The notes beneath the pieces were generated by a model, which saw only the letters and a list, made by a program, of their open reading frames with translations, did not search any database and had not been told where the DNA came from. A DNA stretch of 64,000 bases from Vibrio sp. DW001. Its GTDB lineage: Bacteria; Pseudomonadota; Gammaproteobacteria; Enterobacterales; Vibrionaceae. Position 1 is the first letter of the stretch; each line of letters opens with the position of its first letter. Location: contig NZ_CP091975.1 of the NCBI RefSeq assembly GCF_029016285.1, forward strand, positions 1,612,001-1,676,000, given 5' to 3'. The translations under genes and the position numbers were made by a program. This document shows, piece by piece, positions 1-64,000 of the stretch.

Positions 1-1
1 G

Positions 2-3000
2 GAAAAAGAAGTGATTAAAACCGAAATTCGCGAAGTGGCTGTAGCGGTAACTCCAGAAACAACACAAGTTATTTCGCAGCAGAATACTAAGACAAGCGAA
101 CCAGTAATAACAACGCACAATGTGATGTCGCAAGCAGAATCTCCACAACCATTCGCTTTATCGATTCCGAATGCTGATGCGTCATTGCAGGCCTTCTTTA
201 CAGCGCAACAACAAGCCGCAGCGCTTCATCAGCAGTTCCTTGCTATTCCACAGCAATACGGTGACACCTTTGCGACGCTTATGACCCAACAGGCTCAAAT
301 GGCGGCGACGGGCGTTGCTATCCCTGATTGTTTGCAGCGTTCAATGGAAATGTTCCATCAACATCAAGCCGAAACATTAAAAGCTCACGCACATTACCTA
401 GAGCTTCAGTCGATCAACAATAGCTCTGCATTAGGGCTGTTGAGTTCAAACTCTAGCGTTGCACCTGCGGTAACGGTGATAGATACGGGCGTTCCAGCAC
501 CAGTGATGACACCAGTAAAATCCGTCGCGGTTTCTCAACCCGTGGTGTCGGCGCCAACTCCTGTTAAATCTGTGGCTCCCGTCCAAGCCGCCGCACCAGT
601 TCAATCTGTGACTCAGGCCCAATCGGTGGCCGTTCAACAAACCATTGTACCGATTCAAACATCCGATGCTGAGAAAGTGATGCTGGAAGTGGTTGCCGAT
701 AAAACGGGTTACCCAACTGAAATGCTCGATCTTGAAATGGATATGGAAGCTGATTTAGGTATTGATTCTATTAAGCGTGTCGAGATATTAGGTACCGTTC
801 AGGATCAAATACCTAATCTACCGGAACTTAACGCAGAAGATTTGGCCGAGTGTCGTACATTGGGCGAAATCGTCAGCTATATGAATGGTAAGTTGGGCGC
901 TCAATCGCCATCTGGGACTGTTGAAACACCCGCTATAAACACTCAGGTAACCGTTGCCAACGCTTTAACAGCCACTCAAATTCAAACAACCATGCTGGAA
1001 GTAGTTGCAGACAAAACGGGTTACCCAACAGAGATGCTCGATCTTGCTATGGACATGGAAGCGGATCTCGGTATTGATTCTATTAAACGTGTAGAAATCT
1101 TAGGTACGGTTCAGGACCAACTGCCTGATTTACCTGAGCTTAACCCTGAAGACTTAGCTGAATGTCGTACTTTAGGCGAAATCGTTGACTATATGAATGG
1201 ACAACTGGCGAAAGTCAGTCCGTCGATAGGGGCTCCAGCATCAGCACAGACGAACGGTTTAACTGCAGAACAGGTTCAGGGCACCATGCTTGAGGTTGTT
1301 GCAGACAAAACGGGTTACCCGACTGAGATGCTCGATCTGGCCATGGATATGGAAGCTGATTTAGGTATCGATTCTATTAAGCGTGTTGAAATCTTAGGCA
1401 CGGTTCAAGACCAACTTCCTAGCTTACCGGAGCTCAACCCTGAAGATTTAGCCGAATGCCGTACCCTAGGTGAAATCGTTGACTATATGAACAGCAAGTT
1501 ATCGTCGGTAGCGGTGGTTGATAGCACATCGACTCCGGTTGCAGATGATGGCGCAACGCATTTAGACGCGGCTCATGTTCAAAGTACTATGCTAGCCGTC
1601 GTCGCAGAAAAAACAGGTTACCCTTCAGAGATGCTGGAGTTAACCATGGATATGGAAGCCGATTTAGGTATCGATTCTATTAAGCGCGTTGAGATATTAG
1701 GTACCGTCCAGGATCTACTTCCTGACTTACCCGAACTAAACCCAGAAGACCTTGCCGAGTGTCGTACTTTGGGCGAGATTGTTGATTACATGAACAGCAA
1801 GTTACCTTCCGTTCCCGTTGTTACTGCGGTTGCAATGGCGACTGAAATGACATCAACACCCATGACGAACAATACGGTCAATCAATTAAATGCGGCTCAT
1901 ATACAAAGCGTCATGTTAGCCGTTGTTGCTGATAAAACGGGTTATCCTGCCGAGATGCTTGATCTTGCCATGGATATGGAGGCTGATTTAGGTATCGACT
2001 CTATCAAGCGTGTCGAAATCTTAGGTACGGTTCAGGATCAGCTTCCAGATTTACCAGAGCTTAACCCTGAAGATTTAGCGGAGTGTCGTACCCTCGGAGA
2101 AATTGTCACCTACATGCAGAGCAAACTCTCAGATGATTTAACCTCAGCTTCAGCCGGGAAAATATCCTCCAACGAAGCTGTGCTTGAACCCGTGACAGAA
2201 ACACTCGTTGTGGATTTACCTCCTCACAATGAGGTGGCGCTAAAAAAGTGTCCAGCGGTAGATAGATTGGCCGACTGTTTTGACAAAAATACCTGTATTG
2301 TGATCACCGATGATGGTCACAATGCTGGTGTGCTTGCCGAAACGTTAAGCGCTCACGGTTTGCAAGTTGCCGTCGTTCGTACTCCTCTATCTGTCGCGTC
2401 GCCATTGAACACCCAAATAAGCAGCTATTCACTTACTAGCGTTGATGAAGCAGGTGTGAAAGGCGTGATTGCTAGCATTGAAAGCGCGCACAAAAAGATT
2501 GGTGGATTCATTCACTTACAACCGTATGTTTCGGATACAACATCGGGTCATGTGGCGATTGTGTTGGATGAAGATGCCAAATCAAGTATTTCAATGGCGT
2601 TCTTGTTTGCCAAGTTGCTTCACTCTCAATTAAATTCAGTCACCTCGTCAAGCCGCCGAAGCTTCTTTACAGTGAGCCGTATTGATGGTGGGTTTGGTTA
2701 CCTTGATACAGAGCAATTAGCCAAAGCCGAGTTAAACCAAGCCGCGTTATCGGGCTTAACGAAAACACTCAGCCATGAATGGCCGACGGTATTTTGTCGA
2801 GCATTAGATGTCGCTCCTACACTGGATGCTCGCCAATTTGCAGATTCAATAACCGCTGAGTTATTTGATGTGAATACACATGCTGTCGAGATTGGATTGA
2901 GTGGTTCTGGTCGAACCGCATTAACGGCGATTGAAGCCGTCAATTCTGAAAAGAAACATGCGGCAGCATCATTAACCAATACGGATAAAGTTCTGGTTAC

Positions 3001-4711
3001 CGGTGGCGCAAAGGGTGTCACGTTTGAATGTGCTTTGTCATTGGCTAGGAAATGTCAATCACACTTTATATTAGCAGGGCGCAGTAAGCATATTAAGATC
3101 GATGAGTTACCTGAGTGGGCGGAAGGAAAGCAAACTGGAGAGCTAAAAGCCGCAGCTATTGCGTTTCTAAAAGCATCGGGTGATAAACCAACACCTGCGA
3201 AAGTGGATGCATTAGAAAAACCAATATTAAGTAGTATAGAAATAAACACGGCGCTGGCAGCATTTACACAAGTAGGTGCAAGTGCAGAATACCTAAGTTT
3301 GGACGTAACAAGCGACGAATCGGTAAATGAAAAGCTCTCTCAGATTAGCGATATCACAGGTTTGATTCACGGTGCTGGCGTATTGGCTGACAAATTCATT
3401 CAAGACAAAACATTAGATGAACTCAACCTCGTGTACGGAACGAAAGTAGGTGGACTTAAAGCGGTATTGAATGCGTTAGATTGTAGCAAGCTAAAACTGA
3501 TCGCGATGTTCTCATCTGCCGCTGGCTTCTATGGCAATAATGGACAAAGCGATTACGCAATGTCAAATGATATCCTCAATAAAGCCGCATTACAGATGTC
3601 TGCTCGCTACCCTCAAGCAAAAGTAATGAGCTTCAACTGGGGTCCGTGGGATGGAGGTATGGTCAGTCCGGCACTTAAGAAGATGTTTACTGACCGTGGC
3701 GTGTATGTCATTCCACTGAAACCTGGCGCTGAACTATTTAGTTCACAACTGCTTAGTGACACAGGCATTCAACTGCTTGTAGGTACAAGCATGCAAGGTT
3801 CTGAAGACAAGGAAGCGTCAATAAAAAAGCTTGATGCGGAGTCTATGCTAGTTGCAAAGAGTCCGCTGAATAAAAGTATCACTGTTACACGTATCCTTGA
3901 CCCCAAGGTGTTGCCTTTTGTAAAGGACCACTGCATTGCGGGTAACCCTGTGTTACCGACAGTGTGCGCCATACAATGGATGCGTGAGACTGCAGCACAA
4001 TGGTTAGGGACGGACGTAACCGTTCGCGATTACAAATTGCTGAAAGGTGTTATTTTTGAGACGGACGACGTTCAAGCATTGACCTTGGACATGACGGTTG
4101 ATGATGAAGGGCAGGTTAAGGCTCTCATTAACAATCAGGGTCGACCACAATATAAAGCGCTGTTGACGACGCAAGCTACGATTGAACCCAAGCTAAAAAC
4201 GTTCACAACGGATGAAAGTACTCAGGTTGCGACAGGCGTGGAGCTATACAGTAATGGCACCTTATTTCATGGTCCAAGGCTGCAAGGTATACAAACGGTT
4301 CAAAACTTCGATGATTCAGGGCTTCTTGCCAGTTGCCAGTTGCCAATGATCGATGAACAAGACTGTGGTTCATTTGTTGCGACGCAACATTTTTCTGGTT
4401 GTCAGCCATTCGCTGAGGACTATTTACTACAAGCAATGTTGGTTTGGGCCCGATTGAAGTATGCGGCCGCGAGTTTACCTTCTGCTATTGGTGAGTTCGT
4501 TTCGTATGAACCTATGCAATCAGGTGATAAAGGTTGGTTAGAGCTTGAGGTGGTAAAACACACGTCTCGTTCACTACAAGCAAATATCGCACTTTATCAT
4601 AACGATGGCCGTTTGAGTTGCACAATGAGTGGGGCAAAGGTGACGATCAGTAAAAGCCTTAATGAGGCCTTTTTGAACAAGCCTAGCCTAGAAAAGGAGT
4701 GTTTGTCATAG
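2..4711 (+). CDS. pfaA: Polyunsaturated fatty acid synthase subunit PfaA (5' end missing)
   Basis: This is the C-terminal 1569 residues of PfaA, the multidomain polyketide-synthase-like subunit that builds EPA/DHA chains in the cytoplasm. The frame is open to the left edge, so the ketosynthase and malonyltransferase halves lie outside the window; the apparent GTG start at position 11 is internal. Visible domains in order are an Ala/Gln/Pro-rich linker, five tandem acyl carrier proteins each with the GIDSIKR phosphopantetheine site, a ketoreductase with VTGGAKG and the catalytic Tyr of SDYAMSN (about residue 1185 of the visible part), and a C-terminal hot-dog dehydratase-like domain with KDHCIAGNP. 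Domain order matches known PfaA proteins. The TAG stop shares one base with the pfaB GTG start, so the two genes are translationally coupled. Confidence 0.95.
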   Translation, partial: EKEVIKTEIREVAVAVTPETTQVISQQNTKTSEPVITTHNVMSQAESPQPFALSIPNADASLQAFFTAQQQAAALHQQFLAIPQQYGDTFATLMTQQAQMAATGVAIPDCLQRSMEMFHQHQAETLKAHAHYLELQSINNSSALGLLSSNSSVAPAVTVIDTGVPAPVMTPVKSVAVSQPVVSAPTPVKSVAPVQAAAPVQSVTQAQSVAVQQTIVPIQTSDAEKVMLEVVADKTGYPTEMLDLEMDMEADLGIDSIKRVEILGTVQDQIPNLPELNAEDLAECRTLGEIVSYMNGKLGAQSPSGTVETPAINTQVTVANALTATQIQTTMLEVVADKTGYPTEMLDLAMDMEADLGIDSIKRVEILGTVQDQLPDLPELNPEDLAECRTLGEIVDYMNGQLAKVSPSIGAPASAQTNGLTAEQVQGTMLEVVADKTGYPTEMLDLAMDMEADLGIDSIKRVEILGTVQDQLPSLPELNPEDLAECRTLGEIVDYMNSKLSSVAVVDSTSTPVADDGATHLDAAHVQSTMLAVVAEKTGYPSEMLELTMDMEADLGIDSIKRVEILGTVQDLLPDLPELNPEDLAECRTLGEIVDYMNSKLPSVPVVTAVAMATEMTSTPMTNNTVNQLNAAHIQSVMLAVVADKTGYPAEMLDLAMDMEADLGIDSIKRVEILGTVQDQLPDLPELNPEDLAECRTLGEIVTYMQSKLSDDLTSASAGKISSNEAVLEPVTETLVVDLPPHNEVALKKCPAVDRLADCFDKNTCIVITDDGHNAGVLAETLSAHGLQVAVVRTPLSVASPLNTQISSYSLTSVDEAGVKGVIASIESAHKKIGGFIHLQPYVSDTTSGHVAIVLDEDAKSSISMAFLFAKLLHSQLNSVTSSSRRSFFTVSRIDGGFGYLDTEQLAKAELNQAALSGLTKTLSHEWPTVFCRALDVAPTLDARQFADSITAELFDVNTHAVEIGLSGSGRTALTAIEAVNSEKKHAAASLTNTDKVLVTGGAKGVTFECALSLARKCQSHFILAGRSKHIKIDELPEWAEGKQTGELKAAAIAFLKASGDKPTPAKVDALEKPILSSIEINTALAAFTQVGASAEYLSLDVTSDESVNEKLSQISDITGLIHGAGVLADKFIQDKTLDELNLVYGTKVGGLKAVLNALDCSKLKLIAMFSSAAGFYGNNGQSDYAMSNDILNKAALQMSARYPQAKVMSFNWGPWDGGMVSPALKKMFTDRGVYVIPLKPGAELFSSQLLSDTGIQLLVGTSMQGSEDKEASIKKLDAESMLVAKSPLNKSITVTRILDPKVLPFVKDHCIAGNPVLPTVCAIQWMRETAAQWLGTDVTVRDYKLLKGVIFETDDVQALTLDMTVDDEGQVKALINNQGRPQYKALLTTQATIEPKLKTFTTDESTQVATGVELYSNGTLFHGPRLQGIQTVQNFDDSGLLASCQLPMIDEQDCGSFVATQHFSGCQPFAEDYLLQAMLVWARLKYAAASLPSAIGEFVSYEPMQSGDKGWLELEVVKHTSRSLQANIALYHNDGRLSCTMSGAKVTISKSLNEAFLNKPSLEKECLS
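676..2125 (+). repeat. Five tandem ACP-domain repeats inside pfaA
   Basis: Five near-identical repeats of roughly 80 codons each are separated by variable Ala/Pro/Thr/Gln-rich linkers. The phosphopantetheinylated Ser codons lie at 767, 1079, 1373, 1676 and 2000, giving periods of 312, 294, 303 and 324 nt. Most differences between the units are at third codon positions, while the linkers differ freely, which indicates purifying selection or gene conversion on the domains. ACP number in PfaA is known to affect product yield; five copies fall in the usual range of the family. Confidence 0.93.
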
Positions 4712-6765
4712 TGGACAACTCTGCTACTGAAGCGATGCCATTGCGCATCGCTATCTTAACGCAATCAGCTGAGATTCTGTCGTTATCTGGTGATAAGTTA
4801 CCGCCAATTGAAACCGTGTCAATGGTTGATGACTTTGAAGCTTCCTTACAACAAGCGATTCAACTCGTCACTCAAGGGCGCTTAGTGAAGCTCTCGATTC
4901 CTGCTGAGCCTAATGCGTTCCTTGAGACAAACGATGGCCAGCTAGTATTGCTGATGCTGTCGGGACTTATGGCCGCTCAGAATAAAATACATCCTCACGC
5001 CTATCTGTCCGGTTTTAATGTGGTTGCAGTTGGCGCCACTGTTGATTGTGTGAAAGGCGCGTTAGCGCAAGCCCGCCGTCAGCAAGCGGATCTAAGTAAC
5101 CAACAAACGTTTCGTTCTTCGACAGCACGGCAGAAGTTTATGGCATTGCATAACATGGTTGAAGCGATCTCTGGTCGAGATATTGGCTCTGATTCTGCTG
5201 ATACCAGCACACACAACTATTGGTTCACTGAACCGCATAAGGCGCGAGTGACCAGTGTTACTTTCGAGTCTGAATTGAGCTCAAGTAGCTTGGTCTTATC
5301 TCAGGCCACTGGGTTAAAAATGGGACGTTCATTGTTGTCTCCGTCACGACTATTCTTTATCGTGACCGGAAAAAATGAAACGGAGTTGTCGAGTTATTTA
5401 GCGCGATTAAGTGGGCAGTTGAACGCAGATTCTACTCGCTCAGATTACCTGATAGATTTGATGATTGAAAACCTTAAACAGTTTCAGGCTAGAGTCGAAC
5501 GTTCGCCAGAGGAACTTTCCATTGTACTGCAAGCCACGTCAATAGAGGCTATGTTGCTGGAGATCAAGGCGATAGGTGATGCACTACCAAAATTAATGTC
5601 GGATAAGAACCATTATAAAACACCCGCCGGAAGTTGTTTCTCATCGTCACCAAACAGCAAGGGTGGCGTGACGTTTGTATACCCAGGTGTTGGAACGGTT
5701 TATCCCGGGATGTTGCGCGATTTCTATCAGTATTTTCCTGAACTTTATTCTCGTTTAGAGCGTGAAGGTAATCTAAAGGAGATACTACAGAGTGACAAAA
5801 TATACGGTAATAATTCGACGGAGATGAGTTTAAGTGAGTTGGCGATTGCTGGTGTAGGTAGCAGTTATCTATTGACTCAACTGTTGTGCAATGAATTCGC
5901 CATTAGACCTGATTTTGCATTGGGCTACTCCAAAGGAGAGGCATCAATGTGGGCCAGTCTAGGTGTATGGAAAAACCCACACGCCCTGATCGAAATGACC
6001 AAAACGAGCCCAATATTTACGAGCGCAATTTCTGGTGAATTAACCGCGGTTCGTGAGGTGTGGCATCTAAACGGTAATGAAGAGATTATCTGGAACAGCT
6101 TTGTTGTACGTAGCGACGCCACGTCAATTGAATTGCTGTTACCTGAATTTCCGCATGTCTATTTGGCGATAATTCAAGGGGATACTTGCGTCATTGCAGG
6201 TTGTGAGACGGCGTGCCGTCGCCTACTTAAAAAACTCGGTAAACGTGGTATTGCAGCCAACAGAGTCACCGCGATGCATACGCCGCCAGCATTAAGCCAG
6301 CATAAGCAAGTGACGGCGTTCTATCGTCAACCACTCTGTGATGAATTACCAAAACACATTCGTTTTATCAGTGCAGCAAGCTTATTGCCGCAAAATCAGG
6401 ATCAGCCTATCAAGATGGATAGCCAGAGTATCGCCGATTCGATCGCCGACACGTATTGTTCAACTCTCAATTTCACCGCATTAATACAAAACGCTCGTGG
6501 ACACGGAGCTCGTTTATTCGTCGAGGTCGGCGCTGATCGCCAGACGTGCACCTTGATAGATAAGATTAATCGTGTAGATGGCGTGGCCAATGAACATTGT
6601 ACGGTTGCGACGAATGCAAAAGGTGGCGAAGACATTCTCACCTTACTTAAGTGTATTGGACAGTTAGTGAGTCACCAAATTCCATTGTCACTCGATCCCT
6701 TGGTGAAAGGGCTTGAGCAGGTTCGTGCGACATCAGAAACAACGTTAGAAGGAGAACCAGCATGA
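4711..6765 (+). CDS. pfaB: PUFA synthase acyltransferase subunit PfaB
   Basis: PfaB (684 aa) is the acyltransferase-like subunit of the PUFA synthase and is associated with final product identity (EPA versus DHA) in this family. A degenerate N-terminal region of about 300 residues is followed by an acyltransferase domain from about residue 310, with the nucleophile motif GYSKGE at Ser407 and the late segment LFVEVGADRQ. I place the start at GTG 4711: AAGGAG at 4694-4699 is 11 nt upstream, whereas an in-frame GTG at 4699 overlaps that ribosome binding site. The gene overlaps pfaA by one base and pfaC by four (ATGA), as expected for a coupled complex operon. Confidence 0.93.
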   Translation: MDNSATEAMPLRIAILTQSAEILSLSGDKLPPIETVSMVDDFEASLQQAIQLVTQGRLVKLSIPAEPNAFLETNDGQLVLLMLSGLMAAQNKIHPHAYLSGFNVVAVGATVDCVKGALAQARRQQADLSNQQTFRSSTARQKFMALHNMVEAISGRDIGSDSADTSTHNYWFTEPHKARVTSVTFESELSSSSLVLSQATGLKMGRSLLSPSRLFFIVTGKNETELSSYLARLSGQLNADSTRSDYLIDLMIENLKQFQARVERSPEELSIVLQATSIEAMLLEIKAIGDALPKLMSDKNHYKTPAGSCFSSSPNSKGGVTFVYPGVGTVYPGMLRDFYQYFPELYSRLEREGNLKEILQSDKIYGNNSTEMSLSELAIAGVGSSYLLTQLLCNEFAIRPDFALGYSKGEASMWASLGVWKNPHALIEMTKTSPIFTSAISGELTAVREVWHLNGNEEIIWNSFVVRSDATSIELLLPEFPHVYLAIIQGDTCVIAGCETACRRLLKKLGKRGIAANRVTAMHTPPALSQHKQVTAFYRQPLCDELPKHIRFISAASLLPQNQDQPIKMDSQSIADSIADTYCSTLNFTALIQNARGHGARLFVEVGADRQTCTLIDKINRVDGVANEHCTVATNAKGGEDILTLLKCIGQLVSHQIPLSLDPLVKGLEQVRATSETTLEGEPA

Positions 6766-9700
6766 GTTCTCATCGTCAAGCCAAGATAGCTATTGTCGGT
6801 TTAGCTAACCTTTACCCAGACGCGGATACGCCAAAGACGTTTTGGCAAAACCTGCTAGATAAAAAAGATTCTCGCACCACGTTACGTGCCGAAAAACTGG
6901 GTGCAGATCCCGAGGCGTATCAAGGTCAACAAGGAGAATCTGATCGTTTTTATTGCGACAAAGGAGGGTACATTGAGAACTTCACTTTTGATGCGAGCGG
7001 ATATCACCTGCCAGTAGAAAATTTTGAAGGCTTAGATGACAGCTTTTTATGGGCAATAGATACCAGCCGTAAGGCATTATTGGATGCAGGCATTGCCTCG
7101 GATGCACATATCCTTGAGCGAACGGGTGTGATTATGGGAGCGCTATCATTTCCTACTACGCGTTCTAATGACTTATTTTTGCCGCTTTATCATTCTGCGG
7201 TAGAAAAAGCTTTGCAGACAACGTTGGCCAATCCAGATTTCTTGTTAAGTCCGTCGAATGATTCAGACCGAAAACTTAACCCTGCCAATGGTATCGCTGC
7301 ACATAATGCCTCCAAATTAGTTGCGGACGCCTTAGGATTAGGAAGCGTTCAGTTAAGCCTTGATGCTGCCTGTGCAAGCTCGGTTTACTCACTAAAATTA
7401 GCCTGTGATTATCTCAATACTGGCAAAGCTGACATGATGTTGGCCGGTGCTGTGTCAGGCGCGGACCCATTCTTTATTAATATGGGTTTTTCAATCTTCC
7501 ATGCCTACCCAGATCATGGTGTATCGGTGCCTTTTGATACCAATAGTAAAGGTTTATTTGCGGGTGAAGGGGCAGGGGTATTAGTCCTTAAACGGCTTGA
7601 AGATGCAGAGCGTGATGGCGACCATATTTATGCGGTTGTGAGTGGCACCGGTTTATCAAATGATGGTCGTGGACAATTTGTATTAAGCCCAAATAGCAAA
7701 GGGCAGGTTCAAGCTTTTGAACGAGCTTATGAAGCAAGTGACCTTTCGCCAGACAGTATGGAAGTGATTGAATGTCATGCAACAGGAACGCCACTTGGGG
7801 ATAAAGTAGAATTGACCTCAATGGAACGCTTTTTTGCAGACAAACTGAAGGGAAGCGAAGCACCACTCATCGGTTCTGCCAAATCCAATTTAGGTCATTT
7901 ACTCACGGCGGCAGGTATGCCGGGAATTATGAAGATGATCTTCGGAATGAAAGAAGGCCAGCTTCCGCCGGGTATCAACCTTGTGACGCCGCTCTCTTCC
8001 CCTGATGGTTTATTTGGCGCGCATACGCTGCCAAATAAGGTGCAACCTTGGCCGGACAAAGAAGGCAATCGTCAACGCTGTGCAGGTGTTTCTGTATTCG
8101 GTTTTGGTGGTAGTAACGCCCATCTATTACTCGAGGAATGGAAAGGCCAACCTAATAGAGTTACCTCTAAGACTGGAAAAGATAAGAAACAAGTACCTCA
8201 AATGAAGGTGACGGGATTAGCCTCGCATTTTGGTTCGCTAAAAACGATTGGCGCCTTGAGTTCCGCTATCCAAACCGGCGCGGATGCCTTTGTTTCTTTA
8301 CCGAAAAAACGCTGGAAAGGATTGGATCAACATCCTGAGCTACTGAGCCAGTTTGGACTAAAAAGCGTACCGCAAGGTGCCTACATCGACCAATTTGAAT
8401 TTGACTTTCTGCGCTTCAAGGTACCGCCAAATGAAGATGACCGTCTGATATCGCAACAGCTTTTATTGATGAAGGTGGCGGATGAAGCGATCCGTGATGC
8501 GAAGCTGGAGGTGGGACAAAAAGTGGCGGTTTTAGTTGCCATGGAAACCGAACTGGAGATGCATCAATTCCGTGGGCGGGTTAACCTGCACACTCAACTT
8601 TCCGACAGCCTGAACAACATGGGCATAGTATTGAGTGACAGTGAATATCTTGCGCTAGAAGCGATTGCAATGGACAGCGTGCTTGATGCCGCAAAACTGA
8701 ACCAGTACACCAGTTTCATCGGCAATATCATGGCGTCGCGTATTGCGTCGTTATGGGATTTTAACGGTCCTGCCTTTACGATTTCCGCCGCAGAACAATC
8801 GGTGGCGCGCTGTATCGATGTTGCTCAAAACCTAATGTTGCAAGATTCGTTGGATGCGGTGGTGATCGCTGCGGTTGATCTATGTGGTAGTGTTGAACAA
8901 GTCATCTTGAAAAATCGCGTCACTCCTGTGGCGGCGACAACACAGGATAGTGGCTGGAAGGTTGGTGAAGGTGCGGGTGCTATTGTCCTAGTTGATAAGC
9001 ACGCTCTAACTAACCAACAAAAGCAACCAAACAACAGCTATGCAGAAATCAGTGCACTTGGTTTTAGCGCCATGACACACAGTTACAAGCTAACAGAACG
9101 TCTATTAAGTCAAGCTAATATACCCGAAAACAGCGTGGGTATACTTGAAGTAAATCAGGCACCAGAAAGCAACGAACCTGTGCAATTACCGCTGATGAAC
9201 GCGACGATGATTCAAGCCAGTCAACGCTTAGGTCATTGTAATTCAGCATCAGGTATGGCGAGCATGCTACACGGGTTACTCAACCTAAATCAGACATCAG
9301 TGGACTCAAATGATAAAGCATTAATGGTCGTGAATATCAGCGAAAATCAATGCTCTCAGCTGTTGCTTTGTCAGTCGGTTGCCGAAGCACAATCGTTGGC
9401 TCTTCGTGTGAGTAACGACCTTCCGACCGATTCCAAGCGTCAGCTGATTAAGCAAGTCACCCTTGGTGGACGCGATATTTATCAGCATGTTGTGAGCACA
9501 GATTTTTCTGAGTTAACCGCAATTCGACAGAAAAGTGCTCATGCAAAACCGCGCGTAACTAGAAAACAAGCCGCTAAGCAACCAGTCGCGAGTTCGCTTG
9601 TAAACCCATTACAATTAACCCGTTCGCAAGCGACCAAGTCGCCGGAAGTATCCGCCCCAGTAAGTCCACTCGTATCCCAGACGTTGGCGCCATCACACCA

Positions 9701-12545
9701 GACTTCGATTACAGGTATTCAAAGTAATATGACAGAGCAGAACTCATCTTCGTTCATAAAAAACCAACAGCTTGCTCAGCAGGTACATCAAGCATTCCTT
9801 CAAAGCCGAGAGCAAGGTTTGAAGATGGCTGATGCGTTAATGAAGGCGCAGCTACAGGCGGTGACGTCTCAGGTACAGGCGGAACCAATTTCTGGGCTAA
9901 ATCAGCAACCTGTTGTTCCCGTAGTGCCTCAAAAAAACGTGCCGTCTGCGCCCGTTATCGACAAGCCTATTCGTAAACCATGCATTTGGGATTACGATGA
10001 CTTAGTGGAGTATGCAGAAGGCGATATTGCTAAGGTATTTGGAGCGGATTACGCCGTTATCGACAACTATTCTCGTCGTGTAAGATTGCCTACTACGGAT
10101 TATTTACTGGTATCTCGAGTAACGAAGCTTGATGCAACCATGCTTGAATATAAACCAAGCAGCATGACGACCGAATACGATATTCCGGTTAACGCTCCGT
10201 ATCTGGTTGACGGGCAAATTCCTTGGGCTGTGGCGGTAGAGTCAGGCCAATGTGATTTGATGTTGATCAGTTATCTAGGTATTGATTTTGAAAACAAAGG
10301 TGAGCGAGTCTATCGCTTGCTAGATTGTACTCTGACCTTCTTGGGTGATTTACCTCGTGGGGGAGACACCCTTCGTTACGACATCTCCATCAATCACTTT
10401 GCCCGAAATGGCGATACGCTACTGTTTTTCTTTTCTTACGAATGTTTTGTCGGCGATAAGATGATTCTGAAAATGGATAATGGTTGCGCAGGCTTCTTTA
10501 CTGATGAAGAGCTTGCAGATGGCAAAGGCGTTATCCATACGGAAGAAGAAATAAAGTCAAAAAATCTTGTGGTTAAACAGCGTTTCAATCCGTTGTTGCG
10601 TTGCCCGAAAACCCAATTTGATTATCAAGCTTTGTACCCGTTACTTGATGGGGATATCGCGGGATGTTTTGGGAGCAGCCATCAGTCCAATCGTGCTCAA
10701 CCTTCACTGTGTTTTAGCTCAGAAAAATTCATGATGATTGAACAAGTCAGCCGTGTTGAACTTCAAGGTGGCGCGTGGGGACTCGGTCTTATCGAGGGTC
10801 ACAAACAGCTTGAACCTGACCATTGGTATTTCCCTTGCCACTTTAAAGATGACTCGGTGATGGCTGGGTCATTGATGGCGGAAGGCTGTGGTCAATTACT
10901 TCAGTTCTATATGATGTACTTGGGTCTTCATACTCAGGTAGAAAATGGTCGCTTTCAGCCGTTGGAAAATGCCTCTCAACAGGTCCGTTGTAGAGGTCAG
11001 GTATTACCGCAATCTGCCGTACTGACTTATCGAATGGAAGTGACTGAAATAGGGTTAACACCTCGCCCTTATGCAAAAGCGAATATTGATATCCTGCTCG
11101 ATGGCAAAATCGTGGTCGATTTTAAAAACCTGGGTGTGATGATCAAAGAGGAAGCAGAATGCACTCGCTACGGTCAACGCCTGCAAGCCACGATAACGGA
11201 GGCCACCGTACTGAATGTTAATCCTAAGCCAGTTGCGCAAGAAGCACCAGTATCTACGACTCAAAAGCAAGCCTCTGCTAATGCGCCGCTAATGGCGCAG
11301 GTCCCTGATTTAAATACGGCCCAGAACAAAGGCGTGATTCCGCTTCAGCATGTTGAAGCACCGATAACACCGGATTACGCCAATCGCACGCCGGACACCG
11401 TGCCGTTTACTCCATACCATATGTTTGAATTCGCGACGGGCGATATCGAAAAGTGCTTTGGTCCTGACTTCTCAATCTATCGCGGCATGATCCCGCCACG
11501 TACTCCTTGTGGTGACTTGCAACTGACTACCCGAGTGACCGAGGTTAATGGGACGCGTGGCGACTTTAAGACACCTTCGTCTTGTATTGCGGAATACGAA
11601 GTGCCGCAAAACGCATGGTATTATGACGAAAATAGTCACAGCAGTTTGATGCCATATTCAGTGTTGATGGAAATCTCGTTGCAACCGAATGGCTTTATTT
11701 CAGGTTATATGGGTACAACGTTAGGCTTCCCAGGTTTGGAACTCTTTTTCCGTAACCTAGATGGAAGCGGCAAGATACTAAGAAATGTTGACCTGCGTGG
11801 CAAAACTATCGTCAACGATTCTCGCCTACTTTCAACGGTCATGATGGGAACCAATATCATCCAGAGCTTCAGCTTTGAATTGAGCACCGACGGTATTCCT
11901 TTTTATGAAGGCACGGCCGTATTTGGTTACTTCAAAGGGGATGCGCTAAAGGATCAGCTTGGTCTAGACAACGGGCAGGTGAAACAACCATGGCACGTCG
12001 ATAACAATCGCACGCCGGATGTCAGTATTAACTTGCTCGATAAAGAGAGTCGCTACTTTAACGCACCACTATCTGCAAGCGGTGAGTTGCAGCCCCATTA
12101 TAAGCTCGCGGGTGGCCGGTTGAACTTTATTGATAAAGTCGATATCACTAGTGATGGTGGTAAAGCAGGCCTCGGTTATTTGCATGCTGAACGTACGATT
12201 GATCCGAGTGATTGGTTCTTCCAGTTCCACTTCCATCAAGATCCGGTAATGCCCGGTTCGCTTGGTGTCGAAGCCATTATTGAGCTGATGCAAACCTACG
12301 CGATTAACAAAGATTTAGGCGCGGGTTTCCATTCACCTAAATTTGGCCAGATAGAATCAGAAGTAAAATGGAAATATCGCGGTCAAATAAACCCGTTGAA
12401 TAAACAGATGTCACTGGATGTACATATTACCGCTATCGAAGAAAGAGACGGTAAAACGGTCATTATCGGTGATGCAAACTTAAGCAAAGATGGTCTGCGT
12501 ATATACGAACTATCTGACATCGCTATCTGTATTGAAGAAGCGTGA
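6762..12545 (+). CDS. pfaC: PUFA synthase PfaC: ketosynthase, chain-length factor and two dehydratases
   Basis: PfaC (1927 aa) carries condensation and dehydration/isomerisation functions of the PUFA synthase. The N-terminal ketosynthase has Cys204 in DAACASS, His339 in ECHATGT and His379 in SNLGHLL. A second ketosynthase-like domain has Glu678 (SAAEQS) where the Cys would be, the mark of a chain-length factor. After a Ser/Gln/Pro-rich linker come two FabA-type hot-dog dehydratases: the first around His1360 (CHFKDDSVMAGS), the second around His1823 (FHFHQDPVMPGS), the latter closer to the FabA consensus. The order KS-CLF-DH-DH is the family standard. AAGGAG at 6749-6754 precedes the ATG, which overlaps the pfaB stop. 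Confidence 0.96.
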   Translation: MSSHRQAKIAIVGLANLYPDADTPKTFWQNLLDKKDSRTTLRAEKLGADPEAYQGQQGESDRFYCDKGGYIENFTFDASGYHLPVENFEGLDDSFLWAIDTSRKALLDAGIASDAHILERTGVIMGALSFPTTRSNDLFLPLYHSAVEKALQTTLANPDFLLSPSNDSDRKLNPANGIAAHNASKLVADALGLGSVQLSLDAACASSVYSLKLACDYLNTGKADMMLAGAVSGADPFFINMGFSIFHAYPDHGVSVPFDTNSKGLFAGEGAGVLVLKRLEDAERDGDHIYAVVSGTGLSNDGRGQFVLSPNSKGQVQAFERAYEASDLSPDSMEVIECHATGTPLGDKVELTSMERFFADKLKGSEAPLIGSAKSNLGHLLTAAGMPGIMKMIFGMKEGQLPPGINLVTPLSSPDGLFGAHTLPNKVQPWPDKEGNRQRCAGVSVFGFGGSNAHLLLEEWKGQPNRVTSKTGKDKKQVPQMKVTGLASHFGSLKTIGALSSAIQTGADAFVSLPKKRWKGLDQHPELLSQFGLKSVPQGAYIDQFEFDFLRFKVPPNEDDRLISQQLLLMKVADEAIRDAKLEVGQKVAVLVAMETELEMHQFRGRVNLHTQLSDSLNNMGIVLSDSEYLALEAIAMDSVLDAAKLNQYTSFIGNIMASRIASLWDFNGPAFTISAAEQSVARCIDVAQNLMLQDSLDAVVIAAVDLCGSVEQVILKNRVTPVAATTQDSGWKVGEGAGAIVLVDKHALTNQQKQPNNSYAEISALGFSAMTHSYKLTERLLSQANIPENSVGILEVNQAPESNEPVQLPLMNATMIQASQRLGHCNSASGMASMLHGLLNLNQTSVDSNDKALMVVNISENQCSQLLLCQSVAEAQSLALRVSNDLPTDSKRQLIKQVTLGGRDIYQHVVSTDFSELTAIRQKSAHAKPRVTRKQAAKQPVASSLVNPLQLTRSQATKSPEVSAPVSPLVSQTLAPSHQTSITGIQSNMTEQNSSSFIKNQQLAQQVHQAFLQSREQGLKMADALMKAQLQAVTSQVQAEPISGLNQQPVVPVVPQKNVPSAPVIDKPIRKPCIWDYDDLVEYAEGDIAKVFGADYAVIDNYSRRVRLPTTDYLLVSRVTKLDATMLEYKPSSMTTEYDIPVNAPYLVDGQIPWAVAVESGQCDLMLISYLGIDFENKGERVYRLLDCTLTFLGDLPRGGDTLRYDISINHFARNGDTLLFFFSYECFVGDKMILKMDNGCAGFFTDEELADGKGVIHTEEEIKSKNLVVKQRFNPLLRCPKTQFDYQALYPLLDGDIAGCFGSSHQSNRAQPSLCFSSEKFMMIEQVSRVELQGGAWGLGLIEGHKQLEPDHWYFPCHFKDDSVMAGSLMAEGCGQLLQFYMMYLGLHTQVENGRFQPLENASQQVRCRGQVLPQSAVLTYRMEVTEIGLTPRPYAKANIDILLDGKIVVDFKNLGVMIKEEAECTRYGQRLQATITEATVLNVNPKPVAQEAPVSTTQKQASANAPLMAQVPDLNTAQNKGVIPLQHVEAPITPDYANRTPDTVPFTPYHMFEFATGDIEKCFGPDFSIYRGMIPPRTPCGDLQLTTRVTEVNGTRGDFKTPSSCIAEYEVPQNAWYYDENSHSSLMPYSVLMEISLQPNGFISGYMGTTLGFPGLELFFRNLDGSGKILRNVDLRGKTIVNDSRLLSTVMMGTNIIQSFSFELSTDGIPFYEGTAVFGYFKGDALKDQLGLDNGQVKQPWHVDNNRTPDVSINLLDKESRYFNAPLSASGELQPHYKLAGGRLNFIDKVDITSDGGKAGLGYLHAERTIDPSDWFFQFHFHQDPVMPGSLGVEAIIELMQTYAINKDLGAGFHSPKFGQIESEVKWKYRGQINPLNKQMSLDVHITAIEERDGKTVIIGDANLSKDGLRIYELSDIAICIEEA

Positions 12546-12559
12546 GAAAAGGGTAAATA

Positions 12560-14209
12560 ATGACTATGACGATTCATCAAGCGACATTGAAAAATAAAAA
12601 ACTGTCACCGTGGCCGTGGCAGATTGAAGAAAGCAAAATCCATTTCTCCATTGATACGATGGCTCAGATATTGAAAGATCTTAGTGTAGGTTGTTTTCTG
12701 GTGAACCATCCAGAAAAAAGGCTGGGAATTAGTCAGAGTGCCGATATTGTGTCTGGAGACGAAGTCATTGCCGACAGTGCGCATCCGGTCAGTGCGTTTG
12801 CGCCGGCGCTTGGCACGCAAAGCCTCGGTGACAGTGAGTTTTGTCGAGTGCATGGCGTGAAGTACGCCTACTATGCAGGTGCAATGGCGAATGGTATCTC
12901 GTCAGAAGCGTTGGTTATTGCATTGGGTCAGGCGGGTATACTTTGCTCATTTGGTGCAGCTGGCCTTATTCCATCAAGGGTAGAACAAGCGATACACCGT
13001 ATTCAAACCGCTTTACCAAATGGCCCCTATGCGTTTAACCTGATACACAGTCCTAGCGAACCAGCGCTTGAACGCGGCAGCGTAGAACTGTTCTTAAAGC
13101 ATAACGTCCGTACCGTTGAGGCCTCCGCATTTTTAGGTTTGACACCACAGATTGTTCAATATCGTGCAGCAGGACTTAGCCGCGACGAAAAAGGTGAGGT
13201 CCACATTGCGAACAAAGTCATCGCAAAGGTGAGTCGCACGGAAGTCGCACGTAAGTTTATGGCGCCGGCTCCGGTAAAAATGCTTCAAGGGTTAGTGGAC
13301 GAAGGTCGAATTAGCGCCGAGCAAATGGAGTTGGCTCAACATGTGCCAATGGCTGATGATATTACGGCGGAAGCAGATTCTGGTGGACATACTGATAATC
13401 GTCCTCTGGTTACTCTATTACCGACTATCTTGGCGTTGAAAGATGAGATTCAAGCTGAGTTCCAATTTAAAACGCCATTGCGTGTTGGTTCTGGTGGTGG
13501 CATCGGTACCCCTGATGCCGCGTTAGCCGCCTTTAACATTGGTGCCGCGTACATTGTGACGGGCTCAATCAATCAGGCTTGTATCGAAGCGGGCGCAAGT
13601 GAGCATACTCGTAAACTCCTTGCGACGACCGAGATGGCCGATGTTACGATGGCTCCGGCAGCGGATATGTTCGAAATGGGCGTAAAGTTACAGGTTGTTA
13701 AACGTGGTACGTTGTTCCCGATGCGAGCAAATAAGTTGTATGAAATATACACCCGTTACGATTCTATCGAAGCGATTCCGGCTGATGAGCGTCATAAATT
13801 AGAAACTCAAGTTTTCCGTTCAACGCTTGATGATATTTGGGCCGGAACAGTGGCGCACTTTAATGAGAGAGATCCAAAGCAAATTGCTCGTGCTGAAGGG
13901 AATCCGAAACGTAAAATGGCGTTGATATTCCGTTGGTATCTTGGTCTTTCAAGTCGTTGGTCTAATACCGGTGAAGTTGGCCGAGAAATGGATTACCAGA
14001 TATGGGCGGGCCCTGCTTTAGGGGCATTTAATGCGTGGGCAAAAGGCAGCTATCTCGATAACTATCAGGATCGTCGTGCGGTGGATCTGGCGATGCATTT
14101 GATGCATGGTGCCGCTTATTTAGCACGGGTTAACCTGTTGTCTTCACAAGGTATAAAACTCCCTATCGGTCTTGCACGCTGGAAGCCGACGGAAAAGATG
14201 GCTCAGTAG
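12560..14209 (+). CDS. pfaD: PUFA synthase enoyl reductase PfaD
   Basis: PfaD (549 aa) is the separate FMN-dependent enoyl reductase of the PUFA synthase, related to 2-nitropropane dioxygenases. The TIM-barrel part shows the glycine-rich phosphate-binding segment GSGGGIGTPDAA and a following VTGSINQACIEAG strand. It begins 14 nt after the pfaC stop with an AAAAGGG ribosome binding site; ATG 12560 has good spacing and a second in-frame ATG at 12566 is possible. It is the last gene of the operon, followed by a strong hairpin. The phosphopantetheinyl transferase (pfaE) is not in the window, as is common. Confidence 0.96.
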   Translation: MTMTIHQATLKNKKLSPWPWQIEESKIHFSIDTMAQILKDLSVGCFLVNHPEKRLGISQSADIVSGDEVIADSAHPVSAFAPALGTQSLGDSEFCRVHGVKYAYYAGAMANGISSEALVIALGQAGILCSFGAAGLIPSRVEQAIHRIQTALPNGPYAFNLIHSPSEPALERGSVELFLKHNVRTVEASAFLGLTPQIVQYRAAGLSRDEKGEVHIANKVIAKVSRTEVARKFMAPAPVKMLQGLVDEGRISAEQMELAQHVPMADDITAEADSGGHTDNRPLVTLLPTILALKDEIQAEFQFKTPLRVGSGGGIGTPDAALAAFNIGAAYIVTGSINQACIEAGASEHTRKLLATTEMADVTMAPAADMFEMGVKLQVVKRGTLFPMRANKLYEIYTRYDSIEAIPADERHKLETQVFRSTLDDIWAGTVAHFNERDPKQIARAEGNPKRKMALIFRWYLGLSSRWSNTGEVGREMDYQIWAGPALGAFNAWAKGSYLDNYQDRRAVDLAMHLMHGAAYLARVNLLSSQGIKLPIGLARWKPTEKMAQ

Positions 14210-14230
14210 TGACTCTAGGATAACGTACTT

Positions 14231-14270
14231 CAAACGCCTCTTACTTGTATCAATAGGTAAGGGGCGTTTG
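14231..14270 (+). terminator. Hairpin terminator after pfaD
   Basis: A 14-bp stem (CAAACGCCTCTTAC with GTAAGGGGCGTTTG, one G.T pair) encloses a 12-nt loop 21 nt after the pfaD stop and is followed by TTCGATT, a weak U tract. It most likely ends the pfa transcript. The converging gene at 14317-15399 could also use it. Confidence 0.75.
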
Positions 14271-14316
14271 TTCGATTAAAGGACGTCAATCTAATGATTG
14301 AATGGCCGTAGAATGT

Positions 14317-15399
14317 CTACGCCACACAAATACCATATTTTGGAAGCACATCTCTTATGATATCTAACCTGTAAGATTTCAGTGCATCATGGAAGTGTTT
14401 CCAATCTGAACTGAGGAAGCTTTCGCTATAACGATAGGTGATGAGGTCGTTCGATAATGGAGAGGCGACGGCTTTGCCTCTTGCTATCTCTTTCCAACTC
14501 CCTTTACCGCTGACGATAAACGTCAGTTTAACGGCGCCAAACCCAAATCTACCTTCTGAAATCCATTCAAGCCATTGCTTGTGCCTCACCTCACCTTCGT
14601 CGTCTCTAAATGTTGATAAAGCCTTTTTGATCAGGGCCAACTTATCTTCTGGCATATCATTCTGACTATCTAAATCCATGGATTCGTCATCGGCAAGATA
14701 GCACCTGATGACTTTGTACATTTGGTTAGACGCCTTTAGAAAATCGTCCGTATTATCTCTCACAACCCGATCGCCATTTCCGGTTTTATAATCCCATTTT
14801 ATGTACGGGCGATCGGGAAAAGATAACGCAGGACCATGGCCTAACGGAGAGACGGAGGATATCCCCCAGTTCAAAATGCTGTCCTTTACTCTGTCGAGCA
14901 AACTACCGTCATCATTGGTATTGATTTCGGTCACTTCATTGATTTCATGGCTGACTCCGGCAAAGCCATAATGTGCAAAAGTGTCCGCGTAGACATGCAT
15001 GGCTATACCTAAAATATGCAGGCCAAATGGGCTCTGGCGATATTTAGCGACAGCGCGCAACATATCTCGAGCGACAGGGCTGTCTGGTTTGCATACCAAT
15101 CTTTGGATGAACCCTCCTTCTGGAACGGATTCGTTTGTTTTTCCTTGATTGCCAGGTAAGAAATGGAACGGGATCCACGCCAAATGGTTTGAGAGTTCGT
15201 TACCATTTCTGTAGTCAAGCATCTTATGAGCGGATGAAATACGGTTGAACATCGCCCCATTACTAAATCTGACTGGTTCTGAATTTGTCGCCTCGTCAAC
15301 ATATTGGGCGCAGTAGGCCAGTTTTTCAGCCTGTTCATGTTCCATACCCGCGAATCTTGCAACGACGTACGTTAATGTATGATGTCCATCTATTGGCAT
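14317..15399 (-). CDS. DUF6765-like protein
   Basis: A 360-residue soluble protein without a signal peptide or membrane segment. The N-terminus (MPIDGHHTLTYVVARFAGM) resembles the DUF6765 family, which starts with an MxIDxHxxxTY-type stretch. Conserved-looking His/Asp pairs follow, for example HAYADTFAHYGFAG-like residues around 130-145 (HVYADTFAHYGF), reminiscent of the metal-binding helices of zinc-dependent phospholipase C-like folds, but I do not see enough to call activity. It is a single gene, convergent with pfaD and divergent from the sugar operon. The start has only a weak GAGA ribosome binding site. Confidence 0.7.
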   Translation of the reverse strand: MPIDGHHTLTYVVARFAGMEHEQAEKLAYCAQYVDEATNSEPVRFSNGAMFNRISSAHKMLDYRNGNELSNHLAWIPFHFLPGNQGKTNESVPEGGFIQRLVCKPDSPVARDMLRAVAKYRQSPFGLHILGIAMHVYADTFAHYGFAGVSHEINEVTEINTNDDGSLLDRVKDSILNWGISSVSPLGHGPALSFPDRPYIKWDYKTGNGDRVVRDNTDDFLKASNQMYKVIRCYLADDESMDLDSQNDMPEDKLALIKKALSTFRDDEGEVRHKQWLEWISEGRFGFGAVKLTFIVSGKGSWKEIARGKAVASPLSNDLITYRYSESFLSSDWKHFHDALKSYRLDIIRDVLPKYGICVA

Positions 15400-15881
15400 A
15401 TATTTCTCAGTGATTGTTTATTTTTTATACAGTAATGGGTTAGTACATGACTTTCTCCACCTGCGGTCACACTTCTTTAATGAAAACTGTCTTAACTTTT
15501 TGATATTTATGTTTTAAATTTCGGTACTAAACGCCACCGATTTCAACATTTATAGAGGTATTTCTGTTGACACTTTCTCTCTACGGAATTAAGGAGACAG
15601 AACCATGCAGAACTGATTGAGGATAATAATCAGTTCAATATAGGGACCAACTCTGACACCCGTCAGGGGTTTTCAATGAGTGCATAATTGCCCAGTAGTA
15701 TAAAAAACAACCAACTTGTGATCTGCGTTGCATTTATTCCTGCGTCTCCTTGGTATGGTCGTGGTCATATCGAGAAGGCTCTGCTTTACGCTAGAAATAA
15801 GGTTTGGTCTTAACGGTGAGATGTAACGTTATAAATTGTACGACTCCCTATAAATCTATTCGGTGAAAAAGGATTATGGAC
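15400..15881. promoter_or_regulatory. Divergent intergenic region upstream of the amino-sugar conjugate operon
   Basis: This 482-nt gap must hold promoters for the minus-strand gene and for the ABC operon on the right. A possible -35 (TTGACA at about 15567) is present. Two small hairpins are visible: ACTGATT/AATCAGT at about 15612-15633, and CTGAC-ACCC-GTCAG at 15653-15666 followed by GGGGTTTT, which looks like a short attenuator or terminator. An 8-bp palindrome TAACGTTA lies at about 15823-15834, within 60 nt of the first gene. I could not recognise a GntR/DasR-type operator with confidence. No credible gene. Confidence 0.4.
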
Positions 15882-17105
15882 ATGAAAAAACACCTTTTAG
15901 CACTTGTGCTGGCTTCATTATCAACAAATAGTTTTGCTGTTGATATCGAATACTGGCAATACAAGTTCGATGCTCGCGTTAAAACTGTGGATGCTCTAAT
16001 TGAAAAATTTGAGAAGCAAAATCCAGAAATAAATGTCAAACACGTAACTTTTCCGTATGCCCAATATCGTACCAAAATGGCGGCTGCAATGTCCGCAGAC
16101 AAAGGTCCAGACGTGCTTCAACTGTATTATGGTTGGGTGCCGGATTACTATACCTCTGGGTTGATCCAACCTTTATCTGAAAAATATATATCCAGTAAAG
16201 AGATTGATGAGCAGTTCTACTCTTTTGTTCAAGGTATGAAATACGATGGTCAGTATTATGCTGTACCTACTGCCGTGAGAACGCTTGCTCTTTTTTGGAA
16301 CAAAAAACTCTTTAAAGAAGCCGGGTTGACTGAGCCACCTAAAACATTAGACGAACTCGTTAGTTACAGTAAAAAACTCACTAAGCGGGATGATAATAAC
16401 AACCTGCTTTCAGCTGGTCTCACTGTGGACCTAGCGGAGCAAGACCACCATTGGTGGCGAGAAGTCTTGATTCGCCAGATGGGTGGTGTTCCTTATTTAG
16501 ACGATTATCAAACGACTAACTACACCAACGAAGCCGGTGAAAAAGCCTTTGCGTTTATGACGGATCTTTTAACCAAACATGAGGTTACTACACCTCGATT
16601 TATGGATGAAGGTCAAGCGGCGTTTAAAGCGGGTCGAGCAGCAATGCATATCGATGGGTCTTTCCGACTTTCTACCTACAATAAAGCGCGTCGTTTAGAG
16701 TGGGGCGTGGCTGAACTGCCTTCCCATAATGGCATCAAATCGAACTTTTCTTCTTATTGGGTAAATGCAGTTAGCAAGAAAGCCCAAGGAGAAAGCCGTG
16801 ATGCGGCTGAGAAATTTGTCGCGTTCTTAACATCTGAAGATGCAATGCAACTTTGGTTGGACAATGTAGGTGAATTACCAGCACGTCGAGCGGTAGCAGA
16901 AAGACCAGAGAATGTTACCCACGAGCAATATGGACCGTTTATCAAAGGGCTAGGCTATGCTCACACGACGAAGTTCAAATCAGAGGCGTCGCAACGTCAA
17001 ACATTAATCAATGCCTTTGATAGCGTTGTGCTACAAGGGGTTTCAGTGAAGGATGCGCTATTGAAAGCCTCTGCTGAAGAACAGAAGATTTTGGACAAAA
17101 AGTAA
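15882..17105 (+). CDS. Sugar-type ABC transporter substrate-binding protein
   Basis: A 407-residue periplasmic solute-binding protein of the family-1 carbohydrate type. Residues 1-19 form a signal peptide (MKKHLL.. to NSFA), after which the mature protein begins VDIEYWQYKF; the segment DKGPDVLQLYYGW is typical of the sugar-binding family. I choose ATG 15882 because AAGGA at 15869-15873 is 8 nt upstream; the ATG at 15876 is only 2 nt from it. The protein opens a seven-gene operon with two permeases, a lyase, an ATPase, a deacetylase, a regulator and a glucosamine kinase, so the ligand is inferred to be an amino-sugar conjugate. The actual ligand cannot be read from sequence. Confidence 0.9.
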   Translation: MKKHLLALVLASLSTNSFAVDIEYWQYKFDARVKTVDALIEKFEKQNPEINVKHVTFPYAQYRTKMAAAMSADKGPDVLQLYYGWVPDYYTSGLIQPLSEKYISSKEIDEQFYSFVQGMKYDGQYYAVPTAVRTLALFWNKKLFKEAGLTEPPKTLDELVSYSKKLTKRDDNNNLLSAGLTVDLAEQDHHWWREVLIRQMGGVPYLDDYQTTNYTNEAGEKAFAFMTDLLTKHEVTTPRFMDEGQAAFKAGRAAMHIDGSFRLSTYNKARRLEWGVAELPSHNGIKSNFSSYWVNAVSKKAQGESRDAAEKFVAFLTSEDAMQLWLDNVGELPARRAVAERPENVTHEQYGPFIKGLGYAHTTKFKSEASQRQTLINAFDSVVLQGVSVKDALLKASAEEQKILDKK

Positions 17106-17116
17106 TCCGCCATCAT

Positions 17117-17140
17117 GAGTAGGTATCTATATACCTACTC
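17117..17140 (+). repeat. Perfect intercistronic hairpin after the binding-protein gene
   Basis: GAGTAGGTAT pairs perfectly with ATACCTACTC around a CTAT loop. There is no U tract, so it is unlikely to stop transcription fully. Its place, 12 nt after the binding-protein stop and before the permease, is the usual location of an mRNA-stabilising or processing hairpin that raises binding-protein levels over permease levels. It also overlaps an upstream in-frame ATG of the permease, which argues against that start. Confidence 0.75.
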
Positions 17141-17159
17141 TCTCTATGGAGACGTAAAT

Positions 17160-18074
17160 ATGAATGTTGCAGAAAACGTAACACCAGTGCGGCGTGGTTT
17201 GACTATCCAGCAAAAAAAAGCCATTTGGGCGTGGTTATTTCTTACTGTGCCAATAATATTTTTTGTTGTTGTTCGTTTTTATCCAACGTTCGATTCATTC
17301 TATATTTCACTCACAGAATGGAATATTGTTGGCGATAAACTGTATGTAGGCTTAGAAAACTACAAACGGCTTTTTTCCGATCCTGTTTTTTGGATCGTCC
17401 TTTCTAATACGTTTGAGTACTTGATACTGGGAATGCCAGTATCGTTACTATTGTCTTTCACTATTGCCTATAATCTGGATAAAATCCGCTTCGGTCATAC
17501 CTTTCTTCGTGCTTGTTATTTTGTTCCTTTTCTTACAACCGCCGTCGCGATGGCTTGGGTTTGGCGTTGGTTTTATCAAGCAGCGCCGATTGGTTTCTTT
17601 AATAACGTTCTTATTGATCTGGGTTTGCACCAGATGCCATTTTTGCAATCCACGACTCAAGCTTTGCCTTCGATACTCCTTCCTGCAATTTGGGCGGGTC
17701 TAGGATTTCAGATCCTTATCTTTATGGCTGGGCTCCGTTCTGTACCGACAAGCTATTTAGAAGCGGCGAAAATAGACGGGGCAGGTCGCTGGCAGGTATT
17801 AAAAGAGATTACTATCCCTCATCTTTGGCCAACCATCGTTTTTCTTGTGGTGATGAGTACTATCGGTTTCCTTCGCATCTTCGATCAAGTATTCAATATG
17901 ACCGTCGATGGTCAAGGAGGACCGGTTAACTCCGCTCGTCCTCTGGTTTTGCATATCTATCAATCCGCTTTCGCTGATTTTGAGATGGGATATGCAGCTG
18001 CTCAAACGGTTGTATTGTTCGTCATTTTACTGTTTATCACCTTCATCCAATTTTCACTAATGAGGAAGAAATAA
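17160..18074 (+). CDS. Sugar-type ABC transporter permease (MalF-like)
   Basis: Inner membrane permease of 304 residues with six predicted hydrophobic segments and the cytoplasmic EAA loop (YLEAAKIDGAGRWQVLKEITIP) that docks on the ATPase. I start it at ATG 17160, with GGAG at 17148-17151 and 8 nt spacing; the longer in-frame start at 17115 lies inside the intercistronic hairpin and has no ribosome binding site. It pairs with the next gene as the heterodimeric channel of a carbohydrate uptake (CUT1-type) importer. Confidence 0.92.
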   Translation: MNVAENVTPVRRGLTIQQKKAIWAWLFLTVPIIFFVVVRFYPTFDSFYISLTEWNIVGDKLYVGLENYKRLFSDPVFWIVLSNTFEYLILGMPVSLLLSFTIAYNLDKIRFGHTFLRACYFVPFLTTAVAMAWVWRWFYQAAPIGFFNNVLIDLGLHQMPFLQSTTQALPSILLPAIWAGLGFQILIFMAGLRSVPTSYLEAAKIDGAGRWQVLKEITIPHLWPTIVFLVVMSTIGFLRIFDQVFNMTVDGQGGPVNSARPLVLHIYQSAFADFEMGYAAAQTVVLFVILLFITFIQFSLMRKK

Positions 18075-18905
18075 ATGGCCAATATAAAAACGATGCCAGA
18101 CATCAAAAAAATAGTCATATGGACCATTTTATTTGTCGGTGCTCTAGGAATGATAGTGCCACTGATATTTATGTTTTCTACCTCCCTAAAAGTTGGTGAA
18201 GAGGTATACAACCTTAGCTTGATACCTGCCGAACCTACCCTAGAGAATTATGTGTATCTTTTTGATAATTCGGAGTTTTTCACATGGTTTTTCAACTCAT
18301 TTGTTGTAGCCATCGGGGTGACAATAAGTGTTCTGTTTTTCGATTCGCTTATCGGTTACACATTGTGCAAATTTGATTTTCGAGGTAAGAAAATCATCTT
18401 TGTTGCCATTCTATCTACTATGATGATCCCGACGGAAATGCTCGTCATTCCTTGGTACATCATGTCCAAGAATTTCGGCTGGTTAGATACCTACTGGGGA
18501 GTGATGTTTCCAGGAATGATTTCAGGTTTTGGTGTTTTTCTAATGAAACAATTTTTTGAAACCGTACCGGATGATTATATTCATGCGGCACGAATTGATG
18601 GACTTAGCGAGTTTGCCATATGGTGGAAGGTTGCCATGCCGATGGTGGGGCCCGCTTTATCTGCATTGGCGATATTTACTTTTCTAGGAAATTGGACCGC
18701 ATTTTTATGGCCGATGATCGTGATCAATGATCCCAACATCTATACCGTGCCTGTTGGATTAGCTTCTTTTTCTGGTGAGTTCATTACGGAATGGGAAATG
18801 ATAATGGCAGGTGCAAGTGTTGCAACGATACCAACACTTTTGGTATTCATATTATTACAGAAATATATTGTCCGTGGCGTTGTAATGGCTGGACTTAAAG
18901 GATAA
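18075..18905 (+). CDS. Sugar-type ABC transporter permease (MalG-like)
   Basis: Second inner membrane permease (276 aa), with six predicted membrane segments and the EAA-type loop YIHAARIDGLSEFAIWWKVAMP. Its ATG immediately follows the stop codon of the first permease and a GAGGAA ribosome binding site lies in the end of that gene, so translation is coupled. The C-terminus MAGLKG is characteristic of MalG-like CUT1 permeases. Confidence 0.92.
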   Translation: MANIKTMPDIKKIVIWTILFVGALGMIVPLIFMFSTSLKVGEEVYNLSLIPAEPTLENYVYLFDNSEFFTWFFNSFVVAIGVTISVLFFDSLIGYTLCKFDFRGKKIIFVAILSTMMIPTEMLVIPWYIMSKNFGWLDTYWGVMFPGMISGFGVFLMKQFFETVPDDYIHAARIDGLSEFAIWWKVAMPMVGPALSALAIFTFLGNWTAFLWPMIVINDPNIYTVPVGLASFSGEFITEWEMIMAGASVATIPTLLVFILLQKYIVRGVVMAGLKG

Positions 18906-18910
18906 ATAAC

Positions 18911-20413
18911 ATGATAGATAATTCTGTATTCCCATCCCCTGTTTATAAAGAAACGGTGTTGGCGCCTCTCTTTGAGGGTTCAAAAAAGCATTTTAAACAA
19001 GGGCACTTAGCGATTGACCAAGCCCACTGCATTATGTTGGTTGAACAGGGGATTCTGTCACCTCAAGAAGGAAGTGATATTCTCAATGCGTTGGATGAAA
19101 TTCTGCAAGAGGTCAATTTTGATGAGCTTGAGTACACGGGTGAATTTGAAGACTACTTTTTCTTTATAGAGCATTGTTTAAAGCAGAAGCTCGGTGCTGA
19201 TTTGGCCGGGCGACTTCATACTGGTCGGAGCCGAAACGATATCGACCATACGCTGTTCAAGCTCAACCTCAAACAGCGCCTTTTTACGTTGGATAGCGAC
19301 CTGACGCAACTGACGACAACACTGCTCGATGTGTGTGAGCTCAATTATGAAACGATTGTCTTAGCATATACGCATGGTCAGCCCGCACAACCGACAACCT
19401 TTGCCCATTACCTTGCGGCCCTTGTTGAGGTGATGCACAGGGACAGGCAACGCCTTTTTCATAGCTTAGAGATTGTCGATCTTTCTCCTATGGGCGCAGC
19501 TGCGATTACTACGTCCGGGTTTAATCTTTCTCGAGACCGAGTGGCGGAGTTATTGGGATTTCTTAAACCTCTACAAAACTCCTATGGCTGTATCTCTTCT
19601 TGTGATTACATCACGTCAGTCTACAGTGCGCTGAAATTGTTATTTATCCATATCAGTCGATTTGTACAAGACATGGCTCAGTGGAGTAGCTTTGAAACCG
19701 GCCATCTATACGTTCCGAATTCACTGGTACAGATCAGTTCTATAATGCCGCAAAAGCGAAACCCTGTCCCCATCGAACATATGCGTCTCATTTGTTCTAA
19801 AGGCGTTGGTCTCTGCGATACGATTGTCAACGCAATGCATAACACCCCCTTTACGGACATGAATGATAGTGAAAGCGAGACGCAACAGGTTGGGTATCAA
19901 GCCTTTGATAACAGCCACCGTTTGTTGTCTTTACTTAACACCTTTATCGGTTCGGTCAGTATCAACCAAGACAGGGTAATGGATCACCTTGATAAGAGCT
20001 GTGCCACCATTACTGAGTTAGCCGATACGTTGGTTCGCAAAGAAGCGCTGTCCTTTAGGCAAGCACATGAAGTCGTTGCGGATATCGCTAATTATGTGGT
20101 GAGACATCAGTTGAGTCTGCAGACTGTTCCGGTTGATGTGTTCTATTCCTTATTTGAGCAGCATATTGGTCGGCCCAGTCAATTGACGGAATCTGAGCTA
20201 CGTTTTTATGCCTCGGCAAAAAACTTCATTGACGTGCGTAAAGGGTTCGGTGGTCCTGCTCCAATAGAAATGAAGAAATCGGTGTCGAAATATAGGGAAG
20301 AGTTACAGCATCTAAGTGATCAATGGGCATCGATTCAGACGTTCAGTGTGGAAGCGGAAAAGGTACGTTTGCAAGCCGTGAATGATGTAACGTCTAAACA
20401 GCAGAGGGGATAG
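18911..20413 (+). CDS. Argininosuccinate-lyase-family lyase in a sugar-catabolic operon
   Basis: A 500-residue member of the fumarase/aspartase superfamily, closest in motifs to argininosuccinate lyase: HTGRSRND at 103-110, [10 protein letters not shown] with His155, and the signature loop [10 protein letters not shown] at 276-285. These enzymes eliminate fumarate from a C-N (or C-O) bond. The usual N-terminal WGGRF-type motif of ArgH is absent, the Gln after RSRND is Ile, and no arginine genes are nearby; instead it lies 5 nt after a permease and 2 nt before the ABC ATPase. I infer a catabolic lyase acting on an imported substituted dicarboxylate, not arginine synthesis. It could be annotated argH by homology, which I think would mislead. 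Confidence 0.85.
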
Positions 20414-20415
20414 TC

Positions 20416-21531
20416 ATGGCTGAAGTATTATTGAAAAACATCTCTAAATCATATGGTAAAACTGAGGTAATCAAGACTCTGGATTTATCGATAAAAGATC
20501 GTGAATTTATCGTTCTTGTTGGACCTTCTGGATGCGGAAAATCAACCTTACTTAGGATGATTGCTGGCTTAGAAGAGATTACGCATGGTGAGCTGTATAT
20601 TGGGAATCAATACTCCAACGAGGTTGAACCCAAAAATCGAAACATCGCGATGGTTTTTCAAAACTATGCACTTTATCCGCATTTAACCGTTAAAGACAAT
20701 ATGTCTTTTGGTTTACGTGCTGCAAAAATGGATAAAGCCGAGATCGAAAGGCGGGTCGCTAATGCCGCAGATATCTTGGGTGTGACTCATTTACTCCAGC
20801 GAAAGCCATCAGAGCTGTCTGGAGGGCAAAGCCAAAGGATCTCTATGGGACGAGCTATCGTTCGAGATCCCGAAGTGTTTTTATTCGACGAACCTTTGTC
20901 GAATCTCGATGCGAAACTGCGTGCCAACATGCGAGTAGAGATAAAAAAATTGCACCAGAGGGTAAAAACGACGTCCATATACGTCACCCATGATCAAGTA
21001 GAAGCGATGACGCTTGCCGATCGAATTGTCATTCTTAAAGAAGGTGATATTCAGCAACTTGGCACCCCTATGGATGTGTACCACACGCCAGCCAACATAT
21101 TTGTTGCCACCTTTATTGGCAATCCACCGATGAATATCCTTAGTGGCACACTTAAACGTGACACCGAAAACTGGTGTGTAGACTTACCTGATTGCGAGAG
21201 TATTCCATTCCACGTGGAATACGATCTAGATGAATACAAAAACCTTGAGGTTAAGCTGGGCATCCGTCCGGAAGACATTCGAGTACTCAAAGTCGACGAG
21301 CAAGCAAATGACCATGAAAAAGTGTATTGCGCACACGCTACAGTGGTTGAACCTTTGGGTGCGGATACCACCGTTTTTACGGAAGTTGCGGGTGTAGAGA
21401 TCAAAGCGATAGCAAACGGTCGTCAGTTTATTCGTTCTGGAGATTCGATAAAAATTGCTTTTGATACAAGGCATTTGCATCTGTTTGATGTTGTGACAGA
21501 GAATCGAATTGTAGGGACACAACGCGATTAA
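20416..21531 (+). CDS. ABC transporter ATPase (MsmX/UgpC family)
   Basis: Cytoplasmic ATPase of 371 residues that energises the two permeases. Visible are Walker [10 protein letters not shown] (36-44), Q-loop [10 protein letters not shown], signature LSGGQ (134-138), Walker B VFLFDEP with Glu159, and the switch His in YVTHDQ. The C-terminal ~130 residues form the OB-like (TOBE) regulatory domain of carbohydrate importers. It starts 2 nt after the lyase stop with GAGGGGA upstream, so lyase and ATPase are co-translated, which ties the lyase to the transport system. Confidence 0.94.
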
Positions 21532-21587
21532 TATCAAGTGGCGTCAATGTAGCAAAATAGTCTAAAAGAATAGTTTGGAGAGAAATT

Positions 21588-24038
21588 GTGCATTTAACAG
21601 GTAATAAGCGGAAAAAACCCATTTCAAATAAAGTCGGCTTCACTGCTCCCGATTCACTATGGTTACAAACGAATGCCCTCTCTGCAACGTTGACTTTTAT
21701 GCAGACAGGCGCACACCCTGATGATGAAACATCCCCAGCTCTTGCTTATCTGGCGAGAGAGGTTGGGGTGAAGGTCGTTTACTGTTGTGCTGTTCGGGGA
21801 GAGGGTGGGCAAAACAATATTGGTTCGGAAAAAGAGACTGCCCTTGGTGTTTTACGTACGAGAGAGATGGAACAGGCCGCCTCTAACATTCCTATGGATC
21901 TTTATTGGCTTAATACAGAGCTTGAAGGCGCTATTCGTGATTTCGGGTTTTCAAAAAGTAAAACGGACACGCTTAAACATTGGGGAGAGGACAGGCTGAT
22001 CGAATCGTTAGTGCGCTCTATCAGAACGATCAAACCTAATGTAATTTGTCCTACATTTCTTGATGTAGAAGGGCAGCATGGTCATCATCGAGCGGTTACT
22101 GAGGCCACGATCAAGGCGTATTCACTCGCCGCAGATGAAACCGCCTACCCAGAACATCTGATGCAAGGGCTAGATATTTGGCAAGCAAACCAGTTACTTC
22201 TTCCTGCTTGGGGGGGGGGAGGGACCTGCTACGATGACCAAACCCCTCCACCATCAATGGACTTTACTCTTCCGACAGATTCTATTTTAAGAAAATGGAA
22301 AATGAGTTGTTTTCAGCTTGGAGAGGAAAGCCGTCAATTCCATCAGACACAGCAGATGGGGTTGGAATTAGACGCAAATATTGGAGAAAAAGCACGCTTT
22401 CATATTGTGAGTAATTGCTTTGAGGCCAATAAAAATAACAGTTTAGGTGGTGGTGTTCCACTCAGTTTGGATGCTTGGGCAGAGTGGTATCATGAGCAAC
22501 CTTGCGGAAAAACATTGGCAAGACTCGCTCAACAGTGTGAGCAGATTAGGAGTCATTATCCTGATCAACAGCAGATGATATACAACGTGATAGCAGCCCT
22601 TGAAATAACAGAGGACTTGGTTCTAACCGACCCCTATTTGAAAGAGCAGTTGTTGATAAAAAAAATGCAGTTAACCTCTTTACTGGCGAACTTAGCCGAT
22701 CTTACGTCTCGTGTTGACTTGGCAACGGACCTTATGTGCTGTGAACAACTCGTTCCTTTTACATATTCAGTGCTGAATAATGGTGTGCATGAGGTAAAAA
22801 ACTTAACGTTACGACTGTTTCAACAATCTGGAGAGCTTATCTATGAGAATGAGATTGGCCCTGTTGTTCGGAATGAAACGCTTACACATCACAGCCAGTT
22901 TACAGCACCAACGCGTATTTTCTTCCCCTATCAACAACGATTTATTGATGCATGTGATTATGGATCCCTACGCGGCGAAATCAGTTTTCTTATACTGGGT
23001 GTAAAGGTCACGCAGAAGATTGCGATGCCAACCACGGTTGTTAGACCAAAAGTGAGCCTGCTTAGCGTAGAGCCGAACCGCTATCTCAATCTTAGAAAAC
23101 GATTCGATTTCGATATTTCGTTGCAATTGAGTTGTCTTGATAGCCGCATTCATTCGCTTGATGTCTCGCCTACGTTACCGACAGGCTGGAAATCAGAGCC
23201 TTCAAAGATAACCCTTGATGTTACGGAATCCGCGAATCAAGATTTCCAATTCAAGATAATCACACCAGTAGGCACTGAACCGGGTCGATATGAAATCGCA
23301 GTGGGAGCAAAAAATAGTGCCGAATGTTGGCGTTCAAGTTTCCAGACGATTCAATACCCCCATATACAAGAGACGGGATTTTCGGTTCCTACAAGGGTGG
23401 TTGTGGAAGCGGTTGATTGTGAATTACCAGCATCAAGAATTGGGTGTTTCCTAGGGACAACAGACAATTATTTACGTCAATTGTTCACATTAGGGTTTGA
23501 AATAGAATCAATAGATAATCTTGATATGGATACACTGATTCGATTTGATGTTCTGTTAGTTGGTAGTTGTGCCTTCGCTTCAATCAGCGGTTACCCAGCA
23601 CTCAGCTCGTGGGTCGAAAATGGCGGTCGTTTAATCACCTTGTACCATCGTCCTGACGATAACTGGCAACCTCCTGCACAACTGACCATTGGTTCGCCTT
23701 CGATGCGTTGGCGGGTAACTCAGGCGGATAGCCCCGTGATTGCGCTTCAACCCGATTCTGAGATTATGCTGGAGCCTAACTTACTCACGGATAAAACGTG
23801 GCAGCATTGGCGAAAAGAACGGGGTCTTTATTTTATTAGAGAATGGGGAAGTGTGTATAAACCCTTGTTAAGAATCTTTGATGAAGACGGTACCGCATTT
23901 GATGGTATATTACTTTATGGTTGTATAGGAAAAGGGCAGCATATTCACTGTTCTTTATCGGTGGGGCATCAGCTTGAAAATACGGTTTCAGGCGCAGCAT
24001 CATTTGTTGCCAATTTGCTGAATAAGAAAGAAATATAA
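21588..24038 (+). CDS. Long PIG-L/LmbE-family deacetylase with C-terminal extension
   Basis: An 816-residue protein with an N-terminal zinc-dependent PIG-L (LmbE) deacetylase domain (about 36-290): the metal motif AHPDDE at 42-47 and the second ligand region GQHGHH with His164, His166 and His167. This family removes acetyl or other acyl groups from GlcNAc-type amino sugars (GlcNAc-PI, mycothiol and bacillithiol precursors). The remaining ~500 residues look like beta-sandwich modules followed by a class-I glutaminase-amidotransferase-like alpha/beta domain (VLLVGSCAFASISGYPALSSW). No signal peptide is present, so it acts in the cytoplasm. The start is GTG with GGAG 7 nt upstream. A run of ten G at codons 208-211 is a slippage hot spot. 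With the glucosamine kinase downstream the expected product is a free or substituted glucosamine. Confidence 0.88.
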   Translation: MHLTGNKRKKPISNKVGFTAPDSLWLQTNALSATLTFMQTGAHPDDETSPALAYLAREVGVKVVYCCAVRGEGGQNNIGSEKETALGVLRTREMEQAASNIPMDLYWLNTELEGAIRDFGFSKSKTDTLKHWGEDRLIESLVRSIRTIKPNVICPTFLDVEGQHGHHRAVTEATIKAYSLAADETAYPEHLMQGLDIWQANQLLLPAWGGGGTCYDDQTPPPSMDFTLPTDSILRKWKMSCFQLGEESRQFHQTQQMGLELDANIGEKARFHIVSNCFEANKNNSLGGGVPLSLDAWAEWYHEQPCGKTLARLAQQCEQIRSHYPDQQQMIYNVIAALEITEDLVLTDPYLKEQLLIKKMQLTSLLANLADLTSRVDLATDLMCCEQLVPFTYSVLNNGVHEVKNLTLRLFQQSGELIYENEIGPVVRNETLTHHSQFTAPTRIFFPYQQRFIDACDYGSLRGEISFLILGVKVTQKIAMPTTVVRPKVSLLSVEPNRYLNLRKRFDFDISLQLSCLDSRIHSLDVSPTLPTGWKSEPSKITLDVTESANQDFQFKIITPVGTEPGRYEIAVGAKNSAECWRSSFQTIQYPHIQETGFSVPTRVVVEAVDCELPASRIGCFLGTTDNYLRQLFTLGFEIESIDNLDMDTLIRFDVLLVGSCAFASISGYPALSSWVENGGRLITLYHRPDDNWQPPAQLTIGSPSMRWRVTQADSPVIALQPDSEIMLEPNLLTDKTWQHWRKERGLYFIREWGSVYKPLLRIFDEDGTAFDGILLYGCIGKGQHIHCSLSVGHQLENTVSGAASFVANLLNKKEI
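22210..22219 (+). repeat. Ten-G homopolymer inside the PIG-L deacetylase gene
   Basis: Ten consecutive G residues, followed by A and three more G, encode Trp-Gly-Gly-Gly-Gly at residues 208-212 within the catalytic domain. The frame is open as given. Loss or gain of one G would truncate the protein shortly after, so this tract could be phase-variable or could be a source of sequencing error. Confidence 0.9.
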
Positions 24039-24052
24039 ACAAGGGTTTGGTA

Positions 24053-24835
24053 ATGGATAAAATGTTCAATTCGACATTACTTGATGCACTGAAAGTGGAC
24101 ACATCGTCCCCTGGTATGCTTTATCAGAAACTGGCCAGCAATATAAAAATGGCCATTGAAAAAGGGATCCTGTCGGAGGGAGAGTTTCTTCCACCTCAAC
24201 GAAATTTGGCCTCTGATTTAGATGTTTCTCGTGTCACTGTTTCTAAAGCGATAGATGAACTCGCTAAGCAAGGCGTTGTTAAACTGATTCCGCGTCAAGG
24301 TGTTCAGATTGAACCCTACAACGACTATTCTCCTGTCCCGCCTAAATTGCATCTTTCTGACCAGTATAATTTTACCAAAGATATGCAAGCGAGAGACATG
24401 AAGCCTTCGACTCATTGGATAACAAAAGAAAATTGCCTAGCCAGTACTCAAGAAGCCCTTGCGTTGGGCATTCCTCAGAATAGTCAGGTAGGGCATTATT
24501 GGCGATTACGTTTTGCTGACGACAAACCCCTAGCGATCGAGGTTGCTTGTGTACCTTCTAGCGTCATAGCCGATAGCGGTGAAGTGGACGATTCTCTATA
24601 TGACACGTTGAAGTCTAAAGACTCGTTACCAATAAGAGCGATGCAAACCATTACCGCCCGTCCTGCGGACAAACGTACGGCTACGTATTTAGAGGTGCCA
24701 GAAGGGAGCGCTGTTTTGTATATCGAACGTAGAGGCTTTGATAGCGTTGACCGCTGTGTTGAATATACGCGTTATTGGTATCTGGGTGACCGATATTGTT
24801 TCATTGCTGATATGACGCTTGATGTGAATGAATAA
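24053..24835 (+). CDS. GntR-family transcriptional regulator (HutC/UTRA type)
   Basis: A 260-residue regulator with an N-terminal winged helix-turn-helix (PPQRNLASDLDVSRVTVSKAIDEL at about 45-68) and a C-terminal UTRA effector-binding domain (YIERRGFDSVDRCVEYTRYWY). HutC-type GntR proteins usually repress an adjoining operon and are released by a phosphorylated sugar or pathway intermediate; DasR and NagR, which respond to GlcN6P/GlcNAc6P, belong here. I use ATG 24053 with CAAGGG upstream; a TTG at 24047 is the alternative. The gene is internal to the operon, implying autoregulation. The operator could not be located by eye. Confidence 0.9.
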   Translation: MDKMFNSTLLDALKVDTSSPGMLYQKLASNIKMAIEKGILSEGEFLPPQRNLASDLDVSRVTVSKAIDELAKQGVVKLIPRQGVQIEPYNDYSPVPPKLHLSDQYNFTKDMQARDMKPSTHWITKENCLASTQEALALGIPQNSQVGHYWRLRFADDKPLAIEVACVPSSVIADSGEVDDSLYDTLKSKDSLPIRAMQTITARPADKRTATYLEVPEGSAVLYIERRGFDSVDRCVEYTRYWYLGDRYCFIADMTLDVNE

Positions 24836-24876
24836 CGTGTTATTGCAAGTAAACCACAGACGTTAAGATAGGTGAT

Positions 24877-25752
24877 ATGACTTTGTATTTGGTTGGTGTT
24901 GATGGCGGTGGAACCTCTTGTCGAGCTCGGATTCGCACTCAAGAAGGGATCCTTGTTGGTGAAGCGAAAAGTGGTAGCGCAAATATTCTGCTTGGTATTC
25001 AAGTTGCGATGAGTTCTATCATCGAATCCATCACTGAAGCAGCCTACTTTGGTGGTTTAAGTGAGTCAATCTTTCCCCAAATGCATATTGGATTGGCATT
25101 AGCAGGAGCGGAACAGAAATCGGTTTGGCACGACTTCATGAATCAACCTCATCCTTTTGCCAGTATGACGTTAAATACCGATGCCTACGGTGCGTGTATT
25201 GGTGCCCACAATGGCGAGACCGGTGCGATTATGATCGCGGGTACTGGGTCTTGCGGTATTTTTCTTCAGAACGGAAAGCAACACGTTGTTGGAGGAAGAG
25301 AGTTTCCAATCTCGGATCAAGGGAGTGGTGCTATCATGGGCTTACATTTGATTCAAAAAACCTTGCTTGCTGAAGATGATATTGGCGTAAAAACACCGCT
25401 TTCGGAGCATGTTATGGCGCATTTTAATCACGATGCAGATTGCATCGTTGAATGGTCAAAAAGTGCGCTTCCGTGTGATTATGGTCAATTTTCACCTGCG
25501 ATATTTCGTTATGCGCAATCAGGTGATGAACTCGCTATTGACCTACTAAAACAGACTGCCCATGATATTGAAATGTTTCTTGTCGCACTAAACAAGAAAG
25601 GCGCATACCAGATATGTTTAATGGGGAGCATCGCAGAGCGAATGAAACTCTGGCTCTCACCACCAGTACAACAATGGATTGTTGAGCCACAATTTGATGC
25701 AATTGAAGGTGCACTGATGTACGCGGGTAAAAAAGAGCATAATCTATTTTAG
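24877..25752 (+). CDS. gspK: Glucosamine kinase (BadF/BadG/GspK family)
   Basis: A 291-residue sugar kinase of the ASKHA fold. The phosphate-1 motif VDGGGTS lies at 8-14 and the second phosphate-binding motif is IMIAGTGSCGIF; the DQGSGAIMG segment and the tail EGALMYAGKKEHN closely resemble the Vibrio cholerae glucosamine kinase GspK as I remember it. The enzyme converts glucosamine plus ATP to glucosamine 6-phosphate, which NagB would pass into glycolysis. In Vibrio the known gspK lies in a chitin-disaccharide cluster; here the neighbours are a lyase and a deacetylase, so this may be a second copy or a relocated gene. Last gene of the operon, 41 nt after the regulator. Confidence 0.9.
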   Translation: MTLYLVGVDGGGTSCRARIRTQEGILVGEAKSGSANILLGIQVAMSSIIESITEAAYFGGLSESIFPQMHIGLALAGAEQKSVWHDFMNQPHPFASMTLNTDAYGACIGAHNGETGAIMIAGTGSCGIFLQNGKQHVVGGREFPISDQGSGAIMGLHLIQKTLLAEDDIGVKTPLSEHVMAHFNHDADCIVEWSKSALPCDYGQFSPAIFRYAQSGDELAIDLLKQTAHDIEMFLVALNKKGAYQICLMGSIAERMKLWLSPPVQQWIVEPQFDAIEGALMYAGKKEHNLF

Positions 25753-25845
25753 AAAGTGAGTGGCTGGCTGACAACGTATAGCGTTAACAAAGCGGTCATG
25801 TCTTGAATAAAAAATCAGTGGGTCGTTAATGTTTCAGTGTTGTAT

Positions 25846-25874
25846 AAGTCCACCCTTGTTAGGTGGACTTTTTT
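25846..25874 (+). terminator. Intrinsic terminator after the amino-sugar operon
   Basis: A perfect 9-bp stem AAGTCCACC/GGTGGACTT with a 7-nt loop runs into TTTT, 93 nt after the gspK stop. The convergent permease gene ends 18 nt further, so it may serve both directions, though the plus-strand U tract is the better one. Confidence 0.88.
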
Positions 25875-25891
25875 AATGGTATTTCTAGAAC

Positions 25892-27097
25892 TTAACCCAG
25901 AGAAGGGAGGTATCCGACGGTGATCAAGAATTGAGCCGCAACAATGAGTACCCCGAAAGAAGAAACCAGAGCCAATGATACGTTTCCACCCTTCACCTTG
26001 TACATTCCTTCATAACGGCTGTCCTTTCTTACTTTTTTTATCATCATAACAGGAAGAAATATGGCCAATACCGCGAGGGCAATTGCGGCATAACCTAGTG
26101 CCATGATAAAACCTTGTGGGTAGAACAAAGCAAAACACATTGGGGGTAAGAACGTCACAAACGCAGACAGCACACGATTCTGTTTGCCCTCATTTTTATT
26201 TAGCGAATCACCAAGGTATTCAAATAAACCAAGGCTTACCCCTAAGAAAGAGGTGAGTAGAGCGAGGTCAGCAAAAATCCCAATGATTTGGTTAAGCTGA
26301 TTAAAGTGGATCTTGGTGGCCAAAGCAGAAATCAACGCGCTCAAGCCTTTGCTTTCGGTCAGTTCCTGTTGGCTAATGACACCAAGCGTCATTATTTGCC
26401 AGAAGAGGTAAACAATCAACGGGATGGCTGAACCTATCACCACTGCTTTTTTCAAAGCCTTAGTATCACCGTCTAGGTAATTAACAATTGCAGGAATACT
26501 TCCGTGAAAGCCAAAAGAGGTAAATATCACCGGAATAGAGGCCACAATGAGCCCCTGTTGTAGAGGCATATTAAGAAGGTAAGACTCAGTAACATTGGGC
26601 GCAAGAAAAAACAGTACGGTAACCATTGTCACAAGTTTGGTTGCGAAGAGAATTCGATTGATATGATCAACCGTTCGGGTTCCAACCGTAACAATAAAAG
26701 CGACAATAATGGTAAAGATAACCGTTGCTATCGATCCATTTACTTCTATCCCTGTAAATTGAGAAACTCTTTCACCAAACTGAGCACCGCCTCCAGCGAT
26801 ATACGCCGAGCAGAGCGCATAAAACAGAAATAGCATCGCAATACTGGCGACCCATTTCCCCTTATCGCCCAAAAACTGCTTGGCTAACGTGTGCAAGGTT
26901 GCATTCGAAGGCGCATGTTGATGCAGCTCTAGCATAAGTAGTGCGGTGTAAGTCATCAATAACCAAAGTACGAGCATTATGGTTAAAGAGGTTGGGAAGC
27001 CTATCCCAGCGGAAGCCAAAGGAAGAGCAAGCATCCCTGCACCTATCGTGGTACCAGCGATGATCAAAGTACTGCCTAAAATCTTGGAATTTATCAT
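25892..27097 (-). CDS. tyrP: Aromatic amino acid permease (TyrP/Mtr family)
   Basis: Inner membrane symporter of 401 residues in the HAAAP family, with about eleven hydrophobic segments. The opening KILGSTLIIAGTTIGAGMLALPLASAG and the segment SFGFHGSIPAIVNYLDGD are hallmarks of TyrP/Mtr. The likely substrate is tyrosine, but TyrP and Mtr cannot be cleanly separated by eye. It is a single gene on the minus strand, convergent with the sugar operon. The ribosome binding site is weak (AAAGAAA). I do not see a perfect TyrR box (TGTAAA-N6-TTTACA) upstream. Confidence 0.88.
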   Translation of the reverse strand: MINSKILGSTLIIAGTTIGAGMLALPLASAGIGFPTSLTIMLVLWLLMTYTALLMLELHQHAPSNATLHTLAKQFLGDKGKWVASIAMLFLFYALCSAYIAGGGAQFGERVSQFTGIEVNGSIATVIFTIIVAFIVTVGTRTVDHINRILFATKLVTMVTVLFFLAPNVTESYLLNMPLQQGLIVASIPVIFTSFGFHGSIPAIVNYLDGDTKALKKAVVIGSAIPLIVYLFWQIMTLGVISQQELTESKGLSALISALATKIHFNQLNQIIGIFADLALLTSFLGVSLGLFEYLGDSLNKNEGKQNRVLSAFVTFLPPMCFALFYPQGFIMALGYAAIALAVLAIFLPVMMIKKVRKDSRYEGMYKVKGGNVSLALVSSFGVLIVAAQFLITVGYLPSLG

Positions 27098-27499
27098 TGT
27101 ATATTTTTCTTTACGGCTATAGGTATATGAATAGATTTAAACACTGCTTGTAAGCCATTACTTAGTCAGTATGAATGAGAGAAAAAGATTGTGTAGCATA
27201 TTCGATAAGAGATCAAAGGAAAGTGTAAAATATTTAATTGTTTACTGTATTTAATTGTTTACGAAATAATCGACGGTCAAATGTGTTAAGTTTTTGACAA
27301 GTGACTAACGAGCATATCCATTGACTATGGTTGTAGTCTGTTTTTGTAGATCATAAAAGTTGAGGCATAAAGAGGTATGGTCTAGATTAAGGTAACAGAC
27401 ATACTGTCGGCTTAACGATTGAAATAATTTGAAAATTTTAAGACGTAAAAGTGAAGGAACATGCTTAGAAGAAGAAAGACCAATAGCTAGGGAGAGAAA
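27098..27499. promoter_or_regulatory. Divergent AT-rich intergenic region between tyrP and an AraC gene
   Basis: This 402-nt gap holds the promoters of the permease (minus) and the AraC regulator (plus). It is AT-rich, contains the 15-bp direct repeat described separately, and no credible gene. Confidence 0.5.
27231..27262. repeat. 15-bp direct repeat, possible operator
   Basis: TATTTAATTGTTTAC occurs twice, at 27231-27245 and 27248-27262, with a 17-bp period separated by TG. It lies about 135 nt upstream of tyrP and 240 nt upstream of the AraC gene. Direct repeats of this kind suit AraC-type regulators, which bind tandem half-sites, but the spacing is shorter than the usual 21 bp. Confidence 0.6.
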
Positions 27500-28513
27500 A
27501 TGTCAGGTAATAATCACTCAGAAGTAGTTCACTTGATAAAGAGAGAGCAAGTTGAGATGTTTATCGATATTTTCAAACAGATAGATGAAAATATTTATAC
27601 CTTATTAAAGCAAGCTAACTTGCCGGATAATCTACATAAATTGGACGCCAAGTATACCTATCTTCCTGAAGCCACACTCAAAAATTTGGTGCAAATTCTT
27701 GCCAGTAAAACAAACAAGCAAGACTTTGGTATTCTAGTCTGGAGTGCTTGCAAAAATATCTATATCCCCAAATATATTGCTAACTTAACTGAAACGAGAT
27801 CACTAAAATCAGTCTTAGATGAATTTGGAATTAAGTTAAAAAAAATTTCCTCAAATGCCCACGTGTATACCGAATTTTCTGGCGGTAAATGGTGGTTGAT
27901 TAGAGAGAAAAGTGGAACTGAAGAGTTATGGTTTAAATATGCTGAAATGTTCAGTGTCGTTTTTATGTGCGAGTTGCTCAGAGCGCTAACCGGCAACAAA
28001 TGGAAACCAGAGGAGATTGGTATTCGTACCGAAAGTCATGAAGATTTCTTGGCCTTGCCTGAATTAAATGGGGCGCAGTTTTATACCAATAAGCCTGTTA
28101 CGGCTGTCTATATACCATCAAAGTTGATGGAGGCTTCCGTCATATTACCTAAGCAAATAGACGTCATAGAACAGCCAGATGACAGTCATATTTATGATTT
28201 TCTTCAATCGTTTAAACTCGCGATAAAACCTTATATCGCTATGGGTAAACTCCCTATCAAAATGGCGGCAAAGATCTTAAATATGAACGTCAGAACGATT
28301 CAACGTAAGCTCGAAAAAGAGGGTGTCAGGTATGACGAGGTCGTTGAGAGTATGGTTTTAGAAAAAATGCTTGAACTTTTAAAGCGTGACTCAGTTCACA
28401 TATCAGTCATTTCTGCACAACTTGGCTATTCGAATCCTAGTCATTTCTCGAGAGCGTTTAAACGACTGATGCATATGACTCCTAATCAATACCGTAAACA
28501 ACAAAACAATTAA
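27500..28513 (+). CDS. AraC-family transcriptional regulator
   Basis: A 337-residue regulator. The N-terminal ~200 residues match the OruR/ArgR-type AraC ligand-binding architecture, and the C-terminal domain (about 250-335) has two helix-turn-helix motifs, IKMAAKILNMNVRTIQRKL and VISAQLGYSNPSHFSRAFKR, ending MTPNQYRK. The start has AGGGAG 8 nt upstream. It is followed in the same direction by an amidohydrolase, a DUF3299 protein and a porin, which it may control. Inducer unknown. Confidence 0.9.
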   Translation: MSGNNHSEVVHLIKREQVEMFIDIFKQIDENIYTLLKQANLPDNLHKLDAKYTYLPEATLKNLVQILASKTNKQDFGILVWSACKNIYIPKYIANLTETRSLKSVLDEFGIKLKKISSNAHVYTEFSGGKWWLIREKSGTEELWFKYAEMFSVVFMCELLRALTGNKWKPEEIGIRTESHEDFLALPELNGAQFYTNKPVTAVYIPSKLMEASVILPKQIDVIEQPDDSHIYDFLQSFKLAIKPYIAMGKLPIKMAAKILNMNVRTIQRKLEKEGVRYDEVVESMVLEKMLELLKRDSVHISVISAQLGYSNPSHFSRAFKRLMHMTPNQYRKQQNN

Positions 28514-28718
28514 GCGCAACAAGAACGGTATCGTCAAATGGCTTGTGTGTCATCAAATGGTTATTTATTCCTCTTGAAGAGTAGCGCATTCTTACCTAAG
28601 TTATTAGATGTTAATTAATTGTTACGCATAAAGGCGAAATTAAGAAACTAACGCGAATGATAGAAAGGGAATATACGAGAGGTATTCATGATTACTCGTA
28701 ATAACTTAAGGGACTAAA

Positions 28719-30098
28719 ATGAATCATAAACGTTTTAAGATTTCGGTATTAGCGGTGTCGTGCATGCTCACGTTCTCTGCAAGTGCGGCTTCAACGTTAT
28801 TTACCAACGTCGATATTTTTAATGGTACAGAAGACAAGTTGTATCAAGGTCATCATGTACTTGTGGTGGATAATAAAATTGCAAAAATCTCACAATCGGC
28901 GATTGACGCTGGTGATGCCGTGGTTATTGACGGTAAAGGTATGACATTAATGCCTGGTTTGATTGAAGGGCACGGGCATTTGCAAATGAACGGCAGTTCA
29001 CTTCCAGATATAGAGAACAACCGCAACTGGGAAGAGCTTGCTGTTCGTTCGGTTGCACGAGCTCAATCTGCGCTTATGTCTGGTTTTACCACTTGGCGCG
29101 ATATGGGGGGAATGGGTGCTGGACTTAAGAAAAGTATTGATAGTGGAGAAGTTATCGGCCCTCGAATCTATCCATCCGGAGCCTTCATTGGGCCAACAGG
29201 ATCTCATGCGGATTTTAGAAACTTTAATACACCAAACGAAACGTTTAATGGGCCCCAATCTGCTGGTGCTCGGTTAGGCATGTCGTGTACCGCTGATGAC
29301 GAAGGGGCAATAAAAGCCTGTGCGCGTCAAAACTATATGCAAGGTGCGACACAACTAAAACTCATGTCGAGCGGTGGGGTGGCGTCATCATTTGATCCAT
29401 GGCAGTTAAATGCATACTCGTTAGATGAGCTCAAGGCGGCGGTAGAAGTTGCGGATGCTTACGGTTCATATGTTGCGTCACATGCCTACAGCAAGGTGTC
29501 CTTGCTACGGAATTTAGAGGCAGGTACACGTACACTAGAACACGCGTTTATGTTTGATGCTGATGTCAATAAATCGATGAAAAAGAACGATGCATATATG
29601 ACAACTAATATGACGGCATTTTCCCCGTATTTAGGACAAATAGAAGCGATTAACTCAAACCCTGCTTCAGCGCGTAAAGCGAAAACCGCTCAAGCCGCAT
29701 TTAAAGATTATATTAAGAATGTTCAGGACCTTAAGCCAAAGCTGGGTTTTCATGTTGACTGTGTCGGTGGTGTGGCGGCGTGTGAGCAACAGGCGGATCA
29801 CTCTATTCACTTAAGTGGGAAGTTCTTCGGTAATTTTTATACGCTTATCTCTATGACGTCAGTGAACGGCGAGATTGTAAAACTGTCCGGTGACATTCTA
29901 GACCCGTATGTTGACGCTAAGCTGGGTGTGATTGAAGAGGGTGCTTATGCAGATCTATTATTGGTTGAAGGTAATCCACTCGAAGACTTAACGGTAATAG
30001 GAGCCAATGAAAAATGGTTTGATGCCCCTGCTCGTGAAGGCGTTGATTCAATGAAAGTCATTATGAAAGATGGTCATATTTACAAAAATACACTGTAA
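28719..30098 (+). CDS. Secreted metal-dependent amidohydrolase (imidazolonepropionase-like)
   Basis: A 459-residue periplasmic hydrolase with a signal peptide (residues 1-23, cleavage after SASA). The TIM-barrel metal ligands are visible: HxH in LIEGHGHLQMNG, a Lys in TQLKLMSSGGV for carboxylation, His in VASHAYS and in TLEHAFM, and an Asp in HVDCVGG where the family usually has GTDA. Such enzymes hydrolyse dipeptides, N-acyl amino acids or lactams; the substrate is not readable. A second Cys-containing insertion (MSCTADDEGAIKACARQ) may form a periplasmic disulfide. Followed by an 8-bp hairpin and then a DUF3299 protein and a porin, suggesting an outer-membrane-to-periplasm uptake and processing unit. 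Confidence 0.87.
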   Translation: MNHKRFKISVLAVSCMLTFSASAASTLFTNVDIFNGTEDKLYQGHHVLVVDNKIAKISQSAIDAGDAVVIDGKGMTLMPGLIEGHGHLQMNGSSLPDIENNRNWEELAVRSVARAQSALMSGFTTWRDMGGMGAGLKKSIDSGEVIGPRIYPSGAFIGPTGSHADFRNFNTPNETFNGPQSAGARLGMSCTADDEGAIKACARQNYMQGATQLKLMSSGGVASSFDPWQLNAYSLDELKAAVEVADAYGSYVASHAYSKVSLLRNLEAGTRTLEHAFMFDADVNKSMKKNDAYMTTNMTAFSPYLGQIEAINSNPASARKAKTAQAAFKDYIKNVQDLKPKLGFHVDCVGGVAACEQQADHSIHLSGKFFGNFYTLISMTSVNGEIVKLSGDILDPYVDAKLGVIEEGAYADLLLVEGNPLEDLTVIGANEKWFDAPAREGVDSMKVIMKDGHIYKNTL

Positions 30099-30125
30099 AT
30101 GATGTCGCGATATTTGTAATAGATT

Positions 30126-30146
30126 AGGCGGTCGATATGACCGCCT
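30126..30146 (+). repeat. Intercistronic hairpin after the amidohydrolase gene
   Basis: AGGCGGTC pairs perfectly with GACCGCCT around GATAT. No U tract follows, so it probably stabilises or attenuates the transcript. It covers an upstream in-frame ATG at 30137 of the next gene, supporting the later start. Confidence 0.7.
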
Positions 30147-30163
30147 GTACAGCAGGACAATCC

Positions 30164-30790
30164 ATGAAATATATTGTTTTCATCTTCTCAATATTCTCTT
30201 TTTCACTCGCAGCAGAAACTCAATTGATTGATTGGGATCTGTTGTCTCCGCACGTATCAAATGAAACCATTAAGATACCAGAAATCACAGAAAACCAACG
30301 GTCGTTGTTGGCTTCCGTTTTATATCTACAAACCCGAAAGGATGGTCGCTCGCAAGCTGAATTACGCAGAGTCATTTCAGTACTAGAAAATCAGGGTCTA
30401 GATGTGACTGAAACACTCAAGGCCCGCGAAGATTATATGAACTTAGAGCGCTTAAAAGCAGAGACTATAAATCCTCAAATTACGGGTAATAAAGTAAGAA
30501 TGGCGGGTTTTATCGTTCCGATTGAATTTGACGGTGTTAACGCGACTGAGTTTCTATTGGTTCCTTATGCAGGGGCTTGTATTCACCTGCCACCTCCACC
30601 AGCAAACCAAATCGTAAAGTTGTCTTACCCTGTTGGGTTTGAGATCGAAAATGTTCAATACCCAGTCTGGGTGGAAGGCGTTATAAAAGCAGATAAGCAA
30701 ACAGATGAAGTGTATTTGGTTGATGGAAAGTCAAATCTGACCATGGGCTATACAATGGATGGCTCACTAATTGAAAAGTATTACGAGTAG
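30164..30790 (+). CDS. DUF3299 family exported protein
   Basis: A 208-residue exported protein. Residues 1-18 (MKYIVFIFSIFSFSLAAE) form a signal peptide, supporting ATG 30164 with AGGA at 30154-30157; the upstream ATG 30137 lies within a hairpin. The C-terminal half matches DUF3299: VRMAGFIVPIEFD, then FLLVPYAGACIHLPPPPANQIV with a single Cys. Family members occur beside ABC-type export systems and lipoproteins; function unknown. Gene order places it between a periplasmic hydrolase and a porin. Confidence 0.85.
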   Translation: MKYIVFIFSIFSFSLAAETQLIDWDLLSPHVSNETIKIPEITENQRSLLASVLYLQTRKDGRSQAELRRVISVLENQGLDVTETLKAREDYMNLERLKAETINPQITGNKVRMAGFIVPIEFDGVNATEFLLVPYAGACIHLPPPPANQIVKLSYPVGFEIENVQYPVWVEGVIKADKQTDEVYLVDGKSNLTMGYTMDGSLIEKYYE

Positions 30791-30855
30791 CGCCATATGT
30801 TGTTAAGAATTATGTCGATAAATACGATTAGTGAACATGACAAGTGAGGAAGTAA

Positions 30856-32085
30856 ATGATCAAAAAATCGATGCTAGTTGGATTGTCTATCTCATCCTCA
30901 TTAATCAGTTTTACAACCTTATCAAATGCGGGTTTTTCAGGCCCCGATTCAGTTGAAAATACTATCTCTGAAAATGTCAGACCAAAACAATCGTGGCGTG
31001 AACGATTGGCCTTGGAACAAAATATTACTTTTGGATTGGACTATCAGATGCTTACATTGTCAGCATCTAACCCCACCATTGGTGGAGATGACAATGCATC
31101 TTCCGGGGTGCTTCGGTTTTATGGTTCATGGGGCGTGCTCAGCCAAGAAGTAGGCACGACTGGCAGTTTGGTCTGGAAGGTCGAACACAGACATGCTTAC
31201 TCTGACTTGTCTCCTAAAGAGTTTTCCTTTATTGGTAATGGCTTAGGTTATGCTGGCATGATTGGCCCGGCTTATAGCGATCAGGGTGGTCGGCTCACTA
31301 ATTTGTATTGGAAGCAGATGCTGAATAGTGGTCGTTCATCATTTATGGTCGGCTACTTAGATACGACGGATTATGTTGATACCTATGCTTTGGCGAGTCC
31401 GTGGACAGGTTTTACCAACCTAGCGTTCAGTACTGGTGGTGGTGCAATAGGCCTTCCCGATGATGGTATTTTAGGGTTAGCGATTGGTCATATGCTGACA
31501 GACAATTACTATGTTGTAGCCGGTGTAGCCGATGGTAAAGGGGAATCGGATGACCCATTAGAGGGGTTTGATACCTTATTTAACGATCACAAATTATTTT
31601 CTACATTAGAGCTTGGCTGGACCGCTTCGCAGGAAAATATCTATACCGACAATATTCATGTGACTGCTTGGCATTTAGATGGCGGAACTCAACACAACCT
31701 AACAAATAGCAGCAGTGGGCAGGGGATAAATTTTTCTGCTAGTTATTTTGCGACATCACAAATAATGCCTTTTTTGAGGGGCGGTTTTTCTAAAGGCGAT
31801 GTTGCTCTTTACGACACATCTATAACCATAGGTTTGGGGTATTTTGAGCTTGGCGCTAAAAATAACAACCTTGGCTTTGCACTTAATTGGAGTGAAGTAA
31901 ATGAGAACTTGGAGGGAGCCTATGGTGTGGAAAGTTCAGAGCAGCTGACAACAGAGGTCTATTACAATATTGCTGTAAGTCCATTTATTCAAATTACACC
32001 GGATGTTCAATACATTAAAGACCCCGCCTTTTCTAGTGAGGATAATACTTGGGTATTTGGTTTACGGGCTAGAATTTTTATTTAG
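30856..32085 (+). CDS. OprB-like outer membrane carbohydrate-type porin
   Basis: A 409-residue beta-barrel protein with a signal peptide (cleavage near SNAGF). Mature sequence shows alternating hydrophobic strands and aromatic girdles, with WKVEHRHAYS, LGYFELGAKNNNL and the terminal strand TWVFGLRARIFI ending in an aromatic-hydrophobic pattern. The WRERLALEQ-NITFGLDYQ opening resembles carbohydrate-selective OprB porins. GAGGA precedes the ATG. It probably passes the substrate used by the upstream amidohydrolase. Substrate specificity is an inference. Confidence 0.8.
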   Translation: MIKKSMLVGLSISSSLISFTTLSNAGFSGPDSVENTISENVRPKQSWRERLALEQNITFGLDYQMLTLSASNPTIGGDDNASSGVLRFYGSWGVLSQEVGTTGSLVWKVEHRHAYSDLSPKEFSFIGNGLGYAGMIGPAYSDQGGRLTNLYWKQMLNSGRSSFMVGYLDTTDYVDTYALASPWTGFTNLAFSTGGGAIGLPDDGILGLAIGHMLTDNYYVVAGVADGKGESDDPLEGFDTLFNDHKLFSTLELGWTASQENIYTDNIHVTAWHLDGGTQHNLTNSSSGQGINFSASYFATSQIMPFLRGGFSKGDVALYDTSITIGLGYFELGAKNNNLGFALNWSEVNENLEGAYGVESSEQLTTEVYYNIAVSPFIQITPDVQYIKDPAFSSEDNTWVFGLRARIFI

Positions 32086-32126
32086 ATATTACTTTTGCTC
32101 TTAAATTCTATTTATTCTGCAATCAG

Positions 32127-32230
32127 ACACCGTTGCACTCATTAATTTTGCGTCCACAGTGCGGATCAATAAGGCTTTCTCGTTAATCATCCATTAGTAG
32201 TGAGGTTCACAATCATTCCAGCAACGGTGT
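32127..32230. repeat. Long-range inverted repeat, possible structured RNA
   Basis: ACACCGTTGC (32127-32136) and GCAACGGTGT (32221-32230) are exact reverse complements 84 nt apart. Partial continuation is seen as CACTCATTAAT against ATTAGTAGTGAG with a bulge. It could be a structured 3' UTR or the remnant of a small mobile repeat; evidence is limited to pairing. Confidence 0.45.
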
Positions 32231-32468
32231 TAGTTATAAGGATAAGATCCCCCCTACTTACAGTGAGTATTGGAGGTCACAGAAATCTCATACAACGACA
32301 CTCAGCATTAATTTACCTGGCCGTTTCTGATGCTATACGATAATGAGCAGCGTACTTAGGATTACTAAGTTCTTCATAACTTATGCCAGCTAGAAAGAAT
32401 GACACTATTAATGCGTTTACCAAAATTTTTACTAGCATTCTCGGCCGCTCATTTTAATTATAAATCCG

Positions 32469-32516
32469 CGAAACATAAACCTCTATTTATGTTTCGTATA
32501 AATCATAAATTATACG
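32469..32516. terminator. Two adjoining palindromes downstream of the porin gene
   Basis: CGAAACATAAA/TTTATGTTTCG (32469-32496, 11 bp, 6-nt loop) shares its last CG with CGTATAA/TTATACG (32495-32516, 7 bp, 8-nt loop), so only one can form at a time. They lie about 380 nt after the porin stop and may act as terminator/antiterminator-like structures. There is no clear U tract. Confidence 0.5.
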
Positions 32517-32587
32517 TATAACCTTCTGATTATTCGAAGATACTTTCTATAATAATGCACCAATAACTTGTTCGAGTTATGAATAAG

Positions 32588-32615
32588 TAGGCCTCTTTAT
32601 CGACAAAGAGGCCTA
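32588..32615 (-). terminator. Strong hairpin beyond the EamA gene
   Basis: A perfect 11-bp stem TAGGCCTCTTT/AAAGAGGCCTA with a 6-nt loop lies 20 nt past the stop of the minus-strand EamA gene and directly abuts a second hairpin. It is the probable 3' end of the M24-racemase-EamA transcript, although a poly-U tract is lacking. Confidence 0.65.
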
Positions 32616-32644
32616 TGAATCATAAACGTATTGTTTATGATTCA
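32616..32644 (-). repeat. Perfect palindrome spanning the EamA stop codon
   Basis: TGAATCATAAAC and GTTTATGATTCA pair over 12 bp around GTATT. The stop codon of the EamA gene (32635-32637 on the minus strand) lies inside the stem. Together with the neighbouring 11-bp hairpin it forms a tandem structure at the 3' end of the operon, likely protecting or ending the transcript. Confidence 0.65.
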
Positions 32645-33585
32645 GTCGCGACTTTTAAGTCTACTTCTTTAGAAGCGAACTTCATAAAGGCCACCATTGA
32701 AATAATAACTATCGTAATAGCAACAATTCGAATTAGTGTTACTTGTTCACCCAGCGCAAATACCGCCAAAACAAATGAAGATAGAGGCATGAGGTTAAGC
32801 GCCATCCCCGTTCCATCAACACCAACACGTTCCATTGCGTAGATGTAAATAAGATAACTCGTACCTGAGATACCAACACCTAGAATACAGATAGCTAGAA
32901 TACGAACTGGTGAACTAAATACGTTCAGTGCTGATGAGAAGTCTGCACCCGACAACATGAGGTAAACGCCAAAACCTAATGAAGCAAAGATAAATTGATG
33001 AAACATAGTGGCAACTGAACCATATTTCTCTGCCAAAATTGCACGGCTATATGCAGTACACGAGAAACTAGCCGCACTTAATAAACAAATAAGGTGACCA
33101 ATATTGAAGCCATTTGACTCAGCTGTAGGATCCATTACTAAAATGGCAACACCTGCGAACGCTCCGAGAGCCGCACCAATTTGCATTACAGTAAAACGCG
33201 CATTGTGACGAAGGAAACCTACCGATAGAATTAGAATTGGAATAAGACCTTGGATGACACCATTCTCTGATGCAGTAATGTAGTCAAGAGATAAAAATGA
33301 AAGGTAGCTAAATGCTCCTTGACCAACAATACCACAAGCTGCAGTCCAGAAAAGGTCACTTCTATTTTCCCAGCTTATTTCAAATTTCTTTTTCTTTGTC
33401 ATTTTACCACTGGCTAGACCGATATTGAAAACAAGGCCTAATGTAATAAATGCAACTGTATAGCGAACCCAAACTAATACTTGTGCGTCCATTACTTCAA
33501 GAATGGGAGTTCCTACAATCCAAGGAATACCCCAAAGTAGGCCGATGAATATGGCTGCACACCAACCTTTGACTTGATTACTCAT
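32635..33585 (-). CDS. EamA/DMT-family transporter
   Basis: A 316-residue inner membrane protein with ten predicted helices arranged as two EamA repeats (GLLWGIPWIVGTPILE early; GLIPILILSVGF and GTSYLIYIYAMERVG later). DMT transporters of this type export or import metabolites such as amino acids. Third gene of a minus-strand operon after an M24 peptidase and a racemase-like protein (26 nt gap), so it probably moves their substrate or product. AGAG acts as a weak ribosome binding site. Confidence 0.88.
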   Translation of the reverse strand: MSNQVKGWCAAIFIGLLWGIPWIVGTPILEVMDAQVLVWVRYTVAFITLGLVFNIGLASGKMTKKKKFEISWENRSDLFWTAACGIVGQGAFSYLSFLSLDYITASENGVIQGLIPILILSVGFLRHNARFTVMQIGAALGAFAGVAILVMDPTAESNGFNIGHLICLLSAASFSCTAYSRAILAEKYGSVATMFHQFIFASLGFGVYLMLSGADFSSALNVFSSPVRILAICILGVGISGTSYLIYIYAMERVGVDGTGMALNLMPLSSFVLAVFALGEQVTLIRIVAITIVIISMVAFMKFASKEVDLKVATES

Positions 33586-33611
33586 ATTTAATTTTCTCTA
33601 TTAGTTATTGT

Positions 33612-34382
33612 TTACTGATTTAAAAGACGGCCAAAACCGGGACAAGAGGCTTTCTTGCCGCTCAAATACATGGCGTGCCAAAACATGGCTGAGTTACTGC
33701 ATACGACTGGAATATTAAATGTGTCTTCAATTTCTTGAATGTGATCAAGTACACGCAAGTTTGTACATGACATAAAGACAAGATCAGCACTAGATTCAGG
33801 CAATATTTTTTCTAACGTCGCTAACATTGACTCTTTTGATACGGTAGTAATGTCCGTGTCTTTCTCTATACCTAGAGAGCCAAGCACGACCACTTCAAAA
33901 CCTGCATTCTCTAATTGTTCATATAAAGGAAAGTTAACACCCGTTGGGTAAGGCGAAAATACGGCGATTTTTTTCGCTCCCAAGCACTTAAATGACGCCT
34001 GAGCTGCCGTCCAAGGATTCGTTGCTGGAATATTGCCTCTGTTTTTTGTTAATAGATGAGATACTTTTTCTTCGCCGATAATGATAGAGGCAGAAGTACA
34101 CCCAAACGCCATAACATCCATTGGTAGGCCGGTTGCAATTAAATCAGATGCATCACTAATGCCCGTCGCAATTTTGTCTAATGCTTCTGGCGTCATTTCA
34201 CTACTGTAATAAACGCGCGAGCTAAATACGCCAGCTTTTGTGCCCACCAGTTTAGCCCAATCCATTTCTAGCGAATGGTCTGTACTTAGTTGTACTAATC
34301 CAATATGAACGCGGTTGATTCTTGGTGCTTGTTCGTGCTCCAAAGGCACTTCAAACTGTTTAAACTGCTCAAAGGTTTTCAT
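33612..34382 (-). CDS. Asp/Glu racemase superfamily protein (maleate isomerase/EutA-like)
   Basis: A 256-residue cytoplasmic protein with the two catalytic cysteines of the superfamily, in MAFGCTSAS and VFMSCTNLR. Overall arrangement (VFSSRVYYSSEMTPEALDKI, AKKIAVFSPYPTGVN) fits the maleate isomerase/arylmalonate decarboxylase/EutA group rather than true aspartate racemases. EutA-type proteins accompany M24 hydrolases in ectoine utilisation, but the other eut/doe genes are missing here. It therefore likely racemises, isomerises or decarboxylates the acid released by the upstream peptidase. Middle gene of a three-gene minus-strand operon. Confidence 0.83.
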   Translation of the reverse strand: MKTFEQFKQFEVPLEHEQAPRINRVHIGLVQLSTDHSLEMDWAKLVGTKAGVFSSRVYYSSEMTPEALDKIATGISDASDLIATGLPMDVMAFGCTSASIIIGEEKVSHLLTKNRGNIPATNPWTAAQASFKCLGAKKIAVFSPYPTGVNFPLYEQLENAGFEVVVLGSLGIEKDTDITTVSKESMLATLEKILPESSADLVFMSCTNLRVLDHIQEIEDTFNIPVVCSNSAMFWHAMYLSGKKASCPGFGRLLNQ

Positions 34383-34439
34383 AAATTTACCCTAGTAAAG
34401 GGTCATGCCAGAATGACCTAACATGACGGTTGTCTACAT

Positions 34440-35603
34440 TTAATTGATAACGATTAGTTCAGGCTCTGCGCGCTCACTTAGCCACTCAGCACCATCTTCT
34501 GTAATGACAATATTTTCTTCATGAACCATAGACTTACCTGGTGCATACACCATTCCTGGTTCCAGGGTCATTACCATGCCTGGTTTAAGTATGGTGTTAT
34601 CGGTTGCGGTATTTGATGGGCGTTCAGTGAGTTCCATACCCAAACCATGACCAAGACGACCGACGTCATTGCCCAGAGCTCCATTCGCCTCTAAAATTCC
34701 CCACATTGCATTATAAATGTCCGTTGTTGTTGCTCCCGGACGAGCGGCTTCAAAACCTTTGGTTGTTGCTTCATAAGTGGCGCGATAGGCTGCTTTGGTT
34801 TGCTCACTTGCATCGCCAAATGCCCAGTTACGGTCAAAATCGGAGAAGTACCCATCACGTACTGCGCCAGTATCAATTATCAATACATCACCGTGTTCAA
34901 TGATGCGGTCTGTAGGTCCCATAATGATACTGTCATAGCCGTCTTGACCTGAACCAGCAATGATGTAAGGGCATTCATCTGCACCTTCTAAAAGCATATC
35001 GATACGAAACTGCTTACAAATTTCACGCTCAGACATGCCAGCCTTTGCGTACGTTGGTATCTTATTAAAACCAACATTCGTAATACGGCAAATCTCACGT
35101 GTTTTCTCAATTTCTGCCTGCGATTTAATTTGACGTAGCTCATGAACGGCTAAAGATACGTCAACAAATTCTTTCTTAACCAATGTGGTTAATGTTAGAT
35201 AATTGTTTATGGGCATACGTAAATGGGATTCAATACCTAAAGTCGCCCCCACGCGGCCATACTTGCAAGGTAAAGAATTCAAGGCACTTGCAACTAAACT
35301 GATACCATCGTCTTCCGGACGAGGCGATGGCCATGAAATTATGTTATCTATCCAAGTTCCTGCCATACCACTCGCACCAATTTCAGGAACGATGGCTATT
35401 GGCTTACCTTCAGCTGGCACAACAACAAACCATGGACGAGTTGGGCTTTGCCAAAATTGTGTATGGAAACCGGTAAAGTAACGAACATTCGGTTCAGTGG
35501 TGAAAATCATCGCATCCAATCTCTGGTCATGCATGATTTTTTGTGCTCTTTGGGCTCTATTTTCAAATTCTGTTTCTTCAAAGCCTCTGCTTAAAATGTT
35601 CAT
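34440..35603 (-). CDS. M24-family metallopeptidase (Xaa-Pro/ectoine-hydrolase-like)
   Basis: A 387-residue pita-bread enzyme. An N-terminal creatinase-like domain (about 15-150) precedes the catalytic domain with all five dinuclear metal ligands: the Asp pair in LIIDTGAVRDGYFSDFDR, His in LGHGLGMELTERPS, Glu in TLEPGMV and Glu in VHEENIVI. Members include Xaa-Pro dipeptidases, creatinase and ectoine hydrolase DoeA. Absence of prolidase neighbours and presence of a EutA-like gene suggest a small-molecule amide or amidine hydrolase. First gene of its operon, with AAGGGAT upstream and a palindrome-rich control region beyond. Confidence 0.87.
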   Translation of the reverse strand: MNILSRGFEETEFENRAQRAQKIMHDQRLDAMIFTTEPNVRYFTGFHTQFWQSPTRPWFVVVPAEGKPIAIVPEIGASGMAGTWIDNIISWPSPRPEDDGISLVASALNSLPCKYGRVGATLGIESHLRMPINNYLTLTTLVKKEFVDVSLAVHELRQIKSQAEIEKTREICRITNVGFNKIPTYAKAGMSEREICKQFRIDMLLEGADECPYIIAGSGQDGYDSIIMGPTDRIIEHGDVLIIDTGAVRDGYFSDFDRNWAFGDASEQTKAAYRATYEATTKGFEAARPGATTTDIYNAMWGILEANGALGNDVGRLGHGLGMELTERPSNTATDNTILKPGMVMTLEPGMVYAPGKSMVHEENIVITEDGAEWLSERAEPELIVIN

Positions 35604-35650
35604 TTTATCCCTTCATTTTAGTTGAATTTATTTATTGACCAATGACGTTA

Positions 35651-35690
35651 AAGCCAAATTGCGTTAACTAAAGTTAACTTAATTTGGCTT
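35651..35690. promoter_or_regulatory. Compound palindrome upstream of the M24 operon
   Basis: Outer arms AAGCCAAATT/AATTTGGCTT (10 bp, perfect) enclose an inner palindrome GTTAACT-AA-AGTTAAC (7 bp arms). It sits 48-87 nt upstream of the M24 start codon, over the likely promoter. The inner GTTAACT resembles the half-sites of the three palindromes further out, so it may bind the same regulator. Confidence 0.6.
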
Positions 35691-35727
35691 GTTAGGGACA
35701 ATGGCGTTACAATAGTGTGATGGGATG

Positions 35728-35751
35728 CATAGTTACAAATAGTTAACTATG
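35728..35751. promoter_or_regulatory. Palindrome copy 1 (ATAGTTAC-N6-type)
   Basis: CATAGTTAC-AAATAG-TTAACTATG has 8 of 9 arm positions paired. It is flanked by a further inverted pair AGTGTGA (35714-35720) and TCACACT (35759-35765). It shares the context GATGCATAG..GAGGCT with copy 3. Confidence 0.65.
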
Positions 35752-35939
35752 AGGCTCGTCACACTAAAAAATAGAATTTAACCTAATTGTATAAAAACAA
35801 CCAGCAAACCGGATTTATTGGTTAATATTTCAGCCAGTACATGGGTTTTTAGATGTATATTGTAAGTTTTTTCAGTTTTACTGAATTTTAAACTCAGTAT
35901 GTTATGTTAGAAATTCAAAAACACCGAAGACATTATGGT

Positions 35940-35969
35940 TTATATAGTTACCATTATGTAACTATATAA
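35940..35969. promoter_or_regulatory. Palindrome copy 2 (ATAGTTAC-N6-GTAACTAT)
   Basis: TTATATAGTTAC-CATTAT-GTAACTATATAA has perfect 12-bp arms around a 6-nt centre, the same half-site and spacing as copies 1 and 3. Confidence 0.7.
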
Positions 35970-36008
35970 TTGGGTAGAAACATCGACATTCAGCTTGGTG
36001 ATCGGAAT

Positions 36009-36034
36009 GCATAGTTACATTTGTGTAACTATGC
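36009..36034. promoter_or_regulatory. Palindrome copy 3 (ATAGTTAC-N6-GTAACTAT)
   Basis: GCATAGTTAC-ATTTGT-GTAACTATGC has perfect 10-bp arms around a 6-nt centre, followed by GAGGCT as in copy 1. It lies about 240 nt upstream of the alpha/beta hydrolase. Confidence 0.7.
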
Positions 36035-36102
36035 GAGGCTTATTGTAGGGGCACGTCGAGTCCAACTAATACTTTTCTTTGTGAGTCGTTACGGATAACT
36101 CA

Positions 36103-36201
36103 ATGATAGAAAAAACAAAGAATAGCGGCGTCGAGTATCAACATAATATGGACGATTTTCTAGGCACAGATAAAATGAACATATGTCGAGAGTCTTATTA
36201 G
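36103..36201 (+). CDS. Possible 32-residue small protein
   Basis: An ATG-started frame encodes 32 polar residues (MIEKTKNSGVEYQHNMDDFL..). It lies between palindrome copy 3 and the hydrolase gene. A GGATAA 8 nt upstream is only a weak ribosome binding site and the frame is short enough to be chance. It may also be the remnant N-terminus of a lost gene. Confidence 0.2.
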   Translation: MIEKTKNSGVEYQHNMDDFLGTDKMNICRESY

Positions 36202-36270
36202 TAAAGCATTGATTTCATTGAGCCGTATGTGAGATCATTTGATCTCGTGACAATGATGAGGAAGATGACA

Positions 36271-36891
36271 ATGCAGAAGATTATAATCTTGCATGGTTTA
36301 TTTATGCATGGACTGGTGATGAAGCCGTTGTCAAAAAGGTTGCAAAGAGAGGGCTTTGAAGTTGAGATAATCAGCTATAACAGCCGAACTATTAATGTCG
36401 ACCATTTGTTCAGGAAGATAGAAAGGGCCCTGCATCCATCAAACCCCAATATCATAGTAGGACATTCGTTAGGTGGCTTGTTAGCTCTGTCGTTTTTAGA
36501 GAGCAAAAAACCTAGTTACGACTCCATTTCGCACTTAGTCACACTTGCTAGTCCTCTGAATGGTTCTTCTATCGCTCAACGGTTAGTGGAGCTTAATTGT
36601 AGTAGGATACTGGGAAATTCGATTCAATATGGCTTGGAGCCAACTAACAGGGTTTGGAGCGGAGAGCAAAAGGTGGGTTCTATTGCCGGTAATCTTCCTC
36701 TGGGGATTAGATCCGTTTTACTAAGGGACAAAGAGATGTCTGATGGTACGGTTACCATTAGTGAAACTCAGTTGCAAGGTATGACAGACCATGTAATGTT
36801 GGAAAGCAGCCATACCAGTATCATTTATAGCTCGAAAACGGTAAAGCAAATAAAGGCGTTCGTTCAACAAGACAGATTTATTCATCAATAA
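36271..36891 (+). CDS. Alpha/beta hydrolase (lipase-like)
   Basis: A 206-residue cytoplasmic hydrolase. It opens with the oxyanion strand IIILHGLFMHG, has the nucleophile elbow GHSLGG at about residue 64, an Asp in DKEMSDGTV, and a His in ESSHTSII as the likely triad. The length and SHTS motif resemble small PGAP1/lipase-class-2-like esterases. I choose ATG 36271 because GAGGA at 36258-36262 is 8 nt upstream; a GTG at 36229 and ATGs at 36253-36265 are in frame but have poor spacing. Single gene; substrate unknown. Confidence 0.8.
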   Translation: MQKIIILHGLFMHGLVMKPLSKRLQREGFEVEIISYNSRTINVDHLFRKIERALHPSNPNIIVGHSLGGLLALSFLESKKPSYDSISHLVTLASPLNGSSIAQRLVELNCSRILGNSIQYGLEPTNRVWSGEQKVGSIAGNLPLGIRSVLLRDKEMSDGTVTISETQLQGMTDHVMLESSHTSIIYSSKTVKQIKAFVQQDRFIHQ

Positions 36892-37269
36892 AACCAACAA
36901 CGACATACCCTTAGGTTTATCTTGTTCCCACACGCCTGCTTGGCAATGCGTACGTTTAAAGGTTCCTCCCATAGCCTATACGCCACCCGATTTATCCCAC
37001 TCCTTATCAAGTCCATAATTAATAACAAATACGTTGAACGAAAGAAAAAATCATGAGATTCCACAGTGTGACCTAACTCACAAACGTATCACTTACGCAT
37101 TAATGAATAGAATTTTTTTCTCCATATGCTCTTATCTAGAGCAAAGAAAGAAAAAATTATCTCCATGAATAATCGTATATTACTGCTATAAATTATGAAA
37201 CAGAATTAATCGGAACGACCTGTTAAATAAGATAATTATTGTTTCATCAACTCAATGATCAGGATAATT
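36892..37269. promoter_or_regulatory. cyuA upstream region
   Basis: This 378-nt gap contains a perfect CRP-like site at 37067-37082 and an AT-rich stretch with a plausible -10 (CATATG at 37123-37128) about 60 nt downstream of the centre of that site. No gene is seen. Confidence 0.55.
37067..37082 (+). promoter_or_regulatory. CRP-like binding site upstream of cyuA
   Basis: TGTGA-CCTAAC-TCACA is an exact match to the CRP half-sites with N6 spacing. It lies about 190 nt upstream of cyuA. Control by cAMP-CRP would fit use of cysteine or serine as carbon and nitrogen sources. Confidence 0.65.
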
Positions 37270-38571
37270 ATGATGAAGAAAGAGCTATGGAATGATTTCA
37301 CTGCAATTGTAAAAAAAGAAGTGACCCCCGCTCTTGGTTGTACAGAGCCCGTATCTGTCGCTCTTGCTGCTTCTATTGCAATGGATAAACTGTCAGGTGC
37401 ACCAGAAAGTATCTCTGTTTTCGTCTCTCCAAATATAATGAAAAATGGTATGGGAGTTGGTATACCGGGCACTGGAATGGTTGGATTAGCTATCGCAGCA
37501 GCGGTAGGCGCAATAGCCGGAGATGCAACAGCAAAACTAGAGGTACTTAAAAATATTACTGACGATGATGTCGCTAAGGCCAAGCAGCTATTGGATAATG
37601 ATAATGTATCGGTTGCTGTTGCTGATGTGACTAACATTATCTATGCAAAAGTCACGATTAATAATGGCACCAACTTCGTATCAGTGACCATTGCCGATAG
37701 TCACACGCGAGTCGTCGCAATAGAAGAGAGTGGAATAACAACTTATATCGATACTGAGAGTAATCTTGCTCAAGAGATATCAAGAGAAGACAGTAGTGCA
37801 GCTACAATGCAGAACGCAAAAGCAAACGACATCTATGAGTACGCTCTCAATGCGCCGATAGGTCAGATAGAGTTTATAGAACAAGCTTTTGAATTAAATA
37901 ATGACCTTTCGATAGAGGGCTTATCTGGCAAATATGGGCTTCAAATCGGTGCGACATTTCAACGAAATGTGGATAAAGGTTTACTATCTGCTGGATTATT
38001 AACAAGTATTTTGTCTCGTACTTCTGCCGCATCCGATGCTCGAATGGATGGTGCAATGAAACCCGCTATGAGTAATTCTGGTTCAGGAAATCAAGGCATC
38101 GCGGCAACCATGCCAGTTGCCGTTGTTGCAGAGCATCTTAACGTTGGTCGTGAGAAATTAATTAGAGCATTAATGCTCTCGCATCTTATGGCCATCTATA
38201 TTAAAAGCTACCAGAACAAACTTTCAGCATTGTGTGGAGCGACTACCGCATCTATGGGTGCTGTCGCGGGTATGACATGGTTGTTAGGGGGTAACTTCGA
38301 AAAAGTCAGTCACTCTATCTGTAGCATGATTGGCGACATATCTGGAATGATTTGTGATGGTGCCAAGACAAGCTGTTCGATGAAAGTTTCTTCCTCTGCT
38401 AGTGCGGCATTAAAAGCTGCGTTGATGGCATTAGACAATATTAGAGTGACTGGAAACGAGGGTATTGTTGCGTGTGATGTAGATGAGTCGATCAGGAATT
38501 TGTCTGTGCTCGCTAATGGCTCTATGACTCAGGTCGACACGCAAATACTCGACATTATGGTCAGAAAATAG
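37270..38571 (+). CDS. cyuA: L-cysteine desulfidase CyuA (YhaM, serine-dehydratase-alpha-like)
   Basis: A 433-residue cytoplasmic enzyme that breaks L-cysteine into H2S, ammonia and pyruvate, using an iron-sulfur cluster in the family. Key features match E. coli CyuA: VTPALGCTEPVSVALAA near the N-terminus, SNSGSGNQGIAATMPV in the middle, and SMIGDISGMICDGAKTSC with conserved Cys near the C-terminus. AGGA at 37261-37264 lies 5 nt before ATG 37270 (ATG 37273 also possible; the ATG at 37255 lacks a site). It is followed by ridA and cyuP, so uptake, cleavage and clean-up of the 2-aminoacrylate intermediate are encoded together. Confidence 0.93.
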   Translation: MMKKELWNDFTAIVKKEVTPALGCTEPVSVALAASIAMDKLSGAPESISVFVSPNIMKNGMGVGIPGTGMVGLAIAAAVGAIAGDATAKLEVLKNITDDDVAKAKQLLDNDNVSVAVADVTNIIYAKVTINNGTNFVSVTIADSHTRVVAIEESGITTYIDTESNLAQEISREDSSAATMQNAKANDIYEYALNAPIGQIEFIEQAFELNNDLSIEGLSGKYGLQIGATFQRNVDKGLLSAGLLTSILSRTSAASDARMDGAMKPAMSNSGSGNQGIAATMPVAVVAEHLNVGREKLIRALMLSHLMAIYIKSYQNKLSALCGATTASMGAVAGMTWLLGGNFEKVSHSICSMIGDISGMICDGAKTSCSMKVSSSASAALKAALMALDNIRVTGNEGIVACDVDESIRNLSVLANGSMTQVDTQILDIMVRK

Positions 38572-38631
38572 CAACAACTTAAAGCGACCCCTATTTTATT
38601 TATCTCGATACTATAACTAAGAAGAAAACAA

Positions 38632-39006
38632 ATGAACGAAACTATTTTTACTAATGATGCACCAGCTGCAGTCGGCCCTTATGTGCAAGCAAAACTCACC
38701 GATACAACATTATACACATCAGGCCAATTACCAATTAATCCTAATACCGGAAAAATGCCGGAAGATGTCGGGGAACAAACCTGTCAATCATTATTAAATG
38801 TAGAAGCAATATTAAAGCAAGCCGGATTGGATAAAACTAATATTGTTAAAACAACCGTATTTGTGAAAGATCTAAATGATTTCTCAATTATTAATAATGC
38901 TTACGCGAAGTTTTTTGGGGAACATTGCCCAGCACGAAGTTGTGTAGAAGTGGCTAGATTACCTCTGGATGCTAAAGTTGAAATAGAGGCAGTTGCTATA
39001 AAATAA
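38632..39006 (+). CDS. ridA: RidA-family enamine/imine deaminase
   Basis: A 124-residue member of the Rid/YER057c/UK114 family that hydrolyses reactive 2-aminoacrylate and other imines to keto acids. The key Arg (Arg102, in CPARSCVEV) that binds the carboxylate is present, along with SGQLPINPNTG and the C-terminal KVEIEAVA, which mark the active RidA type. It lies 60 nt after cyuA, whose reaction produces 2-aminoacrylate, giving a clear functional reason for the pairing. It may be a dedicated paralog; housekeeping ridA is usually elsewhere. Confidence 0.92.
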   Translation: MNETIFTNDAPAAVGPYVQAKLTDTTLYTSGQLPINPNTGKMPEDVGEQTCQSLLNVEAILKQAGLDKTNIVKTTVFVKDLNDFSIINNAYAKFFGEHCPARSCVEVARLPLDAKVEIEAVAIK

Positions 39007-39015
39007 ATAATTAGG

Positions 39016-39040
39016 CTCAATATTATCTACTAATATTGAG
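39016..39040 (+). terminator. First of two tandem related hairpins after ridA
   Basis: CTCAATATTA/TAATATTGAG, 10 bp with loop TCTAC, lies 10 nt after the ridA stop. Its core is repeated in the next hairpin with one A:T pair replaced by G:C on both arms, showing that pairing is preserved. Confidence 0.75.
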
Positions 39041-39052
39041 GGCTTGATAATG

Positions 39053-39098
39053 AGTTGTAAAATCTCAATGTTATCTCTAACATTGAGATTTTACGACT
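39053..39098 (+). terminator. Second tandem hairpin after ridA
   Basis: A perfect 17-bp core, GTAAAATCTCAATGTTA with TAACATTGAGATTTTAC and loop TCTC, extends to 21 bp through a G.T pair. TTTTAC within the right arm gives a partial U tract. It probably terminates the cyuA-ridA mRNA or blocks exonucleases. Confidence 0.75.
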
Positions 39099-39202
39099 TA
39101 ACGTCCAATGTTTACACCCCTTCTAAAACCACTGTATTTCAAATAACCACAATCCTCTCTAAGTGTAGTGCTAGAAATAAAAATCCTGTAAAAAGATTTA
39201 TT

Positions 39203-39218
39203 TGTGATATTAATCACT
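39203..39218 (+). promoter_or_regulatory. CRP-like site upstream of cyuP
   Basis: TGTGA-TATTAA-TCACT matches 9 of 10 CRP half-site bases with N6 spacing. It lies about 37 nt upstream of a TTGACT -35-like element at 39248-39253, a class-I activator arrangement. Confidence 0.5.
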
Positions 39219-39250
39219 ATACATAAATTACAAGATAGTTTTATGTATTG

Positions 39251-39278
39251 ACTAATGTGCGATCTGCAGCACATTAGT
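39251..39278. promoter_or_regulatory. Palindrome over the probable cyuP promoter
   Basis: ACTAATGTGC and GCACATTAGT pair perfectly over 10 bp with an 8-nt centre. The palindrome covers the interval just after a TTGACT -35-like element, so it is a candidate operator for a repressor of the transporter. Confidence 0.5.
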
Positions 39279-39509
39279 GAGATACATGGTTTTCTTGTTT
39301 GTTATTTTAAATCAATACAAAGAATTATAGTTATGCGTCTATCGATTAGTGAAAATAATTTTCTCCCTTGAGTCTTTTTGGTGGAAAATTTGAAATTTTT
39401 TTCTCTAAAAATAGGCGTATTCTTCCTTCCGTTATCTATATAAGAGCAATAAAATTAAGCACAAAAGTATATTGCTTACTAATAAAAATCGAACCTTTCG
39501 GAGTCTACA

Positions 39510-40838
39510 ATGACGGATATTATTAATACTGGATCTGACGCCTCAACCAGTAATAAAGAACCACATGAAATCGCAGGAATGACCATTCAAGAATGGAAGA
39601 ACGCAACTAAGTTTGACAGCGTTGATATTGGCTGGATTGTTATGAGTATTGGCATGGCAATAGGAGCGGGGATAGTATTTCTGCCAGTACAAGTAGGTGT
39701 TATGGGGTTATGGGTTTTCCTACTTTCTTCTGTTATCGGCTATCCAGCAATGTATCTTTTCCAAAAACTTTTCATTAATACATTGGCTGAATCAAAAGAA
39801 TGTACCGACTATCCAGGTGTTATAACAGGGTATTTAGGTAAAAACTGGGGCATGTTGTTAGGTGCGCTATATTTTGTCATGTTAGTCATTTGGGTGTTGG
39901 TATACTCGCTAGCCGTTACCAATGACAGTTCCTCGTATCTACATTCGTTTGGTGTTACTGAAGGCCATTTAAACGACAACGTGTTCTACGGTTTAGCGTT
40001 GATCTGCGTGTTATCTTTTATTGGGTCCAAAGGTGAAAAATTACTATTTAAGCTATCAGGGGTTATGGCTGTAACCGTTTTATCATTGGTGGCGGTAATG
40101 GGTGTGCTCTTAATGGCAAGATGGGACATGGCAAATGTGCCAGATTTTGGTCATTGGGGTTCTATGCTCAAAGATGCAATTATTACGTTACCATTCACTC
40201 TAACTTCAATTCTATTTATTCAGTCTCTTAGCCCAATGGTAATTTCTTACCGTTCTCATGAAAAATCAATTGAAGTTGCGCGCTATAAAGCATCTAGAGC
40301 GATGAAAATTGCGTTCACAATTTTGTTCGTGGTTGTTTTCTTCTTTGCCGTTTCTTTTACTCTAGCAATCAGTCAAGAGCAAGCGGCTCAAGCGATGCAT
40401 CAAAATATCTCTGCATTGGCTATTATTGCTCAATATTTCCCAGGCAGCTGGGCAACAGTTGCAGGAATAATTATTAACATTTTCGCCGTCGTAACTTCGT
40501 TTTTTGGTGTGTTTTTAGCCTTTAAAGAAGCGTGTACTGGTTTAGCTATGAATATGTTATTGCGTAACCGCGATGAATCTAGCATCAACAAAGACTTAAT
40601 CAGCAAATTAGTTGTCGTTTTCATTATTCTATTGGCGTGGAGCGCAATCGCAATTAATGCGCCTATCTTATCATTTACATCAATCTGCAGTCCCGTGTTT
40701 GGTTTGGTTGGTTGTCTTATTCCTGCATACTTGGTTTATAAAGTGCCACACCTTGCAAAATACAAAGGTTGGGCCACTAACCTTATAATTATTACTGGTA
40801 TTTTATTGTGTGTTTCACCAATACTTGCATTTATCTAA
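39510..40838 (+). CDS. cyuP: Serine/cysteine transporter CyuP (YhaO), HAAAP family
   Basis: A 442-residue inner membrane symporter with about eleven helices. Long stretches agree with E. coli CyuP/YhaO: WIVMSIGMAIGAGIVFLP, VGVMGLWVFLLSSVIGYP, ITLPFTLTSILFIQSLSP, FTSICSPVFGLVGCLIP. In E. coli cyuP and cyuA form one operon for anaerobic cysteine use; here cyuA-ridA come first and cyuP follows behind its own control region. GGAG precedes ATG 39510. Confidence 0.92.
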   Translation: MTDIINTGSDASTSNKEPHEIAGMTIQEWKNATKFDSVDIGWIVMSIGMAIGAGIVFLPVQVGVMGLWVFLLSSVIGYPAMYLFQKLFINTLAESKECTDYPGVITGYLGKNWGMLLGALYFVMLVIWVLVYSLAVTNDSSSYLHSFGVTEGHLNDNVFYGLALICVLSFIGSKGEKLLFKLSGVMAVTVLSLVAVMGVLLMARWDMANVPDFGHWGSMLKDAIITLPFTLTSILFIQSLSPMVISYRSHEKSIEVARYKASRAMKIAFTILFVVVFFFAVSFTLAISQEQAAQAMHQNISALAIIAQYFPGSWATVAGIIINIFAVVTSFFGVFLAFKEACTGLAMNMLLRNRDESSINKDLISKLVVVFIILLAWSAIAINAPILSFTSICSPVFGLVGCLIPAYLVYKVPHLAKYKGWATNLIIITGILLCVSPILAFI

Positions 40839-40867
40839 TTTTATCAATTAGTTAACAGTAATTTCTG

Positions 40868-40896
40868 AGCCAGCGGTATACTATCGCTGGCTTTTT
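40868..40896 (+). terminator. Intrinsic terminator after cyuP
   Basis: Stem AGCCAGCG/CGCTGGCT, 8 bp with a 9-nt loop, runs into TTTTT 30 nt after the cyuP stop. Confidence 0.93.
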
Positions 40897-41297
40897 AGTT
40901 TTATGATTAGATGGTTGTTGAATTATCAATTGAATCCGGTCGAGATAAAACGGTTACTTTCCTTTATGCCATTTCTGAAGTGTAGGTATTGGCCACCGCA
41001 AGGCTATTCTCTCAACATGAATCTCAACCCTAGGGCTAGCGAAGGCAGTAACGAAAGAGACCAGTATAACTCAATGAGAAAAATACTTGCTGTTGAGGTA
41101 GCAAGGTTTAAACGGCCACTAACTGAACAAAGCCAGAGAACGCGATATCGTCGAGATGTAAGCATTTCAACGCAGAAATCTGGGGACGAGAGGAACGAGA
41201 GAAGGTGGATGATGATTTACTTGTGGATTATTTTAAGGTGTATTTCCTCGTTATTGCGGTTAGATGCGATAACGAGGAGATTGTTGGTCATAATGCG
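40897..41297. other. Non-coding gap between cyuP and the polyamine operon
   Basis: A 142-codon open frame spans this stretch but has no ribosome binding site, a composition rich in Arg/Ser/Met/Trp unlike the neighbouring proteins, and runs into the convergent permease gene. I do not accept it as a gene. The DNA may be a decayed remnant. The hairpin at 41246-41277 is the only clear structure. Confidence 0.5.
41246..41277 (-). terminator. Hairpin beyond the polyamine-type ABC operon
   Basis: CCTCGTTATTGC pairs with GCGATAACGAGG over 12 bp (one G.T) around an 8-nt loop, 20 nt past the stop of the last permease gene. No U tract is present on the minus strand, so it may protect the 3' end rather than terminate alone. 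Confidence 0.6.
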
Positions 41298-42164
41298 TCA
41301 GAACTTCGTTTGCTGGGCTTTGTATTGAAACCACGTATACAAACCAGCAAGCACGGTAGATCCAAGCATTAAAGCCACTGAGACTGCATTGACCACCGGG
41401 GTCGTGCCTTCTCGTACTCGTTGGAACATTTCGACCGTTAATGGTGAATCGGAACCCACTAGCATCAAGGTGGTATTAAAATTTTCGAAGGACATTAAAA
41501 ATCCGACGATAGCCGTACTCACCAATGTTGGGCGTAAAAACGGTAAAGTGACCGCCTTAAATGCTCTTAATGGTGTCGCACCCAAATTGAGCGCTGCTTC
41601 TTCTAAACTTGGGTCAAATCGTCGATAACGAGCCAATAAAACGAGCGTAGTGATTGAAGTGATGAACGCGGCCTGACCTAATACAACCAAAACTAATCCG
41701 GGCCTCGCCCATTCCCACTCCCATGCCCAAACGTCATCAACCCAATTCGCCATCGTACTGGACGTCACCAAAATAGAGACGCCCAAAATGACACCGGGGA
41801 TCACTAAGGGGACCAACATCAATACGGACAGAAGCTCTTTGTAGCGGAATTGAAATCGAACCAGTAAGTGTGCATTGCTGAGCCCTAAAAGTGTTGACAC
41901 TAGGGTCACCCCCAAAGCGACCTGAACACTTGTGAGTACGCTAGACAACAAGTTTTTGTCGTTAAAAAGTCCTACATAGGGTGAGCTATCACCCACATAC
42001 CAAACGGTACTCGCGCCCTTCCATGGCAGTGATGGGTAAGTGGCATCGTGAAAGGAAAACACCACCACCACCACCAAAGGCAGCAGCAAAAAGACAAAAA
42101 ATATTGCGATAAAACACTGATAAATTTTCTTTCTTGAAGTGTTAAATGGTACTGAAGGGATCAT
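41298..42164 (-). CDS. Polyamine-type ABC transporter permease (PotI/PotC-like)
   Basis: Inner membrane permease of 288 residues with six predicted helices and the EAA loop SLEEAALNLGATPLRAFKAVTLP. The start is ATG 42164 (MIPSVPF) with AGGAGA 5 nt upstream; the frame is open further upstream into the previous gene but that part overlaps it. Last gene of a four-gene importer operon, 8 nt after its partner permease. Confidence 0.9.
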   Translation of the reverse strand: MIPSVPFNTSRKKIYQCFIAIFFVFLLLPLVVVVVFSFHDATYPSLPWKGASTVWYVGDSSPYVGLFNDKNLLSSVLTSVQVALGVTLVSTLLGLSNAHLLVRFQFRYKELLSVLMLVPLVIPGVILGVSILVTSSTMANWVDDVWAWEWEWARPGLVLVVLGQAAFITSITTLVLLARYRRFDPSLEEAALNLGATPLRAFKAVTLPFLRPTLVSTAIVGFLMSFENFNTTLMLVGSDSPLTVEMFQRVREGTTPVVNAVSVALMLGSTVLAGLYTWFQYKAQQTKF

Positions 42165-42172
42165 ATATTCTC

Positions 42173-43015
42173 CTAGCGTCCTACAGTGGACTGTAAAGAC
42201 TGACCACTTATCTTCAATCCTATCCACACCATGACCGATGACAACAGCAGTAACAGTAACCCCAATGCTGAACCTTGTTCCCAATTAAAACGCGTAATGA
42301 ACTGAGTAAAAATTTGCTCGGTGAACCATAGACTGTCTTTGCCCCCCATGAGATTGGGTATAAGGTAGTTTCCTAAGCTGAGCATAAAGACAATAATACA
42401 TCCTGAAACAATGCCGGGAAGAGCATGAGGAATTACGATATCTTTTAAAGCTATCCAACGACTGGCCCCAAGATCGAAAGCCGCTTCAATGTGACTATCG
42501 TCTAAACTGTCTAGCGCACTGACTAGAGGTACCACCATAAATAACAGCCCGTTGTAGACGAGCCCCATGATGATGGTGTAGTCATTGTACAAAAATTCAA
42601 TGCGTTGTTCGGTTAAACCCATCCACATCAGGGCATTACTCAACAATCCTGATTCACGTAGAATAATCATCCAACCATAGGCACGAATCAATTCGCTGAG
42701 CCAAAATGGCAAGATACACACCATTAATAAAATGAGTTTATTGGCTCCGGTCGCCACTTTCGCAATGTAATAAGCCACTGGAAAGGCAAGTAGTAAAGTA
42801 AACACCGTTGCCAAGATTGACATCCAAGCGGTTCGAACAAAGGTGTTCCAATAGATGCTGTGTTGAAAAAAGTTGTTAAAGTGCTTAACAGTCCATCCAT
42901 CGCCTCTATTGGAGAACGCTAATTCGACTAACTGAAGATGTGGAATCACGATCAGCATTAATAGCCATACGATAGCGGGAGTAAGGAACAAAGCGAGTGT
43001 CCATTTTTTACTCAT
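42173..43015 (-). CDS. Polyamine-type ABC transporter permease (PotH/PotB-like)
   Basis: A 280-residue inner membrane permease with six helices and the EAA loop HIEAAFDLGASRWIALKDIVIP; the segment LPFWLSELIRAYGWMIIL is typical of spermidine/putrescine permeases. It overlaps the ATPase gene by four bases, so the two are translationally coupled. Confidence 0.9.
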   Translation of the reverse strand: MSKKWTLALFLTPAIVWLLMLIVIPHLQLVELAFSNRGDGWTVKHFNNFFQHSIYWNTFVRTAWMSILATVFTLLLAFPVAYYIAKVATGANKLILLMVCILPFWLSELIRAYGWMIILRESGLLSNALMWMGLTEQRIEFLYNDYTIIMGLVYNGLLFMVVPLVSALDSLDDSHIEAAFDLGASRWIALKDIVIPHALPGIVSGCIIVFMLSLGNYLIPNLMGGKDSLWFTEQIFTQFITRFNWEQGSALGLLLLLLSSVMVWIGLKISGQSLQSTVGR

Positions 43016-44127
43016 TCGGATATTCCTAACGCTATGGCCTGGCTAGGGGCCCACCTCAGTTCCACAGCGATATCTTCAGATCGTTCTGTGCGTTGTTTTA
43101 ACTGCAGGTCGTTCAGTTGATTTGGGGTAATAGACAACCTAAGATCGCCAAGATTGGTGGAAACAATCGCGCCACTGGCTGCACCATCAAACAATAATTC
43201 TTTGAGCTTGCCTGACAAGGGTTCACCATCGTTGGGATTGTCGCTTATAGTGAGTGCTTCAGGTCGGAGATATATCTTAACGGTTTGGTTGGTTTTGAGT
43301 GCGGTTTGACAGCAAGAGCGTGGTAATGAAAGCGTCACATTGTTCTGACTGACAACGGACAAGGTGGATGATGTCATGTCTACGACTTTGGTAACAACGG
43401 TATTGTTTTCGCCTACAAACTCTGCGACGAAAGGTGTAGATGGTCGCATGTACAACTCACTCGGCGTTCCGATTTGCTCAAAGCGGCCTGCGTTCATAAC
43501 CGCAATCCGATCCGACATCATCAAAGCTTCACTCTGATCGTGAGTGATGTAAATAAACGTCGTGCCAAACGCTTTTTGCAGGTGTTTGAGCTCAATTTTC
43601 ATCTGCTCGCGAAGTTTTAGATCTAATGCGCCTAACGGCTCGTCCAATAGTAGGACTTTTGGTTCTAACACCAATGAACGTGCTAATGCTACGCGTTGTT
43701 TCTGTCCACCGGACAATTGATGAGTTTGCTTAGTTCCGCTTCCTTGAAGATCCACTCGTTGAAGAATGTCTTTTACCTTGACCTTAATTTGGTTGCTGTT
43801 CTCACCACGTTGTTTTAATCCAAACGCAACGTTATCGGCAACGCTCATGTTGGGAAACAGCGCAAGATGTTGAAACACCATGTTAAGTGGTCGTTTGTTT
43901 GGCGGTGTGTCTGTTACATCGTGTGAATTGAGTACAATGCGGCCGTGGCTTGGGGACTCAAACCCCGCTAACATACGCAGTAGCGTTGTTTTACCGCATC
44001 CTGACGGACCAAGTATTGAAAAAAACTCACCGGCGTGAATGTTCAGTTCTAGGTTGTGCACAGCTGTGAATTGCTCAAACTGCTTTCCTAACTCATGGCA
44101 TTGTAGAATGTAATCGGGCTGGGGCAT
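43012..44127 (-). CDS. Polyamine-type ABC transporter ATPase (PotA/PotG-like)
   Basis: A 371-residue ATPase with Walker A GPSGCGKTT, Q-loop FQHLALFPN, signature LSGGQKQR, Walker B VLLLDEPLGALD and the switch His in YITHDQ, followed by a C-terminal TOBE domain. It drives the two permeases encoded after it. The family also includes iron and sulfate importers, but the companion binding protein is of the PotD/PotF type. The ribosome binding site is weak and a hairpin separates it from the binding-protein gene. Confidence 0.92.
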   Translation of the reverse strand: MPQPDYILQCHELGKQFEQFTAVHNLELNIHAGEFFSILGPSGCGKTTLLRMLAGFESPSHGRIVLNSHDVTDTPPNKRPLNMVFQHLALFPNMSVADNVAFGLKQRGENSNQIKVKVKDILQRVDLQGSGTKQTHQLSGGQKQRVALARSLVLEPKVLLLDEPLGALDLKLREQMKIELKHLQKAFGTTFIYITHDQSEALMMSDRIAVMNAGRFEQIGTPSELYMRPSTPFVAEFVGENNTVVTKVVDMTSSTLSVVSQNNVTLSLPRSCCQTALKTNQTVKIYLRPEALTISDNPNDGEPLSGKLKELLFDGAASGAIVSTNLGDLRLSITPNQLNDLQLKQRTERSEDIAVELRWAPSQAIALGISE

Positions 44128-44162
44128 AAATATGTCGTCGATGTTCCTTGAATAAACACAGT

Positions 44163-44188
44163 CCCTGCTGAGATAATCCTCAGCAGGG
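44163..44188 (-). repeat. Perfect hairpin between binding-protein and ATPase genes
   Basis: CCCTGCTGAG and CTCAGCAGGG pair over 10 bp around ATAATC. It lies about 40 nt after the binding-protein stop on the minus strand, without a clear U tract, and likely sets a high ratio of binding protein to ATPase, as the hairpin at 17117-17140 does in the sugar operon. Confidence 0.75.
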
Positions 44189-44230
44189 GGAGGTAACTAC
44201 CTAAACGAGTATGGCAGCAGTAATGCCAGA

Positions 44231-45298
44231 TTAATTTGAGGCTTTGATTCGATCTAGGGTCATGCCTTCCATTTCTTCAAGTCCGGCTGGTACGGCTGGG
44301 TACCACTTAATGTTGTCAATGGCCGCTTTAGGGAAGCTCTTTTGGAATCGCGCTTTTGCGTCTTCATTTACAAACTCATCACTACCTTGAGATGCCGTAA
44401 AGTTACCCGCAGATTCTGTGATTTTAGCAGCAATTTCCGGACGCATTACAAAATTAATCCATTGATAAGCCGCCGCTTCGTTTTTCGTTTTACGTGGCAG
44501 TGTGAAGGTATCAACCCACCCCAATGCTCCTGATGAAGGCGCGATATACTCGATATCTGTATTTTCTTGATTGAGTTTCCAACCGCCGGCATCCCACGCC
44601 ATACTGGCCACAATCTCTTCGGTTCGCAGCAGGTTCATGAGTGCGTCAGAACCACTCCAGTAGGTTTTGACATTGCCTTTACACTCAACAAGTTTGGCTT
44701 CGACTTTATCCAATATTTTCTGATATTGAGCTTGATCGGCATAGGCTGCAAACGGGTCTTCACCCATAGCAAAAGCGAAACCAATCAGGGTAGGACGTTT
44801 AAGACGGTAGCTGACCTTACCTTGGTAATCGGCATTACATAGGTCGGTGTAGTCAGAGATGTCGGATGCTTTTTTTGTGTTGACTACAAGTCCACTGGTG
44901 CCCCAAATGTGAGGAACACCGTATACACTGTTGTCTACACTGGTGATTGCTTGAGTCGATTCCAGCATTGAAGGAATGAACTGCTTGGCATCGATTTTGG
45001 ATAAATCGATCGGTTTGTAGATATTGAATTCAGCTTGCGCACCTGCAATTCGGTCTTGAGATGGCTGAGCCAGATCGAAACCAGAACCACCGGTGGCACG
45101 AAGTTTGGAAATCATGTCTTCATTATTAGAGGTCGTAACCTTGACGTCTATACCTGTCTCTTTTTCAAACATATCGATCACTTCATCGGGGGCATAACCT
45201 CCCCAAGTTAGTAGTCGTAGAGTGTCCGCTTGTGCTAAAGCAGGAATCATTGCGCTGGTCAATGCAACGGTAGCAAGTGTGCGTAGTTTAAATGTCAT
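44231..45298 (-). CDS. Polyamine-type periplasmic binding protein (PotD/PotF-like)
   Basis: A 355-residue secreted protein with signal peptide to about residue 24 (ALAQA, mature DTLRLLTWGGY). Features of the PotD/PotF group are LTWGGYAPDEVIDMFEKETG, YGVPHIWGTSGLVVN and the aromatic/acidic pocket residues SMAWDAGGW. It could bind putrescine, spermidine or a related cation; the exact ligand is not clear. First gene of the operon with AGGGAT upstream. Confidence 0.9.
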   Translation of the reverse strand: MTFKLRTLATVALTSAMIPALAQADTLRLLTWGGYAPDEVIDMFEKETGIDVKVTTSNNEDMISKLRATGGSGFDLAQPSQDRIAGAQAEFNIYKPIDLSKIDAKQFIPSMLESTQAITSVDNSVYGVPHIWGTSGLVVNTKKASDISDYTDLCNADYQGKVSYRLKRPTLIGFAFAMGEDPFAAYADQAQYQKILDKVEAKLVECKGNVKTYWSGSDALMNLLRTEEIVASMAWDAGGWKLNQENTDIEYIAPSSGALGWVDTFTLPRKTKNEAAAYQWINFVMRPEIAAKITESAGNFTASQGSDEFVNEDAKARFQKSFPKAAIDNIKWYPAVPAGLEEMEGMTLDRIKASN

Positions 45299-45670
45299 AG
45301 TGTTATCCCTAACTGAACTGCGTTGTTTTGATTGTACTTTCTTGTGTATTTAAAACTCTGCCATCAAAATGTGACTAAAATGTGAACAGAGTATTTCACA
45401 ATTAAGACAGCCGAACAAGGTGTTACTGTGGTCAGATAATGACGGGGGTATCAAAGCGTGATAAGAAACTCAGTTCGGTTCCATTGTGGTATCTATGGTG
45501 TAATTTTTTGTATCTGAGAGCTTTTATCGTACCTATACTGGTATGTCATCGATTTAATTATTTTACTCTAATTGTGAGCTAACTATTAAAAAGTCGATTA
45601 ATAATGCTCCTAAATAGAGCAATAACGTTGCAAAATAGAGTGGTGTTAATAAATTGTTAATTGTGAGTTT
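45299..45670. promoter_or_regulatory. Divergent promoter region of the polyamine operon and DUF2804 gene
   Basis: A 372-nt AT-rich gap. TGTGAA-N8-TTCACA at 45381-45400 is a palindrome about 85 nt upstream of the binding-protein gene, but the half-site spacing is not that of CRP. No gene is seen. Confidence 0.45.
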
Positions 45671-46684
45671 ATGTTTACTACTATTCCTGCTCCGCCATCG
45701 CTTATCAAACAAGATGGACAGCCGATATTTGGTCAGTTTGATGGTGCCCCTTTAATACTTGGAGTAGAGCACTTCCACTACACCACGGAAATGGATAAAA
45801 GGTCGAGAAAATGGGCCAAATACTTTCATTATAAGCAGTTTCAATTTACCAGTATTATGACGGAAAATTATGTCATTGGTTTGGCTATCGCGGATATTCG
45901 CTATGCGACAACCGCCTTCTGTTATCTTTACGATATTAAAGAGGATAAATTATCAGAGATAACCTGGACTAACCCACTTGGTATGGCTTCTACGATTACA
46001 ACATCACCTAGCAATGGCATCACAACACTTGATGGTGAACCGATAAAGTTCGACATTCAACAACAACAGTGGCGGGTGATGATCAACTGTAACGCTATTC
46101 ACGCAAACCTATCTCTTATTCCCCTTTTAGAGAGCTTACCTTTGTCGATGTGTACACCAACGGGTTATTCCGGTTGGACTTACACTCAAAAACACAATGC
46201 ACTATCTGTGACTGGGCAGCTTAGTATTGATGGTAAAACGATCAGTTTGGAACACGCGCTCGCTAGCTACGATTTTTCGGCAGGTTACATGAGAAGAGAA
46301 ACCAGTTGGCGCTGGGCGAGCATCAATACAACGTTGGACCAAGTTAAGTTGGGGCTTAATTTAGCCGCGGGCGTGAATGAAACAGGTGATGGTGAAAATG
46401 CGGTATGGATTGACGGCTCACGTCATTTTCTTGGGCCTGTTCACTTTGAATTCGACCGCAGCAACCAAGAGAAGCCTTGGCGAATCTACTCACGTGATGG
46501 GCAAGTTAACTTAACGTTCAATGTGCTCAATAAACGCAGTGAAAAGCTCAATCTATGGCTACTAAAGAGCAATTTTCGTCAGTTTATCGGTTATTTCAAT
46601 GGGACGATAATAGATTCGTCGGGTAATACGTATGAACTCGTTAATTGTCTAGGTTTAACTGAAGACCATTTTGCACGCTGGTAA
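45671..46684 (+). CDS. DUF2804 family protein
   Basis: A 337-residue protein without a signal peptide or membrane helices. GYSGWTYTQK, SYDFSAGYMRRETSWRWAS and GGxH-like WIDGSRHFLGPVHFEFDR are typical of DUF2804. The family has no established function. Its stop is 2 nt before the ribosome-binding region of a membrane fatty acid hydroxylase/sterol desaturase gene, which hints at a lipid-related role. The start at ATG 45671 has only GTGAG upstream. Confidence 0.82.
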   Translation: MFTTIPAPPSLIKQDGQPIFGQFDGAPLILGVEHFHYTTEMDKRSRKWAKYFHYKQFQFTSIMTENYVIGLAIADIRYATTAFCYLYDIKEDKLSEITWTNPLGMASTITTSPSNGITTLDGEPIKFDIQQQQWRVMINCNAIHANLSLIPLLESLPLSMCTPTGYSGWTYTQKHNALSVTGQLSIDGKTISLEHALASYDFSAGYMRRETSWRWASINTTLDQVKLGLNLAAGVNETGDGENAVWIDGSRHFLGPVHFEFDRSNQEKPWRIYSRDGQVNLTFNVLNKRSEKLNLWLLKSNFRQFIGYFNGTIIDSSGNTYELVNCLGLTEDHFARW

Positions 46685-46692
46685 GGATGAAT

Positions 46693-47541
46693 ATGGACAT
46701 CTCATTTTTAATTGATCACCCTGAATGGCTTCTTCTTGTCTTAGCACCGGTATTTCTATTGTGCATGTTGGCCGAGTACTATTTAGGTCAAAAATCGGGT
46801 CGCTTACCCGAGAACGCTAACTATCATCTCAATGAAGTGCTATGCAATTTTATATTAGCAGGGATGCACCAACTGAGTGATTTAGTGACTGGTCTCTTAA
46901 TCGTTAATCTCTATATTTGGCTTTTTGGCTGGAGGATGTTTGATATTGACATGAACCTGGCCAGTTTCGGTTTACTTATGGTGCTGCAAGATTTCTTCTA
47001 TTACTGGTTTCATAGGGGGAGCCACCGTATTCGCTGGATGTGGGCGGCGCATGTTGTTCATCATAGCTCTGAACGGATGAACTTTAGCACTGCGTTTCGC
47101 CAGAGCTTAATGTACCCTTTCGCAGGCATGTGGTTGTTTTGGGTACCATTAGTGCTGATCGGTTTCGAGCCCAGTTGGGTTATCTTTGCGGTACTGCTTA
47201 ACCTTAGTTTGCAGTTCTTTGTCCATACGCAGTGGGTACGTACTTTAGGTCCTTTGGAGCATGTGTTTAATACACCTTCTCATCACCGTGTTCACCACGG
47301 TGTTAACGCTCAATATATCGATAAAAACTACGCAGGCGTGCTCATTGTGTGGGACAAATTATTTGGTTCTTTTGAACCAGAACACGAGCCGGTTCGTTAT
47401 GGGATATCCAAACCCATCAAGAGTTTTAACCCATGGACGGTCACCTTTACTGAGTGGAGAAATATGTTCGTTGACGGTTTTTCTTCGTCAAAATCACTCA
47501 GACAAAAGGTGAGGGTGTTCTTTTGGCCACCCTCTAACTGA
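46693..47541 (+). CDS. Sterol desaturase/fatty acid hydroxylase family membrane protein
   Basis: A 282-residue integral membrane di-iron enzyme. The conserved His clusters are HRGSH, HVVHHSS and SHHRVHH, in the order used to bind two irons; about four helices flank them. Such proteins hydroxylate or desaturate acyl chains or alkyl lipids. I choose ATG 46693, since AAGGA at 46683-46687 overlaps the ATG at 46687. It is co-transcribed with the DUF2804 gene. Confidence 0.88.
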   Translation: MDISFLIDHPEWLLLVLAPVFLLCMLAEYYLGQKSGRLPENANYHLNEVLCNFILAGMHQLSDLVTGLLIVNLYIWLFGWRMFDIDMNLASFGLLMVLQDFFYYWFHRGSHRIRWMWAAHVVHHSSERMNFSTAFRQSLMYPFAGMWLFWVPLVLIGFEPSWVIFAVLLNLSLQFFVHTQWVRTLGPLEHVFNTPSHHRVHHGVNAQYIDKNYAGVLIVWDKLFGSFEPEHEPVRYGISKPIKSFNPWTVTFTEWRNMFVDGFSSSKSLRQKVRVFFWPPSN

Positions 47542-47582
47542 TGGCTCCGGCACGGAACGGCGTAGTGGCATAGTGAATTTAG

Positions 47583-47949
47583 TCACCTCAAGCAGAGGAA
47601 TTTATTGCACTCAGAAAAAACGGATTGCAATGGCTAAGGAAAGCTTTTATTAAAAAATACGGCTATATAGTTCGACCTACAGAATCTCTTGGCCATGTAT
47701 ACCTAAAATGATAGAAATAGCCAAGTAATCAACTATATCGGCAGTGTCTATCTGAGTTCCAGTTAGGAAATAAAGCCGCCTCTAACGCCAACGCGTTGGC
47801 ATCGATTGTTATCGATGACTATCTTTTCTGGTAACCATAGTGGTCTATCACCTATTGAAGAATTCGATTTTGCTTTCTATCCGGATTACGCAACAATCCC
47901 TGATGAACAATCAAATAAGATTAAAGATTTGAACAACATTAACCTGTAG
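47583..47949 (+). pseudogene. Possible decayed gene fragment
   Basis: Within the 423-nt gap after the hydroxylase, protein-like segments continue across breaks: one frame gives SPQAEEFIALRKNGLQWLRK.. up to a TGA at 47706, the same frame reopens at 47721 (..LGNKAASNANALASIVIDDY..), and at 47830 the reading passes to the +1 frame (GNHSGLSPIEEFDFAFYPDY..) to a TAG at 47947-47949. No start codon with a ribosome binding site is present. The segments read like one frameshifted protein of about 120 residues; I do not recognise the family. Confidence 0.35.
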
Positions 47950-47964
47950 AATGGCAGACTAACA

Positions 47965-49185
47965 ATGGATTTAAAAATATTAAAAGAGACTGTTATGCCA
48001 ATCTACAATTCCGCTGAATTTGACCTGTTTTTACAAACCTGCAATGACGCATTCAATGAGCAACAACTGCAACGGTTAGTACTGTCAAAATACAATGGTG
48101 ATAAAGCAGATCTAAAACGCATAACCATTCGACCACTCTCATTAAAAGAGCAACCATTACTTTCTTTTTTACACGAATATAAAACCCATCACATCACCAA
48201 AAACTTAACCATTGAAGAATCACTGGCCTTTTGGCAATCCGAGTTAGGTCACCACTTTTTTAACGCGCACTTAGTAACGGATGAATGGGAAGTACAATTA
48301 AGTGTGAGTAAAAAAGGAAAAGTGTTAATGAAAAAGTACCCGAACAAAAATAAAACACTTCAAAAAATAAAAATGGCACCTCACGATCGCACGAAAAATC
48401 GCTTCGTAGAACAAAACCGACCTTATCTACATGAGCTTGGTGTAACTGATATCAAAGGAAATATTATTCCTGCGATGTCGCGCAAATGGAAACAGATCAA
48501 TAAATTTATTGAAGTATTGTCACACGCTATTGATAGCACCGGACTTGATAAACATGACAAAGTACATATTGCCGACTTTGGATCAGGTAAAGCTTACTTG
48601 ACCTTCGCTGTGCATGATTATTTTATTGATAAGCTACAAGTAAAAACAGAAGTGACGGGTGTAGAACTACGTCAAAATCTGGTTGATTTATGTAACACGA
48701 CGGCACAGAAGTTAGCGTTAGAGGGCATTAAATTTGAGCAGGGTGATGTGCAACACTTTAAAGCACAAGGTATTAATATCATGATAGCGCTGCATGCTTG
48801 CGATATTGCCACCGATTACGCTATCCACATGGGTATTCGAACCAATGCAGAAATTATTATGTGTTCACCTTGTTGCCATAAACAAATACGTCCACAAATG
48901 AAATCTCCAAAATTATTAGCGCCACTTTTACAGCATGGTATTCACCTTGGTCAAGAAGCAGAAATGGTTACAGATGGATTGCGTGCGTTGTTGTTGGAAG
49001 CCAACGGATACGATACAAAAGTATTTGAGTTTATTTCACTCGAGCACACGAGCAAAAATAAAATGATATTGGCGCAAAAACGCAAAAAACCAATCGATAA
49101 CACCATCATACTTGAGCAAGTAAAGTCTATTAAAGAATTTTACGGTATTCAGGAGCACTGCTTAGAAAGCCTGCTCCTATATTAA
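47965..49185 (+). CDS. SAM-dependent methyltransferase (Methyltransf_32-like)
   Basis: A 406-residue class-I methyltransferase. The SAM-binding motif is VHIADFGSGKAYLTFA (about 206-221), followed by an acidic Glu in TGVELRQNL, and the CSPCCHKQ motif near residue 310 is characteristic of Methyltransf_32 proteins. The N-terminal ~150 residues form a separate basic domain. ATG 47965 lacks a clear ribosome binding site; an in-frame ATG at 47995 has AGAGA upstream. The base composition is more AT-rich than the neighbouring core genes, and with the decayed gene beside it this suggests an acquired segment. Confidence 0.82.
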   Translation: MDLKILKETVMPIYNSAEFDLFLQTCNDAFNEQQLQRLVLSKYNGDKADLKRITIRPLSLKEQPLLSFLHEYKTHHITKNLTIEESLAFWQSELGHHFFNAHLVTDEWEVQLSVSKKGKVLMKKYPNKNKTLQKIKMAPHDRTKNRFVEQNRPYLHELGVTDIKGNIIPAMSRKWKQINKFIEVLSHAIDSTGLDKHDKVHIADFGSGKAYLTFAVHDYFIDKLQVKTEVTGVELRQNLVDLCNTTAQKLALEGIKFEQGDVQHFKAQGINIMIALHACDIATDYAIHMGIRTNAEIIMCSPCCHKQIRPQMKSPKLLAPLLQHGIHLGQEAEMVTDGLRALLLEANGYDTKVFEFISLEHTSKNKMILAQKRKKPIDNTIILEQVKSIKEFYGIQEHCLESLLLY

Positions 49186-49274
49186 AAAGGAATGAACCTA
49201 ATAAGTAAGGTTATGATGACTTTTATTTTTTATTATTGATTTTAAAAGGTTGCAGGAAAACGTACTAAAAAAAA

Positions 49275-49288
49275 CGCCAGAAATGGCG
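49275..49288 (-). terminator. Intrinsic terminator of rplY
   Basis: On the minus strand, CGCCA-TTTC-TGGCG is followed by eight T (49267-49274), a standard terminator 118 nt after the rplY stop. Confidence 0.9.
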
Positions 49289-49320
49289 AAACCCCAGATG
49301 TTGGTAGCATCTGGGGTTTC
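49288..49320 (+). terminator. Terminator after the methyltransferase gene
   Basis: A perfect 13-bp stem GAAACCCCAGATG/CATCTGGGGTTTC with a 7-nt loop is followed by TAATTTTTG. It abuts the rplY terminator, so the two converging genes each have one. Confidence 0.88.
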
Positions 49321-49405
49321 TAATTTTTGATGTCTCGGATGGTAAAGGCCGATAATCTCTATGCGAAAAGCTGGACATATCCTTTTCTATTCTGTGGTAG
49401 CAGAA

Positions 49406-49684
49406 TTAGATACGGATAAAGTCCATGTGCTCAACTTTTGGCTTAAACGCGTGACGTTGAACGTCTTGCGGTTTAACCTTAACTTCTGCGCCGTCGATCA
49501 CTAGAGTGATGGCTTCGTAGAACTCAGGCTTGTCCATTTGATGAATCACATCAGAATGTAGAAGTGCGATAGAAACTGGAGCTGCTTCACCACCATAAAC
49601 GATAGCTGGGAATTGGCCAGTTAAACGTAGGCGGCGGCTCGCACTCTTACCTAGTTCAGTACGTACTACTGTTTCAAATTTCAT
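49406..49684 (-). CDS. rplY: 50S ribosomal protein L25 (bL25)
   Basis: A 92-residue 5S-rRNA-binding ribosomal protein of the short L25 type. [21 protein letters not shown] is the conserved N-terminal signature and [16 protein letters not shown] the conserved C-terminal one. The start is ATG 49684 with GAGAG 8 nt upstream rather than an ATG five codons earlier. It lies next to radD and rsuA as in E. coli and other gammaproteobacteria. Confidence 0.96.
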
Positions 49685-49844
49685 AGTATTTACTCTCAAA
49701 TTAGTAAAAAATTAGGATTGTTTATCAGCATAGCGACCTAGCCGATAATGTATGCCGCAATCAGGAAACGATTTGTTAGCTGTTTGCGAGCGCGGATACT
49801 ACCATTCTTGCTATTTCCGAGCAACAGAATCCGATTGGATTTTG

Positions 49845-51584
49845 CTATTTTTCTCTCATCTCGTCTTCAAATATTTTATCTCGCATTTTCCAGAAACGAC
49901 CAGACTTTCTAGCGATGACAAAAAGAGGCAAACGAAAGCGATGTTGATTGGCGACCACTCGCGTTGGAGAGTTCTCATTAAAAGGTCGATGACGGTCAGC
50001 TAAATGAGGTCTGACAAATTGCTTGTAAAACGCTTCTTTTCTCTTTTTGGTGCTTAGCGACCAAAATTCATGTACTTGCGCGTTGTTGTCGCCAACGTAT
50101 GTCACCTTTAATTGATTCTTACCGCTGCTGTCTTTTAATACGTTTAATTGCATATCCCTACATTCAAACACCAAAGCATCCTTTAGATTGAGGGCTTCTT
50201 TTAGTTTTTTGTCTGGGTCAACAAGGGTCGCATCACATTCGTGGCAAATGCGTGCAGCGATGTCGTTATCGGCACCGCATTCGTGGCAATATTTGGCTCT
50301 AAACCGATAACCACAATGTTCTCGGCTTCCGTCCTCTTCTTCAAGGTAACCTTGGCAGCGTCGACCATAATGCTCAAGCAAGAACCCGTTGCTGTCCAAT
50401 TTGCCCCAAAAGTTGTTATTAAAGCCGCAAGCAGGGCAGGGAATAGTGACAATGTCACTATTAGGGTCGGGTTGTGGGTTACCGACCTCTGGTTGATAGA
50501 GATCGTAGTTATTACCTGCATAATCCAAAACAAGGCAGTCTGTTTTGCCTTCCGATAATCTTAATCCTCGCCCAATAATTTGTTGATATAAGCTCACAGA
50601 TTCTGTTGGCCGAAGGATAGCGATTAGGTCCACATGGGGGGCATCAAAACCGGTGGTTAGCACCGATACATTGACTAAGAATTGGATCTCTCTATTTTTA
50701 AAGCTTTGGATAATGCGGTCACGATCGAGTGTTGGAGTATCACCGATCACTATGTCTGATTGGTCTGGTGGCAACAGAGAGAGGATCTCTTGAGCGTGAC
50801 GAACCGTTGCCGCAAATATCATCATTCCTTGACGATCCGCGCTCATTTGGATGATTTGGTTAACAATCTGCGGCGTCGCTCTTTTGGCGCTTTCTATTAC
50901 CATATCTAATTCAGACTCTTTATACCTTCCGAGGCTGGTGGGTTTTAGCGCCGAAAAATCATAGCTGAGCACAGGGGCATCGATCATCCTTGCGGGTGTA
51001 AGAAACTGTTCATCTAACAGGTATCGAATGGGAAGTTCGAAAATACAGTCTCTAAAGAAGCGCGGTTCTTCGCTGCGAACTTGCCCTCTGGTATGGTATT
51101 GATATATCCAACCCATGCCTAAGCGATACGGCGTAGCCGTTAAGCCCAACACTTTAATACCAGGGTTTAGTTCGGTTACATGGCTGATGACTTTTTGGTA
51201 GCTGCTACTTTTTTCATCTGGTACGCGGTGGCACTCATCGATAACCAATAATGAAAACTGGTTCGCAAATGCATCAAGATTGCGCACTACCGATTGAACA
51301 GAGGCGAAGACAACCGGTTGGTTGGTCTCTTTTCTGCCTAATCCGGCAGAAAAAACAGCGCCTTTTTCGCCATAGCTTTCGTATTTAGCATGGTTTTGCT
51401 CAACCAGCTCTTTTACATGGGCGAGCACAAGTACTCGTCCTTTAGCGATACGAGCTAATTCCGCAATGACAAGGCTCTTACCCGCGCCTGTCGGTAGGAC
51501 GATGACGGCAGGGCTCGTGTGCTTTCTAAAATAGTGAATAACGGCTTTGACTGAATCCGTTTGGTAGGGCCGAAGTTTATACAT
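49845..51584 (-). CDS. radD: Superfamily 2 helicase RadD (YejH)
   Basis: A 579-residue DNA repair ATPase linked to recombination and double-strand break survival. The P-loop PTGAGKS lies at 31-37, motif II DECH at 116-119, motif III TATPYR, and motif VI QQIIGRGLRL near 340. A C-terminal zinc-binding part has CPACG and two CHEC-type pairs (YCHECGAD, RICHEC). Length and gene order (rsuA-radD-rplY) match E. coli RadD. Divergent from rsuA across 77 nt. Confidence 0.93.
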   Translation of the reverse strand: MYKLRPYQTDSVKAVIHYFRKHTSPAVIVLPTGAGKSLVIAELARIAKGRVLVLAHVKELVEQNHAKYESYGEKGAVFSAGLGRKETNQPVVFASVQSVVRNLDAFANQFSLLVIDECHRVPDEKSSSYQKVISHVTELNPGIKVLGLTATPYRLGMGWIYQYHTRGQVRSEEPRFFRDCIFELPIRYLLDEQFLTPARMIDAPVLSYDFSALKPTSLGRYKESELDMVIESAKRATPQIVNQIIQMSADRQGMMIFAATVRHAQEILSLLPPDQSDIVIGDTPTLDRDRIIQSFKNREIQFLVNVSVLTTGFDAPHVDLIAILRPTESVSLYQQIIGRGLRLSEGKTDCLVLDYAGNNYDLYQPEVGNPQPDPNSDIVTIPCPACGFNNNFWGKLDSNGFLLEHYGRRCQGYLEEEDGSREHCGYRFRAKYCHECGADNDIAARICHECDATLVDPDKKLKEALNLKDALVFECRDMQLNVLKDSSGKNQLKVTYVGDNNAQVHEFWSLSTKKRKEAFYKQFVRPHLADRHRPFNENSPTRVVANQHRFRLPLFVIARKSGRFWKMRDKIFEDEMREK

Positions 51585-51661
51585 ATAGGAAAAGTGTGAA
51601 ATAGCTCAACTAATTTAAGAAAGATCCCTATAATACCCCACTAGAGAAAGAAGAGGTAATC

Positions 51662-52360
51662 ATGCGGTTAGATAAATTTTTGTGTGATGCATTAGGTGCG
51701 ACACGTAAAGAAGCGACAAAAATCATTAAAAGCGGCAGTGTAACGGTTAATGACATCGTGATAAAAAGTGGCGCACATAAACTAAAAGAGACCTGTGTTG
51801 TCGAATGGCAAAACAGGGTAATCACTGTTCATGGGCCTAGATATATCATGCTATTTAAGCCTGAGGGTTATGTATGCTCTCATGAAGATGGTTTCAACCC
51901 TACGGCGTTTGTTTTATTAGATGAAGTCAAGATGGAGAACCTGCACTTTGCTGGTCGACTAGATGTCGACACCACGGGCTTAGTGCTTATTACCGATGAC
52001 GGAAAATGGTCACATCGGATTACTTCCCCTAAACATAAGTGCGAAAAAACGTACAGAGTTTGGTTAGCTGATCCAGTTTTAGATGATTACGTGTCGGCAT
52101 TTGCAGAAGGTATCGAGTTAAGAAGTGAACCTGAACCGACACTACCAGCGACCTTAGAGGTTATCGATACCAATGAGGTCTTGTTGACGATTGTAGAAGG
52201 TAAGTATCATCAAGTTAAACGGATGTTTGCCGCGCTTGGAAATAAAGTTGAAGCGCTTCATCGAGAACGCATAGGTGCAATTGAATTGGATGCTGATTTA
52301 GAGCCCGGCGAATATCGTTATTTGACAGAAGAAGAAGTGGGTTCTGTCTGGAGCAAGTAA
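51662..52360 (+). CDS. rsuA: 16S rRNA pseudouridine-516 synthase RsuA
   Basis: A 232-residue enzyme that converts U516 of 16S rRNA to pseudouridine. The N-terminal S4 RNA-binding domain (MRLDKFLCDALGATRKEA) precedes the catalytic domain with GRLDVDTTGLVLIT, containing the catalytic Asp, and the closing KYHQVKRMFAALGN. AGAGG precedes the ATG. Part of the conserved radD-rsuA-bcr block. Confidence 0.95.
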   Translation: MRLDKFLCDALGATRKEATKIIKSGSVTVNDIVIKSGAHKLKETCVVEWQNRVITVHGPRYIMLFKPEGYVCSHEDGFNPTAFVLLDEVKMENLHFAGRLDVDTTGLVLITDDGKWSHRITSPKHKCEKTYRVWLADPVLDDYVSAFAEGIELRSEPEPTLPATLEVIDTNEVLLTIVEGKYHQVKRMFAALGNKVEALHRERIGAIELDADLEPGEYRYLTEEEVGSVWSK

Positions 52361-52444
52361 TAGGTTGGCAAAGGGGTAGGTCGGCTCGGTAGTAGAGAAT
52401 CGTTATCTACTATAAATATTAATCAAAATTGATGTCGGAGCAGT

Positions 52445-53635
52445 ATGACAAGTAGCAACACAAATCAGCTTGGCCTTTTAATGTTTATCATTTTAGGTGC
52501 TATTGGTGCACTGACTCCATTAGCCATTGATATGTATTTGCCTGCAATGCCAACTATCGCGAAAGAGTTAGGGGTAGATCCTGGCGCGGTTCAGATAACG
52601 TTAACAACCTATACCGCCGGGTTTGCTATTGGTCAATTATTGCATGGACCACTCTCTGACAGCTATGGTCGAAAACCGATATTAATTATCGGTATTTTGC
52701 TGTTTGCGATTGGTTCTATTGTGTGTGCGACGACATCCGATATTGAGTCGTTAAAATACGTACGGGCGGCGCAAGGTTTTGCTGGGGCGTCAGCCGCGGT
52801 TGTTATTCAAGCCTTGGTTAGAGATATGTACGAGAAAGAAGATTTTGCTCGTACTATGTCTTTTATAACTTTGGTGGTGATGGTTGCTCCACTTATCGCC
52901 CCCATGTTGGGTGGCTACTTAGCCGTTTGGTTTGGTTGGCGCTCAATATTTTGGGTACTCGCGGTTGTATCTGGTTTGGTTATCGCTGCCGTCGTCTGGA
53001 AGATACCAGAGACACTCGCGCCAGAAAACAGACAGAAACTGCATTTTAGAACCACGATTCAAAACTATATCCGCCTGTTTATGAATCCAGTGGCCTTGGG
53101 TTTGATGTTCGCTGGTGCGTTCTCATTTGCTGGTATGTTTGCATTTCTAACCGCGGGTTCGTTTGTTTATATTGATGTCTACGGAGTGGGTACATCGCAG
53201 TTTGGTTATCTGTTTGGTTTAAACGTTGTCGGTTTATTCATTATGACGACCGTGAATGGCCGGATTGTAAGAAGAGTGAGCTCCAAATGGATGCTCTCTT
53301 TTGCCATTCTGATTCAACTTATCGCTGGTGTCGGGCTCTTTTTTGGTTGGTTAGCGGATATTGGATTGTGGGGTATTGTCCCTTTTGTCATGCTCTATAT
53401 TAGTATGATGTCTACAGTGGGCAGCAACTCGATGGCTATCTTGTTATCGGCTTACCCAGGTATGGCGGGTACCGCTTCTTCGTTAGCGGGTACGTTGAGA
53501 TTTGGTGTGGGATCCATTATTGGTGTTATCGTTGCAATGTTGCCTGGTGACACAGCATGGCCGATGATTTTATTAATGACACTTTGTGCCGTAATGTCTG
53601 CGGTTTTTTATTGGTTTTTAGGACGTAAAGCTTAA
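52445..53635 (+). CDS. bcr: Bcr/CflA family multidrug efflux MFS transporter
   Basis: A 396-residue inner membrane exporter with twelve predicted helices. GPLSDSYGRKP is the MFS motif A loop, and PLAIDMYLPAMPTIAKELG at the first helix is typical of Bcr. Position next to rsuA is as in E. coli. GGAG precedes the ATG. Its stop overlaps the next ATG (TAATG), so the DUF2913-like gene is coupled. Confidence 0.93.
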   Translation: MTSSNTNQLGLLMFIILGAIGALTPLAIDMYLPAMPTIAKELGVDPGAVQITLTTYTAGFAIGQLLHGPLSDSYGRKPILIIGILLFAIGSIVCATTSDIESLKYVRAAQGFAGASAAVVIQALVRDMYEKEDFARTMSFITLVVMVAPLIAPMLGGYLAVWFGWRSIFWVLAVVSGLVIAAVVWKIPETLAPENRQKLHFRTTIQNYIRLFMNPVALGLMFAGAFSFAGMFAFLTAGSFVYIDVYGVGTSQFGYLFGLNVVGLFIMTTVNGRIVRRVSSKWMLSFAILIQLIAGVGLFFGWLADIGLWGIVPFVMLYISMMSTVGSNSMAILLSAYPGMAGTASSLAGTLRFGVGSIIGVIVAMLPGDTAWPMILLMTLCAVMSAVFYWFLGRKA

Positions 53636-54285
53636 TGGCTATCTATACAGTTGAAATGCAAAACGTAGTTAATTCAGCGCTTGATGAATTAGAAGAGTTA
53701 CATAAAAGAGGAAAGGTGGCCAATACACCTGTCAGTAATACACATTTTTTGGTTCGCTGGGTAACATTGAGCCTGAAAACTCAGAGATTCGATCGTTGTG
53801 TTCGCGATAATCTTGTACGCTGGCAAAAAATGGGAAGAAGCAAAGGGACTAAATCTGAATTGATGTTTTCCTTCAAAAATATCTCTAAGTTTTATGGTCA
53901 GTTGTCGCCAGTAGACGAAGAACCTAAGGTTATCTCTGATTCAGATATTGAAGCGTTTCTTGAGGTGATGGAAAAGGCCAATTGGGGGGTAAGTACTGAG
54001 TTTGAAATTACAGGCAAAATGCAGGTATTTACGGAAGGGGACAACTCTTTCCTTCTTTGTGCGAAGCAATGCGATGATTGTTTTGAAGGGGGCTCTGAAC
54101 TTGTAAAACCAATGAGTTTTTATGTTCGAGGTCACCATGCGGAGTTTGTCAGGATGGCAAGTGAATTTGGTTTTATGTTGCATAAGCGTACCGATTATAA
54201 GTCAGCAGTGAAGTATCACGGTGAATACCTAATTTACCCAAAAAACCAAGGGAGCCAATTGGCGGAGATCCCAATCGGTTTTTAA
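53635..54285 (+). CDS. DUF2913-like protein
   Basis: A 216-residue cytoplasmic protein. The early segment THFLVRWVTLSLKTQRFDR and the later MSFYVRGHHAEFVRMASEFG resemble DUF2913, a family found mostly in Vibrio and relatives with no known function. Its ATG overlaps the bcr stop codon, implying co-expression with the efflux pump. E. coli has an unrelated small gene (yejG) at this position. Confidence 0.7.
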   Translation: MAIYTVEMQNVVNSALDELEELHKRGKVANTPVSNTHFLVRWVTLSLKTQRFDRCVRDNLVRWQKMGRSKGTKSELMFSFKNISKFYGQLSPVDEEPKVISDSDIEAFLEVMEKANWGVSTEFEITGKMQVFTEGDNSFLLCAKQCDDCFEGGSELVKPMSFYVRGHHAEFVRMASEFGFMLHKRTDYKSAVKYHGEYLIYPKNQGSQLAEIPIGF

Positions 54286-54299
54286 GACTAAATATAGAT

Positions 54300-54341
54300 A
54301 AGTTACAGGTTCAAAGTTAATTAACATTGAACCTGTAACTT
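54300..54341. terminator. Bidirectional hairpin between convergent genes
   Basis: Perfect 15-bp arms AAGTTACAGGTTCAA/TTGAACCTGTAACTT enclose a 12-nt loop that is itself largely palindromic (GTTAATTAAC). It lies 14 nt after the DUF2913-like gene and 7 nt beyond the stop of the SDR gene on the other strand. Confidence 0.8.
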
Positions 54342-54348
54342 GGTAACT

Positions 54349-55776
54349 CTACGCTTTATTTACTATTGCTTTAACCATGCCTTTAAAAATAAACAGGTGC
54401 GCAGGCATCATTGCAAACCAATAGAGTAATCCTCTAAAGCCTTGCGGATGCCACCAAGCTCTGACATCTAACTCGCGGTAATCCCCATGATCTTTAATGG
54501 TACATTCAAGGCGACCTAATCCTGGAGCCGTCATACCGAAAAGCAGTGATATAAACTGATTTTTCTCACAGCGTATTACCTTCCATGAGTCAATATGATC
54601 CCCGATCTTGAGTTCAGGGCCTGAGGGGCTTCGTCTTTTTGGAATGCCGCCACCGACGAACAGATCAAGCCATTCTCGTGTACGCCACAAAATATTAGCG
54701 AAGAAATAACCTTCTTCAGGGCTACCTATTTTCTTAATAACTTGCCATAGCTCTTCGACTGATTTATCGGTCTTTATGCTTGCTCCTGCATCTTTCGGAT
54801 AGTACCCATAACCAGATTGCCATCGGTTAAGCGCGGCAGGGTCAAACCCCCAAACCTCACTTCGTATAAACTCGCCTTCATTGCTGACAGACTGAGTAAC
54901 GGCGTCTTTATACGAGATTAATGGTTGCGGGTACTTTTTGCGGATCTCTTGAGAATCGGCAACGTAATCGTGTTCAAGTCCGGCCAGTAAAGCTCGACCA
55001 ATATTGGCAGGAACAGAGGTGACCAGTCCCAACCAATACGAGGCCATTTTAGGGGTGAGCAGTGAGGTAGACCAGAGCCGGAGAGGATGACCGATAGCGG
55101 TACATATCACGCCAAACTGTTCTCTATAACTCAGAATGTCTGGTCCGCCGACTTCGTAAAAATGACTTTGAGTAGGTGATTCATGAAGTTGGGCAAGAAG
55201 GTAGTGGTTAAGGTTGTTTAGTGCAATCGGGTTTGCTTTGGAGTCAACCCACTTAGGTGCAATGATAATCGGCATGTTATAGGTGAAATCTTTCATGATT
55301 TCGAACGCGGCAGACCCGGGCCCAATGATGACACCGGCTCTTAATTCGGTAACGGGGACGTTAGCTTGCTTTAGGATTTCTCCGGTTTTTTTACGAGCAA
55401 GAAGGTGCTCTGAGTTTCCTGTCTGCGGTTGAATAGCACTAAGATAGATAACATGTTTAACGCTGCTATCAATTAACGCGTCCTTAAAATTGATCGCCAA
55501 GGAAAGTTCATATTCGAGGAAATCGTGACCATGAGCCATTCCATGGACAAGAAAATAAACAAGCTCATGGCCGCTAACGGCGTCTAATGTGGCTTCTTTT
55601 TCGGCTAGATCAAGATAGACAGTTGTTAGGTTGGCGTGCGGGTGGACTCGTGCTTTCAGGTAGTCGATCTGTCTGGAAGCGGCAGTTACGAAATGGCCCT
55701 GCTCGAGAAGCAATGGAATAAGTTGCGAGCCAACGTAACCAGAAGCGCCAAGAACCAATATTTTTTTCTTTTCCAT
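54349..55776 (-). CDS. SDR-family NAD(P)-binding protein with DUF2867 domain
   Basis: A 475-residue cytoplasmic protein. The N-terminal atypical SDR domain has the dinucleotide motif VLGASGYVGSQL and an NmrA-like arrangement (YLSAIQP, TELRAGVIIGPGS); the C-terminal ~160 residues form DUF2867 (GGGIPKRRSPSGPELKIGD, VRAWWHPQGFRGLLYWF). This pairing is widespread but uncharacterised. The first in-frame ATG at 55791 is 1 nt from AAGG, too close; I use ATG 55776, and a TTG at 55782 with 9-nt spacing is also possible. Confidence 0.85.
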   Translation of the reverse strand: MEKKKILVLGASGYVGSQLIPLLLEQGHFVTAASRQIDYLKARVHPHANLTTVYLDLAEKEATLDAVSGHELVYFLVHGMAHGHDFLEYELSLAINFKDALIDSSVKHVIYLSAIQPQTGNSEHLLARKKTGEILKQANVPVTELRAGVIIGPGSAAFEIMKDFTYNMPIIIAPKWVDSKANPIALNNLNHYLLAQLHESPTQSHFYEVGGPDILSYREQFGVICTAIGHPLRLWSTSLLTPKMASYWLGLVTSVPANIGRALLAGLEHDYVADSQEIRKKYPQPLISYKDAVTQSVSNEGEFIRSEVWGFDPAALNRWQSGYGYYPKDAGASIKTDKSVEELWQVIKKIGSPEEGYFFANILWRTREWLDLFVGGGIPKRRSPSGPELKIGDHIDSWKVIRCEKNQFISLLFGMTAPGLGRLECTIKDHGDYRELDVRAWWHPQGFRGLLYWFAMMPAHLFIFKGMVKAIVNKA

Positions 55777-55911
55777 AGCCAATAACTTCATTCCTTTTCA
55801 TGGTGATCCCAAATCAATGGGAGTAGAATACTCTTGCTATTCTTCGTGTTAATGCTCTGCCCATTCTTCTACGTCTTTAGGCGCGCATCCCTTTCATTTT
55901 TATGAGGCTTT

Positions 55912-57291
55912 ATGACCAACACCTTATCATTAGTTTACAAGTATACAAAAGGTGATTTTTTACGCCGTTTATTTGCCATCGCACTCCCTATCGCACTGCA
56001 AAACATTATGTTTTCTAGCAGAGGATTAGTCGATGTTCTTATGCTTGGTCAACTTGGTGAAGCGGATATCGCCGCCGTCGGTGTAGCGAGTCGTGCGATG
56101 TTTGTTACTACGCTTATGTTGGTCGGTGTCAATACGGGAGGGGCGTTATTGACGGCGCAGTTTTGGGGGGCAGGCAATAAGGACGGGGTAAGAGAGAGTA
56201 CCGCCTTAACGTGGATCATTGCGAATGCGTTTGCCTTATTGACCGTGGTCTTGTTTATACTCTATCCAGAACAGGTTATGGGGCTGGCAACCGATTCCGC
56301 GCAGGTTATCGCTTTGGGTAGTGATTATATCGTCATTACATCCCTTAGTATGTTTGCGGTGGCGTGTGTCAGTAGTATGGCTGTGGGCCTTCGAGCGATG
56401 CACCGCCCCGGAGTGAGTACCTTTTTTAGTGGTATTGGTATTGTTTCTAACGTGTTTCTCAATTGGGTTTTGATCTTTGGGCATTTTGGAATGCCCGCAA
56501 TGGGAATCAAAGGCGCGGCTATTGCGACGGTGCTTAGTGGCGCGATAGAAGTGGCCTTTTTGTACGCCTTTTTGTATAAATCAAAGAGCTTGCTTGCGTT
56601 TACGTTGATTGATGTGAAGGTCGCTTTTTCTTCAGAGAAGGTATCGCGTTTTCTTCGATTATCGTTACCGACTACATTAAACTTCTTTACTTGGGCCGCC
56701 GGTATTTTTTCCTACCACGCTATTATGGGTCAGACCGGAGTACAAGGCTTGGCCGCGTTATCGGTGATGACGCCAGTAGACTCCATTGGGATAAGTTTGT
56801 TGATCGGGACGTCCACGGCTGCGGCCGTTCTTACGGGTAATCAGATTGGTGCAAAGAAATATGATGCGGTTTATTACCAATCGATAGGATTACTTTTTCT
56901 CAGTGTTCTGCTCGGCTTATGTACGGCGGTAGTCCTTTATACTATCCAAATACCTATCCTTGACTCCTTTAGCGCGTTAACTGAAGAGACACGAGCACTT
57001 GCAGACAAGTTTATGCTGATACTCTGTTTTGGTATGGTGATTCGGTCTATACCGCTTACCTTGGTGGTGGGTGTCTTAAGGGCTGGTGGTGATGTTAAAT
57101 ATTGTTTGTTTCAAGATGTCGTCTCCCAATGGTTTATCGGGATCCCAATTGCTGCATTTGCCGCAGTATATCTTGGGTTAAAACCGGAATATGTCTATGC
57201 GTTGTTCTTGGTTGAAGAGTGTATTAAGTGCTTTAGTGCTATCCATCGATTAAAAAGCAGAAAATGGATTCGAAACTTGATCGAAAGGTAA
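55912..57291 (+). CDS. MATE family efflux transporter
   Basis: A 459-residue inner membrane exporter with twelve predicted helices in two bundles. NIMFSSRGLVDVLMLGQLGEADIAAVGVA in the first helix pair and GNQIGAKKYDAVYYQS in the second half are typical of MATE pumps. Exports cationic drugs or metabolites using Na+ or H+. GAGG precedes the ATG. Divergent from the SDR gene. Confidence 0.92.
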   Translation: MTNTLSLVYKYTKGDFLRRLFAIALPIALQNIMFSSRGLVDVLMLGQLGEADIAAVGVASRAMFVTTLMLVGVNTGGALLTAQFWGAGNKDGVRESTALTWIIANAFALLTVVLFILYPEQVMGLATDSAQVIALGSDYIVITSLSMFAVACVSSMAVGLRAMHRPGVSTFFSGIGIVSNVFLNWVLIFGHFGMPAMGIKGAAIATVLSGAIEVAFLYAFLYKSKSLLAFTLIDVKVAFSSEKVSRFLRLSLPTTLNFFTWAAGIFSYHAIMGQTGVQGLAALSVMTPVDSIGISLLIGTSTAAAVLTGNQIGAKKYDAVYYQSIGLLFLSVLLGLCTAVVLYTIQIPILDSFSALTEETRALADKFMLILCFGMVIRSIPLTLVVGVLRAGGDVKYCLFQDVVSQWFIGIPIAAFAAVYLGLKPEYVYALFLVEECIKCFSAIHRLKSRKWIRNLIER

Positions 57292-57497
57292 GCTTGTTGA
57301 CAATTGGCTAAATAATCGACACTCGTACGGTTATTTTTGAGAGAATGCAATTTTAATTGAATTTTTTTGAAGCTATATCATCCTAGTGTGACAGTTTGCT
57401 TAAAATAATGTGATCAGGTAGGTAAAATACTTCCGAAAAGTGAGTAATTAGTGTAACTTCACATACCCTGAATTCTTTAATGCGAGTGTAATTGTTA

Positions 57498-58169
57498 ATG
57501 CTAGAATTGTCCGACCTAAATAAAGGCTATGTAGATGGTGGAGAATTTCATCCAGTGCTACAAGGGGCAGCTCTAAAATTAAATCAAGGTGAACAACTCG
57601 CGTTAATGGGAGAAAGTGGCTCTGGTAAAAGTACGCTACTCAACCTGATCGCTGGGCTCGACTCGACTGATTCGGGTGAAATTTGGTTTTCAAGTTTTGC
57701 TATGCATGCCAGTAACGAGGTTCAGAAAACCGCCTATCGTCGACATAATATTGGCCATATATTCCAACAATACAACCTTCTACCAACATTGAATATCGCA
57801 GATAATATTCGTTTCTGTCGACAGTTGAAAGGGTTACCAGAAGATAAAGGTTTGTGGCGTCAGATATTATCGGCCCTTGACCTTATGCCGTTATTAGGCC
57901 GTTATCCTGAAGAAGTGTCTGGTGGTCAACAACAGCGAACGGCGATTGCTCGTGCATTGTATATGGAGCCCAAGTTGCTGTTGGCAGATGAACCAACCGG
58001 TAGCTTAGATGAAAGAAATGCGGAAGCGGTAATGCGGCTATTAACCTCATTGGCTAAGCAGCTTAATTGCACTCTTTTACTTGTTACACACAGTAAAAAA
58101 GTAGCAGAACACATGAGCGGTTGTGTCCGTCTTCAAGGAGGGCAATTGCATGTTATGGCCGGTAGTTAA
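57498..58169 (+). CDS. ABC transporter ATPase (LolD/MacB/AttE type)
   Basis: A 223-residue ATPase with Walker A GESGSGKST, signature VSGGQQQR, Walker B LLLADEPTGSLD and a switch His in VTHSKK. It fits the small ATPases that partner FtsX-type mechanotransmission permeases. I use ATG 57498; a TTG at 57492 is in frame. With the next two genes it forms an attEFGH-like operon found in many gammaproteobacteria and in Agrobacterium. Confidence 0.9.
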   Translation: MLELSDLNKGYVDGGEFHPVLQGAALKLNQGEQLALMGESGSGKSTLLNLIAGLDSTDSGEIWFSSFAMHASNEVQKTAYRRHNIGHIFQQYNLLPTLNIADNIRFCRQLKGLPEDKGLWRQILSALDLMPLLGRYPEEVSGGQQQRTAIARALYMEPKLLLADEPTGSLDERNAEAVMRLLTSLAKQLNCTLLLVTHSKKVAEHMSGCVRLQGGQLHVMAGS

Positions 58170-60603
58170 AGCACTACTAGGGCATTATCGTCGTCATCCA
58201 CTTCAACTATTACTCGTCTTGTTCGGGCTCACTCTTGGTGTGTCTGTGTATGTTGGGGTTGCCGCGATCAATCAACATGCAAAACAGAGTTATTTGCACA
58301 GTGAGACACTTTTCGCAAACCCTCTTCCCTATACTATTACACCTAAATTTAGCGCAAATAAGATCCCACAAGGCTTTTACATTCAGCTTCGTCGTGAGGG
58401 TTTCAATCAATGTATTCCGTTTGATAACTTAAGAATTGAAACGAAGAGTGGCCGCGATCTCTCAATTGTTGGCGTCGACCCCGTTTCTATTTTGGGGTTA
58501 GAAACACTACATCGTAAAAATGATCTCTCAATTTTACGCATGATGCAACCGTCGAAACCTCTCATTATGGGGGCTGAGCTTGCATCATATCTTGGTAAAA
58601 GTAGCGGCGACTTTATAGAGCTAAAAGATGGCTCGAAACTAGGCCCACTTTTTCTTGACCATAATGCGCTTCTTTCAGGTACTCGAATCCTCGCTGATAT
58701 ATCAAAGGTAAGAGAAATCAATGGGTCGGGTGGGTTCTCGCGTCTTGCCTGCGAAAGCATGCCAGAAGAAAAACTGGAAAGGCTTAAAAGTATATTGCCT
58801 AACGGCATAGAATTATCGAGAAGCTCTAGAGCCGAATTAGAGTCTCTTACAAAGGCGTTTCATCTAAATCTATCTGCGATGGGTATGCTTGCACTTGTCG
58901 TGGGCATATTTATTTTTTACCAAGCGATGTCGCTTTCTTTTATTCAAAGACAAACACTAGTAGGCGTGATGCGTCAGGCTGGGGTCTCGGGATGGCACTT
59001 GGCGAAAGCATTAGCGCTAGAACTGACATTATTCATATTTATAGGTTGGTTTTTTGGCAATGTATTTGGTCTTATGTTGGCCAATCAGCTTATGCCTTCG
59101 GTATCGACTACCTTGGCCGATCTGTACACCGCGAACGTATCTCTGACGGTTGACTGGAGTTGGCATTGGAGTAAAAACAGTCTGTTGATGGCTATTTTTG
59201 GTGCACTGCTTTCCTGTAGTTGGCCGCTAGTTCGGTTGATAAAGACGCCGCCCATAAGGCTTTCTGCAAAGCTTTCTCTGGTCCGTTTTGCGGGTAGGGA
59301 GTTTGCATGGCAAGCGTTAGCAGCTGGTATATTTTGCGTAATGGCGATTGGCTTTTATCAACTTCCAGCCACGCCTCAACACGGTTTTATTATTGTCGCG
59401 CTATTGCTATTGAGTGTGGCGTTGTTTATGCCATACGTTATCTTTGAATTATTTTCTGCTTTATCGTTCTCCTTACGTTGGGTTAAAGCACGTTGGTTTT
59501 TCTCTGATGCGGCATCGAGTATGAGCTTTCGTGGTGTTGCTGTGATGGCGTTCGTTTTGGCGATGTCAGCAAACATAACCGTAGAGACATTAGTAGGCAG
59601 TTTCAGAGCCACAACTGAGAGCTGGTTGACACAACGATTGGCGGCGGATATCTATATATTTCCTACCAATAGTTCGGCAGGTCGAATGAGCAGTTGGTTG
59701 AGTACGCGCCCAGAAGTAAAAGAAGTATGGTCGCGTTGGGAATTAGAATTACCAACAAAAACTGGTGTGTTAGAAGTTGTCAGCACCGGCCTGAGTAATG
59801 GCGAGAGAGATTCTGTACCAGTAAAAATAGCGATACCTAACTATTGGTATCAACTTAATACATCGAAAGGTGTCATGATAAGTGAGGCGATGGCCCTTAA
59901 AAAGGATATACGCCCTGGTGATGAGATCCAATTGGGTGGCGTGGTTGAAGAATCATGGCAGGTAGTTGGCGTCTATTATGATTATGGCAACCCATACAAC
60001 CAAGTACTAATGTCTCATCGAAATTGGAAAAGCCGATTTGGCGGCTTAGGCAATATCGGGCTTGGTGTTATTGCCACTGATGAGGCAAATATCGATAATT
60101 TGCTGGCTCAATTACAATCTAGGTATGCCTTATCAGAAGATAGGCTATTTGATAACAGCAATATACACGGCCAGGCGATGCGTATTTTTGACCGCACCTT
60201 TGTAATTGCGGATACATTAGGAAACTTGACGTTATTTATCGCGATATGCGGCATTTTCTTTGCGACGTTAGCAGGAGAAGTGTCTAAACAACGGAATACT
60301 GCCCTGTTGAGGTGTTTTGGTATATCGACATTTGAACTCATCGCGTTAAGTGGTTTACAGCTATTTATGTTTGGATTGATCTCTGCTTTGGTCGCAATGC
60401 CGCTAGGTTTAGCACTTGCGAAAGTGATGGTAGAAGTAGTATTAAAAGAATCCTTTGGTTGGACGATGCCCCTGTATGTTATTCCGTGGGAATATCTAAA
60501 TACCTTTGCGTCGGCCATGATCGCGCTCATACTAGCAGGGATTTTACCCATTATAGGTATGATCAAACGAACACCAATGAAATCACTTAGAGACGCATTG
60601 TAA
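58150..60603 (+). CDS. FtsX-like ABC permease (AttF/AttG-like, fused length)
   Basis: An 817-residue inner membrane protein with an N-terminal helix, a periplasmic domain, three helices, a second periplasmic domain and three final helices, i.e. two FtsX modules in one chain. The last helix pair ends IIGMIKRTPMKSLRDAL. AAGGAGGG at 58135-58142 is 7 nt before ATG 58150, which overlaps the ATPase gene by 20 nt. Agrobacterium AttF and AttG are separate; here the two are a single protein, the common form in Vibrio-like genomes. Likely extracts or moves lipids or lipoproteins. Confidence 0.88.
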   Translation: MLWPVVKALLGHYRRHPLQLLLVLFGLTLGVSVYVGVAAINQHAKQSYLHSETLFANPLPYTITPKFSANKIPQGFYIQLRREGFNQCIPFDNLRIETKSGRDLSIVGVDPVSILGLETLHRKNDLSILRMMQPSKPLIMGAELASYLGKSSGDFIELKDGSKLGPLFLDHNALLSGTRILADISKVREINGSGGFSRLACESMPEEKLERLKSILPNGIELSRSSRAELESLTKAFHLNLSAMGMLALVVGIFIFYQAMSLSFIQRQTLVGVMRQAGVSGWHLAKALALELTLFIFIGWFFGNVFGLMLANQLMPSVSTTLADLYTANVSLTVDWSWHWSKNSLLMAIFGALLSCSWPLVRLIKTPPIRLSAKLSLVRFAGREFAWQALAAGIFCVMAIGFYQLPATPQHGFIIVALLLLSVALFMPYVIFELFSALSFSLRWVKARWFFSDAASSMSFRGVAVMAFVLAMSANITVETLVGSFRATTESWLTQRLAADIYIFPTNSSAGRMSSWLSTRPEVKEVWSRWELELPTKTGVLEVVSTGLSNGERDSVPVKIAIPNYWYQLNTSKGVMISEAMALKKDIRPGDEIQLGGVVEESWQVVGVYYDYGNPYNQVLMSHRNWKSRFGGLGNIGLGVIATDEANIDNLLAQLQSRYALSEDRLFDNSNIHGQAMRIFDRTFVIADTLGNLTLFIAICGIFFATLAGEVSKQRNTALLRCFGISTFELIALSGLQLFMFGLISALVAMPLGLALAKVMVEVVLKESFGWTMPLYVIPWEYLNTFASAMIALILAGILPIIGMIKRTPMKSLRDAL

Positions 60604-60605
60604 CT

Positions 60606-61718
60606 ATGAAGATGCTTGAAAAAAAACGCAATATAGTCATTATGTTGGCCGCTATTCTCGTTATCCTGGTTGCTGGGCTTATTTACTATTTCTCGTTTGG
60701 TCGTTCTTCTGAGAAAGAGACCATTACCTACGCATTTTCTAACAATCAAAAATCGGTCTTTGAACCCGTTTTACCGGGTGTTTCGGTTTCGTTTCCTGAC
60801 AGCTTTTCATTTCACCATGAATTCAAACGAGAGGGATGGCAGTATTTCGCTAACCTAGTGGGTGACGATGGTGAACTCTACTCAGTTCAATGGAACTATT
60901 ACCGCATTGCTAGGAACGAGAGCGAAGCTAGTGGGTGGAACAGCACTCAGCTCTATCTGTCTAACTCGGTTGTCACCTCAAAAGATAAAGTATGGAAACA
61001 GCAACGTATTGCTAGAGGTGGTATTGGACAAGCTGGATTTCGAGTTCGTCCATTTCGGCTGTGGATAGATAACTGGAGCTGGCGCTCGATAAGTTCATCG
61101 CCGTTACCTGGGATTTTACAGGTGGAAACCGATGATTTTTCGCTCAAATTGAGTTCATCCTCTCTTCAGGGTTTTATTCTTAACGGTGACAAAGGCTACC
61201 AAGAACAGCATGATCTACTGCCTATCGCAGCTTATGGCTTCGGTGCTCCGTCTGTTCGTTCGTCGGGTCAACTTGTACTCGATAGTAAGGTTGTTACTGT
61301 GAATGGACAAGCATGGCTAAGCAAGGAGTGGGGCAGCGACCTAGCCGTTATCGAAGGACAGAAGGCGGTGACTGTTAATCTTCATCTGGCCGACGGAGGG
61401 CACCTGCAGCTTAATCAAACTCGTATTCCTAATTATCCTGTCTATAACTATGGTATGTTAGTGAAACGAGATGGTTCCATTCTTCCTTTAGCGGACACCG
61501 ATATAGTGATGTCTGCATTAGAATTCACGCCAATGGAAAACGGAAAATCAGTCCCATTAACGTGGCAAATTAGTATAGAAGAATTGGATATAGATCTAAT
61601 TATTACCCCTCTTCGTGATGACCTCTGGCATGCGTTTTATAATCCATATTGGCAAGGGTCGGTGTCCGCAATGGGAACGCAAGATGCTTACGGAATGCTT
61701 CAGCTTACGGGATTCTAA
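60606..61718 (+). CDS. AttH/CrtC-like lipocalin-domain protein
   Basis: A 370-residue exported or membrane-anchored protein with one N-terminal helix (residues 8-30) that could also be a signal peptide, followed by two lipocalin-like beta-barrels. HEFKREGWQYFANL, AWLSKEWGS and LTWQISIEELDIDL are family marks of the AttH/CrtC group (carotenoid 1,2-hydratase homologs). It begins 2 nt after the permease stop, so it is the third gene of the attEFGH-like operon and probably carries the lipophilic substrate on the periplasmic side. Confidence 0.85.
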   Translation: MKMLEKKRNIVIMLAAILVILVAGLIYYFSFGRSSEKETITYAFSNNQKSVFEPVLPGVSVSFPDSFSFHHEFKREGWQYFANLVGDDGELYSVQWNYYRIARNESEASGWNSTQLYLSNSVVTSKDKVWKQQRIARGGIGQAGFRVRPFRLWIDNWSWRSISSSPLPGILQVETDDFSLKLSSSSLQGFILNGDKGYQEQHDLLPIAAYGFGAPSVRSSGQLVLDSKVVTVNGQAWLSKEWGSDLAVIEGQKAVTVNLHLADGGHLQLNQTRIPNYPVYNYGMLVKRDGSILPLADTDIVMSALEFTPMENGKSVPLTWQISIEELDIDLIITPLRDDLWHAFYNPYWQGSVSAMGTQDAYGMLQLTGF

Positions 61719-61941
61719 GATCAAGATCTGTTTCGTAAATATACAAATAACGTTCAATGCTTACTCAATGCTCGGAAAAACCGAATATATTCATCTAAAC
61801 AATCGATTATTCCTAAGTTGGCCTATCGTATAAACTGCGCCTATTCTTATGTAATAATAATCACAGACTTAATGTTGCTTAACCAAATGCATTGTTGTTA
61901 GTTCGATAAGCGCAGCGGTAAAGTGAGTTAGAGGTAGATCA

Positions 61942-63093
61942 ATGAGTGAAGGAATTCGCGACTTTTTTAAAATGGAATCGGCTGGTGGCATACTGCTCGT
62001 TATAGCAGCGGCTGTCGCTATGGTTGTAGCGAACACAGGGTTTGGTGAATCTTACAACAATGTGCTGCACTCATATGTGTTTGGCATGTCGGTGTCGCAC
62101 TGGATTAACGATGGATTAATGGCCATATTTTTCCTTTTAATCGGTCTTGAAGTAAAAAGAGAACTATTAGAAGGCGCATTAAAGTCCAAAGAAACCGCTA
62201 TTTTCCCAGCAATTGCTGCTGTTGGAGGTATGTTAGCTCCCGCATTAATTTATATACTATTCAATTATGGTGACCCACAAGCAATGCAAGGTTGGGCTAT
62301 ACCGGCAGCGACAGATATTGCATTCGCACTTGGTATTATGGCGTTGCTTGGTAAACGAGTGCCTATTTCGTTAAAGGTATTTTTACTGGCTTTGGCTATC
62401 ATCGATGACTTGGGTGTCGTTGTTATCATTGCTCTATTTTATAGTGGTGATCTGTCTACGCTTGCACTGACTATCGGTTTCATTATGACAGGTGTCCTGT
62501 TTATGATGAATTCTAAGAACGTGACAAAACTGCCTTACTACGTTATCGCTGGGTTAATCCTATGGATAGCCGTATTGAAATCGGGTGTACATGCCACATT
62601 GGCCGGTGTCGTTATTGGTTTCGCTATACCTCTGAAAGGTAAAGAAGGTGAAGAGTCTCCACTTAAGCATTTAGAGCATGCACTACACCCTTATGTTGCG
62701 TTCCTGATTTTACCAATATTTGCTTTTGCTAATGCAGGCATCTCGTTAGCTGGTGTGTCATTAACAGGATTGACCTCGATGTTGCCATTGGGTATTTCGT
62801 TGGGGCTTCTGGTTGGTAAACCATTAGGTATTTTTAGTTTTAGCTGGTTAGCGGTTAAAAGCGGTGTGGCTAAGTTACCTGAAGGTGTGAATATGAAACA
62901 TATATTTGCAGTGTCGGTCTTATGTGGTATTGGTTTTACCATGTCTATTTTTATTTCATCACTCGCGTTTACAGGGGTGAGTGCAGAGTTTGATACCTAT
63001 GCACGTTTAGGCATACTACTTGGCTCAACGACCGCCGCGATTTTAGGGTATGTTCTATTGAGTATCTCACTACCAAAGAAAAGCGTAAATTGA
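61942..63093 (+). CDS. nhaA: Na+/H+ antiporter NhaA
   Basis: A 383-residue inner membrane antiporter with twelve predicted helices that exports Na+ or Li+ in exchange for H+ at alkaline pH. The transport Asp pair is Asp155-Asp156 in AIIDDLGVV, with [17 protein letters not shown] and [11 protein letters not shown] also conserved. AGAGG precedes the ATG. A sodium antiporter is expected in a marine bacterium. No nhaR regulator is adjacent. Confidence 0.96.
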
Positions 63094-63134
63094 TTTAGAA
63101 AAGAGCACGATAGATAAGTCATTTAAGAATAAGT

Positions 63135-63167
63135 AACCCCTTGATCCACGTGGCTCAGGGGGTTTTT
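63135..63167 (+). terminator. Intrinsic terminator after nhaA
   Basis: AACCCCTTGA pairs with TCAGGGGGTT (one G.T), with an inner CCACGTGG palindrome, and runs into TTTTT, 42 nt after the nhaA stop. Confidence 0.9.
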
Positions 63168-63268
63168 ATTGTCTTTTTTTGTAGCGATGAATGATGCATA
63201 TATCATGCACATGACAGACTCAAATCTTTATTTTCTTATAGGTTGAGCGACTGAGCTTATCTATGGAC

Positions 63269-63299
63269 AAAAAAATGCCCAATCCAAAGTGGGTTGGGC
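63269..63299 (-). terminator. Minus-strand intrinsic terminator without an upstream gene
   Basis: Read on the minus strand, GCCCAACCC-ACTTT-GGATTGGGC (9 bp, one G.T) is followed by A and seven T. The only minus-strand sequence that could feed it is the 260-nt gap up to the TetR start, implying an RNA gene there. Confidence 0.85.
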
Positions 63300-63400
63300 G
63301 ATACAAACATAGGAGTTAATAAGAAAAAGCAGTATGTGGAGTAAAACAGTGAGAAAACAAGTCTAAACCTTCTTAAACTTAGCAATGCTCTGCTTACTAC
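63269..63400 (-). ncRNA. Candidate small RNA antiparallel to nhaA and psrA
   Basis: Inferred only from the strong minus-strand terminator at 63269-63299 with no minus-strand coding frame before it. The body before the terminator is pyrimidine-rich and unstructured (TTTTTCTTATTAACTCC), as in Hfq-dependent sRNAs with a seed region. The 5' end is a guess; no clean promoter could be fixed by eye. I do not recognise it as a named Vibrio sRNA. Confidence 0.4.
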
Positions 63401-63559
63401 ACTTATATGACCCCCCTTATTCAAGACAGTTCAATTTAATTTCATTTCATTTATTGCTAAATTTTTTATGACTAATTCTCATAAATGTGATGTTAAATAC
63501 TTGTTAATTATGTTCGGTGTATGTATATTTCAAACAGTTGTTTAATACGGTTGATTGAA

Positions 63560-64000
63560 ATGGCTCAGAAAAACAAAACGAAAGATAAGATATTAGATGT
63601 AGCGGAGAGCCTATTCGCAGAGCAAGGTTTTAACGATACTTCATTACGAGCGATAACCAGTAAAGCTAATGTGAATTTGGCGTCGGTCAATTATCACTTT
63701 GGAGATAAAAAAACCTTAGTAAGGGCTGTACTTAATCGATACTTAGAAGCTTTTATGCCTGCCGTCGGTGAAGAACTGCGTATTTTAAGCCAAACAGATA
63801 ATTTCTCAATGGAAGACGTATTTTCTTGTTTGAAGAAGCCATTGTTGCAACTCAATGAATTAAGACCTCATGGCGCATCTCGTTTTATGTCATTGATTGG
63901 AAGAGGCTATACCGATGTTCAAGGCCACTTGAGATGGTTTATCACCACCCGATATAATGAAGTGCTCTCTCAATTTACTAATTTGATTGTTAAAGCTAAC
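63560..64000 (+). CDS. psrA: TetR-family regulator, PsrA-like (3' end missing)
   Basis: The first 147 residues of a TetR regulator, cut by the right edge. The helix-turn-helix is at about 12-56: KILDVAESLFAEQGF, then TSLRAITSKANVNLASVNYHFGDKK. The following part (AVLNRYLEAFMPAV, RFMSLIGRGYTDVQGHLRWF) matches the PsrA regulator of Vibrio and Pseudomonas-like bacteria as I remember it, which senses long-chain acyl-CoA and controls beta-oxidation. The ATG has a weak ribosome binding site. Given the pfa cluster in this genome, its targets could include PUFA-related genes, but nothing here shows that. Confidence 0.8.
   Translation, partial: MAQKNKTKDKILDVAESLFAEQGFNDTSLRAITSKANVNLASVNYHFGDKKTLVRAVLNRYLEAFMPAVGEELRILSQTDNFSMEDVFSCLKKPLLQLNELRPHGASRFMSLIGRGYTDVQGHLRWFITTRYNEVLSQFTNLIVKAN

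Follow-up and report, generated by a model that had tools for sequence, protein, structure and literature searches.

In Amadori-product pathways (frl for fructoselysine and fra for fructose-asparagine), conjugates of a sugar with an amino acid are processed by a kinase and a SIS-type enzyme acting on sugar phosphates. A kinase and a SIS-type enzyme are also found at some of the lyase loci described here, but the SIS protein linked to the lyase at locus L032 matches NagB-II (313 bits) and hardly the FrlB deglycase (27 bits), and NagB-II is the best match of all six linked SIS proteins; an Amadori pathway with an FrlB-type deglycase was therefore not adopted as the main reading. The Shewanella GlcNAc utilization enzymes NagK (SO3507) and NagB-II (SO3506) provide the best NCBIfam models for the kinase of our operon, the kinase of locus L156, and six linked deaminases; however, all of these proteins score below the cut-offs of those models, a lyase and a PIG-L hydrolase are joined here, and no NagA-type gene is present among the eight genes examined. 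The lyase resembles argininosuccinate lyase (ArgH) and EDDS lyase (two C-N lyases that are its closest solved relatives by sequence) in fold family, the SSxMPQK loop, the TH and RSRND motifs, and putative fumarate elimination, whereas it falls into a separate tree group, has altered arginine-side residues, is encoded within an ABC-transporter operon, and is ~28-32% identical to most ArgH-type matches in Vibrio-order genomes. The PIG-L protein has the HPDD metal motif and presumed N-acyl-glucosamine chemistry in common with Bca and BshB (PMC4101496), but it is 816 aa long with a long C-terminal part, matches the models of named thiol enzymes weakly, and occurs in hosts that lack BshC where tested. 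The original prediction knew of no described pathway combining an importer, such a lyase, PIG-L, and a kinase, and our search, which covered titles and the beginnings of abstracts with most subscription journals outside its scope, likewise found none among the literature matches listed.

Based on the ORF list and Pfam/NCBIfam profiles, eight same-strand genes form one operon (positions 15876-25752, + strand) in the window, i.e., the 64,000-nucleotide stretch of Vibrio sp. DW001 DNA that was analysed (Table 1). These data confirm the gene inventory proposed previously (CUT1 importer, lyase, PIG-L, GntR/UTRA regulator, and kinase) as well as the embedding of the lyase gene between permease and ATPase genes, from which it is separated by 5 nt and 2 nt, respectively. 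The solute-binding protein (SBP), two permeases, and MalK/UgpC ATPase within one operon constitute a CUT1 carbohydrate importer, and the SBP shares 41-43% identity with its counterparts in two Deinococcus clusters versus 21% with an unrelated CUT1 SBP. The anticipated GspK-type kinase could be placed in its family (BcrAD_BadFG) but not assigned, since its top NCBIfam model, NagK_SO3507, gives 234.7 bits, below the cut-off of 370.

Table 1. Features of the operon and its flanks (positions within the window).
Feature	Position	Strand	Details
Upstream intergenic region, presumed promoter/operator site	15400..15875	+	476 nt, from divergent DUF6765 gene to SBP gene
CUT1 solute-binding protein	15876..17105	+	SBP_bac_8 142.7 bits, SBP_bac_1 126.3 bits
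ABC permease A	17115..18074	+	BPD_transp_1; top NCBIfam model UgpA, below cut-off
ABC permease B	18075..18905	+	BPD_transp_1; top NCBIfam model UgpE, below cut-off
Argininosuccinate-lyase-superfamily lyase, 500 aa; proposed fumarate-eliminating glucosamine-conjugate lyase	18911..20413	+	Lyase_1 and ASL_C2
Lyase catalytic loop, residues 276-287	19736..19771	+	Alignment; Val286 where ArgH has Asp
Lyase signature, residues 310-321	19838..19873	+	Alignment; replaces ArgH K-(A/G)-LPLAY-x-KDMQ
ABC ATPase, UgpC/MalK type	20416..21531	+	NF008653 499 bits, above cut-off 432
PIG-L (LmbE-like) hydrolase, 816 aa, long conserved C-terminal part	21588..24038	+	GTG start; PIG-L residues 40-177, 66.9 bits
GntR/UTRA regulator	24047..24835	+	TTG start; UTRA 111 bits, GntR 53.5 bits
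BadF/GspK-type amino-sugar kinase	24877..25752	+	BcrAD_BadFG 168.7 bits
Terminator-like hairpin at operon end, after kinase gene	25846..25870	+	9-bp stem and T-rich tail

The lyase scores 303.2 bits with TIGR00838 (cut-off 279.5), and passing this cut-off may be the reason why databases name it argininosuccinate lyase. With the same model, operon lyases reach 281-313 bits versus 592-667 bits for true ArgH proteins (15 genomes). A true ArgH is present in addition to the operon lyase in 15/15 genomes, all of which were picked for holding an operon lyase, and the window genome encodes its separate true ArgH elsewhere. Phylogenetic analyses place ArgH and ArgH2 sequences in a single group excluding the operon lyases, with support of 100/99 in a careful tree (which has extremely long outgroup branches, keeps the operon sequences together in no more than 42% of its bootstrap replicates, and was used without its root) and of 99 in a quick tree (built without an outgroup and with SH-aLRT support only). 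By comparing alignment columns that are each at least 93% conserved in 15 ArgH and 34 operon lyases, we found that the superfamily residues H103, T104, R106-D110, T154/H155, S276/S277, K282, and N284 are retained, including the catalytic loop of the aspartase/fumarase superfamily and the fumarate-side residues, while Y317, Q322, K325, D287, and K311 of ArgH correspond to D316, E321, Q325, V286, and H310. The Tyr, Gln, and Lys absent here (replaced by the first three of these) are the arginine-side ligands of ArgH, which we take to be Tyr 321, Gln 326, and Lys 329 of the human enzyme in numbering and role. Among the matches listed, HNxPxxDxND is present in 119/120 operon-type and 118/120 Deinococcus-type lyases. 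Thus, the expected distinction from genuine ArgH is borne out by the additional ArgH in the genome, the trees, and the replaced residues, and sequence comparison supports a distinct paralogue with intact fumarate-side and replaced arginine-side residues. The lyases of Haladaptatus (L031) and Geminicoccaceae (L034), which have neither the signature nor a linked PIG-L, were set aside as outsiders.

The transporter-lyase-PIG-L set recurs at many loci, mostly alphaproteobacterial, and a related cluster is located on two Deinococcus plasmids, implying that the set is more than a chance assembly. The soil bacterium Aminobacter sp. MSH1 has the block on its plasmid pAM01. In relatives, the regulator is usually of the ROK type and the kinase a PfkB protein, where the window has GntR and BadF. 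PIG-L lies at most 9 kb from the lyase at 71/88 loci, and a splitting of the operon in every relative was not observed. In the taxonomic class to which a Microvirga belongs, 385 genomes were compared, and the eight genomes with PIG-L all fall among the 12 with the lyase (hypergeometric P = 4e-14, uncorrected for relatedness). In the window's own genus, PIG-L was detected in two of 227 genomes and the operon-type lyase in two of 61, the window genome being included each time. The view that the operon set is one conserved functional unit is supported, and the operon has probably spread horizontally. In seven of eight tested genomes whose lyase locus is devoid of PIG-L, none was detectable genome-wide at 1e-15, which marks the lyase step as the core and deacylation as an add-on. 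Apart from the families covered by the baits, the commonest neighbours are an EamA cluster (37 loci) and then a family that appears LysR-like by eye (11 loci, varied positions), and the remaining listed families occur at four loci or fewer each. Metallo-beta-lactamase-fold genes were observed beside two loci devoid of PIG-L (L103 and L168), too few to use.

Glucosamine-6-phosphate deaminase genes were detected no more than 6 kb away from the lyase at 7/105 loci (NagB-II in six and NagB-I in one), and the operon kinases across loci belong to three families with no detectable similarity to one another; the freed sugar is therefore probably glucosamine, in line with the sugar product predicted originally. 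NagB is more common at loci without PIG-L (5/21) than at those with it (2/76), which means that loci with PIG-L could have another product. The window operon contains no NagB, and a PF01182 protein (209 bits) is encoded on contig 2 of the same genome. The PIG-L protein has the HxDD motif and distal His of LmbE-like proteins and a Pfam score above cut-off, and its residues H43-P-D45-D46-E47 and H164/H167 are invariant in 31/31 aligned relatives. EamA exporters (>60 bits to the Aminobacter EamA) were found at 44/76 loci with PIG-L and 0/21 without, although EamA transporters are common and varied; because the exporter goes with PIG-L, an acetyl group appears less likely than an amino-acid-like acyl group. 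Locus L168, without PIG-L, has an EamA protein missed by the bait threshold. At three loci the lyase adjoins PIG-L, CUT1 genes are absent between the two, and a peptide-type SBP is encoded nearby; its best NCBIfam model is GsiB (glutathione) at two of these loci and NikA at the third, below cut-off in each case. The EamA exporter and these GsiB/Nik-like alternative binding proteins are compatible with the glucosaminyl-malate family.

From the observed genes, their conservation, the paralogy and residue changes of the lyase, and the NagB genes linked in some relatives, we propose a catabolic operon for a glucosamine conjugate, a reading that we put at slightly under an even chance and in which we infer every reaction, the step order, and the malate. 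The ABC importer would take up an N-acyl-glucosamine joined to a four-carbon dicarboxylate, PIG-L would strip the N-acyl group, the lyase would eliminate fumarate from the dicarboxylate to leave free glucosamine, the kinase would form glucosamine-6-phosphate, and NagB would convert it to fructose-6-phosphate and ammonia. Glucosamine is likely as the product, and a substrate made of glucosamine and a fumarate-eliminable dicarboxylate is rather likely; a malate or bacillithiol type of substrate is possible but tentative. Bacillithiol, its S-conjugates or disulfide, GlcNAc-malate, and GlcN-malate would be the likeliest substrates, the glucosaminyl-malate (bacillithiol) family being the best candidate and a C-N linked glucosamine-aspartate conjugate its main rival. 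The sole direct reason for proposing malate is that glucosaminyl-malate is, to our knowledge, the one natural glucosamine-dicarboxylate family. PIG-L might then act like a bacillithiol-conjugate amidase and release cysteine or a cysteine conjugate, which the EamA transporter linked in many relatives could export. BshC was found in 0/15 host genomes and in neither of the two Deinococcus plasmid records searched, with B. subtilis, Thermus, and Deinobacterium controls positive; recycling of their own bacillithiol by the hosts searched was therefore not adopted, and the use of bacillithiol rather than its synthesis fits. None of the curated thiol enzymes listed gives more than a weak match to the window PIG-L (Mca, 36.5 bits, cut-off 277; BshB2, 27.7 bits, cut-off 195; MshB, 27.4 bits), arguing against a bacillithiol-type reading. 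A bacillithiol-family feeding pathway comprising import, a cysteinyl-glucosamine amidase, a new glucosaminyl-malate fumarate-lyase, and glucosamine phosphorylation is rather doubtful, and equally so is the notion that such a pathway of hosts that are non-producers where tested has been hidden by the ArgH annotation of the lyase. Several observations count against the proposed catabolic pathway in general: by the baits used, no NagB was found within 9.5 kb in 98/105 loci and no kinase in 28/97 loci; PIG-L was undetectable in the seven genomes mentioned above; and the top models for the PfkB kinases of Parasedimentitalea and D. ficus are ribose-1-phosphate kinase (86.9 bits) and ribokinase (70.6 bits), respectively, both far below cut-off.

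The substrate might also be another amino-sugar conjugate, releasing an unsaturated acid other than fumarate or containing a sugar other than glucosamine; the acyl group removed by PIG-L would then be an unrelated one. Such a substrate is unlikely in view of the fumarate-side residues kept by the lyase and the two unrelated types of glucosamine-6-phosphate deaminase near it, even though the superfamily is catalytically broad, the lyase gives matches below cut-off to two coenzyme M (CoM) synthesis models as well (XcbC, 196.6 bits; XcbD, 67.2 bits), and PfkB is the bait-found kinase in 64/97 loci. With a C-N linked substrate, such as N-(1,2-dicarboxyethyl)-glucosamine (which corresponds formally to a Heyns product formed from aspartate and fructose) or a different conjugate of aspartate and glucosamine, a C-N lyase would yield fumarate and glucosamine directly, as might be expected from the nearest solved relatives and from the five loci where NagB is near the lyase without PIG-L and no deacylation would be needed. 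However, we regard it as rather unlikely, as PIG-L at 71/88 loci would be left without a clear job if the amino group already bore the dicarboxylate, and bacterial use of such a compound was not found among the literature matches listed, whose titles and abstract beginnings make this a weak test. Aspartylglucosamine, an N-glycan remnant, was set aside on chemical grounds, its amide nitrogen being on a carbonyl carbon and hence giving no elimination to fumarate. The idea that the lyase is a second ordinary ArgH whose gene came to lie beside those of a sugar importer and a deacetylase by chance was rejected as very improbable despite the TIGR00838 score above cut-off (303.2 vs 279.5), given the separate ArgH, the separate tree group, the replaced arginine-side ligands, and a linkage that is kept throughout a class and has a related cluster in a second phylum.

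Under the proposed glucosamine-conjugate pathway, Alphaproteobacteria of sea and soil, together with a few Vibrio and Deinococcus, are predicted to possess a new lyase activity and a new nutrient pathway, and our results suggest that many database entries labelled argininosuccinate lyase represent a different enzyme. With a bacillithiol-like substrate, the environmental fate of a major bacterial thiol would become testable, and the operon would serve to break down the low-molecular-weight thiol that has been called the most widespread in bacteria (bacillithiol and its N-methyl form are probably the most widespread such thiols according to PMC6282198).

Regarding the flanks, no inverted repeat in the region before the SBP gene is longer than that at 15610-15636, which is not kept in genome G022, so no operator was assigned, and a promoter scan was uninformative (18 sites observed vs 21.0 expected). 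The upstream region as a whole has 91% mean column identity with that of G022. The hairpin after the kinase gene was recognized in a scan of the region for terminator-like hairpins, in which 15 sites were observed versus 9.8 expected by chance.

The operon lyase is not ArgH. Six Lyase_1 proteins are encoded in the window genome (5.46 Mb, two contigs), and TIGR00838 (cut-off 279.5 bits) gives 667 bits for an ArgH fusion, 513 for a second ArgH-like gene and 303 for the operon lyase; the genome has an ArgH besides the lyase, contrary to one refuting outcome named in the original prediction. In 15 genomes picked for carrying an operon lyase, a true ArgH (592-667 bits) is always present and the operon lyases score 281-313 bits (n = 15). 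The comparison with true ArgH that had been proposed as a check places the lyase outside the ArgH group in both trees built. In the careful tree (59 rows, 57 different, outgroup included), one branch splits off ArgH and ArgH2 without operon lyases (100/99), and, owing to where the outgroup falls, only 42% of bootstrap trees keep the operon rows undivided. A quick tree made without an outgroup separates the operon rows (34), the ArgH/ArgH2 rows (18), and the operon and Deinococcus rows together, each by a branch of its own (99, 99 and 97). Many public records (e.g., loci L027, L030, and L167) name the operon lyase argH or argininosuccinate lyase. It exceeds the TIGR00838 cut-off narrowly, and the argH label on operon-type lyases is likely a widespread misannotation.

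Column-wise alignment of 15 ArgH with 34 operon lyases reveals a common superfamily core (H103, T104, R106-D110, T154, H155, S276, S277, K282, and N284; at least 93% per column) and six replacements from ArgH to operon lyase, namely D287 to V286, K311 to H310, Y317 to D316, K319 to N318, Q322 to E321, and K325 to Q325. Y317, Q322, and K325 of ArgH correspond to residues 321, 326, and 329 of human ASL, which are arginine-side ligands. The two Deinococcus operon lyases have five of the six replacements (V286, H310, D316, N318, and Q325) and lack E321. Among the matches listed, HNxPxxDxND is present in 119 of 120 operon-type and 118 of 120 Deinococcus-type lyases (one miss is a fragment), and an ArgH-type pattern in none of these 240. 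D290 and Y320 of EDDS lyase, described as being among six residues 4-6 Å from the substrate (PMC12363623), align with V286 and, allowing for a gap, with about D316. The operon lyase is predicted to have a new activity.

Conservation of the gene set was counted in 88 loci. Eight came from plasmids, including two distant outsiders, and 80 were the genome loci with the most similar lyases, which makes the set a biased one; neighbors were scored within 9 kb of the lyase at >55 bits. This search for co-occurrence, of a kind suggested in the original prediction, found permease B in 84 loci, the ATPase in 83, permease A in 81, PIG-L in 71, a ROK regulator in 66, and a PfkB kinase in 61; the SBP is closest to that of Aminobacter in 74 loci and to that of the window in five. 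Most names among the 80 genome loci are alphaproteobacterial, with some Granulosicoccus and one SUP05 cluster bacterium. As an independent check, 385 genomes drawn evenly from the class to which a Microvirga (G062) belongs were searched; 12 contained the lyase (E ≤1e-100) and eight PIG-L (E ≤1e-60). Each of the eight was one of the 12 and had both genes on one contig (hypergeometric P = 4e-14, kinship uncorrected). Genome G427 has a local PIG-L weaker than this threshold and G298 one on a different contig. In three genomes (G537, G441, and G614), the lyase gene sits next to a divergent PIG-L gene with no CUT1 genes between them, and an SBP_bac_5 protein lies close by, whose best models are all well under cut-off (NikA, 155 bits in G537; GsiB, 103.8 bits in G441 and 113.6 in G614).

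Related clusters occur on Deinococcus plasmids. That of D. ficus runs ROK, lyase, long PIG-L (with NEW3 and CBM9 domains), SBP, permeases, short PIG-L, and PfkB, that of D. wulumuqiensis is similar by annotation, and two more plasmids carry lyase, SBP, and permeases only. The window SBP is 41-43% identical to the SBPs of two Deinococcus clusters versus 21% to an unrelated CUT1 SBP (locus L113). The long Deinococcus PIG-Ls match the window PIG-L weakly (63-65 bits), and the best model of the short D. ficus PIG-L is MshB (160.6 bits, cut-off 224). On a Thermus oshimai plasmid with a similar SBP, no lyase is annotated within about 9-10 kb of it.

PIG-L has an HPDDE motif and a pair of distal His, all invariant across the 31 relatives aligned. 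Its C-terminal region (residues about 590-816) is strongly conserved, with many invariant columns, and has no Pfam match at E 0.001. A tally covered 97 loci, the 105 lyase loci less eight removed beforehand as Deinococcus, outsider or duplicate loci (L028, L029, L031, L034, L151, L162, L164, and L166). PIG-L is nearby in 76; among the remaining 21, eight contigs are short or cut (L035, L042, L052, L067, L076, L079, L093, and L110). An EamA exporter (>60 bits) accompanies 44 of the 76 versus none of the 21, although L168 has an EamA protein missed by the bait. We infer that PIG-L may free an amino-acid-like group rather than acetate, since such a product would better explain why an exporter goes with it. 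NagB shows the opposite distribution (2/76 versus 5/21; Fisher P = 0.005, kinship uncorrected). Of eight genomes with a PIG-L-less lyase locus, seven, including some possibly incomplete MAGs, have no PIG-L match anywhere at 1e-15 (positive control, G062), and the remaining one has PIG-L elsewhere. Metallo-beta-lactamase-fold proteins beside two PIG-L-less operons are possibly an alternative hydrolase.

Three kinase families without detectable mutual similarity occur in these loci: BadF (window), PfkB, and ROK. By bait, the 97 loci (window and its same-genus relative G022 left out) have PfkB in 64, ROK in four, BadF in one, and none in 28; the PfkBs of Parasedimentitalea and D. ficus are 25% identical. 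Seven of 105 loci have a glucosamine-6-phosphate deaminase no more than 6 kb from the lyase. Six are NagB-II by profile, all under cut-off (L032, 313 bits; L065, L080, L098, L108, and L156, 257-317 bits; on the opposite strand in L098 and L156), and that of Paroceanicella (L167) is NagB-I (TIGR00502, 242 bits, above the cut-off of 236.9). Since two unrelated deaminase types lie near the same lyase, these gene neighborhoods point to a pathway that would run via GlcN6P. There is no NagB among the window operon's own genes; a PF01182 protein (209 bits) is encoded on contig 2 of the genome. The window genome (G000) has another BadF-type kinase, whose neighbors look by eye like a hexosaminidase of NagZ type and an etherase of MurQ type.

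The reading that we tentatively prefer is that a conjugate would be imported, its amide cleaved by PIG-L, and fumarate eliminated by the lyase, followed by phosphorylation and deamination by NagB. To our knowledge, glucosaminyl-malate is the natural compound class that combines the parts. One paper (PMC6282198) describes bacillithiol or its N-methyl form as the bacterial thiol that is probably most widespread, and reports N-methyl-bacillithiol from Polaribacter. BshC was not found in the hosts tested, and the pathway would therefore consume thiol made by others. Polaribacter is marine in habit. Part of this reading is a putative C-O elimination on glycosidic malate, whereas the nearest solved relatives of the lyase break C-N bonds; for this reason a C-N linked glucosamine-aspartate is the main rival conjugate, less likely overall and suiting the PIG-L-less loci at least as well as glucosaminyl-malate would. 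No paper was found on a pairing of PIG-L with argininosuccinate lyase or on bacillithiol catabolism with GlcN-malate in a search that most subscription journals lay beyond, and no such pathway appeared in titles or abstract beginnings among the broader matches listed. The operon is of sugar-uptake type, an undescribed combination of known families.

Coordinates of further features observed
Feature	Source	Position	Strand	Remark
PUFA-synthase-type genes	Window	6762-14209		5' of operon; 1927-aa protein (ketoacyl synthase and FabA domains) and PfaD_N protein
DUF6765 protein	Window	14317-15399	-	327 bits; divergent from operon
NAD(P)H-dehydrogenase-like and LysR-like ORFs	G022 (L150)	17313-18920		Named by eye; 3' of kinase
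CUT1 SBP	Thermus oshimai plasmid (L163)	9971-12925		SBP with permeases; SBP 45% identical to window SBP
Metallo-beta-lactamase-fold gene	L103	6020-6889		
Metallo-beta-lactamase-fold gene	L168	7970-8818		
Second BadF-type kinase	G000 (L149)	8883-9827		30% identical to operon kinase

An ORF listing confirmed the eight plus-strand ORFs originally read from the window and the 5-nt and 2-nt gaps flanking the lyase, and Pfam and NCBIfam profiles agreed with the gene families named; a terminator-like hairpin lies downstream of the kinase gene. The operon is rare in Vibrio: counting the window's own genome, PIG-L was detected in two of 227 genomes of the genus and the operon-type lyase in two of 61 relatives' genomes searched. 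ORFs resembling the PUFA-synthase-type genes are likewise upstream in G022, and an ORF similar to the DUF6765 gene is at the same place. The right edge of the operon is variable, because the NAD(P)H-dehydrogenase-like/LysR-like pair of G022, which lies between the kinase and an ORF resembling the window's Trp/Tyr permease, is absent from the window.
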